Assembly: GCA_902728285.1 (NCBI GenBank)
Contig: CACVBU010001154.1
Location: 620,001 to 684,000, forward strand
Source: Clytia hemisphaerica
Taxonomy: Eukaryota; Cnidaria; Hydrozoa; Leptothecata; Clytiidae
Reading direction: 5' to 3'
Length of the DNA stretch: 64,000 bases
The translations under genes were made by a program, and so were the position numbers. Positions 1 to 64,000 of this stretch are shown here, piece after piece. The notes under the pieces were generated by a model. That model had not been told where the DNA came from. It did no database searches and was given only the letters and a program-made list of their open reading frames with translations. How positions within the stretch are numbered: the first letter of the stretch is position 1; each line of letters opens with the position of its first letter.

Positions 1-700
1 ATTATTAACAAAGGAAAAAGTTTTCCAGACCAGTGTTTTTTTATACGGACTATGGTGGTTAAAATGAAGGCTAAGCTTATGGAAAAAATCTTACGGAATT
101 TTGCCTTTGAATATTAAGTTCCACTTAGACTAGTGAACTATGTCGTTGAAAAGATATAGCATAAACATTATCTATATCGCGGAAAAATATCGATTGAAGG
201 TAAAATCGGGGAATCTGTTTTGTGATGGGAGTTTCCAAATTTCCTATTTTCCTCACTCTCTACGCACAATTTCCCGTGTGAACGTTTTCCTGATTTTACC
301 ATTAGCCAGTACCCGGGAATCATAAATAACCGACTTGTTTACAAGTCTAAGTTCCACTAAATTTTTCTCCAAGTTTTCTCTAAACTCTGATGGCAAATAT
401 CGCCTGATAGAAACCATACACCCTATTGGACCATATTCAACCCTCTAAAATTTCAATTAAGACCCGCCATGTAAATATCTCTTTAAACCCTAATACTATT
501 TTGATGCAATCTGTTATTTGTGAAAAAAATCAGGCGGGTCGCTCAAGGCTGCGCAACTTTGGTCGGATAGGAGAAAAAGTAGTTTGTTCTGTTTGAATAA
601 CTTTTCTCGAGTCTTTTCATGTTCCTTTAGGGAAATGCCTAAAGCCATGATTTCATGTTTGCGACCCCAAACCTTCTTAGACGATCTTAGAAAAAAATGC
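1..700. other. No gene recognised
   Basis: AT-rich sequence with no convincing reading frame, splice-bounded exon or RNA gene. The only open stretch (140-325, +) is short, has no recognisable motif and looks like chance. It runs directly into the 98 bp tandem array. Confidence 0.5.
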
Positions 701-1260
701 GCATCGATTCTTTTAAATTAGGTATCTATGGTCTTAGATATCATGTAACTCCACTGGACTATAACTATTTGGAGAAAGCGAAGCCTCAGAAAAAATAAGC
801 ATCGATTCTTTTAAATTAGGTATCTATGGTCTTAGATATCACGAACCCCCCTGGACTATGAGGTATTTGGAGAAAGCGAAGCCTCAGAAAAAATAAGCAT
901 CGATTCTTTTAAATTAGGTATCTATGGTCTTAGATATCATGTAACTCCACTGGACTATAACTATTTGGAGAAAACGAAGTCTTAGAAAAAAATAAGCATC
1001 GATTCTTTTAGATTAGGTATCTATGGTCTTAGATATCACGAACCCCACTGGACTATGAGGTATTTGGAGAAAGCGAAGCCTCAGAAAAAATAAGCATCGA
1101 TTCTTTTAAATTAGGTATCTATGGTCTTAGATATCATGTAACTCCACTGAACTATAACTATTTGGAGAAAGCGAAGCCTCAGAAAAAATAAGCATCGATT
1201 CTTTTAAATTAGGTATCTACGATCTTAGATATCATATATCCCACTGGACTATAACTATTT
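701..1260. repeat. 98 bp tandem repeat, six copies in alternating A/B dimers
   Basis: The word gcatcgattctttta recurs at 701, 799, 897, 996, 1094 and 1192, a period of 98-99 bp. Copies alternate between an A form (catgtaactccactggac, then ataactattt) and a B form (cacgaaccc, then atgaggtattt), so the real repeating block is a dimer of about 196 bp. The last copy decays into TTTCGCGA-rich sequence near 1258. No coding potential is seen. Confidence 0.92.
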
Positions 1261-1677
1261 CGCGAGATAAACTTTCGCGAATGAGCGAATTTAGATTTTT
1301 TGCGAGACAAACTTTCACGAAAAAGAGCAAAATTTGCAAAAGTTTATCTGAGTATTGGTTTTCAAAACTTCTCATTCCCGTACCGTTTTTTATAAGAATA
1401 ATTCCCCACCCGTGTGCATCACTTTATAAGCACATTTCCCGCGTCTTGTGTCTCAGGAAAACCAGACGCTTGCTAGTCTAAAGAGGACATAGCCCTTTCA
1501 TGCAAAAAATATATACTTAAGTTCCAATTACCTCATTTTGAGAGGAAAAATCTATTTTTTCTTCAAAAAAATCGGGATTCGTGCACATTCATGGTTGCCC
1601 ATATCTGCACAAAAAAGCTAACAAATCAATCTTGAGAAAAGGTGGCAACAGCTACAGACGAAATTTAGTTGACAAGA
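1261..1677. other. Spacer with TTTCGCGA-type motifs
   Basis: Contains repeated words such as tttcgcga and aaactttcgcgaa near 1258-1325. Similar words recur elsewhere in the window (5790-5840, 43590-43640), suggesting fragments of a dispersed element. The open frame at 1281-1481 has no recognisable domain. Confidence 0.4.
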
Positions 1678-2478
1678 GACATCTTTGATCACCGATGGGT
1701 TTCATACCTTGCGATCTTAACCTTCTTTCGACGTCATGGCCTCAAAATCAACTTCAAAGAATGGCTATCTGGGGAAAGGATGGTATAACTCAAAAGGCTG
1801 GATAATTCATGAAATTTATCAGGTTTATTGTTAATTTAGTTTAGTGGAAATGAGACATCTTTGATCATCGATGGGTTTCAGACCTTGCGATCTCAACCTT
1901 CTTTCGGCGTCATGGCCTCAAAATCAACTTCAAAGAATGGCTATCTGGGGAAAGGATGGTATAACTCAAAAGGCTGGATAATTCATGAAATTTATCAGGT
2001 TTATTGTTAATTTAGTTTAGTGGAAATGAGACATCTTTGATCATCGATGGGTTTCAGACCTTGCGATCTCAACCTTCTTTCGGCGTCATGGCCTCAAAAT
2101 CAACTTCAAAGAATGGCTATCTGGGGAAAGGATGGTATAACTCAAAAGGCTGGATAATTCATGAAATTTATCAGGTTTATTGTTAATTTAGTTTAGTGGA
2201 AATGAGACATCTTTGATCATCGATGGGTTTCAGACCTTGCGATCTCAACCTTCTTTCGGCGTCATGGCCTCAAAATCAACTTCAAAGAATGGCTATCTGG
2301 GGAAAGGATGGTATAACTCAAAAGGCTGGATAATTCATGAAATTTATCAGGTTTATTGTTAATTTAGTTTAGTGGAAATGAGACATCTTTGATCATCGAT
2401 GGGTTTCAGACCTTGCGATCTCAACCTTCTTTCGGCGTCATGGCCTCAAAATCAACTTCAAAGAATGGCTATCTGGGG
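1678..2478. repeat. 176 bp tandem repeat, about 4.6 copies
   Basis: gacatctttgatca starts at 1678, 1854, 2030, 2206 and 2382, an exact 176 bp period. Copies are nearly identical; the first differs at a few positions. The array stops inside the fifth copy after ggctatctgggg. Near-identity indicates recent amplification. No frame stays open across the units. Confidence 0.94.
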
Positions 2479-2997
2479 AGGAGCGTTTTAATGTTTTCTG
2501 ATTCCAAAAAGTAGAATTGCACAAGAATTATGTGACGAATAACTTTTTTTTTAACTATTGACATATTAACTATTTACATCTCAATACAGTATAAAGTGCA
2601 TGAAAATAGTGCTTTAGTTAAAAAATGATTTGAAACCTAAAAACTATGGTTACAAAAGTCTAGTAGAGATGGATGGGATTTTGACCTTTTTCCTGGATTA
2701 ACATTTATCTTGATAAAACCTATCTAAAAAAGGACATTTCTAGGCATTGCAATTGTTTGTTAATCACAATCAGATCAAAAGTATTGATTCGTCTACCCAG
2801 TGAACTGTTATCAGATAGAATGAATTCATGTTTTTTTCCCTCAAAATGAAGCGTGTCTGTAAGGGGTCCCTTAGTTGCAATGGGAATTCAATTGCACGTG
2901 TGCAATGATAATGTCATTCCTTTGTTCTTATCGTATTTTAATTGGATATTTTCTCATGCTTGATTGGATTCTTTTGAATTCTCAAAAATTAGTATAT

Positions 2998-3146
2998 GTA
3001 ATCACATGATAATGAGTGCAATTCGAGAATAATTGCACGAGTGATTTTTTTGTTATTAATTTTCCGAGTCCGAAAGGACGAGGAAAATTCGAAACAAAAA
3101 AATCACGTATGTAATTTTCGAGTTGTACGAGTTATTATGTGATTAC
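2998..3146. repeat. Imperfect inverted repeat (hairpin / MITE-like)
   Basis: The left arm (2998-3062) and right arm (3078-3146) are inverted copies at roughly 80% by eye. They meet at a perfect inner stem ttttcc / ggaaaa around a small gtcc-gaaa-ggac loop. The outer ends carry gtaatcacat / atgtgattac. Probably a non-autonomous element. No target duplication was identified. Confidence 0.7.
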
Positions 3147-3903
3147 GAGCTAATCGCACAATGGGTTTCACTACTTTTTCTCAATTAAGGGAGTAAATTA
3201 CACCGAAAGTTTTACAATTTTCTCTTCTCTCTATGTTTTTCTTTTCTTGTTGTTTATAGATTTTCTTTCTCACAAAATGAATTTCGAATGCAATTAAAAC
3301 GTTGATGAAAAAGATGAAAAAGAAGTGTCAGCAAAAACATCAAAATCAATTTTGTAAACATTGGCGCTGCATCGAAGAGTGTGATTAACGATTAATTGCT
3401 CTCTACAGAATGAAATTAACGATTAATTGCTCTCTTTGAAGGCGCGCCAAATAAGAAAAAATAACTCGTCGTGCGATTATGCACATAATTTGATTATTTT
3501 CAATTAGAAATTTCGGGCACTTCGGTCCCCTCAATGCAAATAAGAATTACATAGATTTGATAAAATAGATTTGTAAATATCAATCGTTTTCCAAAACTAA
3601 AAATTTCGTAACTGAGAAAAAATACCGTGCAAACATACCCTTATAAAGAGATTTCTATCCACTAATCAGATTTTGAAAAACTGTTTTCACGACCAATAAT
3701 CGCTTTTAACAAAGGGAATCTGAATAGATGATGAAGGAGCCAAAGTGAGATATTATTCTATCTGATAACAATTCTATGGTCAGTTTCGCCGGTTTTCGCC
3801 GGTTTCGCCGGCCCTGGCCAATAATACGAAGAGAGCCAAGAAAGACAATGTTTAAAAATCTCGATTAATCCGAATAAAGAAAAAACCTCTTTTATCATTC
3901 TAA
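3147..3903. other. Intergenic; short direct repeats only
   Basis: The word attaacgattaattgctctct occurs twice (about 3386 and 3417). Near 3786-3815 there is a small cluster of cgccggttt words. Nothing resembles a gene. Confidence 0.45.
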
Positions 3904-5462
3904 TTACTCCGAAATAGCACGTTCAATGAAAAATAATACATTTCCATATAAATCAATTCCATGTGAATGAGAGGGTGCTAAAACATTGATATCAACTGAC
4001 AGTCGAGCCTGTTGGGCAGCTGTCAAAGGCGCTTCAATCCTAGGCAAAACAACTTTTATATCATTTGGCTCGTGCATGGGGTTATCAATGAAGAATTCTT
4101 CAAGTGCAGTATTTTCGTCTCTAGCGAAGAGATTCGTCATTGCTGTGGAATTCGAATCTTGATGACGAATACTCTCAGCAATCCAAAGTTGCATCGGTGT
4201 TTTGTTGTTCTCGGTTCGAATGCGATGGCAATTGTGTGCATTTCTCCACGTGTCTAAATCGCTCTGGATTCTTGGTAAATATGTGTATTGTAACGCATAG
4301 AGATGAATCGGATTTTCCAAATCCAGGATCCCGTGATCTTCCATATGATAAAAAATCTTGTAATACTTTTCAACTACTTTCGTATAAACATCACGCCAAA
4401 GGCGCTCGATCCTCTGGTTATGAACCGAACGACCTGAAATTTGGCTTCCTCTTTCTTCACCATTAAAGTACTCCATCAAAGATCGAACGTGTACAAACTC
4501 TGATCCTTTATCTAGACGCAAACGACTTGGAATACCATATTCTTTGATTCCTTCGACAAAAAAGTTCAGTGCCGTGCTTGCGAGATTATCGGCAGAGACT
4601 TTCAACATCGAAACAAGTCTTGAAAAACCATCAATGCATCCATGTGTGACAAAATTCCATCTAAAAATCGAAATTCTCGAAAATTTTAGCTTCTCTCTGG
4701 CGCAAAAACTCGTCCCCAGCCCTCAAAAATTAAAATTTCAAAAAGCGGAAATCAGACATTTGCGGAAGGAACAAGCGTGTCAAATTTCTAGGCTCTCTAG
4801 GCTACCCCAAAGTTTTATGTAAATACAAACACTCACAAACCAACAGACAGTCATACGAATAGGAATTCTGAGATTCTAGGTCAAGAATATTGTTGTGTTG
4901 AGAATGGCTCCGACGTAGAAAATGTTCAAACGACTCTTATCCCTATAACTCAATACTTTAATAGATGCAAATTTCCCACTTGAAAATCTAATTAAAGAGT
5001 GTGTCAACTGTACCTAATCAATTTGTGATGAGTGTCAATATGCCATAGAGAGTTTGGGGTTGGAACACGATACTGCCGTCTTTTGATTGTTTGAGCCCAT
5101 CTCATAGCAACACCTTCTGGGTCAACTTGGCGCAACAACTCTCTACACTTGTCTCGTTGTAATATAATTCCTTGTCCCTTTAAGTGACTCAATACCTCTT
5201 CCGATCCTGAGTTGGGAAATTGTTTATTTATTTCCGTAATCTTTTCTTTCAACTGATCGTGTGTCAATCGACTGTACAATTTTCTTCCCGAGTCTAGGCC
5301 AAATCTTTTGCAAGCATTATGCACAGTATTGGGATGTACAACTTTTCCAAGTAAACCATTTTTGGCTATTTCGACGATTGTGTATCTTTGGGAAAGAAGC
5401 AACTTTAACCGTTCAGAGTCAATTATGAGTCTTTTGTTGTTCCGATTTCCAACATTTTCCAT
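3904..5462 (-). CDS. Intron-containing DDE integrase-domain protein
   Basis: Two exons on the minus strand: 5462-5014 and 4660-3904, separated by a 353 bp intron (4661-5013). The intron has a GTACAG donor and a TTTTTAG acceptor. Splicing joins an Arg codon across the intron and gives a 401-residue frame. Exon 1 carries a helical N-terminal region resembling transposase DNA-binding segments and ends in LWHIDTHHKLIR, with the first catalytic Asp. Exon 2 continues through CIDGFSR, RLDKGSEF (second Asp) and SVHNQRIERLWRDV (catalytic Glu), followed by LPRIQSDLDTW and TPMQLWI. This is the retroviral-type integrase core seen in a large family of cnidarian and fish proteins of transposon origin. No reverse transcriptase, terminal repeat or other element gene adjoins it. 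It may therefore be a solo or domesticated integrase, or a decayed element retaining only this gene. All three catalytic residues are present. Confidence 0.82.
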
Positions 5463-6151
5463 GTTATTTCTTATAATTTTATTTGCCTATAAAACGTGAT
5501 AATAGAAATAAAACAAACTATCAATTGAGCAAAGAGTATACAGGGTCTCTGAATCAAGAGCAAAAGGCAAAGGCTTATCTACTAAAATATAATAAGTGAA
5601 AAGTCACTACAGGATTGTAGTTATTTATTTGCCGTAGATGCGAAAGAAGTCGATACTTTCAATTTATCATTAACAATTTTCATTTTACACCGTGGATAAA
5701 TTTTGCCCTATCAAATAAAATTACGTTATAAACAACTCAAGTCTATCATCTCTATCAAGCAACAAAACTTTTTGTGAATTTCGCGAGTTTTAAATTTTGA
5801 TCAAATGCGAAAAAAGTTTATTTCGCGAAAAATAATTATCAATAAGCTCATTCAATAAAGTTTATTTTCTTGGAAAAGAAAATTTTTCAAATTTAGGACG
5901 TTAATGTTACGACTTAAACCTGTAGCTGTACATAACCCGATCCAGAAAAAATCTTTAAGCGTATAATTCTTATTTGGTTGTAAAATAACCTCTTGCGTAA
6001 CATCGCTAATACACCTTTTCGACCGTAGCCGCCGAGTGCGCGTATTTTTCAAGAGATTTGTGCAATGCAGGAGTGAAAAGGTTGTAAACCTCTGCATTCA
6101 ACGAGCAAAAACATTATTCGCGGCACCCGTGCGACTACGGTCAAAAAAGGT
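5463..6151. other. Intergenic between integrase gene and HECT-type gene
   Basis: No gene is supported. A short inverted pair, cgaccgtag (about 6019) and ctacggtc (about 6134), brackets GC-richer sequence. Short open frames at 5852-6097 and 6049-6252 have no recognisable features. Confidence 0.45.
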
Positions 6152-6274
6152 GTGACAATGGATAACATTTTAAACGAAGAACTTAATTTTGATATATCAT
6201 AAATATTAAATCCACGTAAATATTTACGATATATCAAAATGAAGTTCTTCATTTAAAACATTATCCATTGTCAC
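6152..6274. repeat. Inverted repeat overlapping the 3' end of the HECT-type gene
   Basis: gtgacaatggataacatttt at 6152 is mirrored by its reverse complement (with one mismatch) ending at 6274. The arms are about 56 bp with few mismatches and a central spacer of about 10 bp. The right arm contains the last codons and stop of the minus-strand HECT frame, so the gene end has been duplicated in inverted orientation. Its transcript would fold into a hairpin straddling the stop codon. Confidence 0.85.
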
Positions 6275-7228
6275 CACTAACTCATCCTCTGCCCAGTGAT
6301 TTGGAAAAGTTACCGAAAATGAACAAGTGTGCACTTTCGGAACTTTGCTCTCCAAATCGTCAAAAAAAAAAAAAAACTTTCTCCAGTGGAAGAATATCAC
6401 TTCCTGTCAAGAGTTTCAACAGCTTAACCAGTTTTTCATCAATTAATCCTTCGACATACTTTTTCCACGCTTTCCATGTTGATGTTAAAGCGTTCAACGC
6501 ATTGGTACTGAAACATTCCAAAAGTTTAGCTGGGGTGATGATTTTGTTCCTTTCGATAATTTCGTTGATCTTTGTCATCGAATCAAAATTATTTGGAAGG
6601 ATGAGCTGCTTAAATACTTCCCTCATCGATGTGATGGCAAACCATGGACGCTGGATTAGATCAGCGTGTGCAATGTCATGCAGAACATCTGGCATCGCAG
6701 CTACTGCCATTGGATTTGCAGGACATTCACAACGTGTCATCATGTCTATCAGGCCATCCATGTTTTGCCCATCAAACAGCTCACCCCTCAAATCAAAAAG
6801 TGCCTGTTGAAGATCATTTCCAGTCGGTGTCTGTCCAAAGAATACCTGTTGTATACTGACTTTGGACAGACGTGCTGGAAAGCAGTTGTAAATAAGTCCA
6901 TAGGCCAGAACACGGGCAATCACCTTCCATTTTTCTGAGCTGAACCCAAACCGAAAAGTTATGCATTTGGTCTTTTCGGGACCCTCGCAACATTCAGTAT
7001 AAAACTCTTTGATAAATAAGGTTAAAACCTCTTTGGTCACTCCGTCCCCAACACCTCTTTCAACATTCCCGTCTTTGTCTATTATTCGAAAATAATAATA
7101 ACTTTCGGTAAATATTTTGTTTGTTTGGAAATGACGCAACATATCATGGAAAACATGATTACGCCGAATTAGGCAATCGACGTACTCTACACCGAAGTCA
7201 AGTTGACGGTTGCGGAGAATGATTCGAA
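6224..7228 (-). CDS. Terminal exon: HECT-like domain, frame broken at a T15 run
   Basis: The acceptor ttttttag precedes TTCGAATC at 7228, in phase with the 7744-7803 exon. The frame runs uninterrupted to 6360 and includes the HECT N-lobe signature GVGDGVTKEVLTLFIKEF and, toward the end, LLTGSDILPLEKV. A run of 15 A on the + strand (6362-6376) then produces a premature stop. Reading one base differently after it, the frame resumes as DDLESKVPKVHTCSFSV, carrying the HTC catalytic Cys of the HECT C-lobe, and ends at TAA 6226-6224. Fourteen Ts would keep the frame. The likeliest explanations are a homopolymer sequencing error or length polymorphism; a true frameshift that removes the active site is the alternative. 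Confidence 0.8.
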
Positions 7229-10200
7229 CTAAAAAAGACAAAAAATCAAACTATAGAATGCTACTTCCTATCTATTTTCAGCAATTAACAGTGGCTAATA
7301 TATATAACGAGGCTCCTCTAGCGATCTGCGTGAACACATGAATTGCACTTTTTTCTGTAGTGAATACGTGAAATGGAATCAATGTGTGAAAGGCGATGTT
7401 TGCGTGAACGTAAAACAAGACTTTTTCAATATTTCATACCTTTGGTGAACCCCCCCTCCCCCAAGCGGTGACCCAAATCACACGATCATCCGAATATTCA
7501 GTCTCTTTCACGTATAAAAAATGACCCAATCACGCCAACACGCAAAAAGCTATGGGATTTGCACAAGTTTGAAGAAGTGTATGATTTTGCACAAAATCTA
7601 CATTTTAGATAACAGAATTATAACCAAACAAACCTTATGAGTTAATTCCAGGGGCAGGGGGAGGGGCAGCAAAATGGTCCTAAACTTTTAAAGCTTAATT
7701 GAAATACTTTTTCATTAATTGTGGAAAATAAATGTCAACTTACCAGGGTTCGTTAAAGTTTCAGTTTGAGTAGCTGATGGCAAGCGTACCACGGAGTTCA
7801 ATGCTAAAATAAAAAAATAATAGTCATATTTAAAATCCTACAGTGGATATATCGTTTTAAAAAGCCGTTTACACTCAATTTATCAATATATATAGCCCAA
7901 ATCAATAGGAAATTGAGAATACGGTATTGTATGAATGTATTAAAATGTACTAGCCGGTACCCGGCGTCGCACGCCGGTTTAGCTGTTTGCTGAACGCATT
8001 TAAAGTGCTTTGAGATGTTGGGAAGGTGGCTTAAACACGATGAAATCAAAATTAAAGGGAAGAATTCTCTTCAAAGTTTGACTCTATCCCTCCCGGGTGA
8101 CGTATCTTTTAACCATATTTTGAAAAAGATTTTTGTGGCAAAAATGATCAGAAAACAGAAAAGGCGATACCGGCGACCAGCGACGTCCGAGACGGCTCTG
8201 CAATTAGATTTTTTTTCTAGCTAAGCTCCCGTTATATTTGCCGTAGTTCTTGATGTTTAGGAAAACTTCAAGATAAGCGGTGTGAAATAATAGACATGAC
8301 ACGCGATTCGTCGAAAAAAAGGCAGCCCGGGGGAGATGGTACTTAGGCAAGAGAAGGGTATGGGTATGTGCCGGTCTTAAGGGTGCCTTTCTTGAAACAT
8401 TGGAAAATCAAACTTCAGTCCCACTAAGAATTGGAAAAATAGGAAAATTTCAACTTTTTGCCCCCAGAAAGATAGAAATTTGGTCAAATTAGTTCCAAAA
8501 AGTGAAGTAAAATTCACACATTTTCCCTTGTTTCTTCTCCACCTTATTCTGCTAAGGGTCCGAGGGGCAGGGCCGAAAGTCAGCTCGCAACCATAGCCCC
8601 CCCCTGGAAGATAGATAGCGCAATTTTATGTTTCTTTTTATAATATAACTTCGTCATAACTTCAATAATTTTTCAAATTCAACAATGACTTAGATTTACA
8701 GCAAAATAATTATCGACATACATGTTTAAAGGTCCCTTTTTACGAAGAAAGAATTCTAGTTTTTACCGCCTTTTGAATGTATTTTTAATGTTGCTGTGTT
8801 GTTCTAACAAACTTGTTATGTGATTCCTGTGTTTTATTTTATATTTGTTCTTTTCTTTAACATAATAGATTCTTTTTAAAAGATTTTCTTTTGTTTTGAA
8901 AAGAATTCGAATGTCTCAAATCAAATAAGGTCGTTAAAGTCTGTCCAGATATAATTGGCAGTGGAAACAAGAATGCCTGTAACTTTTGATAGTCAAATAT
9001 GATTATAGAAATTTTTGGCCCAGCGCTAAGCGTAGGCCTTTCATTTGCAATTTTCTGTCTGTTGTCTGTCCGTTGTCCGTGTGTCACTTTAGGCAGAAAC
9101 GGCGCTTAAAACCAGTACCACACTTTTTAATTTTGCCGTCTGGAGAGGGAAAAGCTTGTTAAAGTCGGATACTGGCTATAAAAGATATATTTTCTGATTC
9201 CGCGCTCCTTTAAAACAATTTTCAAAACAAAACAAGATGGCGGTCGAAGCGAGGAGGTTAATTCATACTTTCTTGAACATTTTCTTTGCTTTAGTGGTCA
9301 AGAGACTTTCAAACCAAAGAAATTTTGTAATTGTTTTTCTTTATAAACCTTTTTCAACATTCTGCCATATCTTATAGTCTTGGCTCAAGTTTTCATAAAG
9401 TTTTATGAGTAAAAATTCTACCTTGAATCACTTTCATTTTTAGTTTCTTGTTTTCAAAAAGACTTTATAAATTTTTAGGAAATAATGGCTTCTGATATAG
9501 AAATAAATAAACTGAAATGCAGCTGATGTGTAAGATTGAATAAGATTAAAACTTTTTTCTTGATGCTACATAAGAAAACAGTCACTTCTGGATCTGTCGC
9601 TGTTCAGGCTGTTAACAAAACCACGGTGGTCAGTGGTGGGACGTGGTATGATTTTCAAACTCAACACATAATTATTTCAAGTAAACTGATTCTGGAATTT
9701 GGTAATGGACACTAAAATGGAGCCCATATGTGTAAATTGGAACAAGATTGGAACTTTTTCCATGATGCTACGCGTGAAAATGGTTATTTCTGGATCTGTC
9801 TCGTTTGGTGATTGGTGGCTTGATTTGTCAAACTCGACACATAATTATTTCAAATAAGTTGATTATGGAATCATGTTAATGGAGACTGAAATGCAGCTCA
9901 TGTGTAAATTTGAAGAAGATTGGGACTTTTTTCATGATTCTACACGTATATTAAATAAAATAGTCATTTCTGGATCTGTCGCATTAAACGATCGGTGGCT
10001 TGATTTTTCAAACTCGACTCACATATTTATTGGCCCAGCCGCGCAGCGCAAGTGGGCCTTTAAAAAGCAACTGAACGAAAAGATTTTGGCTTTGTCGGAG
10101 CCTATGCGCACAATAGATTAACAAGTCCAGTAGTCCAGGCTAAACCAGCGGCCGATTTAGAATTTTTGCCTCGCCTACCCGCACGATGTTTGACCTACTC

Positions 10201-13200
10201 TTATATTGGATTGAATTGGTTGTAAAGTCAAATTTCATTCTCTTTATGGCAAAGTATTTTTTAGGTCAGGGAGCAAGTGAAGTGAGAGCATTTGGATGTT
10301 GGAGTTTTATATTTCAAGCTTGACAGAGACTTTTTTCAAGTAAACTTATGTTGTAATTCATTAAATGATAATAAAATGCAGCTCATGTGTAAATTTGAAT
10401 AAGTTTGGAATGTTTTTCATGATGCTACCCGTGAAGATGGTTTGTTTGGATTTTATCGCTCTAAACGGTCGGTGGCTGGATTTTTTAAACCTGACAGAGA
10501 ATTTTTCAAGTAAATTTATGCTGTAACTCATTAAAGGATACTAAAATGCAGCTAAAGTGTAAATTTGAATAAGTTTGGAATGTTCTTCATGTTCCTACCC
10601 GTGAAAATGGTCAATTTTGGATTTATTACTCTAAATAAACTAAAACGGTCGGTGGTTGGATTTTTCAAACCTGACAGAGAATTTTTTCAAGTAAACTTAC
10701 GCTGTAACTCATTAAAGGATACTAAAATACAGCTCATGTGTAAATTTGAATAAGTTTGGAATGTTTTTCATGATGCAACCCGTGAAAATGGACAATTTTG
10801 GATCTATTGCTCTAAACAGTCGGTGGCTGGATTTTTCAAACCTGACAGAGAATTTTTTCAAGTAAACTTATGTTGTAATTCATTAAAGGATACTAAAATA
10901 CAGCTCATGTGTAAATTTGAATAAGTTTGGAATGTTTTTCATGATGCTACGGGTTAAATCGATATTTCTGAACTTTGACGGTCAACATTTGACATTTGAA
11001 GTTTGTGAATTTATTTAAACCGATTTTTTCTTTCATACTAGTAACAAAAACATAAAGCAAATCTATTATATACATATATTGCGTATCATTTATCATTGCT
11101 GACCTTCCCCTGACCTTCCAGCGCAGCTGGTTTCTTTCTTTTCATTTTTCACTTTTTTAACTTTTTGAATGTTCAATGTTCCGTATTTCAATCTCTGCCG
11201 AAAATGTGCATTAGGATTCTAAGACTCGATGTTTCCTTTAAACCCTAAAATTGCAAAAATACGATTCCGCAAACATTGATTCTCTCAAGGTACCCGTTAC
11301 AAACGACATTTGGTTATTGCCACGTCAGCTGGGCCTTCACGCCGCTTCGGCTTCTTGTTTTTGCTTGTTTTAGAGAATCAAAAGCGCTATATTTGAATGT
11401 ATTTTTGGTTGAAAAATTCGTGATTTTTAGCGGTTAAATTTGCGATTGCAAAAATTGTGCTTTTTTCTACTAATGCTATAACGTTCATTTTTACACCAGT
11501 GGTAGTTCAACCTTAGGTGAAGAAGTCTGTTAAATTTCAAAGCAAACAGAAAAGTCCCTCGGAAGATACGGGACCCAAAATACCCCTTGGTAGCACTTTT
11601 CTGTGTAATATCAAATATCCAACTTATTACTAAAAACGGGGGTTATGTTATCTTTTTTGAACAGTGCAATTAAAAGTTAGAAAATGTTAAGTGTTGGTGC
11701 ATTGGTATTATTGGTATCATTGGTATCATTGATTATTTCGAAACGAAGTGAAATCACAGTATAATTGTTTTTATTGAAAAGAAAAGCATGAACTTATGAT
11801 ATTGTCCTTGTTATTTTTAAGTCATTAAAGAACTTTGCTAATTCCCAAAACACTAAACACAGTTTGGCTATGAGGTCATTAAAGAGATCGTAAAATGTGT
11901 TATGGTCGAAAAACTGTTTTATAAATCATATCACTACCCCCGTTTTTAGTAATAAGTTGGAGATTTGATATTTCACAGAAAAGTGCTACCAAGGAGTATT
12001 TCGGGTCCCATATCTTACGAAGGACTTTTCTGTTTGGCTTGAAATTTAACAATCCTCTTAACCTAAGTTTGAACTACCACTGGTGTAAAAATGAGCGTTA
12101 TAGCATTAGTAGAAAAAAAGCACAATTTTTGCAATCGCAAATTTAACCGCTAAAAATCGCGAATTGATCAACCAAAAATACATTCAAATATAGCGCTTTT
12201 GATTCTCTAAAAAAAGCAAAAAAATTTCCGTAATCATATTTGACTATCAAAAGTTACAGGCATTCTTGTTTCCACTGCCAATTATATCTGGACAGACTTT
12301 AATTACTTTACATTCGAAAACATAAAACAAAAAAAAAGAAAGAAAAAAAAAGAAAAAGTCTAATTTATCAATCAAAACAAAGTCTTTATAAAACGGCGCG
12401 AATCTGATTTAACACATTTGTGGAGCAAGAAGCAAAAGTCATCTTTTAAAAGAGCAAAAATATTGCGTACGGAGAAAACGAAAGTAGAACACACAGAAAA
12501 CAAAATGACATACACAGTACCAGTAATAATATATAGATTAATCAAATTGAGACTCTAGTTCAAATCTAAAGAACATTTTAACGTGGTTGTATCTGCTATT
12601 TTCAAAATTCTGGACTTCCTGTCAACATTGTGATAATACCCATATCCTAAATGAGGCAACCCAGGCAATTTACGTGATGGCGTGATTAGAATTTTGAGCG
12701 TGGTCGCGATTTGGCAAAACTTTGGAGCGTGATGCGTGATTTGAAATTTTTTTTGCATATAGTCAAAATTGCGGGATGAGCTGCGATTTGGCGATTTTTC
12801 GTGAGTTGCGATCGACACTGAATTTGAATCCACTTTTTTTGTAATTTTTGCTGTTTTTTAAATGTCTCCATTTTACTCATTATTTATGAACATGTCCTTA
12901 TATTTTAAAGCTTCGATTGACTTTTTTTAAGTTTTCCTTCTGAAATACCAAATGTATACTGTGTGCTTTTAAAGTTGTTTTTCATTGTTTCAATAGCCTT
13001 ATGTTCATTGTTTATTATCCATCACTCCTTTTTGCATCTATATACCCTTTTATGTATTTTCTAGTTATAAATTCAATTGCTGAATATTTTTTCTCCCAAG
13101 AATAATGAAAATTTATTGTTATTTGTTTGCTGATATAAAAGATAGGAAGGGTAACATCTCGATTGATTGTTAGGAAAAAACTCTAATCTGATAGGACGCA

Positions 13201-16200
13201 CCAAAACGAAATAAGATACAGATACAAGCCAATTTTTTACTGTTCCGGACCACATTCAGTTACAGAGGAAATATTTATCCACATCTTTGTGGCTCTTGTT
13301 TTATTCATGAATTTTGAATTGAGGCTGAAATTATTATTCACTTCTTAAGCTTTCAGACTTGTTCAGTTTTGTGATCTGTTGGCTTATTTTTTGCTCATTT
13401 CTATTTGGTCCTAATTAAGTTTTTAGGGTTTTAGCATTCTAAACATCATTCTTGTATAAAAAATAAAATTTCCTAAAAAGCACTCTAAAGTGGTGACATT
13501 TAGTGACAGCTACGGCTAGTAAAATCAACTTACTTGAAACAGGGATCGCCGGATGCTGAATTGCTGCTACGGATGAGTGAGATGCTAAAAATGACAAAGA
13601 TATTACATTTTAAAAAGCCGTTTACGGTCAATATCTAGCTCAAATCTATAGAATATTAAGAACACAGTATTGTATGACTGTTTATATATCAACATTCTAA
13701 AATCAACTTACTTGAAACAGGGATCGCCGGATTCTGAATTGCTGCTACGGATGAGTGAGATGCTAAAAATGACAAAGATATTACATTTTAAAAAGCCGTT
13801 TACGGTCAATATCTAGCTCAAATCTATAGAATATTAAGAGCACGGTATACTATGACTGTTTATATATCAACATTCTAAAACCAACTTACTTGAAACAGGG
13901 ATCGCCGGATGCTGAATTGCTGCTACGGATGAGTGAGATGCTAAAATGACAAAGATATTACATTTTAAAAAGCCGTTTACGGTCAATATCTAGTTCAAAT
14001 CTATAGAGTATTAAGAACACGGTATTGTATGACTGTTTGTATATAAACATTCTAAAATCAACTTACTTGAAACAGGGATCGCCGGATGCTGAATTGCTGC
14101 TACGGATGAGTGAGATGCTAAAAATGACAAAGGTATTATATTTTAAAAAGCCGTTTACGGTCAATATCTAGCTCAAATCTATAGAATATTAAGAACACAG
14201 TATTGTATGACTGTTTATATATCAACATTCTAAAACCAACTTACTTGAAACAGGGATCGCCGGATGCTGAATTGCTGCTACGGATGAGTGAGATGCTAAA
14301 AATGACAAAGGTATTACATTTTAAAAAGCCGTTTACGGTCAATATCTAGCTCAAATCTATAGAATATTAAGAACACGGTATTGTATGACTGTTTGTATAC
14401 CAACATTCTAAAACCAACTTACTTGAAACAGGGATCGCCGGATGCTGAATTGCTGCTACGGATGAGTGAGATGCTAAAAATGACAAAGGTATTATATTTT
14501 AAAAAGCCGTTTACGGTCAATATCTAGCTCAAATCTATAGAATATTAAGAACACTGTATTCTATGACTGTTTATATATCAACATTCTAAAATCAACTTAC
14601 TTGAAACAGGGATCTCCGGATGCCGAATTGCTGCTACGGATGAGTGAGATGCTAAAATGACAAAGGTATTATATTTAAAAAGCCGTTTACGGTCGATATC
14701 TAGCTCAAATCTATAGAATATTAAGAACACGGTATTCTATGACTGTTTATATATCAACATTCTAAAATCAACTTACTTGAAACAGGGATCTCCGGATGCC
14801 GAATCGCTGCTACGGATGAGTGAGATGCTAAAAATGACAAAGGTATTATATTTTAAAAAGCCGTTTACGGTCGATATCTAGCTCAAATCTATAGAATATT
14901 AAGAACACGGTATTCTATGACTGTTTATATATCAACATTCTAAAATCAACTTACTTGAAACAGGGATCTCCGGATGCCGAATCGCTGCTACGGATGAGTG
15001 AGATGCTAAAAATGACAAAGGTATTACATTTTAAAAAGCCGTTTACGGTCAATATCTAGCTCAAATCTATAGAATATTAAGAACACGGTATTCTATGACT
15101 GTTTATATATCAACATTCTAAAATCAACTTACTTGAAACAGGGATCTCCGGGTGCCGAATTGCTGCTACGGATGAGTGAGATGCTAAAAATGACAAAGGT
15201 ATTACATTTTAAAAAGCCGTTTACGGTCAATATCTAGCTCAAATCTATAGAATATTAAGAACACGGTATTGTATGACTGTTTGTATACAAACATTCTAAA
15301 ACCAACTTACTTGAAACAGGGATCGTCGGGGCTTGATTTTTTAAAATTATAACTCCACTGTATTTTGAAGCTTTAATATCATTCGGTGTTTGGACATCAA
15401 ACAGCTCCATTTTCTTCTGCTGATTTAGTTTGAACATTCCAAAATGGTCCACTAAGTTCCGACACACTTCTTTTAACCGGTCCTGGAACTGTCTTTCACT
15501 TAATGCCAGTGAAATTGACCAAAACTTAGATCGTTTGGTTGCGATGGAAAAACATTCAGCAGGAAAACCTGAAATTTAAAAGTACGCTAATGATTTTTAA
15601 GAGATAATGCCAAATAAAATTTAACAGTTAACATATAAACAATACAATTAGCGATACTACAAATCGGATTTTGTACTCAAAAACGGAGAACACTCTGGTT
15701 CTAGGTCTAGTTCTAACAGTCCTCGTTGACTGACGTTGGTCTTAACCTTTATTAAAAAATATATGAATTTAGGTCTAACTCAACAAAAGAAAATTGTTTA
15801 AACTTTACGATAATTACGATACGGTGAGATTTGTTTTCTAAATGAAAAGATCGGGCTTTAATACAATCTCAGGTAAATTTGAATCGTCATAAAAGCTATT
15901 TCTATTCATATTTCTCCTTCTCCTTCTCCTTCTCCTTCAGTTTCATTTTTAAATTTTTCAAATTTTATTTCTTTTCAACAAGGCAAAACTTATCTAATTG
16001 AAAAGCTGTACGAAAAATATTTGAGAAGATTGAAAAACATGTATCTTAATTACCATATCCACTATTCATGTGCTCAACCAAAATTGGATCCGACGTTCCA
16101 TCCTTCAAAACGTTAAATCTTGGTATTTTACTGGCGTTTTCTGGTAAATGATATATCTTAATTTTTACTGTGGTTGGTTCCGGGCCTCTCTTTCTCTTCA

Positions 16201-19200
16201 CTTGGGGCCTTGGTACTGCGTATAAATGTCTAAGGTTTGCTGCTGTACTCGTACATGCTTCTAACCTACTAGCAAAACTTTCATCTAGAGAAAAACAAGA
16301 AGTTAAAGAATTGACACATATACTAAAACGATCTAAGGATTTAATCCCCTCTAAGGAATTTATTGACATAATGATGCGAGGGTGCATCACACGGCGGTCT
16401 TCAACCGGATTCAAAATATCAAAATATTCCAGTTTTCGGAAACGGATTAGATAACTAATCAAAACTTTTTGATTTATCCTTACTGCATTTAGGATATCGT
16501 TCTGCAGTAAAAAATAATTATTATTCTTAGTGACATTCTTACTTTTTCGCCAACTTCATCATGAATATTCTTATAAAGTATATTCTTATTCAAAAAAGAG
16601 TGTACATGATGCAAGGGTGCTCAAAAATGATTCAATAAGAGAATACTACAAAGTATTTGTAATTAGACACACGGTAGAATAAAATGCCCGGCTTTTTGTA
16701 ACTATTTTTAGCTAGTTTATCAAAAAGTACCCAACTCGAAACAAGGCAAACAGATTTTTCAAAGCACTCAACGGTTTCTTCACCGCTAGTTCAGTAAAAA
16801 GTAAGAGACAGCATGGGAACTGAATTTTGACCAGGGGTCTGGAGGTTTTCGAGGGAAAGGTTTTATCAATCTATGGCCGCAAAATCTATAAGTTTATTTT
16901 TCCAAAAGAAAGAGAAGTGAATGTTTTAATGTGCTGTAATGAATTTTAAGTAATAAAATTTACTCGCAGTAATTGACAATGCTTTATTCTCGTTTTTTTT
17001 TGCATTAAGAGTGTAAAGTAATTTTTTTAAAGTAGAGAATACATTTTGAGCATGGTCAACAAAAGTAATAATAAGCAAAATAGCGCTTTTGGACGTCACT
17101 GTGATGGTATGTGAATGATGACCATGTCATAAAGTTCAAAATTTCAATGTCTGATAAAAGCTACTCGGCTCAAATTATGACACTCATACACATTGCTCGG
17201 TCTTTTTTTTACATCTTTAAATCAAATGTTAAAGCTTTTTTACTACGAGATTTTCGCCAAGGGGGATCTGACTTAAAAGTGATTCAGGGGTTCGGGGTAT
17301 CGCATTTAGAAAAGAATTCTAAGCTGACATATCTAGCTAAATTCTTTCTATTATTATTCTTTACTGAAATCTATAGAACAAGAAGAAGATTTTGTATGAC
17401 TGTTTGCAATCAAAGTTCTAAAATAAACTTACTAGAAACAGTGTTTCTACAAAGTTAAATCAAAACAAAAATGGTAGAGTAGAGCTGCAGGGGAGCTGCG
17501 TAGTTGTATTTTAATGACCAGCCAGGTCATTCATTTGAGGGCTATGCATGTCAGCCTCCACTGATGCAAGTTACCCGATCTCACGGGAGCATAGTGAAGC
17601 CAAAACTACAGGATAAGAGTATGCAAACATGGATATAGCTAGTTGTGTTTTTGGCTTTGTTTAACCGTTTAACACTCACACTCATAACTGATTACAATCT
17701 TCTGGTATACAAAAGAACAAAAAGTGTCAATTCAAAAAAATTATCGGCTGAATGGGGGTACCTAACTCAAAGCAATTTCCCAAGGGGACCTAACTCCTGG
17801 GGGCACCATCCTTCAATGGGGGCACCTGAAAAGTGGCTGTTTGGAATCAAAGTTCTGAAATCAACTTACTTAAAACACTGTTCGTTGAATTCTGACTTGT
17901 TTCTGTCTGCAAGGGTACCACGGATGATTGAGATCCTAAAATGACAATTTAAACATTACGTTTAAAAAAGCAGTTTACAGTCACTATCTAGCTCAAATCT
18001 ATACAAAACTAAGAAGAGGGTTTTGTATGACTGTTTGGAATCAAAGTTCTAAAATCAACTTACTTGAAACAGTGTTCATTGAATTCTGACTTGTTTGTGC
18101 TGGCACATGTACCACGGATGATTGAGATGCTAAAATGACAAAAACATTAAGTTTTAAAAAGATGTTTACGGTCAATATATCTAGCTCAAATCTATAGAAC
18201 ATTAAGAAGACGATTTTATATGACTGTTTGGAATCAAAGTTCTAAAATCAACTTACTTGAAACACTGTTCGTTGAATTCTGACTTGTTTCTGCTGGCAAG
18301 CGTACCACGGATGATCGAGATCCTAAAATGACAAAAACATTACGTTTTAAAAAGCAGTTTACGGTCAACACATCATGCTTAAATCTGTATAGAACATTAG
18401 GAACAAGTTATTGTATGACTGTACGTAGATTAATATTCTTTAAGATCAACTTACTTGAAACACTGTTCGTTGAATTCTGACTTGTTTCTGCTGGCAAGCG
18501 TACCACGGATGATTGAGATCCTAAAATGACAAAAACATTACGTTTTAAAAAGCAGTTTACGGTCAACACATCATGCTTAAATAGAACATTAGGAACAAGT
18601 TATTGTATGACTGTACGTAGATTAATATTCTTTAAGATCAACTTACTTGAAACACTGTTCGTTGAATTCTGACTTGTTTCTGCTGGCAAGCGTACCACGG
18701 ATGATTGAGATCCTAAAATGACAAAAACATTACGTTTTAAAAAGCAGTTTACGGTCAACACATCATGCTTAAATCTGTATAGAACATTAGGAACAAGTTA
18801 TTGTATGACTGTACGTAGATTAATATTCTTTAAGATCAACTTACTTGAAACACTGTTCGTTGAATTCTGACTTGTTTCTGCTGGCAAGCGTACCACGGAT
18901 GATTGAGATCCTAAAATAACAAAAACATTACGTTTTAAAAAGCAGTTTACGGTCAACACATCATGCTTAAATCTATATGGAACATTAGGAACACGTTATT
19001 GTATGACTGTACGTAGATTAATATTCTCTAAGATCAACTTACTTGAAACAGGATTCATTGTATTTTGAATTGCTGCTGGCAAGCGTACCACGGATGGACG
19101 AGATCCTTAAATGTCAAAAACATTACGTTTTAAAAAGCAGTTTACAGTCACTATCTAGCTCAAATCTATATAAAACTAAGAAGAGGGTTTTGTATGACTG

Positions 19201-21819
19201 TTTGTAATCAAAGTTCTAAAATCAACTTACTTGAAACACTGTTCGTTGAATTCTGACTTGTTTCTGCTGGCAAGCGTACCACGGATGATTGAGATCCTAA
19301 AATGACAAAAACATTACGTTTTAAAAAGCAGTTTACGGTCAACACATCATGCTTAAATCTATATAGAACATTAGGAACACGATGACTGTACGTAGATTAA
19401 TATTCTTTAAGATCAACTTACTTGAAACAGGATTCGTTGTATTTTGAATCGCTGCTGGCAAGCGTACCACGGATGACCGAGATCCTTAAAGGGGAATTAA
19501 CGTTTCAAATTTGTTAACAAACAAATGACAGATTCAAATAGAGCTCATTGAGACGATTTCAAATATATATGGTGTATAGGGCTTTATCTTCTACATCGGG
19601 AATAAGTGTTGTTTGAAAATACCCTTGTGTTGCTATGGTTACGAAAAATGTGACGTAGGGTGCGAACTGCGTTTCTCTTTTTTATAAGGGAACAGTGGTG
19701 AATGATGATTTAAAATGCAGTTTTTGAGTTTCTTTTTTACCGTGAGAGAATTTATTGCACCTTTAGAATACTAACTACATTCTCCCAGTTTTATGTCTTC
19801 AACGTTCTGCTATAATTACTCTAAAAAAGATTCATTTCTATCGTTTTATCGCTTTTACAACCAAATTGAGTGTAACAGTGAGAATAGTTGGAGCGCACTT
19901 TACGTCACAAAATACAGAGGGGGAGTTTTTCTCCATTGTAGAGTCAAAATTGTGAGAAATTAAAGATTAAATAACTCAATGAATAAAAGACATTTTGAAG
20001 TGGTTGTTTTTTTGTTCCATCACATTTTTCTTCCTCTTTAATGTTTCGAAAAAAAATTTCAGGGTTAATTCGCCTTTAAATGTCAAAAACATTACGTTTT
20101 AAAAAGCAGTTTACGGTCAACACATCATGCTTAAATCTATAAAGAACATTAGGAACAAGTTATTGTATGACTGTACGTAGATTAATATTCTTTAAGATCA
20201 ACTTACTTGAAACACTGTTCGTTGAATTCTGACTTGTTTCTGCTGGCAAGCGTACCACGGATGATTGAGATCCTAAAATAACAAAAACATTACGTTTTAA
20301 AAAGCAGTTTACGGTCAACACATCATGCTTAAATCTATATAGAACATTAGGAACACGATGACTGTACGTAGATTAATGTTCTTTAAGATCAACTTACTTG
20401 AAACAGGATTCATTGTATTTTGAATTGCTGCTGGCAAGCGTACCACGGATGAACGAGATCCGTAAATGTCAAAAACATTACGTTTTAAAAAATCCGTTTA
20501 CATTAGATATATCTATATAACTACTTTAATCGTAGAAATTTTAGCGAGACTAATTTTAGCGTGTATTAGCGAGTCAGGAAAATCTTGATTTTTTGTGGAT
20601 TTATTTTAGCGAATCAAGATTTCAAAAAATTTTGCGGGGATAAATTTTAGCGAATACTCGTATTACACTATTGACTGAATTCGTTTTCTAGCATTTCTTT
20701 GCACTGAAACCCTTCCTATTGATAAAAATGTATCAAGGCAATATAACTAGAAATTTCGCGCGCATAAATTTTAGCGATCTGTCGATTCGGCGTGTTTTAG
20801 CGAGATTTATTTTAGGGAAAATAGGGAAAACTCGCTAAAATGCTAAAATTAATCTCGCTAAAATTTCTATGATTAAAGTAGCTGAAATATGTAAAAAAAA
20901 AAGAAGTAATTTCAATTCGGTATGATCTCTTGCATAAAAGTTTTGATTCAACTTACTTCGAACAGAGTTCATAGGTCGTTCATTTGGATTGATATTTGGA
21001 AATCGTATCACAAGATTTGATGCTAAAAGAAAAAGATATGACAATGAAACTCTATTTTAAAGTCAAAGTCGACTATCTAGCTACCTTAACAGGCGCGTAG
21101 ACTGGGATGGCGCAAAATGTGCGTTGGAGAGCATACTTTTTACGATGCATCAATTATCTATTTACATTTTCAATGAATAATGACATAAAAGTTTTTGCAC
21201 TCCTACACAAATTTTGCTCCTTCACTGGCTACGCGCCTGCCTTAAGGGAAGATTTCGCGGGAAAAAACTTTCGTGTTATTAAATTACGTTGTTTGGATCT
21301 TGAAAATAAAAAAATTCGTGGAAGTTAATTTCGCTGTTAAGACCAAGGCAAGTGTTATAAGAATCAACTTACTTCTAGCAGGGCGTGACGGTATATCTAC
21401 GAAAGCAGCCGGTTCAGGGGCCTCCGTGGAATCCATGCTTTGTGCTAATAAGCAAAAAATAAATTTTGATTGCGAACGTCAAAAAGGAAATCTGATTTGT
21501 CAAGACTTTAAAAGCTACCCCAAAATTTTATAGCATTTTTTTTGAGTCTCCAAGCATAAACAGCAGGGAAACAGAGTATAAATCATTTATATTTCCCTGT
21601 CAACGCATTCGTCATTCTATTAAAACATTGCACGTTTTTTAATGTTTTGAATTTTCACGAAAAAATAAACCTAAAATTCTTATAAAAGATTCTTTTAAAA
21701 GATTTTGATATAAATAATGTGTACAAAGAACCAACTTGTGAAAAGTTACCGTCTAATCTATTCACCATTTGGCGGAACATAAAGCCAGGTCTTCTTTGAT
21801 TTTGTCTAGATCGCGACAT
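6224..21819 (-). CDS. HECT-type E3 ubiquitin ligase-like gene with amplified phase-1 micro-exons
   Basis: Reconstructed from splice signals and reading phase. Minus-strand exons are: 21820-21750 (ATG at 21819), 21444-21373, 21022-20957; the 63/66 bp array (20460-20398, 20272-20207, 19484-19422, 19296-19231, 19105-19043, 18910-18845, 18712-18647, 18520-18455, 18322-18257, 18129-18064, 17935-17870); 16284-16054, 15568-15311; ten 51 bp exons from 15183 down to 13534; 7803-7744; and 7228-6224. Every junction is phase 1, and donors are mostly GTAAGT. If all exons are used the product is about 995 residues. It has a short basic N terminus, a long Ser/Thr/Pro-rich repeat linker, a unique middle segment and a C-terminal HECT-like domain (N-lobe DGVTKEVLTLF, C-lobe catalytic HTC). 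HECT enzymes accept ubiquitin from an E2 on that Cys and pass it to substrates. Two caveats apply: a poly-T run shifts the frame in the last exon, and one micro-exon has lost its acceptor AG. The exon model is inference from sequence without transcripts. Confidence 0.78.
7744..7803 (-). CDS. 60 bp linker exon of the HECT-type gene
   Basis: Acceptor ttattttag, 60 bp exon, donor GGTAAGTTG. In phase 1 it reads LNSVVRLPSATQTETLTNPG. The NSVVRLP core matches the micro-exons 10 kb upstream, so it is a diverged member of the same exon family and joins the repeat linker to the HECT exon. Confidence 0.8.
7952..7979 (-). mobile_element. Helitron-like 3' terminus (CTAG after a GC-rich hairpin)
   Basis: On the minus strand the hairpin ccggcgtgcgacgccgg (7979-7963) is followed about seven bases later by CTAG (7955-7952) and then a T. 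This matches the usual Helitron 3' end: a short hairpin, a CTRR end and insertion between A and T. No Rep/helicase is nearby and the 5' end was not located. It lies in the large intron upstream of the 7744-7803 exon. Confidence 0.5.
8300..8607. repeat. Dispersed repeat, copy 1 (second copy inverted at 41848-42160)
   Basis: Aligns by eye to the reverse complement of 41848-42160 through shared words such as gtatgtgccg, cttaagggt, tcccactaag, aaatttggtcaaa and cagctcgcaacc. A short piece also occurs at 35712-35760. No coding potential. Family unknown. Confidence 0.7.
9510..10950. repeat. Degenerate tandem repeat, period about 170-180 bp (with gaps)
   Basis: The word aaatgcagctcatgtgtaaatttgaa, or close variants, recurs near 9510, 9712, 9886, 10370, 10540, 10719 and 10892. 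The last copies are closest to each other. The larger gap at 9886-10370 holds unrelated sequence beginning tggcccagccgcgcagcgc. Short open frames here come from repeat copies and are not genes. Confidence 0.8.
11368..12212. repeat. Long inverted repeat with about 275 bp arms
   Basis: The left arm 11368-11642 and right arm 11937-12212 are inverted copies at roughly 90% or better by eye. The termini are ttttagagaatcaaaagcgc and its complement; the inner ends are taaaaacggggg / cccccgttttta. The 294 bp spacer is AT-rich and includes a tandem ttggtatca stretch (11704-11732). Structure suggests a foldback-type or long-TIR non-autonomous transposon nested in the 8889-12333 element. Confidence 0.9.
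12334..13533. other. Intron sequence; nothing further recognised
   Basis: A-rich runs at 12320-12360, then ordinary AT-rich intron. Open frames at 12555-12880 and 13073-13255 overlap each other or lack any domain and have no matching splice context. They are not called as genes. Confidence 0.45.
13534..15310 (-). repeat. Ten tandem units of 178 bp, each a 51 bp phase-1 exon plus intron
   Basis: Exons lie at 13534-13584, 13712-13762, 13890-13940, 14067-14117, 14245-14295, 14423-14473, 14601-14651, 14777-14827, 14955-15005 and 15133-15183, so the unit is 176-178 bp. Each has an attttag acceptor and a GTAAGTTG donor. Each exon is exactly 17 codons, enters and leaves in phase 1, and encodes SHSSVAAIQHPAIPVS or a close variant (Q/R, H/N and A/E changes). 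None contains a stop. Copies 7-10 (higher coordinates) share RHPEI; copies 1-6 have QHPAI or QNPAI. Introns are conserved too, so duplication is recent and conservation alone does not prove selection; the constant frame and length do support coding use. Confidence 0.88.
15311..15568 (-). CDS. 258 bp unique exon of the HECT-type gene
   Basis: Acceptor aaatttcag, donor GTAAGTTGG, 258 bp, phase 1 at both ends. It encodes FPAECFSIATKRSKFWSISL, then an amphipathic region (ERQFQDRLKEVCRNLVDHFG), and ends ...APTIPVS, matching the end of the 51 bp exons that follow. This suggests the 51 bp array arose next to, and recombined with, the end of this exon. The segment probably forms a folded domain of the protein. 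The middle domains of related HECT-type proteins are poorly characterised, and I assign no function. Confidence 0.78.
15569..16053. other. Intron between the two unique exons
   Basis: AT-rich. Contains a short ctccttctcctt run near 15917-15938. No other feature seen. Confidence 0.5.
16054..16284 (-). CDS. 231 bp unique exon of the HECT-type gene
   Basis: Acceptor cttgtttttctctag, donor GGTAATTAAG, 231 bp, phase 1 at both ends. It encodes ESFASRLEACTSTAANLRHL, a basic patch RPQVKRKRG (possible nuclear localisation signal), then TVKIKIYHLPENASKIP and DPILVEHMNSGY, which joins in frame to the 258 bp exon. The acceptor comes from the junction sequence. An open frame continues upstream to about 16462, so a longer exon cannot be excluded. 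Confidence 0.75.
16285..17869. other. Intron with a truncated micro-exon repeat unit
   Basis: Around 17320-17440 the sequence matches the intron half of the flanking repeat units (ctagctaaattcttt...actgaaatctatagaac...gtttgcaatcaaagttctaaaat...aacttactagaaacagtgttt). It breaks off inside the exon part, leaving a dead partial copy at the edge of the array. The rest is unremarkable. Confidence 0.6.
17870..20460 (-). repeat. Eleven tandem units of about 195 bp, each a 63 or 66 bp phase-1 exon
   Basis: The 66 bp exons (22 codons) at 17870, 18064, 18257, 18455, 18647, 18845, 19231 and 20207 encode SSVVRLPAETSQNSTNSVS or variants. The 63 bp exons (21 codons) at 19043, 19422 and 20398 encode SSVVRLPAAIQNTMNPVS. 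The two types alternate at the upstream (high-coordinate) end and give way to 66 bp copies only. Donors are GTAAGTTG; acceptors are ttttag or tttaag. All are stop-free and phase 1. The 20398-20460 copy has lost its acceptor: tttacgg replaces tttaagg. The peptide SSVVRLPAAIQ also explains the 51 bp exons (SSVAAIQ) by a four-codon deletion. Confidence 0.88.
19490..20075. mobile_element. 586 bp TTAA-flanked MITE inside the micro-exon array
   Basis: The terminal inverted repeats are AGGGGAATTAAC (19490) and GTTAATTCGCCT (ending 20075). The target duplication is TTAA at 19486-19489 and 20076-20079. Neighbouring array units give the empty site (gatccttaaatgtcaaaaac), which confirms the boundaries. 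No transposase. TTAA target choice is typical of piggyBac-type and some other superfamilies. Confidence 0.88.
20520..20883. mobile_element. MITE with about 40 bp terminal inverted repeats
   Basis: ctactttaatcgtagaaatt at 20521 is mirrored by aatttctatgattaaagtag ending at 20881. Inner sequence is rich in ttttagcgag words. It sits in the intron between the 20398 and 20957 exons. Target duplication unclear. Confidence 0.78.
20957..21022 (-). CDS. 66 bp exon of the HECT-type gene (diverged micro-exon)
   Basis: Acceptor cttttag, donor GTAAGTTG, 22 codons, phase 1. Encodes SNLVIRFPNINPNERPMNSVR, which parallels the SSVVRLP...NSVS pattern of the array exons. It is the most diverged upstream member of the exon family and plausibly close to the ancestral unit. 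Confidence 0.78.
21373..21444 (-). CDS. 72 bp exon near the N terminus of the HECT-type gene
   Basis: Acceptor cttattag, donor GTAAGTTGA, 72 bp, phase 1. Encodes QSMDSTEAPEPAAFVDIPSR, an acidic/Pro-rich stretch. It contains an ATG (21436-21434) that could serve as an alternative start if the 21750-21820 exon is not used. Confidence 0.72.
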
Positions 21820-21820
21820 C
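21750..21820 (-). CDS. First coding exon of the HECT-type gene
   Basis: Acceptor tttatcatag, then G-ATG, so a 5' UTR exon should lie further upstream. ATG at 21819-21817 starts MSRSRQNQRRPGFMFRQMVN, a basic N terminus, and ends in phase 1 at a GTAACT donor. I chose this start because it is the most upstream Met whose frame and phase connect to all later exons. The upstream UTR exon was not located. Confidence 0.68.
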
Positions 21821-23092
21821 CTATGATAAAAGAAATAATAAAACAATGATCTTTCTTTTTCAAAATCTAAATCGGAGGAAATAGTAAAATAAAATTTTAT
21901 GAAATTTCCTAAAGTATTGATTTTTTAGATGTAAAGACAAAAAAATAAAGTGATGTTGTTATACATACCAGATGGATTCATGGATAAAAACCACTAAAAA
22001 TAAACTGAAAAAAATCTTTCATTTTGGAAAGGTTAGAATTCTTTTTGAGTGTGTAAAAAAGGCAGTCGATCGGGTTAATATGCCAGATACTGAGTCAGCA
22101 GTGAAAAAAAAGAACGTTGAAAAACACACAGCTTTTATTCCAATTTTTCTTTTTCTATGTTAAGCCAAAGCATTGCAAGTTTTCTGGACTTCACTTTTGT
22201 GATAACAAAAAGAACACTTTTATTGTTAGCTATAAAGAATAAACTGATGTAACGCGCGTTATTGTTCTATTTTGATTGATTAGAAAAAATCGGACTGATA
22301 TTAGATGGCTATAAACCTCGATCGATTGCCTTTAAGTTTTGTAATTTAGGTTTTTTGAAAAATTTTAACTGTATATATAAACTAAATTTAGTGAAGATAT
22401 GTAATATCTGTCATTTTAGAAAAATAAAAGTATTGATATATAAATAACTCAAACTGATAAAAACGAAAAAAGTTAAGAATATTTTTGTTAATTGTGTATA
22501 TTTATATACGTGTATGTATATACATATATAATTGATATCTACGTGAGCATATGAATGTTAAACAATCATTCAGAACACAAATAGTGACGATTTATTAAAA
22601 TAAGTCGTTTGTTTCTTATAAAAAAAAAAACGTTTAGAAACCAAAATTTCATGCTCTTGAAATATTCTTTCATATTCAAGACTTCGTTAGCAAAAAACAC
22701 CTATCTCATCAAAAAATTGAGTAATTTGGCTAAGAACATTGATGTATGCTTATTAATGGTGATTCTTATAGATAAAGATGCGCTTTTTGAGCTGAAAAGT
22801 TCTTATTTTACAAAAATCTGCTTGAACCATCATTAACCTACTTTCATGCAAAAAATCAGAAAAAAACAACGACCCAATGTTCCACAAAGTCCAAAAAACC
22901 CTTTTTTAGCCGTTTATTGGCCCATAATCATATTTGCACAAAAACATTTTTTTCGAAAATCGGGCTCCGTTACATTCAAGGGTTTATAGTTATGCATCTT
23001 TGTGCAAAAAATCATAAAGAATGAAAGAGCCAATCGAGCTTTGAAAAAATCTTTAGTATCGATATTAAAAAAATATTCTTACCCTTTGTCAG
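21821..23092. other. Intergenic or 5' region; carries a dispersed repeat copy
   Basis: 21850-22010 resembles 59770-59930 (shared ggaaata, taaaattttatgaaatttcc, gattttttagat, gatgttgttata and tggataaaa words), so it is a dispersed repeat. The rest is AT-rich with no supported gene. Confidence 0.5.
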
Positions 23093-23200
23093 GTGCAAAA
23101 GTATGGCAAAGGTAGAAAACAAGATGCACGTGTGTAACTCACGATAGTGCAAAAGTATGGCAAAGGTAGAAAACAAGATGCACGTGTGTAACTCACGATA
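23093..23200. repeat. Perfect 54 bp tandem duplication
   Basis: gtgcaaaagtatggcaaagg starts at 23093 and again at 23147. The two 54 bp copies are identical. The length is a multiple of three, so minus-strand reading stays open across both. No gene is supported. Confidence 0.9.
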
Positions 23201-23256
23201 AAGATTTGATAAAACATAGCAAAGTACGCGCCGACATAAAACCATGAATTTCTGGA

Positions 23257-23389
23257 AAAAATTGAGGATTGTGCAAGGGCCCGAAGGGCCCGCAGTGCAA
23301 TCCCGATTTTATGAATTGAAATCGAAGCCAACGATCTGATATGGGTACGCCCTACTCGCAGTTATGAATGAAGGTCATAATTTCAACTT
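23257..23389. repeat. Detached DIRS end sequences (inverted internal repeat plus partial ITR)
   Basis: 23257-23342 is the reverse complement of 23617-23700 (core ttgtgcaagggcccgaaggg / complement). 23334-23389 is a diverged direct copy of the element's ITR (gatatgggtacgccctactc, aggtcataatttcaact). It may belong to the element's 3' structure (DIRS elements carry an internal complementary region) or to a second, truncated copy. Confidence 0.75.
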
Positions 23390-23500
23390 AGGATACAAAC
23401 AAAAAATAACACAATATATATTAACTTGATAAGAACACAATATATTTGCCAGGACCTCCGTTAACTGGCTCAAAAAACTAGTGACAAATAAAATACAAGG

Positions 23501-23553
23501 TTAACCAAAACTATTAAAACCGCCACGACCACGTCCACCACGGCCACGGCCAC
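23501..23553 (-). CDS. Possible terminal exon encoding an RGG-box C terminus
   Basis: On the minus strand an acceptor tattattttctttcag precedes 53 bp reading GRGRGGRGRGGFNSFG and then TAA, entered in phase 1. Repeats of this kind end several RNA-binding proteins (Sm, Gar1 and hnRNP types). No partner exon was found upstream, where the DIRS element lies, so the host gene may be interrupted or its exon may lie beyond 28.1 kb. It could also be a chance GC-rich stretch. Confidence 0.4.
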
Positions 23554-23696
23554 CTGAAAGAAAATAATAAATCGAGAATATTACATCTTTTAAGATTTAG
23601 GGAGGAGAGGGTGGGCATATCAGATCGTTGGCTTCGATTTCAATTCATAAAATCGGGATTGCACTGCGGGCCCTTCGGGCCCTTGCACAATCCTCA

Positions 23697-23783
23697 ATTT
23701 CATATCATTGAAATCTCCGCCCAATCTGATATGGGTACGCCCTACTCTTATTATGACTGAAGGTCATAATTTCAACTCCCTTT
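23697..23783. repeat. DIRS inverted terminal repeat, 3' copy
   Basis: 87 bp identical to the reverse complement of 28021-28107. It overlaps the last codons and stop of the recombinase frame (stop at 23764-23766). Confidence 0.93.
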
Positions 23784-26700
23784 GTTTGAAGCTCTTATAT
23801 ATTGCTCCCTGGAACTTACTTCCCTGAAGCGAAAAGGATTTGTTATAGAACTTCTGGAACGTACTTTCGTTCGACCAATAAGCTGTCTTCATTACATCCT
23901 CTACGGATGCCCCCTTCAATACCGCTTTTGATGTAGATGCAGACCTGGTAGAATGACCCTTAAAAACACTCGAATCGATACCTGCATCTCCTATGACTGT
24001 CTTGAGCCACCTAGATATTGTACTAACTGCCACTGCTTTGTGCGGTTTGACTGTGGCAATGAGTAGTTTTGTCTCTGACCCCCTGATAGCTTTAGTCATC
24101 TCTAAGTACTCCTCAATTGTTTTACACACACATAAACTCAGAACCTCATCAAAAGCATAGAAGGTCACCTCTTGATGAGGATGCCCTGGTTTCTGAACCT
24201 TAGTAGGTTGTGGCAGGGTGAACCTATGGAACTTGTTCGTCTTAACCGCAAACTGTAAATCAAGCTGATGCATTTCGGATGCCCTGGATGCTGACGTCAA
24301 GGCCAACAGCATTGATAACTTATGAGTGAGATTACTCAAATCACCCTTCACGGGCAACTTCTCCAAATAATTTAACACCTTATCCACATCCCAAATGAAA
24401 GCGTACTTTGGCATTGGCGGTCTCTCGTTGTACATCCCTTTGAGTAACGAAGATACCCGAGGATGATCACCAACTTTACATCCCTCAACTGTACCATGGA
24501 ACGCAGATATAGCTGATCTGTAGCCTGCTATAGTATTGTACTGAATGCCTGTTCTAAATTGTTCGGTCAAAAACTGAAGGATTGCCGCTAAAGAACTTCT
24601 AAAGGGATCAATCTTCCTCTCACTACACCAGCCACAAAACTTTCTCCAGGCCGATTCATAATGAGACCTTGTTCCCTTTCTTCTGGCTTGCAGGATAAGA
24701 CTTGCAGATTCTTCAGAAATTCCCTCTGATAACAAATTTTTCCTGATACTGTCCATGCCACCAATTGTAGCGAGTTGTTTAGCACTAGAGGATGACATTC
24801 CCCTTTCTGGTTTTTCAACAACCCCTGAAACTTTGGGAGTAGAATTGGATTTGCCACTGACATCTGCAGAAGACAAGGGTACCAAGGCTGAGATTGCCAG
24901 GCTGGAGTTATTATCAACAGATCTGCTTGCTCCAACATTACCTTCCTTAATACCCTTCCTATCAGGGAGAAAGGAGGAAAAGCATAACCCTTTATGCTGG
25001 ACCAGTTCTGTTGAAAGGCGTCTGTTCCCTGACTCTTGAAATCTGTCCTCCAAGAGAAGAATCTCTCCAACTGGGTTGTCACTCTTGACGCAAACAGATC
25101 GACCTCTGGTCGCCCCTTTTTCCAACACAACTTCTGGAAGACCCCTGGATTCAGCTTCCAGTCGCTCCTGTCTAGCCGCCTGGACTCTTTGTCGGCCAGT
25201 CCATTCAGTTTCCCCGGGAGGTACTCTACAGTAATTGTGATCTCCCTCTCTAACAGAAAGCTCCACAACTCCTTTGCTATCTGAGACATCTCCCAGTTGG
25301 TTGTACCCCCCATCTTTAGTATGTATGACAGTGCAGCAATGTTGTCCATCTGAAGATGGACAGCTGTTGGGTGTAAGTTTTCTGCAAAAATCAATGTCGC
25401 CATGTATGCCCCTTTCAACTCTAGAATGTTGATATGCTTCTGAGTCTCCTCCTCTGACCAAAGTCCCCCAACTGCTTGGCCCTGGCACACTGCCCCCCAA
25501 CCTGTTTTGGAGGCATCCGACTGAATGGTCATCTGGGGTGGTTCCTGCAATAAGCTTCTTCCGTTCACCTTCCCTAGATTTCTGATCCACCAGTTTAGTT
25601 CCTCCTTTGCCCCCTGACTCAAAGGAACTAACTGCTCGTAAGACATTCCCTTGGAAAGACCCTGGATCACTTGACGCTGAGTCTCTCTGTACCTCAAAGG
25701 AGCTTGAAGCACAGCCATTGAAGTTGATGAGAAAATTCCCACTATCTTTGCCAGTTTCCTGAGAGAGACCATTGACTCGAAGAGAAGGGACTGGCACTGT
25801 TCTGCTATTTTCTGAACCTTTCCTGATGTGAGGGATACTTTTAATTGGACTGAATCGATTTCGAAGCCCAAGAACTCTATCTTTTGACATGGGCCCAACA
25901 CAGATTTCTTGAAATTCACTACAAACCCTAGGTTTCTGAGAAGATAAATCAAAGTATCTCTCAACATCTCTAGCTCTTCCCTGGACTGAGCCATTATTAA
26001 GATGTCGTCCAGATATATTATCACTCTCCCATTCAATCTCCGAATGATTGTAATTGGCACTTTCATCAGCTTGGTGAAAACATAAGGGGCTGGAGCCAGC
26101 CCAAAACATAGGCATAAAAATTGATAAAACCTCTCTTTCCATTCGAAGCATACATAATTCTGCGATTCCTTGCGCAATGGGACTACAAAGTATGCGTCCT
26201 TGAGGTCTACTTTGCACATGAAATCCCCTCTCACCAAAATATCCTTCAACATATACAGACCTTCCATTTTGAAGTGGTTCAAGGCAATGTGAGAGTTGAC
26301 TTTTTTCAGATTTATCACAGGTCTCTGCCCTGAGTCTTTTTTCTCTACCAGAAAAATTGAGCTGAAGTATCTGTCCTGGCTTGATTGCACCTCCTTTATA
26401 GCCCCTTTCTCTCTCAAGGTCTCTATCTCTAAATCTACAAGACCTACCTTCTCCTTGCTCATTGGTATAGGATTTGGCACTTTCGTTTGCTGAGGCTTGG
26501 TTAAAAATGGTACCTGGTAACCTAACACTGTATCCAGGATAAACCGATCGCTGGAAATTAATTCCCAGTTCTTCAGGAAGAACCTTAACCTCCCTGCAAG
26601 TGGAAAATTCCCCCCTAGATCTGGGCTCAGCAAGGACTCCACCATTGGGTGCACCCTGGAAAAGTCCTTTAAAACTGGAAGATTTACAGAAGGCAAAGGA

Positions 26701-27645
26701 AAACTTTCTCTTACCCCTGAAGTTGTTGTTGTTGTTGAAATTGCCCCTTGATGGAAATCTGGGCCAGAAGGAAGATGGTCGTTGTTGAAAGCCTGAATTC
26801 TGCCCTCTACCACCACGGCTGGAAAAGCTGGGGCGAGGGCCCTTCTGAAAGGGCTTCTGCTTTGCTGGAGTATTTGGGGACATCAAGCCCTTTAACACCT
26901 CCTTTGTCTTCTTCTTTGTCTTTGCCGAGCGACACAGCTCCTCCTCAAATTTGTTTCCAAAGAGGCTATTGGAATCGTTATCAGAGATGGTCTTCTCCCA
27001 ATCAGATAACATGGACTTGGCAGTTTTGTTATCTGTGATTAAAGTATCTAATATCATAAAACGTCTGTAGTAGGAAGTCCTCTGGATGGCCTGACCAACC
27101 AGGGTTACAACAGTGTCAAGGGTTTTAACCACGTCCTCGAGACGTTGAAGTTCCTCTTGCGTTGCCTCCTTTTCTTCACTAGTCAAATCCTGGTCTTCAC
27201 TAGTCAAATCCTGGTCTTCCCTTTTCTTTGTTTCTCTCTCCTCATTTACTGCTACCCAAAGGTGGGACACCGGTCCAAGTATTGATCGTATCGAATGTTG
27301 AACATTGACTAGAAAGGAGTCTAGTCTCGTTATCCGTGGCTTAAATACTGACTCATTGACCAAGTCCTTGATATACAAGTCCATTTCAGGAGGTTTCGGT
27401 ACATTCTTTGGAATCGGTACAAGGTCAAGGATCTTCTCCTTAATGACCTTATCACTAAAGTGTTTCGTGGAGTACTTCTTCAAATGAGCCAAAAGCTCTT
27501 CTGGCAGCTCCAAATTTTCCTCATCGTCCTCATCTAATTCGCACCTAGAGACTTTCTCCTGGGGCGCTTCCTCCTCAGTTGCCACGTTCGATGGCCGTTT
27601 GGCACCCGCTCTAAATGAAAAACAGGAAAATACCTTACTAAACAT
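23764..27645 (-). CDS. DIRS Gag plus tyrosine recombinase in one 1293-codon open frame
   Basis: Residues 1 to about 320 look like a DIRS Gag: acidic N terminus, helical core with QRTSYYRRFMILDTLI, then an RG/N-rich tail (SSRGGRGQNSGF, NFNNNNNFRGKRK). From about residue 955 the frame encodes a tyrosine recombinase. This has an N-terminal core-binding region (TRSHYESAWRKFCGWCSERK), then the catalytic region with LTSASRASEM (first Arg), KGHSTRSASTSKA (His-x-x-Arg) and a terminal Tyr within YWSNESTFQKFYNKSF. It would integrate the circular DNA intermediate. The middle of the frame runs antiphase to the RT/RNase H frame and has low-complexity, non-domain character. A 21 bp duplication repeats EDQDLTS near residues 143-157. 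Whether one long protein is made, or Gag and YR come from separate translation events, is unknown. Confidence 0.85.
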   Translation of the reverse strand: MFSKVFSCFSFRAGAKRPSNVATEEEAPQEKVSRCELDEDDEENLELPEELLAHLKKYSTKHFSDKVIKEKILDLVPIPKNVPKPPEMDLYIKDLVNESVFKPRITRLDSFLVNVQHSIRSILGPVSHLWVAVNEERETKKREDQDLTSEDQDLTSEEKEATQEELQRLEDVVKTLDTVVTLVGQAIQRTSYYRRFMILDTLITDNKTAKSMLSDWEKTISDNDSNSLFGNKFEEELCRSAKTKKKTKEVLKGLMSPNTPAKQKPFQKGPRPSFSSRGGRGQNSGFQQRPSSFWPRFPSRGNFNNNNNFRGKRKFSFAFCKSSSFKGLFQGAPNGGVLAEPRSRGEFSTCREVKVLPEELGINFQRSVYPGYSVRLPGTIFNQASANESAKSYTNEQGEGRSCRFRDRDLERERGYKGGAIKPGQILQLNFSGREKRLRAETCDKSEKSQLSHCLEPLQNGRSVYVEGYFGERGFHVQSRPQGRILCSPIAQGIAELCMLRMEREVLSIFMPMFWAGSSPLCFHQADESANYNHSEIEWESDNISGRHLNNGSVQGRARDVERYFDLSSQKPRVCSEFQEICVGPMSKDRVLGLRNRFSPIKSIPHIRKGSENSRTVPVPSLRVNGLSQETGKDSGNFLINFNGCASSSFEVQRDSASSDPGSFQGNVLRAVSSFESGGKGGTKLVDQKSREGERKKLIAGTTPDDHSVGCLQNRLGGSVPGPSSWGTLVRGGDSEAYQHSRVERGIHGDIDFCRKLTPNSCPSSDGQHCCTVIHTKDGGYNQLGDVSDSKGVVELSVREGDHNYCRVPPGETEWTGRQRVQAARQERLEAESRGLPEVVLEKGATRGRSVCVKSDNPVGEILLLEDRFQESGNRRLSTELVQHKGLCFSSFLPDRKGIKEGNVGASRSVDNNSSLAISALVPLSSADVSGKSNSTPKVSGVVEKPERGMSSSSAKQLATIGGMDSIRKNLLSEGISEESASLILQARRKGTRSHYESAWRKFCGWCSERKIDPFRSSLAAILQFLTEQFRTGIQYNTIAGYRSAISAFHGTVEGCKVGDHPRVSSLLKGMYNERPPMPKYAFIWDVDKVLNYLEKLPVKGDLSNLTHKLSMLLALTSASRASEMHQLDLQFAVKTNKFHRFTLPQPTKVQKPGHPHQEVTFYAFDEVLSLCVCKTIEEYLEMTKAIRGSETKLLIATVKPHKAVAVSTISRWLKTVIGDAGIDSSVFKGHSTRSASTSKAVLKGASVEDVMKTAYWSNESTFQKFYNKSFSLQGSKFQGAIYKSFKQRELKL
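24588..26816 (-). CDS. DIRS reverse transcriptase-RNase H (overlapping frame)
   Basis: Lies in the +1 frame relative to the Gag/YR frame and wholly inside it. RT motifs in order: KKDSGQRPVINLKKVN, DLKDAYFVVPL, LCFGLAPAPYVFTKLM, then the catalytic box IIYLDDILIM and GFVVNFKKS, LGFEID. The RNase H domain follows (QSDASKTGWGAV, ILELKGAYMA, MDNIAALSYI, LPGKLNGLADKESR). The C-terminal part (EVDLFASRVTTQLERFFSW, YAFPPFSLIGRVL, QPWYPCLL) is the region often described as methyltransferase-like in DIRS elements. The frame is open well upstream of the first Met shown, so expression may depend on frameshifting or re-initiation from Gag. It is intact. Confidence 0.9.
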   Translation of the reverse strand: MVVEGRIQAFNNDHLPSGPDFHQGAISTTTTTSGVRESFPLPSVNLPVLKDFSRVHPMVESLLSPDLGGNFPLAGRLRFFLKNWELISSDRFILDTVLGYQVPFLTKPQQTKVPNPIPMSKEKVGLVDLEIETLREKGAIKEVQSSQDRYFSSIFLVEKKDSGQRPVINLKKVNSHIALNHFKMEGLYMLKDILVRGDFMCKVDLKDAYFVVPLRKESQNYVCFEWKERFYQFLCLCFGLAPAPYVFTKLMKVPITIIRRLNGRVIIYLDDILIMAQSREELEMLRDTLIYLLRNLGFVVNFKKSVLGPCQKIEFLGFEIDSVQLKVSLTSGKVQKIAEQCQSLLFESMVSLRKLAKIVGIFSSTSMAVLQAPLRYRETQRQVIQGLSKGMSYEQLVPLSQGAKEELNWWIRNLGKVNGRSLLQEPPQMTIQSDASKTGWGAVCQGQAVGGLWSEEETQKHINILELKGAYMATLIFAENLHPTAVHLQMDNIAALSYILKMGGTTNWEMSQIAKELWSFLLEREITITVEYLPGKLNGLADKESRRLDRSDWKLNPGVFQKLCWKKGRPEVDLFASRVTTQLERFFSWRTDFKSQGTDAFQQNWSSIKGYAFPPFSLIGRVLRKVMLEQADLLIITPAWQSQPWYPCLLQMSVANPILLPKFQGLLKNQKGECHPLVLNNSLQLVAWTVSGKICYQREFLKNLQVLSCKPEEREQGLIMNRPGESFVAGVVRGRLIPLEVL

Positions 27646-28020
27646 TGTACCAGTCTATCTCCTCATTTCATGAAAACAAGAACTTACTGACCTAATCACT
27701 ATTCTGTTCCAGCACTCTAGCCTCTGCCTAACAGGGCAATGAGTATAGCTTCTGGCTTTAACCTCCGCCTAGCAGGGTATAGCTCTTGCACCTCGATACT
27801 GTAACCTTCTCCTGCCTGGCAAGAGAGATGACTATTATGAGAAAATACTTGTATTTCACATGAAAATATCGAGTGCATTTACGTAACTGTATGTCGAGGA
27901 AGTAATGATTGCAAAATAAGTCATAAAACACTAAAAAACCACAAGATATTTGTGGATTTTTTCTATAAACAAATTACTTACTGATTCAATACGTCTGACA
28001 TACTTCGCGAGTAGAACTAA

Positions 28021-28107
28021 AAAGGGAGTTGAAATTATGACCTTCAGTCATAATAAGAGTAGGGCGTACCCATATCAGATTGGGCGGAGATTTCAATGAT
28101 ATGAAAT
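28021..28107. repeat. DIRS inverted terminal repeat, 5' copy
   Basis: Exact reverse complement of 23697-23783. The Gag start is 376 bp inward, leaving a 5' leader at 27646-28020. The sequence beyond 28107 (aaccaatatg) is host. Confidence 0.93.
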
Positions 28108-29608
28108 AACCAATATGCTTCGTTTCAGAAAATCTAAGTTACTTATTCGAATTTTACGGCAGACGATTTTTCGAAATTAAAAGCGATCATTTAAAAGCGC
28201 GATTGACAAACCTAGGTTTTCTCTTGAAAATTTATAAGCCGGGAAAACCTAGGTTTTCTACAGAAAACCCAGGTTTTCTGCAGATAAACCTAGTTTTTCT
28301 TGAATTTGTGATTATCGCTTGCCATATTCTCTAGCTGCTCAAACGGCTTGAAAATCTTTACGGGTCGTCTTCAAGTCGCTAGAAACATTTCTAGAAGGTT
28401 TGAAGTCGCTTGGTGTACCCATATTCAGTTTTTAAACTTTGTAAACAATGACCGCCCTCGAATTTTAAAGATGGTTTTTTGGACAGTCTTGGAGGATGAA
28501 GCTCACTGACTTTTGCTGAGTGTTTCATCCACATTTGTTGCTGTAAATGATGTTTTATGGTTCTCTTATTATACAAGGAGGTTTGTAAAACTCTAAGGAA
28601 TATTTAATCATGATGTAACTTGTGATGTCTTTTGATTAAGAGCAAGGTCGGTTGTTGTGTAGTGCGCCAAAGGTATGTAGAACTTTTGTTTGCTTGTTTA
28701 TTCTTTTTTGGGTGCTATTTTAATGTTTTTTTGCCAGGAATCTCTAAGAAAACAACACAATCATCTTCAAATTACTTTTTCAACTGTGTGGGATTAGATT
28801 TTGGCAGTTTCATTATGCTTTCAGCGATGGCATGAAAGTGAAAGTGAAAGTGCCATGTAACACGATAATGAGTCTTCAGTTCCAGAGCTTTTTGAATGAA
28901 TATTTTAACTTAATTGATTTAGTTTTTAATCCCTGCTGATAGGAATAGTCCAAAATAGTCTTACAATGAATGTGGGCATTGTTATTTACATTTTGGGGTG
29001 GTTTTCGTGGTGAAAATGAGTTTTGCGGTCTTTTTTCAAAGTTTTGCGGTTTTCTGGAAATGATCAAAATGACACACAAATCCAAAATTTTCACTGTAAA
29101 TAGTTTTAAATCCTTAGTTCCTTTGAAATAATGTAGAAAACTCCCTTATAGGCTCAAATCATAAAAAAATCCCTATTGAAAACTATAATCTTTTCATTTA
29201 ACCGCAATTTACGTTTTAAAAGCACGATTTCTCAAAACGCAAATCCGGGGGTTTCCAATCACTGTGGCGGAAAAATCTCAGGATCTAGTTGTCCGATTGG
29301 TCTGATGTTTTCAGGGTATTTGCACATCTATGAGGGCTGTGGAATGAGCGAAGGAATTTTCAGATTTCACTAATTCCAGATCTCATATTTTGAAAAAACT
29401 GTTTTTTTGGCTTTTACCCCCGGATTTTGGATTTTTCAAAAAAAATTTTCGTTCATTCCATTCTTTGTCCTAAAGTGCCTCTACATACCAAAAATCATTA
29501 ACCAAGTATTTGTAGTTTTCTCTAAAACGTTGACACAAGATTATTTTGATTTTTCTGAAAAGTCGTACCAAACCCCCGTCTTCCAATTTTTTTTTTTAAT
29601 TTTTTTTT
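28108..29608. other. Intergenic; a cctaggtttt-rich patch
   Basis: aacctaggttttct-type words occur four to five times at about 28210-28312. Otherwise AT-rich. Short open frames at 28391-28576, 28632-28835, 28876-29094 and 29176-29373 show no domain or splice support. Confidence 0.45.
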
Positions 29609-29727
29609 TATTGCCCCCGCAGGAGCGTAGCGACGAGGAGGCACTCATAGTTTCACGCATAGATATTGGACTGGAATCTCAAAACTTTGCGAATTGTTTT
29701 GTTGTTGTTGTTGTTGTTGTCGCGTAA

Positions 29728-30675
29728 CAGTCAGGAACTATTGCAAATTAGGCTATGTTCGCCGATTCTGGCCTAACTTGGATACGATGGCTTAATTAAG
29801 CCAGAAATTGTAGCCTAATTAGGCTGGAAGGAACAAAATTCCAATTTTTGACTTGGATTTCAAAATCCGCGTCAATATTTAGCTTAAAATGTCAAATTCT
29901 TATTTATTTGAATGAGTTCCGAATGTTTTTTGGGTAAAATTTGAGCGGGCTGAGAAAATATTCAGTTTTTAAATATTATGCTGTTTCAGCAAAATTATGT
30001 TTACATATATACAGCAGTACAGTCGAAATTATTTCAAGATTAATGTAAACAAACGTAATCCGAACTTTGCTTTAGAAACATGTTTTATCTATCTTTTTTT
30101 TATCTTCATAATAAACTTGTTTTGTACACTTTTAGATTTTATGAACAAGCTTGTCAGCTATAGGTATAATATATAAAAAACGTAAAAACGACCTTCCTCA
30201 ATTTAAATATTTAATCAATCTATCAAGTGTAACTTTAATATCTTAACAACATATCTTTAAGACCAGCAAAACCAAAAAACTATACTTTTAAAGCCCACAA
30301 TAACAACAATATATTATGATACTAAGTTTTTTTCATTTTTCAGACAAAAAATGGCGCGCTGCATGTAGAACTTAAATCGGCTTAATTTGGCTATCATGGC
30401 CAAATTAAGCTAAATTTTAATAAAATAATCACATCATTTCACTCCGCTCTAAAAAGAGAAAAGTTTTTCGCTTTAAATACTCTTCTTAGTACAAGTAACA
30501 AGTAAGATATAGTAAGATTGACGCGGATTTTACTTGTTCTCAAGATATTTAGGTTTGAATATTTCATATATCCAAATTAAGCCATTAATATCCTAACTAG
30601 GATATAAATTCTAGCCTAATTAGGCGAACATCCTAGTTTGGCCATCATAGCCTAATTTGCAATAGTTCCTGACTG
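29728..30675. mobile_element. 948 bp non-autonomous transposon, 5 bp target duplication
   Basis: TIRs are CAGTCAGGAACTATTGC at 29728 and its complement ending at 30675; the inverted match extends about 30 bp (to ggctatg). The target duplication is CGTAA at 29723-29727 and 30676-30680. Copy 2 of the host unit (near 32447-32453, gtcgcgtaagcat) is the empty site and proves the boundaries. Further taattaggct / agcctaatta words lie inside. No coding sequence. The 5 bp duplication argues against the hAT, mariner and Harbinger families; superfamily not assigned. Confidence 0.9.
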
Positions 30676-31771
30676 CGTAAGCATTTCCGTAGTTAGTCTC
30701 TTCCGTAAATGTTCGGTTTTTTCCGGGACGGTAGTATACATATTTTCATATTACGTTATATGGTATTATCATTATTACATATTACAATTTTAGTTTTGAT
30801 TTAGCTTTGAAAAGCTGAAGCGAGTGTTATAAATGCAAATCAAAACAGTGTATGATATAACACGAATTACAATATTACTTGTGCAAATCAAAACAAACAA
30901 AATGGCAGACTGGTTATGATGATGCTGAGCTGATTCATTGACTAGAAAAAGTGTTTTGTATGTCAAATTTTGTTTCTTGTCTTTGAAACTGAATTCTAGC
31001 TACTGTAATTTAGTCAGAAGTTCACTTCAGCAATGATTTCAATTCTTTTTTCCAGAATCTTTAAAGAAATTTGCTTAAGTTTTCAAATGTACATTTGATA
31101 TTTTTGTTCAAACTCTAATTTATTTTTGTCTGTCATTTTATTGATAACTACCTTTATTGTTTATAGAGCTTCTTGAGCTTTAAATACCATCATATGGTCG
31201 TTACTCGAGAAAGTCCTTCTTAACTTAGTAAAACAACCGGCAAAGTACAAAAAAGATGAATGTACGCATATGTAAAGTTGAATATCCAAACGTGGTTGAC
31301 TTTTTCTTTTGCTCTTCAAAATAATTTACCTCACTTAGAGTGCTTTTACGTCTTTTCAGTGTGGTAAATCTTTTTCAAAAACCTGAGAAAAGTTTGTTTA
31401 CTCGTTAAACTTTACATGTGCACGTTAAACTTTTTCATGCAGTTGTGATAGCCTAAATAACTTACGCTCCAGTGGTTTGGTGAAATAGCTCCAAATTCTG
31501 GCTTTCTAAGTTAGGAGAGACCTTCCCGAAGGCATTTAACGGTGGTTAGACTAGGTACACAGACAGTCATACAGAAACACTATAAAGGGAAAGTATATCG
31601 CTAGCTATAAACTCAAAAAGTTTAGCTTCCTGAAGGCACGTCTCTTCATTGTCTGCGCTGCGATCAGCTTGGAGAAAAGATTGCATCATGAAAAAGGACT
31701 ATGCACTTGAAAAGAAATTTAGGCGTGTCGTGGAATAGAAATTATGATTGACAGTTTGACCACGTGACCAG

Positions 31772-31860
31772 TAGGGTCACGTGGATATATAAATAGTGCG
31801 ACATTTATAATCGGCGCAATTTAACTTTTCTCGACTGTACGTCTGAATGAACCACAATGG
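31772..31860 (+). promoter_or_regulatory. TATA box with palindromic E-box in repeat copy 1
   Basis: ccacgtgaccagtagggtca, continuing as cgtgg, forms a palindrome containing two CACGTG E-boxes (31771-31795). It is followed at once by gatatataaat (TATA box). An ATG follows at 31858 and opens MAFLYFSFDQQHRRFCLRSA, ending after 42 codons. Copy 2 lacks this block through a deletion between two ggcg words. A comparable ctataaaag lies at 39587 in the third family member. Suggests a Pol II promoter carried by the repeat. Confidence 0.55.
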
Positions 31861-32156
31861 CATTCCTTTACTTTTCTTTTGACCAACAACATAGAAGATT
31901 TTGCTTGAGAAGTGCAATCACAGCGTACGCTAGTGGAGCCCGGGCCTTAACTAGGATAAGTGAGTTTCTATTTCACCCAACTTAAGATGGCGCAGAACTT
32001 TTTGATAAATTTTATACGTAGTATCCTCTTGACTAATTGTTTATTAGGCAAAGTAGCAATAGAAAAATGTTGAAATATAGCAGCCAATAAAAAAAAACAA
32101 GCTATTTCTGATTGGTTACCTTGTGGATTTATTCACTGCATATGTCCATATAAATG

Positions 32157-32173
32157 AGTCAATCAATAAATCG

Positions 32174-32209
<36 letters not shown>

Positions 32210-32224
32210 TTAAATCAATCAATA
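32157..32224. repeat. (ATCA)n microsatellite
   Basis: tcaatcaatcaatcaatcaa run inside repeat copy 1. The matching position in copy 2 has a longer run. Confidence 0.9.
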
Positions 32225-33883
32225 ATTCCTGATTATTTTTAATGTTTAATCTTTAAAGCATTAAAGCTTTATAAGTGCATGACATGATCTTTATGTGGGG
32301 GCATTTAGTGAAAGCTATGACTAGTTATTAACTTTAGGTCATTGCCCCCGCAGGAGCGTAGCGACGAGGAGGCACTCATAGTTTCACGCATAGATATTGG
32401 ACTGGAATCTCAAAATCTTGCGAATTGTTTTGTTGTTGTTGTTGTTGTCGCGTAAGCATATCCGTAGTTAGTCTCTTCCGTAAATTTCCGGCTTTTTTCC
32501 GGGACGGTAGTATACATATCTTCATATTACGTTATATGGTATTATCATTATTACATATTACAATTTTAGTTTTGATTTAGCTTTGAAAAGCTGAAGCGAG
32601 TGTTATAAATGCAAATCAAAACAGTGTATGATATAACACGAATTACAATATTACTTGTGCAAATCAAAACAAACAAAATGGCAGACTGGTTATGATGATG
32701 CTGAGCTGATTCATTGACTAGAAAAAGTGTTTTGTATGTCAAATTTTGTTTCTTGTCTTTGAAACTGAATACTAACTACTGTAATTTAGTCAGAAGTTCA
32801 CTTCAGCAATGATTTCAATTTTTTTTCCAGAATCTTTAAAGAAATTTGCTTAAGTTTTCAAATGTACATTTGATATTTTTGTTCAAACTCTAATTTATTT
32901 TTGTCTGTCATTTTATTGATATCTACCTTTATTGTTTATAGGGCTTCTTGAGCTTTAAATACCATCATATGGTCGTAACTCGAGAAACTCCTTCTTAATG
33001 TAGTAAAACAACCGGCAAAGTACAAAAAAGATGAATATACGCATATGTAAAGTTGAATCCAAACGTGGTTGACTTTTTCTTTTGGTCTTCAAAATAATTT
33101 ACCTCACTTAGAGTGTTTTTACGTCTTTTCAGTGTGGTAAATCTTTTTCAAAAACCTGCAAAAAGTTTGTTTACCCGTTAAACTTTACATGCGCACGTTA
33201 AACTTTTTCATGCAGTTGTGATAAGCCTACCTAAATAACTTACGCTTCAGTGGTTTGGTGAAATAGCTCCAAATTCTGGCTTTCTAAGTTAGGAGAGACC
33301 TTCCCGAAGGCATTTAACGGTGGTTAGACTAGGTACACAGACAGTCATACAGAAACACCATAAAGGGAAAGTATATCGCTAGCTATAAACTCAAAAAGTC
33401 TAGCTTCCTGAAGGCACGTCTCTTCATTGTCTGCGCTGCGATCAGCTTGGAGAAAAGATTGCATCATGAAAAAGGACTATGCACTTGAAAAGAAATTTAG
33501 GCGCATTTTAACTTTTCTCGACTGTACGTCTGAATGAACCACAATGGCATTCCTTTACTTTTCTTTTGACCAACAACATAGAAGATTTTGCTTGAGAAGT
33601 GCAATCACAGCGTACGCTAGTGGAGCCCGGGCCTTAACTAGGATAAGTGAGTTTCTATTTCACCCAACTTAAGATGGCGCAGAACTTTTTGATAAGTTTT
33701 ATACGCAGTATCCTCTTGACTATTGTTTATTAGGCAAAGTAGCAATACAGAAATGTTGAAATATAGCAGCCAATGAAAAAAAAACAAGCTATTTCTGATT
33801 GGTTACCTTGTGGATTTATTCAATGCGTATGTCCATATATTTTGCCTAAAATCTGAGATGTCTGCGACATTATTAGAAAAGGT

Positions 33884-34086
33884 CTATTTAGTGAATAATA
33901 ATCATGACATATATCGTTATAAGAAAGAAACTAGGAGAAAAAACAAACAAACAGGAGATGTGAAAATCAGTAAGATAATGATACGGTATCATTATCTTAC
34001 TGATTTTCACATCTCCTGTTTGTTTGTTTTTTCTCCTAGTTTCTTTCTTATAACGATATATGTCATGATTATTATTCACTAAATAG
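33884..34086. repeat. Perfect 203 bp palindrome, 101 bp arms, 1-base centre
   Basis: Starts ctatttagtgaataataatc and ends with its exact reverse complement at 34086. The centre is the single G at 33985. I found no mismatch between the arms. Both strands consequently show near-identical open frames, which are not genes. Absent from repeat copy 1. Confidence 0.95.
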
Positions 34087-34224
34087 TAACCATAACTTTT
34101 TAAATATATTTTTGAGAGGCTTTTCCAGCTTTTCCTTAAATTTTATTAAGTTATCAAGCTGCATGAATTCTTCAAGTATGTATTTTTTTATAATGGAATA
34201 TAATTTTTTTTTCACGCAAACGCC

Positions 34225-34272
<48 letters not shown>

Positions 34273-34305
34273 CCAATCAATCAATCAATAATTAAATCAA
34301 TCAAT
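34225..34305. repeat. (ATCA)n microsatellite, longer copy
   Basis: Tandem atca units in repeat copy 2 with one accaatc interruption. Homologous to 32157-32224. Confidence 0.9.
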
Positions 34306-34495
34306 TATTCCTGATTATTTTTTAATGTTTAATCTTTAAAGCATTAAAGCTTTATAAGTGCATGGCATGATCTTTATGTGGGGGCATTTAGTGAAAGCTA
34401 TGACTAGTAAATAATAATACCTGGAAGTTTCAAGCCCATATCATTTTTAGTTATTGAGTAATCAACATTTAAAGTTAAAAGGTCGATTTTTCAAT

Positions 34496-35225
34496 AGACC
34501 TTTTCGCCTTTGCGTCCGCCATATTGAATTGTATGCAAAAATTATGGTTTCTGAATTGCCGTGGTGAAATTCCCTTAGAAAGTATGCAAAACATATGCAA
34601 AAAGAAAGTATTAAATAAAAACTTACATGCATAATTGGCATTATATTAAAGTGTAATCTTGTAGAAGAAAGATTAAATTTGCTTCTCTTGAAAACTAAAA
34701 ACAATTATATTCACTCATCTCTTAGAACAAGCACTTCAAAAGACCATAACATTAGACAGAATCTCAAACTGAAAAATCACCCGCGAAGGTAAAAAACAAT
34801 CCTTATTCGGCTGACGGCAAATTATTCTCCTGGGAATAGAGCCGCCAAATGATCAAATCAAAACATTGAGAAAGTGTGACGTCATAATTACTGCTTTCAG
34901 TTTGCGTGTTTTGAAAGTTTGATGTGTGTACTCCGTCTTCGTGGAATTTCTTAATGGCATGAAAACAGAATATGCAATGTCTTTAAGAACAAATTCCTAA
35001 AAGGCTTTTGTTGTTCTGTAAATATTTCCTTTTGGATTAAGAAATTCCATCTTTTATTGTTCTAATGATTATAATATTTATTTATAAGATGCTTTGTTCT
35101 CTTTTTAATCTTTGTGTAAACTTGCATATGTTTTGCATACATTCCAACTAAATCCAACCACGGCATTTTCGTTCCTGTATTTTTGCATACAATTCAATAT
35201 GGTGGACGCAAAGGCGAAAAGGTCT
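34496..35225. mobile_element. 730 bp inverted-repeat element
   Basis: Starts AGACCTTTTCGCCTTTGCGT and ends with its complement at 35225. The first 48 bp of the two ends differ at one position, and alignable similarity extends about 105 bp inward (tatgcaaaacatatgcaa in both). No transposase and no clear target duplication. It abuts the SINE head that follows. Confidence 0.82.
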
Positions 35226-35235
35226 TTTGCTGTGC

Positions 35236-35278
35236 GGTGATGGCTCGACGGATAGAGCGCTGGCTTCCGAATCTGAAG
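35236..35278 (+). mobile_element. tRNA-derived SINE, 5' part (box A side), split by an insertion
   Basis: tgatggctcgacggatagag is an A-box, followed by cgctggcttccgaatctgaa, which resembles an Arg (CCG) anticodon arm. The continuation is at 36875 after the 1596 bp Foldback-like element. A similar head lies at 47186. Confidence 0.72.
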
Positions 35279-36874
35279 AGGCCCGGAATTCCCGAGTTAT
35301 TTTTTCCGAGTTAAAAAAACCGAGTTAAAAAAAAACCGAGTTATCCCGAGTCATGACGTCATTTTTGGAATTTAGTGACGTCATTTTTCATTTCATAGCT
35401 CGGTTTATTTTGCGTCCTTTAACTTTCCGAGTTATTTTCCATTTTTTAACTCGGGAATCTTTGCTTCCTTTAACTTTCCGAGTTATTTTCCATTTTTTAA
35501 CTCGGGAATTTTTGCTTCCTTTATAACATTCCGAGTTATTTTCCATTTTTTAACTCGGGAATTTTTGCTTCCTTTAACTTTCCGAGTTATTTTTGAATTT
35601 TTAACTCGGGAATTTTTGCTTCCTTTAGCTTTCCGAGTTATTTTCCATTTTTTTTGGCTTGTAAAGTTCCAATAAGGGTCACAAAATCCCGAAAAAATCA
35701 GTTTTTTCCTCGATTTTTGCGGCACATACCCGTCAGCTCGCAACCTTAGTATCCCCGGGGCTTCTATAAAGCCAAACGGGTCTTACACGATCCCTCCATG
35801 ATCGTCTAGGTCAACATTTAAAGACTTTCCACTTTGAAAAAGTAGCGTATTTGACCCCCGGAATGTTTTTTACACGCAAGTCTAATTAGAGCCTTATGAC
35901 ACAAAAAGATTCGAATTCATAATTCGAATGAAAAAGATTCGAATTCATAATTCGAATGTTTTGCAAAGGTAACACGCGCGCGGGAAACTTTCGAATGCTT
36001 TTCTGCAAGTTGATTTGGTGAGTGTGTGCACTCTGGACAGTTTTATTTATTTATTTTTTAACATCTCTCATAAAAATCTACGAATAGTCTGTGAAATGAT
36101 TGATTGATTCAAAATTTTTACAGCGAAGTGGGAAGGACTCAGTGAATTTTTCTGACAATCTTGTCATGTCACTTACAGTATTCTTTAGAAATATAAATTT
36201 TGAAATAGCTTTATCTCATCACTTACCTGCTGTATTTTTTGAGATTCTATTTATGCTCTAATATTTTTGAAGGGCTTACACTTTGTTTATCTAGCAGGTT
36301 TTAACTTCAGATCTTGCTTTTCAATTAATTATTCACTTGTTTGTTGATTATTCATTTTATCAAGCAGGTTAGGGTTTTTCTAGTTGGTAATGGATGGTTA
36401 TGTCTTTGATTTAGGTTGGTATGGGATCAATAGATTAAAACTGTTGTTTTTTATGAAGAAAAATAACTCGGAAAGCTAAAGGAAGCAAAAATTCCCAAGT
36501 TAAAAATTCAAAAATAACTCGGAAAGCTAAAGGAAGCAAAAATTCTCGAGTTAAAAAATCAAAAATAACTCGGAAAGTTAAAGGAAGCAAAAATTCCCGA
36601 GTTAAAAAATGGAAAATAACTCGGAAAGTTATAGGAAGCAAAAATTCCCGAGTTAAAAAATGGAAAATAACTCGGAAAGTTAAAGGAAGCAAAAATTCCC
36701 GAGTTAAAAAATGGAAAATAACTCGGAAAGTTAAAGGAAGCAAAATAAACCGAGTTATGAAATGAAAAATGACGTCACTAAATTCCAAAAATGACGTCAT
36801 AACTCGGGATAACTCGGGTTTTTTTTAACTCGGTTTTTTTAACTCGGAAAAAATAACTCGGGAATTCCAGGCCT
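35279..36874. mobile_element. Foldback-like element with long TIRs built of 51 bp sub-repeats
   Basis: Ends aggcccggaattcccgagtt (35279) and aactcgggaattccaggcct (ending 36874). The inverted arms are about 370-410 bp. Each arm has an outer accgagtt-rich part, two TGACGTCA palindromes, then several 51 bp units (ctttccgagttattttccat...). Flanked by an 11 bp direct repeat CGAATCTGAAG (35268-35278 and 36875-36885), which lies inside a SINE. The middle holds a piece of the 8300/41848 dispersed repeat and no transposase. Open frames in the arms come from the 51 bp units (17 codons), not genes. Confidence 0.88.
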
Positions 36875-36935
36875 CGAATCTGAAGGTCTTTCTTTGGTGG
36901 TGGTTCGAATCCCACTCGGTGCGAAAATTAGACAG
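36875..36935 (+). mobile_element. tRNA-derived SINE, 3' part (box B side)
   Basis: Resumes with cgaatctgaag, then ggtggttcgaatcccac (B-box) and tcggtgcgaaaatt. Rejoining across the insertion gives a tRNA-like order of A-box, anticodon arm and B-box. The SINE body probably continues into 36936-37080. Confidence 0.7.
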
Positions 36936-37236
36936 GTCGAAATTGATGGACAAATGATTGGCAGGTATGAAAACTCAGTCAGAAATGAGAAACTAACTCT
37001 CAGAAAGTAGAAAAACAGATAAGGTGAAAGATAGGAAAGGGAAAATGGGCCGTCAAAAGATGATACTTCTGACCGTCGAAGATACTTCCGTCCGTTCACG
37101 GAAAAAAAATTTGCGGTTAAATTGGTTTAAATGTATAATTTCATAGCAATGAAATCTGTTTGAAAACGAGGACAACAATAAATTTATGCATCTTCGAGAA
37201 GAGTGTATTGTTCTCATTACTGTCAGTTACTTAGGT

Positions 37237-37500
37237 AGTGTCAAATTGTCAGGGCGCGTCAAATTATCAGGGTGCATCGATTTTTTAGGGCGCGTCGATA
37301 TTTTAGGGCGCGTTAAATTTTTAACGCGCGTCAAATTATCTTGGCGCGTCAAATTTTTAAGGCGCGTCAAATTATCAGGGCGCGTCGATATTTTAAGGCG
37401 CGTCAAATATTTAGGGCACGTCAAATTTTTAGGACGCTCCAAATTTTTAGGGCGCGTCAAATTACCAGGGCGCGTAAGCGCGTGGGCGCGTAAGGCGCGT
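37237..37500. repeat. 18 bp minisatellite (ggcgcgtcaaattttta)
   Basis: About 14 imperfect copies of gggcgcgtcaaatttt/atca. Because 18 is a multiple of three, both strands read as six-residue repeats (GRVKFL / TRPKNL). This is a consequence of the repeat, not a gene. Confidence 0.9.
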
Positions 37501-39482
37501 CATTTAGCAGACTCATATCCTTAGCATATTCTTAACTTTTGGCCAATTTCATCATAAATATTCTTATAAATATACCGGGTGGGCCAAATAAAGTCAAAGT
37601 TGTAAGCTTACGGTCAAAGGTTTATAGTTGATTCTTTTTTTATTTTTTAGAGGAAGGCTTAACTTGAATTTTAGTATTATAAAAAACTGTAAAATCGAAA
37701 TTATGATGACCTACCTAAAATGACAACTCATTAAAAATGGTGAGCAAAATTTTCTGTTACACACTTTTTTATATAAGAATGGTGTAAATCCATTTCATCA
37801 TGGATATCCTTAACTTTTTTGGGAAAATTATCCTAAAATATTCTTACAGCATTCTCAAGTTAGGAACTTAATTCAGACTAGATTTGACATTTAGTACATA
37901 CGTCTCAAGCATAAAGACTGGCATTATAATGAATAAAGGAGTGAGCCTTACTAAGGGGGTAATTGGTAATTTATAATTGAAAATGCTAAAAATGGCATTC
38001 TTAGCTTGAGTAGCAAAATTCCATGATGGTGATATTCTTAGCGCATTCTTAATTTTTTGGCCATTTTCATCATGGACATTCTTATAAAGTGTATTCTTAT
38101 AAAAATAAGCGTGTAAGGGGGGTTGTTCTTTTACGGTGTGACGGGATTGGCCCTTTTTTAGTACGGTATTACGGGATTTGACGAAAAAAAAGACGGGAAA
38201 ACGGTATTTTAAAATCAGACGGTGACGGTATTTGGCTTTATTTCTTGTCATTATGCCGGTATTTGAACCTGTACAAACCGGTGTGACGGTGTTATTATTT
38301 TTTTCAATTTTCGGGATTCCGGGATTCAGCAAAAATTTTGACGGGAAAACGGTATTTCGACTTATTAGGACCACCCCTCCCCCGTTTATTATTTTTTAAG
38401 AATATTTTCAGTTGGCAAAATGAAGTCCCCTTATTTTGCTCCAAAAAGCCTGATTTTAGCCTATATTTACCTTAATTTTGGGTTTTCAGAAGTACAATTT
38501 CCAACCCCCCTCCCCCGGCGATTAGGTCCCCCATCTCGTCTATTAAAATTTCGCCGTTTATTTGGAACCTAAGAGTACGCCTAAAGTACTTTCTTCATAT
38601 CTTGCAAAGGACAACTAACCAATATGTTTTCTAATCATTCTTTTCAATTAAAGTCGAGTCTTACCTTAGATACTGTATGAAACAAATAAAAAATATCGGT
38701 CCTTTACACACCATTTTTGACAGAGATCAATACTCGACGCTATTGCCCCGATTATACCCTTAGATGATTAGATGGCTAAACTCTGTCATTCTCGAGGCAA
38801 CATCCCTAACATACTTTCAAGATCTTTCCACCAGACCGACAAATTTTTTTTTGAAACAAACAGGCCTTTAATCTGACTGCCTAAAAGTTTGAAGCTACTT
38901 TTGTACCTACCTAGAGTGTTTGTCTGTCCCCGTGGTAAAGTGGCAATGGCAAAGTTTAGCTATCGTACGGCAAATATTTAGAAAAAAAATCTGCCATATA
39001 TTGAGGAATGTAAAAAATAAACCAAAGAGCTCACCTTTAGGCTGGAAGTTCAATCAGTTTTAAAGTGTTCTTTAAGCAGTCTTCTTTCTTTCTGTCTTTA
39101 AGCTGTTTTTTCACCGACTTATATAAGATAAATACAGGTTTTTTATAAGAATGCAACTCTATAAAGGACTATTGCGGAGACTGTGTGACCTCAGATCTCA
39201 AAAAAAGTTACTAAGGACGGAAGTATTAATTTAAAATTCTTAAAAAATTAAGCTGTTGAATATATTTTAAGAATATTTTAGCTTTAAAATTTCGAAAGAT
39301 AAGAACAGTCGTAAAAACAGCTGTGAAAAATTTTATTTCGTGTTCCTACAAAAAAAGCTTTATCGATTAAACTGATTAATCTTGATTTTTTGCTTGATAA
39401 AAGGCGATCATTAAATCTGTATTAAATCTAAGACAGCTTGTAAAAGATAATATCTTAGATTTGTATCGGTAGAAAGACGTAT
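37501..39482. other. Intergenic; patch of acggta/acggga words
   Basis: 38120-38370 is rich in gacgggaaaacggtattt, acgggattt and gtgacggtat words, recalling a degenerate low-complexity repeat. The open minus frame at 37868-38374 lies over it and has no domain. Nothing else was recognised. Confidence 0.45.
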
Positions 39483-41550
39483 TATTGCTCCCGAAGGGAG
39501 CCTATGTTGCTTCACGAGGCTGGGGATCGAGCTGGCGAAAAATTGTTCAAGAAAAAACGGGACGATGTAACCTAGTGACCGCATCTATAAAAGATTGCCG
39601 TGTGGTGAGCTTTTAAGCTAGCTCGACCGCGCGAACAGATATTTTGCGTTTTTGGCGCTCCAAAGTCATAGCTTGGAATACAACAAAAAGCAATGAAGCA
39701 ACTTGGGACCAGTTGGTTTCAGAAAGTAGAAGGTATAATCCCACAGACTGTTCTGCAACTTTGATAGTAAGTATAATACTATTTTATCAAAAGTAATGTT
39801 TCAGATAGGATGTTTGATTGAAAATTATTTTACAGAATTTCTTTTTACTTTGTATCTTTGTTGTTGGTTAGACATTAGATACTTGTTACTTTTGGGTAAT
39901 TATTATCAGAAATTGGAAAAAACTTTGCATACCACCATTAACGAACCTTCTGTTTATCTCCAGGCGATGTCAATTGAGGGATGGTGAAATTGACACCCAT
40001 GTGTGATCGCCCAATTGTTTAAGTGCGTCTCGCAGACCACGCGTTCAGTCCGGGGTAAGTCTCAAAAAGTAATGTTAAAATCCTCGGACACGCAACAAGA
40101 AAATCCCTGGAGTCCGGGGAATCGGCAGGGTCGTTCGAACATAATTCACCAGAATCTTTTAGTTTCGTTACTGTTCGATTTGGTTGCGGTAATCTAACAC
40201 CTATTATCGTTTGATAATGTTAGATTGGTGTTTGAGAGAAACTTTACATTGCCTCCAAACTGCTGACTGCAGACCTTTCTTGGTCTGCACTTTGTCCAAG
40301 CTAAAATGTAAATTAAATGTTTTTGACTTTTGAATTTTACAATTTTATTACCAGAAAGCTCTACTATTTGGAGGCGATACCAGTTTCCCTCAGTGATTAC
40401 TCTTTTTCACGGTAATCAAACAGTCTGATTGACATCACCTGGATATTTATTACAAATTATCTATTGACAGTTTCTTCTTCTCTATCTGTCTATTCCTATT
40501 TCAGCTTTATGGTTTTGCCTTCCAGCCTTCGTTCATTCACGACAAATACCATACTAACCATTAAAGTAGTTTTACACGTTGGATGTACCGTCAACTGCTT
40601 TAAAGCCAGATTGACATTATATGTTTTTACGAGCTCTGAATCGCTGCTTCAAATACGCTGAGTTTGCACAAAGATAGCAGTTGTTCAACCAATCATCAAA
40701 CTTCATTTTAACATAACATTTTAATGACAAGAGAGTTCTGACTTCAAAATGTTGAACAAGAATTGGTATGAATTGTCTGCGTTTTTAATGGAGCTGTGCA
40801 ATGTTTGTGCAATGGGACACCAAAACAGCAACCATTTTAACCGAACCTCCACAGAATCATCTTTTTTGTACTGTCCAAGAAACATGGATCTGTTTGTTGT
40901 TGAAGAGGATGTGACGATAGAGAGAAAAAGCTGACCAGAAAGCAGTATGCCCCATGTTATCTCAAGTAATCCCATTTTAGAGCAGTTGACAGTACACAAA
41001 CTTGACATTAACACTCCTTTTGTTGGAGAAATTCCTGAAGGATATTTCATGTTGTGTTCCTGTTGTTTGGTTGTATTTTGAATCATTTTGGTTTTGGAAT
41101 GCTTCTGTATCCACTGTATTCTTTACAAAACAATATTACATTACGATATAGACAACAACTTAGCTGAAAATTTTATCATTGTCAAAATATAGTCTTGGAA
41201 ATTATAAATTCATGTTTTGATATGTTTGTTATTTCTATTTTTGTTATTGTTGTTTCAAAGAAAATGTATTTGAGAAGAAAGTCATTCTAAATATTTCCTG
41301 AAGATTATTCAAAGTCCCTGCCTATAAAACATGAAAAGCTTTGTAATTCAAGCTTTATAATGTATCTATTAAAGGGGGCATGTTTAGTGCAAGCTATGGC
41401 TGAGAAAAATTGAATACTTTGCAATATCACTGTATTTCTGACAAAAATAAACACGGCATTTCGCCTTTTCTGAATTTCAATCAATCACTGTCAAATGCCT
41501 GTCATCGGGAGCATCATAGCGAAAGCTACTTGCTAGTATTGTATTATACG
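39483..41550. repeat. Third, diverged member of the 29610/32341 repeat family
   Basis: Starts attgctcccgaagggagcct, atgttgcttcacgag, comparable to attgcccccgcaggagcgta of the other copies. It has ctataaaag at 39587, and towards its end gggggcatgtttagtgcaag (41373) and gggagcatcatagcgaaagc then tacttgctagt (41507-41540), again ending CTAG-T. A short hairpin aatctaaca/gttagatt lies at 40191-40226. Boundaries are approximate. Confidence 0.5.
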
Positions 41551-41847
41551 CCTTTTATTCTCTGTCACAAGTTTCTTCCTTCTTGATTCATCCGTGAGGT
41601 GAAGCATTAAGGTATGGGAGTCACATGAAGGATGGAGAAAATTGAATTTTACATTTTTCATCATATCTTTTGAAGCAGAAAAGATTTTTAAATGGAACTT
41701 TCCAGAAATGTAATATAACTATAGAGAATGTGAAAAATTAAAAAAAATTCTAAAAATAGCCAAGATGGGGGTAATATCAGCCAGGGGGTAATGCACTATC
41801 AAAATACCATGGCAGCGTTTTAGAAAAGTCTATAAAAGCCCCGGGGG

Positions 41848-42160
41848 GGTATTAGGGTTGCGAGCTGACGGGGGGGGGGGTACCGCCCGACTTTCGAACT
41901 TTGGACCCGGGACTAAAATAGAGAAAACAAAGGAAAATTTTGAGAATTTTGCAACACTTAACGGGGCAAATTTCACCAATTTTGACCAAATTTTGATCTT
42001 TCAGGGGGTAAAAAGTTGAAATGTTCCTATTTTTCCGACCCTTAGTGGGACTAAAATTTGATTTTCTGATTTTTCCGACCCTTAGCGGGACTTTGGAAGT
42101 CCAAAAAAGGTACCCTTAAGGGCGGCACATACCGTACCCTCCATTTGCAAGTACCCGCCT
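41848..42160. repeat. Dispersed repeat, copy 2 (inverted relative to 8300-8607)
   Basis: Shares ggttgcgagctgac, ttttgaccaaattt, ccttagtgggactaaa and cttaagggcggcacatac with the reverse complement of 8300-8607. A G-rich run near 41870 begins it. Non-coding. Confidence 0.7.
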
Positions 42161-44061
42161 CGGGATAAAAGCTATTCCAAAAATTTTGGTGAAGCATTTC
42201 TTTCAACTCTTTGCGATCTTACATGGGTCTCATCAAATCTTTACCGGCACGACCAGTTTTCAAGATCTGTTCTGGGAAAAAATGGGACACCTGGAAAATG
42301 TATATCTGTTCTCTAGAAATATTATGCTCCTTGAAAAATATAACAGTTATTCTCTAAGAAAGTCAAAATGCTCCTAGAAAATGAGGCCTTTTAAGAAAAT
42401 TATGAGGCTCCCTGGGAAAAAAATCTGGCATTTGGTTGTGTTTTTCACAATTTAGCTCCTGGATTTTTTGAACAGATTGTCCGCTGGACAATTGTATTTG
42501 TTTTTCCTTAAAATGTGCCCCTGGATTTTAAGAACATATGTCTTTAAAGGCGACACCTGGATTTTACCTGGGTGTTTTGAGGAAAGTCTCTCCTAGATTT
42601 ATTCATAAAATTTACTCTCTTGGAAAAAAAGAACAGCTATTTCAAAAAAATCTGCCGGCGGCTGCTCTTGAGTTTGCTCTTCAATGATTGACTTGAGAGT
42701 TACACAAGGGCGACCAAAACGTATTGGGGCATCCGGACGCCAGGTTATCAATTTCCCGGCTGTTCCTCTCGGGCAAGAAGGGTAGTTCATCTTTTTAACT
42801 TATTTGAATTCAAAATTGGTCCATGATTTGAAAGTCATTCGAAATGAAGTTCCATTGAAAATTTGGAAAGGCCTTTATTGATATGTGTGGGTGGGAATGG
42901 GAAAGATTTTCATAACTCAAACATTTGACTGGCGTCAATAAATGCAATCATTGAAAATAAATGATGTAAATATTTTTTAAAAGCATAAAGCTTACACGTT
43001 TATTTATTTTAAAATATTTGAAGCCTCGGGATGTTCTTAACTTTTTGAGCTTTAAAGGAGGGTCTTTAAGACGTTTTAAGCCTAAAAATGTCCTTAACAT
43101 GCTCTTATTTTCCTATGAAAGTCGATTTTCTAGAGTCAGCAAAGCCTTAAAAAGTTCTTAATTTGTTCTCGACATTTTGGTCATCGAAGCCTGTTCTTGT
43201 ATAGTTTGTTCTTATAAAGAAAAACTTGTATAAGTATATGAAGGCTTCGATTTGCAGATTTTTTAAGCATAACATAAAGCATATACGCCAGTCTGAAATA
43301 TTTTTCAAGTCGTCAATTAAGTTTGAAAGTGGTGAAGTAAAAAAGACCTTCCCTAACTAGCCACATTCCACTGCTTCCAGTCTTCAATGTCTTTGAAAAG
43401 TTTATGCTTGCGAAAAATTCTCAAAAAATTTGGAAATCTTTAAAACCTCGAAATCTTAATAAATATAAAATTTTTGGCATTTTGTTATCCTAAAATCCCT
43501 TTTTAAAGTCGAAGAGCAACCTTCTTTATCGGATTTAAGGAATATTTTTATTTTTTCATTTGAAAATTCTCATTTTTATCCAACTCCAACTTTTTATGCT
43601 CGCGAAAAACATTTTTTCCTCAAATTCGCGAAAATAAATGTTGTAGGACCAAGGGGCAGAGACTTCTTATAAAATAGATGTACTGCAATTAGCAAAATAC
43701 TTGGCTCAAGAAAATACACAAAACATACGTCTCAAAGATCAGAAGTTTTGGCACAAGGTCGAAACATTTCTCAATTAAGGAAGGTCATTGCAAAATAATA
43801 AGTGATCATTAGTATTTTACGAAGATTAAATCAACTGAACTGTCGAAATGTCGATCCAAGATAACATTCTTTTTTTAGTATCCATCTTGATTGGCAAGTT
43901 AGAACAATAGATTAAAACAGATAGCATATAAGAAAACAGGAAAATAGGCAAAGTCAATTAAGGTTGTTAAGCTCGTTGTCCAATTAGCTTTTTTAATCGC
44001 CCAACAACGCGCACAGCTCGAGCGTTTTGGTCGCTGAGCGCTTTTTTACTGCCATTGAAAA
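42161..44061. other. No gene recognised
   Basis: Open frames at 42186-42377 and 42599-42790 lack domains. Words such as tgctcgcgaaaaac near 43590-43640 suggest old element fragments. Otherwise featureless AT-rich sequence. Confidence 0.45.
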
Positions 44062-44226
44062 TTAGAAAAAAGTTGCGCGTAAGAGAAAATCAAAACAAAA
44101 GTAATTGTACATGATAAAAATAAATACACAATCAGAAGCTCCAAATTGACTCCTGTCTCCTTGAGAACCGCCTTCCAGCACTGAAGCTGTATAAATGTGA
44201 GCAGGATCGATCCCATAGTGCCTTAA

Positions 44227-44609
44227 GGGGCCGTCCACATAGTACGTACGCACTAAAATGTCGCAAATCGTACGCAAATGGCTATACCCCCTGGTAAATA
44301 CGTACTTTTTGATTCACCCCCCGCCCTTAGTTGAAGAAAATTTCAAATTCGAATCGTTTGGTCCGGACCTTTATTTCATACATGAAACTCGATGTTTATT
44401 AAGAAACTTTTTCTTTTCCTTGATGCGTAAAAGAAGCGTAAGAGAAAGAAACTGAAAAATATTTTACAAGCAAAAAAGGACTATGGAAAGATTTTCAATG
44501 CGTACGTACATTTTCCTTTGACCCCTCCCCTCCCCCTGTAGGCAAGCATAAGCTTTTGAGAAGATCTCCCCTCCCCCCCTTAGTGCATACATACTATGTG
44601 GACGGCCCC
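44227..44609. mobile_element. 383 bp Harbinger-like MITE in the polymerase pseudogene
   Basis: TIRs GGGGCCGTCCACATAGTACG (44227) and the matching complement ending at 44609 agree over about 26 bp with one or two differences. The target duplication is TAA (44224-44226 and 44610-44612). The interrupted polymerase frame is continuous if the element and one TAA are removed, which supports the boundaries. A 3 bp TWA-type duplication fits PIF/Harbinger. No transposase. Confidence 0.88.
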
Positions 44610-45479
44610 TAAGCACGTAGCTCGGAACGTCTCAAAGACGTCAGCGAGTAGTGAGACGCCCGTCTTCAAATAGACGTCGCGATATTCACCTAGAGTCTTC
44701 CCTTTTATGCTAGCCCACACCTTCTGAGCGTGCTTATAATCATCATCACTAATCTCTTTCATATATCGCCTGCTGTAAAACGCCTCTTTGGGAGGAAGTT
44801 CCGTTCCGTCAAACTATCGCAGTTATCCACATACTCATCCTTACGAGTATGTCGACGCCCTTTCGACGTATGAGCTTAAAAAGCGCCTCGTCAAGGCAAA
44901 ACTCTCAAAGGTTCTTGCACTGACCGTCATCCAACTTTTTCACCAGCTTGTCTAAACTCGACGCCATAAACCACATACTGTCGACAAATCTGAGCTGGAT
45001 CTTCTAAGAGCCTGATCTCTATTCTTGTCAATCACGCCATCGAGCTTCACCTTGATCTTAACGCTGAAGCTAATGTATTTCTCTTTGTTCTTTGCAATGA
45101 CTCTGATGTTGTCTTTGTTAAACTTCTTGCCAAGCTCTTTGATGAACATGTGCGCATCGTAGCCACTAAGGTTACGAAATGCAATCGGCACAAAGTCTGG
45201 GATCCTGTACTTCAGGTTGTAGTTATTATGTGCTGCTCCTTGAAAAAGTCCCGTGTAGTGACAGTGATCTCGGACTTTTCGGTTCTCGGGATCGCCAAAC
45301 GAATTTAAGCAAATGTGACAGCTTTCTGCCGCTTCATACTCTCTCTTCAGAACGTCTGTCAACTTTCTCATAGGCTGTTGAGTATAGACCTCATACAGCC
45401 TCTTAACTTCCTTCTCCACGTAGTCCACAAACTGCTGCACGCATTCTTCACCGCGATAGTTCGTCATCGGGTCAGGAAC

Positions 45480-45685
45480 TAGACGATGTTATCGTCCGTT
45501 TACAGTGATAATAAAGGCGGGAAAAATGGCGGTATGGCGTTATGGCGGTATACGGAAAAAAATCGGCGGGAGAGTTTCGAACACTGTAAACATCTCCGCC
45601 ACTGCTCACTCCACCCGAAATTTATCACGCCTCTCCTAAACTATTCCCTTTTTCAGTGATCTTGTGTAGACGATAGGATCGTCTA
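45480..45685. mobile_element. 206 bp MITE with 9 bp target duplication
   Basis: Ends tagacgatgttatcgtc (45480) and gacgataggatcgtcta (ending 45685), imperfect inverted repeats. Flanked by GTCAGGAAC at 45471-45479 and 45686-45694. The polymerase frame continues across the empty site, confirming the insertion. A 9 bp duplication suggests a Mutator-like (MULE) source. Confidence 0.87.
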
Positions 45686-46449
45686 GTCAGGAACCTCTCC
45701 GTAAGCAAACTCGCTGTGAACACAACAGCCTGACGGAACGTGAGTGTGGAGTTTTTCCGTGTACGAAGCCTTGCCTTTCCTGTCAGTCTTCATCTGATTC
45801 TACTGATTCATCTGAGGATACTCTCAAAATCTGCGTAGAGCATAAAGGGGACCTTGCATTGACACTGCCCGTCGTGAAACTTCAGTCACTTGTCTTTTTT
45901 TGCAGGCATTTTAATTTTTCTCTTCTCCCCTTTAAGTTACTTTACGATAGTAGCCTAGATAGAGATTTTACCGCTATGTAGTGCCTTTTTTCACCGTCGA
46001 TGGTCATGAGCAAATTGGCCTACTTGCTGCACTTACCGTTAAACTCAGACCTCCGAGCTATAAAGATACTCTTCTTGTTAATAAAGAGCACATTAATCGC
46101 GACCTCGGGGTTTCTCTTCTCAAACTTGCCAGTCTTCTGAAGGGCCATCGGAAACTCAAATCCCTCCCAGTTGTACTGGTCTGAAAAGGGTCGCAGCTTG
46201 GTGACGCGTTGAAGATTTTCCTGGGATCTCTTCATGATGTAGCGCTGCTATCAGGGTCCACTTGAAGCATTCTTCGTCTTCGTTCTTCGGGTTGATCACC
46301 GCCTTCTTCTCAACAATCCACTCTGGCAGTTCGATGTGCGAAGACTCGCTTTCGCCTCGTTGAATATTACATAACCTCGGGTTAATAAATCTCAATAACC
46401 AACTTTTACCTATTGAATACTTGTTTAGTATCTTACAAACTCTCACTAC

Positions 46450-46570
46450 AAGTGAAGTGAAAAGAAAAGCAAAAGTAACCGAGTAACTCTTGCTTGCCCC
46501 TTGCTTAAAAATGATTGACAGAGGGGTTGTGGCGGGTTTGCTTCGTGTGCGCACCCTCGACACCATGGCT
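46450..46570. repeat. Segment repeated at 47580-47710
   Basis: Shared words caagtgaa...aaaagaaaagcaa, aaaaatgattgacag and gcgggtttgct occur in the same order in both. The copies flank 46570-47580, which includes the tRNA-like sequence. They may be ends of one element; boundaries not resolved. Confidence 0.5.
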
Positions 46571-46688
46571 TATCTAACCCCCTTACGCTATTGATGATTC
46601 TGATGGACGCGTTGACGATTCCTCCAATTATACGGTACTGGCCTCTTTAAGTCGCAGAATCGTTTATCGGCCCCGGCTCGCGAGGGTG

Positions 46689-46766
46689 TCCCGTGAGCAA
46701 TCTCAGTATTTATCAGGATGTGCACCGCCCGCTACTTTTTGATAAATAGCGAGATTGCTCACGGGA
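46689..46766. repeat. Hairpin: cccgtgagcaatctc...gagattgctcacggg
   Basis: 15 bp perfect arms plus an extended tatttatca/tgataaata match, around a GC-richer loop (ggatgtgcaccgcccgctac). Half of the arm recurs at 47669-47700 (cgtgagcaatctcgttattt), suggesting an element terminus. Confidence 0.8.
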
Positions 46767-47185
46767 ATTTTTTGACCCGCATTCCGCGCGATCGTGTTTA
46801 ATCGCCCGCGCGTGTACGCTCTGTGAATTCTGTCTGCTGTATATGGGTACTGTATGCAAGAAAAAGCTCCTCTCTTCAGTCTTTGTTTTTGAGACTTTAA
46901 GGAGATTGGAGAGTGTCCTAACCCCTAAGATCGATCAGATGGAAATTCTAATTTTACAGGCACTAGCAGGGTTTACAGCCCGTTTGCAGCAGTCCCACAC
47001 TAAAGAGTTTTGTAAATCACCTGAGAATCGGCGATCGGCTCGACCGCATGTTGGAAATGATCTAAAATCATTTGTTTAAGAAGTTAATACCTTGACAGGG
47101 TAAATAAAATTATACAGATCATGGCAAATAAAGATACGAAGATATAATATCTTTTATCATTCATCGATTCTCAAGCGTCTTCAAT
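46767..47185. other. No gene recognised
   Basis: Open frame at 46843-47079 has no domain or splice support. Confidence 0.4.
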
Positions 47186-47262
47186 GGCTGAGTGGAGAAG
47201 GCGGTGGACTGGTAGGTCTGTGAAAGTCGTTTTCGAGAGTTTGAATCCTATACGGTGCGTTG
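47186..47262 (+). mobile_element. tRNA-like (SINE head or tRNA pseudogene)
   Basis: atggctgagtggagaaggcg is a good Pol III A-box and gagtttgaatcctata a weak B-box. The anticodon stem (ggact/ggtct) and T stem pair poorly, so a working tRNA is unlikely. Ends tacggtgcg like the SINE at 35236/36875 (ctcggtgcg). Confidence 0.6.
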
Positions 47263-47710
47263 TTGGAGTTTGTGTTATTTTGTCAGCATTGACCAAACTT
47301 TTTCTTGTTTTTTTCGAGGTCTTATTGATATTTATGAAAATTCCCGTTATATCTTTAAGAAACAAAAATTTTCTAAGTAGTGTCACCTCATTGCAGTTTG
47401 ACTCAAGTACAGTATTTCAAAGATCAGGTTGGTTATTAGTGGGTGGAGAGTCATGCCAAGAGTCAAGAGTCATGACTTTCCCTTCTCTTAAAAATCCAGT
47501 ATTCCAAAACTTTAAACTAAAAAGAAAATGCATAAAAATCGACTTTCGTCTTTTTTAATTATTATCACTTTTTTCAGAACCACAAGTGAAAAGAAAAGCA
47601 ACTAAAAAATGATTGACAGGTCTAAAAAATGATTGACAAAGTGCGGGTTTGCTCGCGCGGGTTAAAAATTCTCGTGAGCAATCTCGTTATTTATCAGAAT
47701 GTGCACCGCT

Positions 47711-48235
47711 GTTAATGCGCCATTTTTGATGTTTTTGTTGTCTTTTTATTAAAGATGGTAGATTTTTTTTGAGCACAAGTCACCCAAGTCAATCGAAAAC
47801 ATCAAAATTGGTCAAAATTGCTGAACAGGCAAGAAACTAGTTCACCTAGTTCCAACGAGTTTAAACATTTGAAGAAATTAAGAAGATTATGTCTACGTTA
47901 AGCTGATATCATTTTCATTGTAGCAATAAAAGGTAAGTTTACTGATAGGTACTAAGTACTTCTCTTTTCTTTTCGATAAGTGTTTTAAAACTAAAAAAAC
48001 TCAAATTAAGTCGTTTTATGGTAGACATAGCCTGGAGATCCATGCTATGATTTCTTATTCTATATTACTGATGGCGAAATATATAGCATGGTATGGGCTG
48101 AGAGTTTGAATTTTCCAGATCCTAAACGGTTGAAAACATAGCCAATCAAATAATGTTATCTTTTGCTGGTTACACTTTCTTAGAGAAAGTGCAACTTCCG
48201 AAATTTGCTTTTTCTTTTACGTAGTAAGTGAGCGA
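47711..48235. other. Intergenic up to the truncated LINE
   Basis: No supported feature except a catgctatgat...atatagcatgg near-inverted pair at 48040-48095. Confidence 0.4.
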
Positions 48236-49672
48236 GGACAGTGTAGCTGGAACCTCGATATTCTTAAAGAATGTGCTGAAGAGTTTACAGATGCATATGT
48301 TAAACTATTCACCGCCTCACTTAAACAAGGGAAAGTACCGGAAGACTGGAAAAAAGGCATTGTCACTCCAATTCACAAAGGAGGAAACAAACCCAGATCA
48401 ACTGCTGAAAACTATCGACCAGTCAGCCTCACTTCTATTTCCTGCAAGATCATGGAGCACATCCTATTCAGCCATATCATGACCCATCTCGAGAAAGACG
48501 GTACACTTAGTGATGCTCAACACGGTTTTCGCAAACAACGCTCATGCGAAACACAATTACTAGCAACGGTTGATAAATTTGCAAAAGCCCTTAACAACAG
48601 TGAACAGATTGACTCAGTCCTTCTAGACTTTAGCAAGGCTTTCGATAAAGTTAACCACAGAAAGCTACTCATCAAATTACATCACTACGGCATTCGAAAT
48701 GAAATATTATCGTGGATCACTGACTTTCTATCCAACAGAACCCAATGTGTTGTTGTCCGCGGATCTACGTCCCCACGATCAAAAGTTGAATCAGGAGTAC
48801 CACAGGGATCTGTATTGGGCCCATTACTCTTTCTCATATATATTAACGATATGCCACTCACAACCGAATCCACACTTGCTTTATTTGCTGACGACTCACT
48901 CCTACACCGTATCATTCGTAGCCTAAACGACACCACTATTCTCCAAAACGACCTTGACAAGTTACAAAAATGGGAAGACGATTGGTCCATGGAATTCCAT
49001 CCCAAGAAATGTAAAGTTTTGCGAATAACAAATAAAGTAAAACCTACTGTCCGTGATTACTTCATCCACAATGAGAAACTAGAAACAGTCAGCAAAGCCA
49101 AATACTTAGGGGTAACCATCAACAAAAAGCTAAATTGGAAAGACCACGTTAATACGATTGTCTCTAAAGCTACCAATGTGAGACTTTTCCTGCAACGCAA
49201 CCTTCAATCATGTCTTAAAGAGACCAAACTCGAATGCTACAAAATATTCATCCGCCCAATTCTCGAATATGCTAGCCCTGTCTGGTGTCCTCATAACAAC
49301 ACAACGTTATCTAGCAAGATCGAAATGGTCCAGCGCAAAGCTTGTAGATGGATTGAGAACAAATGGGCATACCATTACAGCCCAACAGCAATGGCTAAAC
49401 GATTGAATCTCGATTCTCTTGAAACGCGAAGAGACTTATCTTGTTTGAAAATGTTATTTGATTGCGTAAATGGCTTTAAATACATGGAGAAGTCTTTACT
49501 ACCAAAAAGACAAAGGACTTCTAATGTAAGATATAACTTGATCCATGCAAAACTTAAAGTTTATGAAAACTCATTTTTTCCTTTCACTATTAAGCTATGG
49601 AATAGCTTGGACAATGGAATTGTAAATTTAAAAGAAAGGGACGAATTTAGAAACTCTTTGACTATTAAATAA
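48236..49672 (+). CDS. 5'-truncated LINE reverse transcriptase (Jockey/CR1-like)
   Basis: Open from about 48236 through to TAA at 49672, beyond the first Met at 48452. RT motifs: VPEDWKKGIVTPIHKGG, AENYRPVSLTSISCKIMEHI, HGFRKQRSCETQLL, SVLLDFSKAFDKVNH, ESGVPQGSVLGPLLFLIYIN, the catalytic box LALFADDSLL, KCKVLRIT and KYLGVTI. The thumb and connection tail is RPILEYASPVWCPH, typical of Jockey/CR1-clade non-LTR elements. The endonuclease and the RT N terminus are missing, so this is a dead-on-arrival copy. It is nonetheless open over 479 codons, so the insertion is recent. No obvious A-rich tail or target duplication was found. Confidence 0.88.
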   Translation, partial: GQCSWNLDILKECAEEFTDAYVKLFTASLKQGKVPEDWKKGIVTPIHKGGNKPRSTAENYRPVSLTSISCKIMEHILFSHIMTHLEKDGTLSDAQHGFRKQRSCETQLLATVDKFAKALNNSEQIDSVLLDFSKAFDKVNHRKLLIKLHHYGIRNEILSWITDFLSNRTQCVVVRGSTSPRSKVESGVPQGSVLGPLLFLIYINDMPLTTESTLALFADDSLLHRIIRSLNDTTILQNDLDKLQKWEDDWSMEFHPKKCKVLRITNKVKPTVRDYFIHNEKLETVSKAKYLGVTINKKLNWKDHVNTIVSKATNVRLFLQRNLQSCLKETKLECYKIFIRPILEYASPVWCPHNNTTLSSKIEMVQRKACRWIENKWAYHYSPTAMAKRLNLDSLETRRDLSCLKMLFDCVNGFKYMEKSLLPKRQRTSNVRYNLIHAKLKVYENSFFPFTIKLWNSLDNGIVNLKERDEFRNSLTIK

Positions 49673-52310
49673 GTATTATAATCATATACACTTTTCAATT
49701 ACTTAAGACAAAACTCTTAAGCTTCTGTCTAATTTTCAGTCATGTCTATAATCTACCTCGCGACAAACTTTTGCAAATTTTTGCCTTCGTTAAATTCCTA
49801 ACTACTGTTAGTTTTTCTGGAAATACTATTTTTAACTTACTATTTAAACTTACTTACCAATTATTTATTTACTATTTTAATATTTTAACCATTATATGTA
49901 CATTTTAAATAAACTTAATTTAATAGACTTAAATTTTTCATTTTCCTAAAAATTTTTTGTTAAATATTTGCGAAAGTAATTCTAATGAATTTATGCAAAT
50001 AAATATATAGAAATAGAATCCATGATTAGAAAAAGCTACACCTGTTATCTTTTTTCTTTAAAGAATCAAAGCTATCAACATCAATAAATTATACACACAT
50101 TTACTCTGAAAACTTTAAAATTATCTGCCATTATCTGGCATTACGACTTTCTTGAAGGCGTTCCGAAATTAACCAATCAGGTTAGGCAGTCATGGAAATC
50201 CTTGCATTTGCACGGGGTGTGCATTCAACGATTTTTTCCGACCCTGTGCAAATGAGCTAGAACGTGTAGTAAGGCAAAATGCGCGCGCGAAAATTAACAA
50301 ATCTCAACTTTAAAATGAAAATGGCATAAAACAATAAACAAATGGCATTTTCATTTTCTCTTTAGAAGATTCTTTAGCCTTTTTAGAAAATTATGGGAGT
50401 TCTTTTCCAAGATTTGTAAAAATAGCTAAGTCGGCAAAAAAACTTTTTCCGTGGGTTTGAGGAAAAAACAGAACTGCTATTATTATTTGCATTTTATTCA
50501 ACCATACATTTAAATTTGCGCTCAAAAATACTTTAATAAATAAGTTAATAATATATATATACTTGACACTGCTACAGGCTTCGGCATAAGAAAAATTCAT
50601 GTGTGATCATCGCACGCCTAGATTTTGGATTTATAGTGGTCTATTTAAATCCTCACTTTATGAATGTTACTTTTTATTTTACTCATAAGTCAGCATGATT
50701 CCTTTTAAAAAAACAAAGCTGTTTACTTACTGAAAATTCCCCACTTTGTGAATGTTTCTATTTATTTTACTCACAAATCAACATGATTCTTTTATAAAAA
50801 CCAAGTTGTATATTAAATAATAACATTCTTAAAAGTTGAGTTGCACCCTTACCAAAACTCAGTATACTTTAAGTATATGCTATTTTGTACTGCAAGTATA
50901 CTTTTAGATAGTCCAGGAGCTGGAGCTCAACTACTTTTTGCCTTTACTAATTCTGATGGGGGAAAAAGTAGAGAGTCCAGTAGAACCCACAAATTATGTA
51001 GCTGAAACTATTAACTGTCACACCAAATTTGAATTTAAAACCAATCAGAATTCCCTCTTTTTTAAATTTATAACTAAGGTCTTCGCATAATTAGAGGGGC
51101 TGACACCATAATTATTCATTCTAAAATGGCAGAAAAAAAACATTAAAGTTTAACATAAACTTTTATTTTTAAAAAGAGAAGAGAAATCACTATTTTATTT
51201 AAGTGTTTTTGCTTTTTCTGTTGTACAGTATATAAAACATAATGAACAAAAATGTCTTCCTCACTTGTGTTTTCAGATGTAAAAACCAAAAGATTTTGTT
51301 CAAAAAGTGTAAAATTAATCACCCAATTTGAAAATAAACAAGCATCTTTTACCACTGATCCTACTGTAGTGACTAAGATCTTCGTTCATTTCTACCGTAT
51401 CTTATCTACCATTTTGCCTCCGACTTCTCGAAGGTTTATTTACATCCCCTTGGTTGTATCTACTAAAGATCTATATCTCAAACAAAATCAAGATATTGAG
51501 AGGATATTTTAAAAAGTCGTGCGACCACGAAACTCTCTCTATTTTGTTTTTAACACAGGGAATGAGAGAGCATTCTATTCAACATACTTTTTGCCGTATA
51601 AGCGTAGAAATTGCACTCCAACGTAGATAAAAGATAAAGTAGATAATTATAGGAGGACAGCCGAATGAAAAAGAAAGCCAGTATACACATATTATATAGC
51701 AACAGCATCGAATTTTACTTTTTCTTATTAAGACAAAAGGAAAGACTTCCATTATTTTCTCAATGTGATTAGATTGGTTTTCTTCTTTAAGATCTTCACT
51801 GTAGAATTGCTTCATAAACTTTCAGATTCTTGGAATTAGATTTTGTTTTAAACGGCAGTTAGTCAAAATCAATAATTAAGCCGTGGTTTTTCTCACTAAG
51901 ATAAAAACATTATTTAAAGACAAACAATACGGCCATTTTACTTTTAATTAAACAACCACAGATATTGCGCAATTTTGAATTATTTTCAAAAGTTGACGCA
52001 TGTGCCGACAGAAAACTGTCGAGAGGGGTTCCCTCTGACGTCCTATCGCAGCGCCATCCTTCAAATCAGAAAGCGAAGATAGTATACGGCAGATTTTTTG
52101 ACTAGGTTTAGTTTGAGATGAATAAAATTTCATTTCTTTAACAATGATCAGGATAAAACCTTCATTCCAAGTGATTTCTAGGCGTGCATTTTACAGTAGA
52201 ATATAAAATATCACGTGCGATAAATCACACGCCTCAAAAACTGATTCACAAAAGTTTTTCAAACAAACAAACTAACCCTAACCCTAATGATGATGTACGA
52301 AAAAAATGCG
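49673..52310. other. No gene recognised
   Basis: LINE 3' UTR probably occupies the first few hundred bases. 50150-50290 has a gcatttgcacggggtgtgca / ccctgtgcaaatg near-palindrome. Open frames at 50391-50600, 51143-51512, 51579-51815 and 51948-52133 have no domain. accctaaccctaa at 52274 is only two telomere-like units. Confidence 0.45.
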
Positions 52311-52346
52311 GCCGGGTGACGACGAAATAAATTTTCACCCGGCCGG
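52311..52346. repeat. GC-rich hairpin ggccgggtga...tcacccggcc
   Basis: 11 bp perfect arms around gacgaaataaattt. Isolated in AT-rich DNA, just outside the next element. Confidence 0.7.
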
Positions 52347-52391
52347 TGGACCGAAAACAAAAATTTTTTTCGGGTTCGCCTTATGGCTTAG

Positions 52392-54459
52392 TTTTACTTG
52401 AGCCCCAATCAGGGTAACCCTGGTGGATTATGATCTCGTTTTGAAAGGGAATTCTCTGAAACTCTTTATATATATACTTTTACTTGAGCCCCAATTTGGC
52501 TTACAAAAAGGTTGGTTTCGAGGCTCAAGTAAAAGTATAACAATAATGGTGTTTCAACCTCGATTTTGCCTACGAAAAGGTTGGTTTCGGGGCTCTGGTA
52601 AAAGTATATATCATGAATTCCATATGTGACTAACGGACATTTCCACTGTTTAGCAGGCTAGAAGTCAAGCTTGAAAATAGGAATAAAACTTCTTTTGGTG
52701 TGGTAACTATCAGTGGGGGTCAAAGTTTCAAGAACCATATAAAACTTTTTCTCTTGACTTTCACTTGGTCAGAAATTGCAATTAATAGGCCCGTGACTAA
52801 CGGACACAAAAATTAACATCTAAAATGGGACACTTTTACAAACAGCTGTAAAGTGCTGTTCCTAAAGCTACAGGTTGGGTTTTTTGCTTAAATTCACTAG
52901 AGGAAAGGTTGAATTTTATGTTTCAAAATTAATTTTGAAAAAAAAATGTCAAAGTAAGAAAATATGACAAAAATTGGGCAAAAAATGCTGTGACTAACGG
53001 ACATTTAAAAACGTGACTAACGGACAAAACGGTGTTTTAATGATTCTGACGAGGCAATCCAACCATTCCTATATTTGGTGCTTTTGGGGTGAAATGTTAT
53101 ATCAATAGAATGACAAAAGCCTAAAAGAATAGAAGAATTCTCATTTTTCTCTGTGTGGTACCATTCCTATCAAGTTCATAGATCTCGAAAATTTGAAAAT
53201 TTTGAAATATAAAGATCTGTTGAGTTTTTATGGGTGTTTTTTGCACTGCATTGTTTCTTTGTTGAATCAGGACAAAGACAGACAAATTGGGTAAGGGTAT
53301 TTTATTTATTTACTTTGGAAAAGGATTATTCTCCCTATTATGACAACTAGTCCGTTAGTCACGAAAATGTAAAATGCACACACAAAGAAAGGATTGACTA
53401 TTTAACATATATCTATGGGTGAAATGGGTAAATATAGTCAAAATAGCTTTAATAAGAACAAAATACATGTTTTTTTAAGCGAGTGCCGTCTATTATATTC
53501 TCTGAACTCTGAATTTTAAATCTATTTCGTGACTAACAGACAATTGCCATGTTTACTAACAGAAAACAACTTTTAGTGGAAAAATACTTCATTTTTGGTA
53601 AGTTTAGCCTCAATTTGTTTGCAATAAGGTGTTAGAAACCAAGCATTTTGAAAAAGTGATCTTATGAAAATTTCATCTCAGGTAGGATGATTTTCGTGAC
53701 TAACGGACACTTCTTGATGAGCCTCTTGTGAGCTACCCACTCAACCTTTAGGGCTAAAATTTTGCACTTATTTTATGGTCATAGTACTTCTGTTTTTAAG
53801 ACAAAAATAAAAGAAACATGCAGCTTCCCTTGGCTTTCATTGGAACTTTTCTTCTTATCAATGTGACTAACGGACAGTCGGGTAGGCATGCATAACAGCC
53901 AGAAAAAAAACAAATAGGAGTTAAGCAAAGCAGATTTTGATTATTGATATGTTTTCTATAATGGTTGTCAGTACTCTATCACAGATTTGTGTACTGATAC
54001 AATCATATTTGGATGAAAAAAGTTTCTGGCAAAGTTCTTGGTTTTTTCAAGCAATTTTGTATTTTTTTGTATTAAAGGCTTCACCCCAGCACAGAAGCGT
54101 GAAAAATTGACTTTAAAGAAAGATTTTCTGGATTCTCACACTTCAACATAAATATATTCAAGAGAAAATGAAAATTTATGTTATTTCTGAATTTGAAATT
54201 TTGACCTAGATGTTAATTTTCTCATGGAATTCATGATATAGTAGCAATAATTTCCTTTTTGTCACTAAAAGATGGATATGGCGGCTTGAATTTGAAGAAC
54301 AGGGAAGTGTGGGGAAGATCTTTATTTATTTGGGCTAATTATAGCCTTTTTTAGAAATATCTAATTTCGAGGTAGTCCCAATCTGGCTTAAGAAAAGGTT
54401 GGATTCGGGGTAGCCCCGATTTGGCTTACAAAAAGGTTGGTTTTGGGGCTCAAGTAAAA
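52392..54459. mobile_element. Putative element with ttttacttgagccccaa ends
   Basis: ttttacttgagccccaa (52392-52408) is mirrored by ttggggctcaagtaaaa (54443-54459). Near both ends the sub-motif tggcttacaaaaaggttggt recurs (52497, 54421; variants at 52570 and 54383). The interior has no coding sequence but holds the phased 14-mer. Boundaries are tentative because the end motif is itself repeated (52479, 54492). Confidence 0.6.
52626..53876. repeat. Phased 14-mer gtgactaacggaca, eight occurrences
   Basis: Forward at 52626, 52793, 52990, 53013, 53529 (one change), 53696 and 53863; reverse-strand copy with one change at 53349. Spacing is 167, 197, 23, 336, 180, 167 and 167, so apart from one close pair the copies sit at one or two times about 168-180 bp. 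The sequence between them is hardly similar. Confidence 0.85.
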
Positions 54460-54527
54460 GTATATATAGTAGAAATACTGCTTTTTCAACTAAAAGCTCA
54501 AGTAAAAGTAGTAACCATAACCCAGTG

Positions 54528-54565
54528 TATACTGTGTTTTTTTTTAACTCTCGAAATTCATTGTT
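54528..54565. repeat. Direct repeat flanking the TTAA element (other copy 57132-57177)
   Basis: cccagtgtatac...actctcgaaattcattgttt at 54520-54565 matches cccagtgtatacc...acactcgaaattcaatgttt at 57134-57179. The 2.5 kb element therefore inserted into a pre-existing local tandem repeat. Confidence 0.7.
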
Positions 54566-54569
54566 TTAA

Positions 54570-57091
54570 GGGATCTTCTCAAAAATAGATTCGCTTAAAT
54601 AATCGAATTTAAGCAAAAAATTCGCTTAAATAATCAAAGTACTTCGATTATTTAACAATCGAAATTTCGATTATTTAGTCACCTCAGTTCGATTATTTAG
54701 TCCCCTCGGTTCGACTATTTAATCTTATTATTCGATTAATTAATCCTTTTGATTCCAAAATATAATCGAATTTTTTCCAAAACAGTTGAATATCGGTTAT
54801 TTTTTCTTACGTAAATCGAAAACAGCGCAAACAAGCCTTTGTCTACTGTGGATTTGAAAGACAGAAGAAAAAATATTTTCAAAAAGCCGTAGTCTTTTTC
54901 TAATTCTTCTTACCTTTAAGGATTTTTGATCTACCAAGGGGCATCATAAATTATGAAATGATAGAATAATCCTTTTGTGAATCACATTATCGCATCATCT
55001 TTAAGTTTCTTAATGTTTGGATAACAATTCCACGATCTCTCCACGATAAAGTACTTCTATCTTTTTCTATCTTTTTAATTTTCACACACTTTCCTCTGTT
55101 ATCAACCTCTCAACACAGTTGCTTCTTATGTCTTTGTTATTGTTTTTCGATTCGAAAATAGCACTCCATCGTTGTGTTCATGTTCAAATCAAAAAGGGCA
55201 AAACAAAAAAAAAGATAAAAGGATAAAAGGGAGAGCGCTCACAAGATCAAGAATACGTCATTACGTCATATAAAAGCAGGAAGAAAACATTCTTTTGCTC
55301 TATTGTTCTGTTCACAAACGTCAATCATGGCGTTTTGATTGGTCAATGCAACACTTTTTTCTTACAAGTTACGTCATGCTCTATTATTCTGTTTGCAAAA
55401 ATGGATTCGAATTTTACATCCAGGTTTTTTTTAATGGCTAGTTAAGAGATCGAATCATCGCGCAGAATTGATGTTGCACTTTTTGTCATCTAAAAAATGA
55501 AGTCGTTGCATTGTTTTTCGCGCGAGTTCTATTTTCTGCAAATCAAATTGCGTCACGCATTTGAAAGATTCGAAAATGTTGCAATCAAAACATTGAATTC
55601 ATTTGTGAGTTTGGTTTTGAGAAGAAAACATTTTCTAAAAATTAAACCTAAAATATTGTGATCTTATTCATATTTTGAAAAGACTTTGAAAACAGAAAAT
55701 TATGAAATTTATTACATTGAGGTATGGTTGTAAGAGGTATGTATGTATGGAAATGGAATGCTTTGTTTGCTTCAGTTTTCACTACAGACTTTCCTCCCTT
55801 CGAAATTCAGTTTTCAATGGGATGCCTTTATTTATCTAAACTTTGTTTTTATTAATGGTGATTCATTTTTGGATATCAAAAACTCCCAAGGATAACCAGT
55901 AAGTTTTATTTATTTTGGAGGTAAAAAATGTTAAAGAGAATGAGTAGATATGTGTCGGTGATTTGTAAAATGTTTCCATTGAAACGTGAAGTTAAAATTG
56001 ACGTTATAGCATTTGAAAAAAGATATAACTTAAAAAAGGCAAAAAAATTGGATTACAACCTGTACTTTTTTATATATCATTTTTTAGCATTTTTTATCCT
56101 CTTTCACTTGCGATGGGTGGGAAAATTGTCCAAAACAAACAGCCGAATTTAACCAAAAACCATTTTACCGAAATTCGGTATTTTTGAGAGGATCCCTAAG
56201 ATATGTGACCCCCCAAGCGATTTGGAGTACATTAAAAATGAGACCGGTCTTGGTGCGGACAGATTGATAAAATGTGCGGCAAAAAAGCGGCGAAACGATT
56301 TACCGTGCGGTAAAATGATACCTTTGTATCGGCCAGAAATCATCCAAAAATCTTTTCTAAAAATCCATTCAAACGCACTCGATCGGTCACTAAAGAGCAC
56401 CATTTGAATAAGTGTGGTATTCAGTGCGGTCATGGTGCGGACATTTTGCCGTTCGAAACGTTTGCTGGCAAACGAGAAATCATAACAAACAGCATACATT
56501 TTACGGAAGGGTTTTTTACATGACTGTTCGCCGATTTTATAACGTTCGGCAAAATAAACAAAGTTGAACTCAAGAATTCACATGTGAGCATCGAACATCG
56601 AACATCGCAAGTTCTTTTTGTGTGTCCAGAAACAAGTTGTTGTTTTGCTTGCTTGAACTCGAGGCTGAAATTCTTACGGCAACCAAAAAAAATATAAACA
56701 AACGGCGGGGACCGCACCATCGTCTGCTTTAGTCGGCGGGGACCACACCATCGTCCGCTTTCGTCGGCGTTTTGTACGCACGGACCATACGGTACTGTGC
56801 GGTCTTCTGGTCGCTTTTTTCAACTTTTACACGCACAATTAACCAGTCGGAAAGCGGCACGAGCACGACCGCACCAAGACCGGTCTCGTTTTTAATGTAC
56901 TCCAAATCGTTTGGAGGGTCACATATAAGCGAAAAAGGATTAATTAATCAAATACGAGGATTAAATAATCGAATATAGGAAATTAAATAGTCAAAGCTAT
57001 TCGACTAAACGACGGCAGCTATTCGCTTTAAATAGTCGAATCATTAATCGAACTTAATAATCGAAAATCGATTATATTTTTGAGAAGATCC
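54570..57091. mobile_element. 2522 bp TTAA-flanked element
   Basis: Ends GGGATCTTCTCAAAAATA (54570) and the exact complement ending at 57091. TTAA lies on both sides (54566-54569, 57092-57095). Sub-terminal regions on both sides are dense in attcgattatttaat-type words in inverted orientation (54595-54770, 56935-57075). No transposase. Contains a nested element at 56201-56926. piggyBac-like target choice. Confidence 0.85.
56201..56926. mobile_element. 726 bp nested element with about 58 bp TIRs
   Basis: atatgtgaccccccaagcga (56201) is mirrored by tcgtttggagggtcacatat (ending 56926). The inverted match continues through tttggagtacattaaaaa and gagaccggtcttggtgcgg. The flanking aag on both sides may be a 3 bp duplication. 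The GC-richer interior, with gtgcggac and tcggcggggacc words, has no recognisable protein. Confidence 0.85.
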
Positions 57092-57095
57092 CTTA

Positions 57096-59623
57096 AAGAA
57101 CACGAAATACACACATAGCTAGGTAATATCCAACCCAGTGTATACCACGTTTCTTAAAAACACTCGAAATTCAATGTTTTACAAACATAGAGATAATATC
57201 CAGTATTTGCCAGTAGCAAATATTTCCAACGTTTACTCTTTTGAAGTAGAGTTAAGATGCTTGATCGAAAAAAAGCTTGAAATAGGAAATCCCATCCGAA
57301 ATATTTAATCTCATAGTCATATGTCAAATTTTCTGTCTTTCTTTTTCTGAATCCCGTACAGGACTCAAGTAAAATAATGCAAAAATTATTATTTTTTCAT
57401 AAATCCCTTTAGAAGTTTTGCTGCGCATTCTTTTGCTCACAAGTCATTTACATGTTGTTTTTTTAGATGTTTCTTTGTTTTTATCTGAAAAAGCTAATTA
57501 AAATTAGGCATTCTGAGCCTCATGTTTCTTAAAAGTGTGTTTCTTAAAAAAAATAATGTGTATCCACACATTTCTTTCATTTTCAAAGTATTTCCCAAGT
57601 TGACAGTAGCTGAACAGCTTAAGACAAGTTCCAAATTACAAGTATTTACATTTCATAAAAAATGACTTAAAGGTCATCAATGAGGCAAACAATCAACATA
57701 AGAAACTAATAAAGATCAAAGAGAAAAGCTCTTAATGGGCAAAAATGATTATTCCGCAATCTTGGGGACTTGCAAAACCCAAAATAAAGTTAGCCGATTT
57801 AATATAGCTTTCCTATGTTACGTTCTTGAAGACTCCCCAGATTGCATACAAACATGAAGAAAAAGAAGATATTCAACCCCTGGAAAATATGAGAATTTTT
57901 TATTTTGTTCAATTACAGACCTTTAAGTGCCAAATTTTTTGTTATAATCCAATCACTGCAATATCGATAGTTTTATTTTGTCCTATTAAAAAATTGCTGC
58001 GCGATTGTTTAAAAAGTAACATCCAACAGTTATTAGTGGAAGTAGTTGAATTTTTTATCTGATCAAAATCAAGAAATGAAGAAAAATGAAGAATGTTTAA
58101 AAATGTTCTTATAAAAAAGATGCTTCTAATATATTTTAAAGTTAGACCATGATTTTCTCATTTGGTTCTTCCATAAACAGAATGCATCATGGTAGATCTA
58201 TCTTGTAAAAAGGATTGTCTTTGGATGTCATCTCACTGATTGCTTATAAGAACATTGTGTATTTTTGGATGTTATATTTTACTGTATTGTTTAAGTCTTT
58301 TGAAACTATAAAACAATCTATCCTACAAAGAAAATCAATGAATGAAGCAAAACACATAAGTTATATGCTCAAAAGAACAATCATGACTGTAAGAAAAGTT
58401 CTTTTTTATCACCTGCATTTCCTGGAACAAGTTTTTTTTGGCCTTTAATTATAAGTGTGCACTAATTATTTTCTTATTTTGATGCTGGATTTATTAATTA
58501 TTGACATAACATGACATTCTGATTAGCAAAATTGGTCTAGCTATTAAAGTCCTTTTTATTTTAGGCAAAAAAAAATGATTGGAGTGAGAGAGTCCTGTCG
58601 AAAGTATATATTGATCAAGATAAGAAATCAAAACTATTATAAGGCTTGAAATTAAGCGGAATCTATGTTGGCTCTTTGAAGGAGAGTGTTTTAAGATTGT
58701 GTAGGACTTAACATTTAGGGTATCTTGTGCTATACTGAAAGTAAAACCAAATGACTATATATTAGAATTTGACAGTTTGATTGAAATTGCTGTAACACAA
58801 ATCAAACTCAATTGGTAGATTGGCCTGGATTGGCTAGAATTTGTTTTTGATCATCCTGTTCGTTAAATTGTCCAGAATTGTCATTATCTTGGAGTGAGGG
58901 TTACTGAACGAATTGTTTTAATGCATAATAATGGAATTAACTGTGTTTTTTTTATTGTCTGCATATTGGGTCCCTTTTTAATGAGAGAGAAGCATGTTAT
59001 TAAGAATGACACACATCTCCTTTCTCTTCTCAGGAAAACAATGCTTTAAAGGTGCGGAAGTTAATCACAAGCCCTCAAATTTCAATCAAATTTGACAATC
59101 ACAATAATATTTAATAAAATCAAAACATTAAAACACATTTTCTTTAAACGATATTTCGACCTTTACAGATCTTTATCAAGTTCAAGTGAAACAAGAGCAG
59201 TGCACATATCCCAAAGCAAACAAAGGAAAATATGTGAATCTCTAAGCAATTTTAAGTACATACATTCTTATGGCTTAACACCGGCAAATCTATCAGCATC
59301 ATGTCGGCTACACTCCTGTTAAGTCGGACAATCTCTCAAGCCAGTAGACAGTCTGCCAGCAACATCTTGTGTAAATTCCATTAGAGAAAGATTTGGTCTA
59401 GGGGGAGACTATTGCCGTCAATCTGCCGGCAACAAAGAAAAGTATCTGGTAATTTGGCAGCAACAAACAAAGCGGGCTAGTTGCCGGAAAGAATTTCATG
59501 TTTTTTGAATCGCTTGTATGGTCACACAAGACGTAGCTTATCTGAATGCTTTTGAATTGTATATAAAAATCCCCTAACATCATCTAAACAAATAAGTACT
59601 TTTCTTTGTTTTAGGTTTTAAAA
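57096..59623. other. Upstream region of the SMARCA2/4 gene
   Basis: No exon was recognised. Earlier SMARCA exons (5' UTR or extra N-terminal coding) may lie here. Open frames at 57826-58062, 58215-58448 and 59092-59322 have no domain. Confidence 0.4.
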
Positions 59624-62600
59624 ATGAAGTCTGTCACACCAGAAAACATGAAAAATCTTCAAATGGTAAGTAAAGCAATTACTTTTTTAATTTCTGGTTT
59701 ACGGACATGATGAGGAACAGTTTTGAATAGGAGGATGGAAAAAAATAAAAATGAAATTGATGTTTTAAATTTTTTTTAAATTTTCTTTAAAAAAATCTGA
59801 AATCAGAGGAAATAATGAAATAAAATTTTATGAAATTTCCTAAAGTAACGATTTTTTAGATTTAAATAAAGTGCAAGATGTTGTTATAGATAGAGTTTAT
59901 GGATAAAAGACAATAAAGATAAACTGAAACATAAAAATGTACACATAAAGACTGATTTATGTGTATGTAAGACTGACATAGGTTCTCATTTAGGGTTCCC
60001 CATCCCACTTTTCTGGTATGCCTATTTTTATATATACTCTTGAATTTTAACAATCGCATATAAGGACTTTAAATAAAAGCGATTACAAAAAAAGAAAAAA
60101 AATGAAAATCGACTGTGTAACACAAAGAGTTATATAATTTAGTTTGTTATTTGTGGATAGGGAAATTCCATGGGGAAGTTGAAGGATAAAAGTATCTTTA
60201 CATTGGCAGAAGAGGGCACATCTGTAATTAGAACATTTAACCCCCTCTCTCTTTCTCTTCTTTTCTTTTGTTTTCAAGTTTAAGTAAAGTTTTTTTATTT
60301 CTTTCTTCTTTTTTGAAGGTCGGAGGAGAAAAAGTAAATAAAATTTTTTGAAATCTCTTTTTTTATTTATTTTAATTTTTTTTTATTTTGGCAAAAATAA
60401 CGTTGGCGGATCCGTAAACCAATAAATAAAAAAGTATTTCCCTAATTTCCACATTTATTTCATTATCTTAATCTTAAAGCTTAGCTGCTCCTCTTGAAAA
60501 GTTACAGCAAGAAAAGCCACTTGTAAAAAATATTGGTAAAAAGGTGCTCATTTTCTGGTTAAGTCTACCTTTTCTCAAATATTACCAGTAATTATTCAAT
60601 TATGGTTGATCACTAGGTGAAAATATTGTCTTCAAGCAGAATTCTTTAAGTTTTGAAATTTCTTTTCAACACAAAAGGCTATTGAGACGATGAGAGAAAG
60701 AGGGATGGAAAATGATCCTCGATACCAACAGATGTTGAATCTAGCTCGAATGAATGGTATGAATTTCCCTAACACCGGTATGCCACCTGCTATGAATAAT
60801 CCAATGATGCAGCCAGGTATGCCTGGTATGATGCAGCCAAACCCTTATGCCATGATGAATCAACGGCAATCTATGGGAATGAACATGCAAGGAGCTGGCG
60901 GACAACCACCCGAAACATTTCAAATGACCCAACCAGGACTTGCAAATCCAAATGGAATGGCAGCAGCTGGTCAACCAAATTCAACTCCTGGGGCTCAAAC
61001 TCCATCACCATCAACTGGTGCTCCAGGTTTGGAAATTATGCTCAGTTGACACAATAATTTAGAGAGTGTCAATTGTAACTGAATTTGCATTAGTTTTTAT
61101 CTAAGGCTCTTGATCAATTCTTTTTTATTGCAAACTTTTAGTGCCCAGTTTTTTTCAAAAGCTCTTTTCAACATATTCTAACACAAAGCTAAAAGCTAAA
61201 TATAAAAATATTGTTCACTTATTTTTTGTAAATACCATTCCAAAAGGACAATTTTTTACTTGAAAACTATAGCTGATACAAGTCTATACAAAGTACATAT
61301 AAATATTTGAAATTTTTCACCTCATATAGGTACGCAGCAGCCTCAACAAGGTACTCAACAACCAGGACAAACACCAAATCAACCACAAACACAACAACAA
61401 GGTCCTCCGCAATTACAACCACAAGCTACTCCACAGCAGTCTGGTCAGCAGCAGCAACAACAAAATGCAAACCAAGCTGCTGCTATAGCCCAAGGGTTGA
61501 AAAATAGCTCATTTTCACCCGACATGCTGCAAGTAAGTTTATTCCTGGCTGTTCATATATGAGTGCTCTAAAGAAGCCTATAAATTCTTTGTATAGGTTT
61601 GAGGTAATATTTTTTTCTGATGACTCTAATGCCTGCTCACGCTTGATCATTTTTGAGACATATTCCAAAAGTTAGATCCTTTATAAAAGACAGTCTTCAG
61701 CTATACTTCTGTGAGTAGGTAAGAAGGATAACCAACCAAGACCCAGTTTCCTGCACTGACTCTTTTCAATGTGCTGTGAGAAATAACACCACAAAATATT
61801 GGAATGACTTTATACAGTCAACTTTCATCAAAACGAGAAAAGGCAGAAAGCCAATCTATCTTGTTGTTTCAAATTAATTTTATGATTATCTTATTTCAGC
61901 AATTCAGAGCACAAATTGTTGCTTACAAGTTATTCTCACGCAATCAACCTGTTCCAGACCATGTTGCTATGGCAGCCATGGGACGCAAACCTCCAGGCCA
62001 ACCACAAGCAGAAGCCAACCAAACTGGCCAACCAAAACCAATAGGTAAATAGTTAGAAAAATGTTTTAATACCAGTGATCTAAGTTCTTCCGTCTCAGAC
62101 GGATTTCCGTCTCACAGAAATTGTTGTCAAAGTTTTTCGTCTTAGTTAGAAATGGTAATTTAGCAAGAAATAGTGATTTTATTCTCTAGAAACATTCTAA
62201 GTTGTTTTAATTAACAAATTTTAGTGCCTTTCTAGCCAATCTAAGGGGTAAAAAATCCGAACATTTTCTGGCTCTCGGCCCCAACCATGGTGGGGTCTGC
62301 GGGTGTCACAGAGTATACAGAAATATCTTTATCAAGAAATTTTCTGTCTCAAAAAAAAACTGCTTTCACCACTGTAATACTGATCCGAAATTTTAAAATG
62401 ATCTTTCTTTGATACTCAATAATCATGTTAAACGTCTGACCACCCCTGTTAGCAAAATAGGCTAATGTCATCAGTAGTACTTAGAAATGATGTTGATATT
62501 GTACTTTGAATTCCTCAGTTTTCAATCCGTGCAAAACAGTGCTGCTAGAGTAAAAGAGTGCTAATTCATTTATTGAAGCACTCTCCTTAAAAGCTTGACC

Positions 62601-63232
62601 TCACTTTACCATCTTTCATTTTCAAATTTTTAGCCTTTTGAAAAAGTTCTTTTCTCGCTTTATGTTTTATAATTAGATTTAAGACCAATTTTGATACTCT
62701 TAAACTGCTAAAATCTAAAATCAATCACTCCATTCCTTTCCATTACATTACAGAACCTAAGAAAGAAGACACACCTGAATCGGAAACAGCAGATGCCAAG
62801 AAGAAAGAATTAACTTTAGATCCAGCTGTGAAGACACCAAAAAAGATTCCTTCTCTTAACAGCCCACCTAAATCAAGATTTGCGCCTGTCACAAAACCAA
62901 TGGGTATTGACCCTGTTGATATTATGAAGGAAAGAGAATTCAGGTAATTTTCTAAGATTGAAATTTTAAACAATTTACCCAAAATTCTGCCATCGTTTTC
63001 GATATGATAAGTTGAACTCCATCCACATATAACTTTAAACATTTTGGCCAAATTGTGAGCCTCTGGTAGTTTCTATAACTTTCTTTATTTTCTTCATTTT
63101 TATAGAATTCAATCTAGGATTGTTCATCGAATTGATCAACTTCAGAATCTTCCTGCATCCATTACTGAATCACTGAGAACCAAAGCTCTCATTGAACTGA
63201 AAGCATTGAGGCTACTCAATTTCCAAAAACAA
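59624..63232 (+). CDS. SMARCA2/4 (Brahma/BRG1) chromatin-remodelling ATPase, N-terminal exons
   Basis: Six exons: 59624-59665, 60678-61026, 61330-61532, 61900-62044, 62754-62943 and 63106-63232, then GTAAGT at 63233. Phases agree at every junction (0, 1, 0, 1, 2, 0). Exon 1 reads [14 protein letters not shown]. It follows an acceptor (tttgttttag at 59614), so a 5' UTR or earlier coding exon must exist. Exon 2 has [15 protein letters not shown], the conserved N-terminal motif, then Met/Gly/Pro-rich sequence. Exon 3 is Gln-rich. Exons 3-4 join in the QLQ domain (SPDMLQ, then [20 protein letters not shown]). Exon 5 has [20 protein letters not shown]. Exon 6 opens the HSA region ([33 protein letters not shown]), which binds actin-related proteins. 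The helicase, SnAC and bromodomain exons lie beyond the window. The catalytic subunit of SWI/SNF (BAF) complexes, nuclear. Confidence 0.92.
59750..60676. other. Intron 1 of SMARCA2/4 with a dispersed repeat copy
   Basis: 59770-59930 matches 21850-22010 (taaaattttatgaaatttcc, gattttttagat, gatgttgttata). The remainder is T-rich intron. A stop-containing, low-complexity region near 60300-60400 is not coding. Confidence 0.55.
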
Positions 63233-64000
63233 GTAAGTTTTCTATCTCAAGCTGTCACAAAACATCAAAACAACGTACATATGATTAAAGTCCAAACAAT
63301 AAATACATATTTTAAGGTTGTGACCACTGACCTTTGTATACCCTGGACCAAGTTTCTCAATCCTGGCTAAGCAAAAGATCTTTCAGAGTTTTTTGAAAAG
63401 TGGTACCCTAATGGCGGCACTATTCAATAGCGGTGTAAATACATTGAGAGCGAAAAACTTTTGATGATTAATTTTTAATACTGCCATAGCTTCTTGACGG
63501 GTACCAATTCAAAAAAAAACTTTGATCAAAGATGGCGGATATAGGATAGGGATGTATAAAGGTCAGTGGTTGTGATGTCTGATCCTACTTTTTAAAATAA
63601 CTGGAGTATCACCTTCCTTGTCTAATTTTTCAAATCACATTTACTCCTTATCTAGCATTGCTTCTTTTGAGGGAAATTTATACAACAGGTCACATATTCC
63701 ACCTAAAAATTAAATAATAAGAATAAGCAACAAAAAAAAGAACCAAATCTTTGATCATATGTGGATATTTAAATCAACTTACATGAAGTTGTAAACACAC
63801 CAATCAATCAAAATATTCGTGGTAAAAGTTATGTCTCATCTCTTGACACTTTGAATTCTCACAACATTTCTCTTAAAACTTGAAGAAGGCTTTGCTTTTG
63901 ACAGCTAGAAAGATAAAGAAACTAGTGCCACGTATCATTATATCATTATTGTACCATATCAAAGATCACATTCTTAGATTTTTAAATTCAACTTTAAGAA
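63233..64000. other. Next SMARCA2/4 intron, incomplete at the window edge
   Basis: Begins GTAAGTTTTC. A short degenerate inverted pair tgaccactgacctttgtata / ataaaggtcagtggttgtga (63319-63340, 63557-63578) brackets about 240 bp, a likely MITE. No exon before the end. Confidence 0.55.

Follow-up and report, generated by a model that had tools for sequence, protein, structure and literature searches.

Two tandem arrays of frame-neutral short exons in a probable HECT-like gene of Clytia hemisphaerica

Along the minus strand of the window, by which we mean the whole stretch of 64,000 nucleotides of Clytia hemisphaerica DNA that was analyzed, we have found 26 exons that join end to end with a terminal HECT-like exon between approximately 21.8 and 6.2 kb (Table 1). 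A GT donor follows every one of the 26 upstream exons and an AG acceptor precedes 25 of them, the first exon having been taken from ATG 21819; the HECT-like exon is preceded by AG as well. Once joined, the frame stays open for 640 codons, from that ATG into the HECT-like exon. Four exons of the chain are unique and the remaining 22 are related short exons of 51, 60, 63 or 66 nt, each with AG...GT borders. These repeat exons provide 1290 of the 1921 coding bases ahead of the HECT exon, which adds about 1000. Short exons whose lengths are divisible by three dominate this part of the coding region, as in the micro-exon genes of schistosomes. The word microexon is usually kept for exons shorter than these of 51-66 nt. 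The N-terminal residues, MSRSRQNQRRPG, are unlike a signal peptide when judged by eye.

Table 1. Exons and associated features of the gene, in order along the minus strand.
Feature	Positions	Strand	Basis or remark
First coding exon, ends in phase 1	21750..21819	-	ATG 21819 as presumed start codon, GT donor
Unique exon, 72 nt, both ends phase 1	21373..21444	-	Splice borders, frame
Diverged single repeat exon, 66 nt, SNLVIRFPNINPNERPMNSVR	20957..21022	-	Borders, frame, alignment
Array B copy, 63 nt, acceptor broken (ACG for AG)	20398..20460	-	Splice-border reading, alignment
Array B, ten intact copies (8 x 66 nt, 2 x 63 nt), core SSVVRLP	17870..20272	-	Borders, frame
Insertion, TTAA-flanked, inverted ends, 586 bp	19490..20075	.	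At acceptor of copy 19484-19422, AG retained
Unique middle exon M1, 231 nt, both ends phase 1	16054..16284	-	Borders, frame
Unique middle exon M2, 258 nt; 3' end and next intron array A-like	15311..15568	-	Borders, alignment
Array A, ten copies of 51 nt, core SSVAAIQ or SSVAAIR	13534..15183	-	Borders, frame
Diverged single repeat exon, 60 nt, LNSVVRLPSATQTETLTNP	7744..7803	-	Borders, frame; also in P0001
HECT-like exon	6224..7228	-	Pfam HECT 21.6 bits; frame stops at 15-T run

An earlier note on this DNA had placed every exon junction in phase 1 and had described 23 frame-neutral copies of 51, 60, 63 and 66 nt with common core peptides, forming two arrays plus single copies at 7744 and 20957. 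The lengths, the core peptides and the arrangement are as it described them. Phase 1 is found at the end of all 26 exons that precede the HECT exon, and the copies, being symmetric in this phase, are frame-neutral. The total of 23 is right when 20460-20398 is counted, but this copy has lost its acceptor and just 22 have AG...GT borders. Phase 1 is the sole phase open in all the intact copies, phases 0 or 2 being open in many single copies. As a background we examined 12 unrelated AG(45-75 nt)GTAAG intervals, drawn from both strands of 28-64 kb and from the plus strand of 1-6 kb, and three of them were symmetric and open in phase 1. This indicates that a single copy proves little by itself, and open frames alone were rejected as a proof of coding because those 3/12 intervals show the same properties. 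The weight of the case for the predicted exon chain is carried by its succession of different exon types.

The Pfam HECT score of the window protein is below the curated cut-off of 23.9 bits, and for this reason we have used the wording HECT-like. Six proteins were scanned with Pfam and three matched HECT, just P0002 (24.8) passing the cut-off. Pfam gave no match for the spliced chain ending before the T run, nor for the last piece alone, and tblastn of the HECT part against phages gave no match. The nearest sequences among the 8000 best candidates scored, P0002-P0006, are unnamed proteins with 24-30% identity. The 15-T run, located at 6362-6376, interrupts the HECT frame ahead of the presumed catalytic cysteine; beyond it the frame reads VPKVHTC and a stop codon (6226-6224), out of frame in the present assembly. 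In the relatives the candidate catalytic-site motifs are AHTC (P0002 and P0005), RTC (P0003) and RRC (P0004). The HECT end that the earlier note had assigned to a minus-strand gene stands as HECT-like, though weak in each single test, and the product would be a ubiquitin ligase. Across the stop codon of this exon there is an inverted repeat of 56 bp with an 11-nt loop (6152-6274, 91% complementary), in which the last codons of the gene itself are copied as a foldback. As RNA it has a folding energy of -69.9 kcal/mol (z -14.5) and 0 of 200 shuffles were equally stable.

A protein search retrieved P0001, a public predicted uncharacterized protein of Clytia hemisphaerica that is near-identical. 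Its last 288 residues are the HECT exon translation as far as the stop at the T15 run, and ahead of the HECT part it carries four units of array A plus the 7744 unit, with no array B units. The first residues of P0001 match the array intron at 14422-14296; on the minus strand of 5-23 kb the corresponding DNA has a single occurrence, at 14406. Downstream of this point there are five copies of array A, so that one is missing from the P0001 model. Support for the chain comes from this public gene model, which joins some copies to the HECT exon; since it starts in an array intron and lacks array B, it supports just the 3' part. A structure model of P0001 gave a pLDDT of 31.7. Among the 8000 best candidates scored in the protein searches, the repeats appeared in no protein besides P0001 and the middle exons had no relative. 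P0001 shows how such genes can be mis-modelled, with a start within an array intron and an end at a homopolymer.

Several other elements are found in the window. Directly downstream of the HECT exon, the minus strand carries at 3907-5486 an integrase gene (Pfam rva_4) that is divided between two open frames. A HECT-bearing transposon was considered and rejected, as no inverted arms were found around the integrase and the HECT exon among the 25 longest of 118 pairs in 1-30000. No paper among the listed matches had HECT together with IS3EU, and HECT is absent from the text of PMC10045372. Tandem arrays are located downstream of the gene at 692-1260 (units of 98 or 197 bp) and 1664-2479 (units of 176 bp). 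A 3.4-kb element (8926-12310) with 91-nt inverted arms (95%) lies in the long intron that separates array A from the 7744 exon; it contains tandem repeats and, nested within it, a foldback (11358-12222). At 23697-28107, reverse transcriptase and tyrosine-recombinase frames lie between 87-nt inverted arms that are 100% complementary, an element that we take to be DIRS-like. The plus strand has a frame with a reverse transcriptase domain at 48134-49669 (120.8 bits) and, at 60657-63367, frames that presumably resemble pieces of a SMARCA4/Brahma-type gene; Pfam gave no match for the two pieces scanned.

The ten copies of array A present three peptide variants. Their exon corresponds approximately to the 63-nt type minus 12 nt (an in-frame loss of VRLP), 38 of the remaining 51 bases being identical in a comparison aligned by hand. 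The 140 bases downstream of the end of M2 have a mean identity of 0.914 to array A. Array B has a total of 11 copies at 20460-17870, of which ten are intact (eight with 66 nt, two with 63 nt) and one, of 63 nt, is broken; the peptide is identical in 5 of the 8 intact 66-nt copies. At its upstream end the 63- and 66-nt copies alternate, as if they had been duplicated in pairs. The insertion in array B is a putative mobile element. Besides, a degenerate copy-like stretch at 17433-17495 retains a GTAAG donor and has no phase with an open frame; it is possibly a dead array B unit. The repeat introns of both arrays are mostly of 125-132 nt, with one of 722 nt.

The introns of arrays A and B are homologous, with a divergence of 0.174 between arrays. 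Divergence rises with distance along array A (r=0.53, permutation p=0.0002) and along array B (r=0.29, permutation p=0.044). Homologous exons plus their introns are repeated head to tail within one gene, as is found in tandem duplication. That neighbouring units are more alike and that introns travel with exons is the pattern predicted by unequal crossing-over, and from it we infer that the arrays would be the outcome of ordinary unequal crossing-over plus mobile-element traffic. The earlier proposal of an undescribed exon-amplification system is not supported; the pattern is that of exons duplicated in tandem in the way that unequal crossing-over produces, for which there are published precedents.

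We have compared exons and introns within and between the arrays. In the intron-only comparison, computed without the single 722-nt intron, exons and introns diverge alike within array B (0.103 and 0.104) and within array A (0.036 and 0.039), while between array A and array B the exon value (0.275) is larger than that of the intron. Global alignments within array B gave 90% identity for the exon and 81-82% for the intron flanks, but part of those flanks consists of insertions and of DNA beyond the array, and for this reason we prefer the equal divergence of the intron-only comparison. Codon variants counted against the commonest copy, junction codons omitted, were 3 replacement and 2 silent in array A, 10 and 0 in the 66-nt type, and 2 and 2 in the 63-nt type (broken copy included); the possible single changes for this comparison were 99 to 40 and 131 to 48. 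With equal exon and intron divergence and no surplus of silent changes, no purifying selection on the peptide is detectable within the arrays. Other data speak for a coding constraint. The donor GTAAGTTG is unchanged in 24/24 sequences (21 array copies, the two single copies and M2), and 0 of the next 22 columns are invariant; at the acceptor the G is present in 23/23 and the A in 22/23. Indel spans are multiples of three in 4/4 cases in exons vs 2/9 in introns (Fisher 0.021), a test with small numbers and dependent on the alignment. The frame and the splice donors look constrained, and we conclude that what appears to matter is length, frame and splicing signals, a constraint on the peptide being undetectable.

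The composition agrees with the Ser/Thr/Pro-rich linker that had been proposed, S+T+P being 0.44 in array B and 0.41 in array A. Adding N and Q, the fraction rises to 0.61 in array B and to 0.45 in array A. The two arrays account for 388 residues of the 640-residue region and have no aromatic residues; the middle region (M1 plus M2) is basic, with a net charge of +10. In our reading the arrays may form a flexible spacer on either side of this middle region, and the linker would be disordered. If translated, copy number would set the length of the spacer.

Putting these data together, we consider it quite probable that the locus is one gene, that its HECT-like product is divergent and has at the N-terminus a long linker of low complexity, and that unequal crossing-over multiplied a phase-1 exon along with its intron. 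Judging from the genomic sequence, the most likely product is HECT-like, with a linker whose copy number varies, and the intact copies would enter one message. One short phase-1-symmetric exon and its intron would have been multiplied at two places in the gene, and the two amplification sites would flank the unique two-exon middle region, one before and one after. Frame neutrality would let copies be gained, lost, mutated or skipped with the reading frame kept, so that the length of the linker could drift under little selection on the peptide.

A decaying gene, once HECT-like, in which both the frame break and the loss of the acceptor would be genuine and the arrays would by now be expanding and contracting as neutral DNA, seems unlikely. 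The break at the T15 run, present also in the identical P0001 record, may reflect an assembly error or a polymorphism, long homopolymers being frequent sites of both, and the 640-codon chain and the HECT exon ahead of the run are open. One acceptor has been lost in 23 copies, but the donors are invariant in 24/24. Exon and intron diverge alike, as expected under decay, and yet the exon indels keep the frame in 4/4 cases.

Regulated diversity, by which differential inclusion of array exons would yield linkers of varied length and sequence that tune the ligase, with a logic like that of the schistosome micro-exon genes, is in our opinion quite improbable. The frame-neutral design would suit it, but the copies are nearly alike in peptide and skipping would alter mostly the length; P0001 lacks one array A copy out of the five that follow its start, which would favour regulated inclusion but may be a modelling artefact among near-identical copies.

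We give very little credit to a multivalent array, in which each array B unit would be a short linear motif, e.g., SUMO-binding, and copy number would set binding strength. Array B has 10 psi-psi-x-psi cores (VVRL, VVHV, VVPL) vs a shuffle mean of 1.6 and a maximum of 6 in 2000 shuffles, but this is a single repeat counted ten times, and one core in each of the single copies (21022 and 7803) is set against none in array A. The cores lie beside serines, the loose form that the consulted part of PMC12751080 describes for SUMO-interacting motifs; typically, according to the same part, these motifs have an acidic or phosphorylated flank, whereas array B is net basic (+13), and purifying selection on the peptide is not visible. 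It would be equally surprising to find that the repeats are short linear binding motifs (SSVVRLP, e.g., SUMO-interacting) and that the arrays act as a valency dial of the HECT ligase, one that depends on copy number, perhaps also on splicing, and varies between individuals, with the exon outpacing the intron between arrays. The larger exon divergence between arrays (0.275, 0.174) also weighs against the linker reading preferred above, for plain drift would not call for it.

Returning to the reading of a linker multiplied by unequal crossing-over, there are similar cases in other animals. In the piccolo b gene of teleost fish, one symmetric exon is found in tandem in 8 to 16 copies depending on the species, and the amplification was attributed to unequal crossovers between homologous sequences, according to the excerpts available of PMC3484663. 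Both genes share a symmetric exon amplified in tandem with copies that vary in length. The piccolo b exon, as presented in those excerpts, is a frame 0 zinc-finger exon with constrained ends, and its zebrafish exon structure is backed by cDNA or RNA-seq, whereas the Clytia gene has phase 1 exons of 51-66 nt in two arrays, shows no sign of peptide constraint and is known from genomic sequence. The micro-exon genes of Schistosoma also have many short exons, mostly multiples of three, and tandemly repeated exons encoding 81-base repeats appear in a 1988 title cited there (PMC10526429, in part). They code, in the portion of that paper at hand, for secreted proteins with signal peptides and have long introns; in Clytia the repeat introns are mostly of 125-132 nt and the repeats are ahead of a HECT-like domain. 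Exon duplication is common in eukaryotes and affects at least 4% of vertebrate genes, as stated in the sections seen of PMC12343006; as in the duplications described there, full exons are duplicated within one gene, although the copy number in Clytia is unusually high and the host is a cnidarian. With the animal HECT ligases the protein has in common a HECT-like C-terminal domain, and it was placed in none of the subfamilies listed in the partial text of PMC2837046. No report of this gene was found among the listed matches, which come mostly from outside the subscription literature.

The phenomenon is of a known kind, repeated exon duplication, and what is notable is the copy number and the presence of two arrays in one gene. 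It is a clean, high-copy case of amplified exons in a laboratory animal from outside the Bilateria, and a single locus displays nearly identical copies, one that has lost its acceptor, and an insertion that lies at another acceptor. This locus could serve to gauge the turnover rate of frame-neutral exons.
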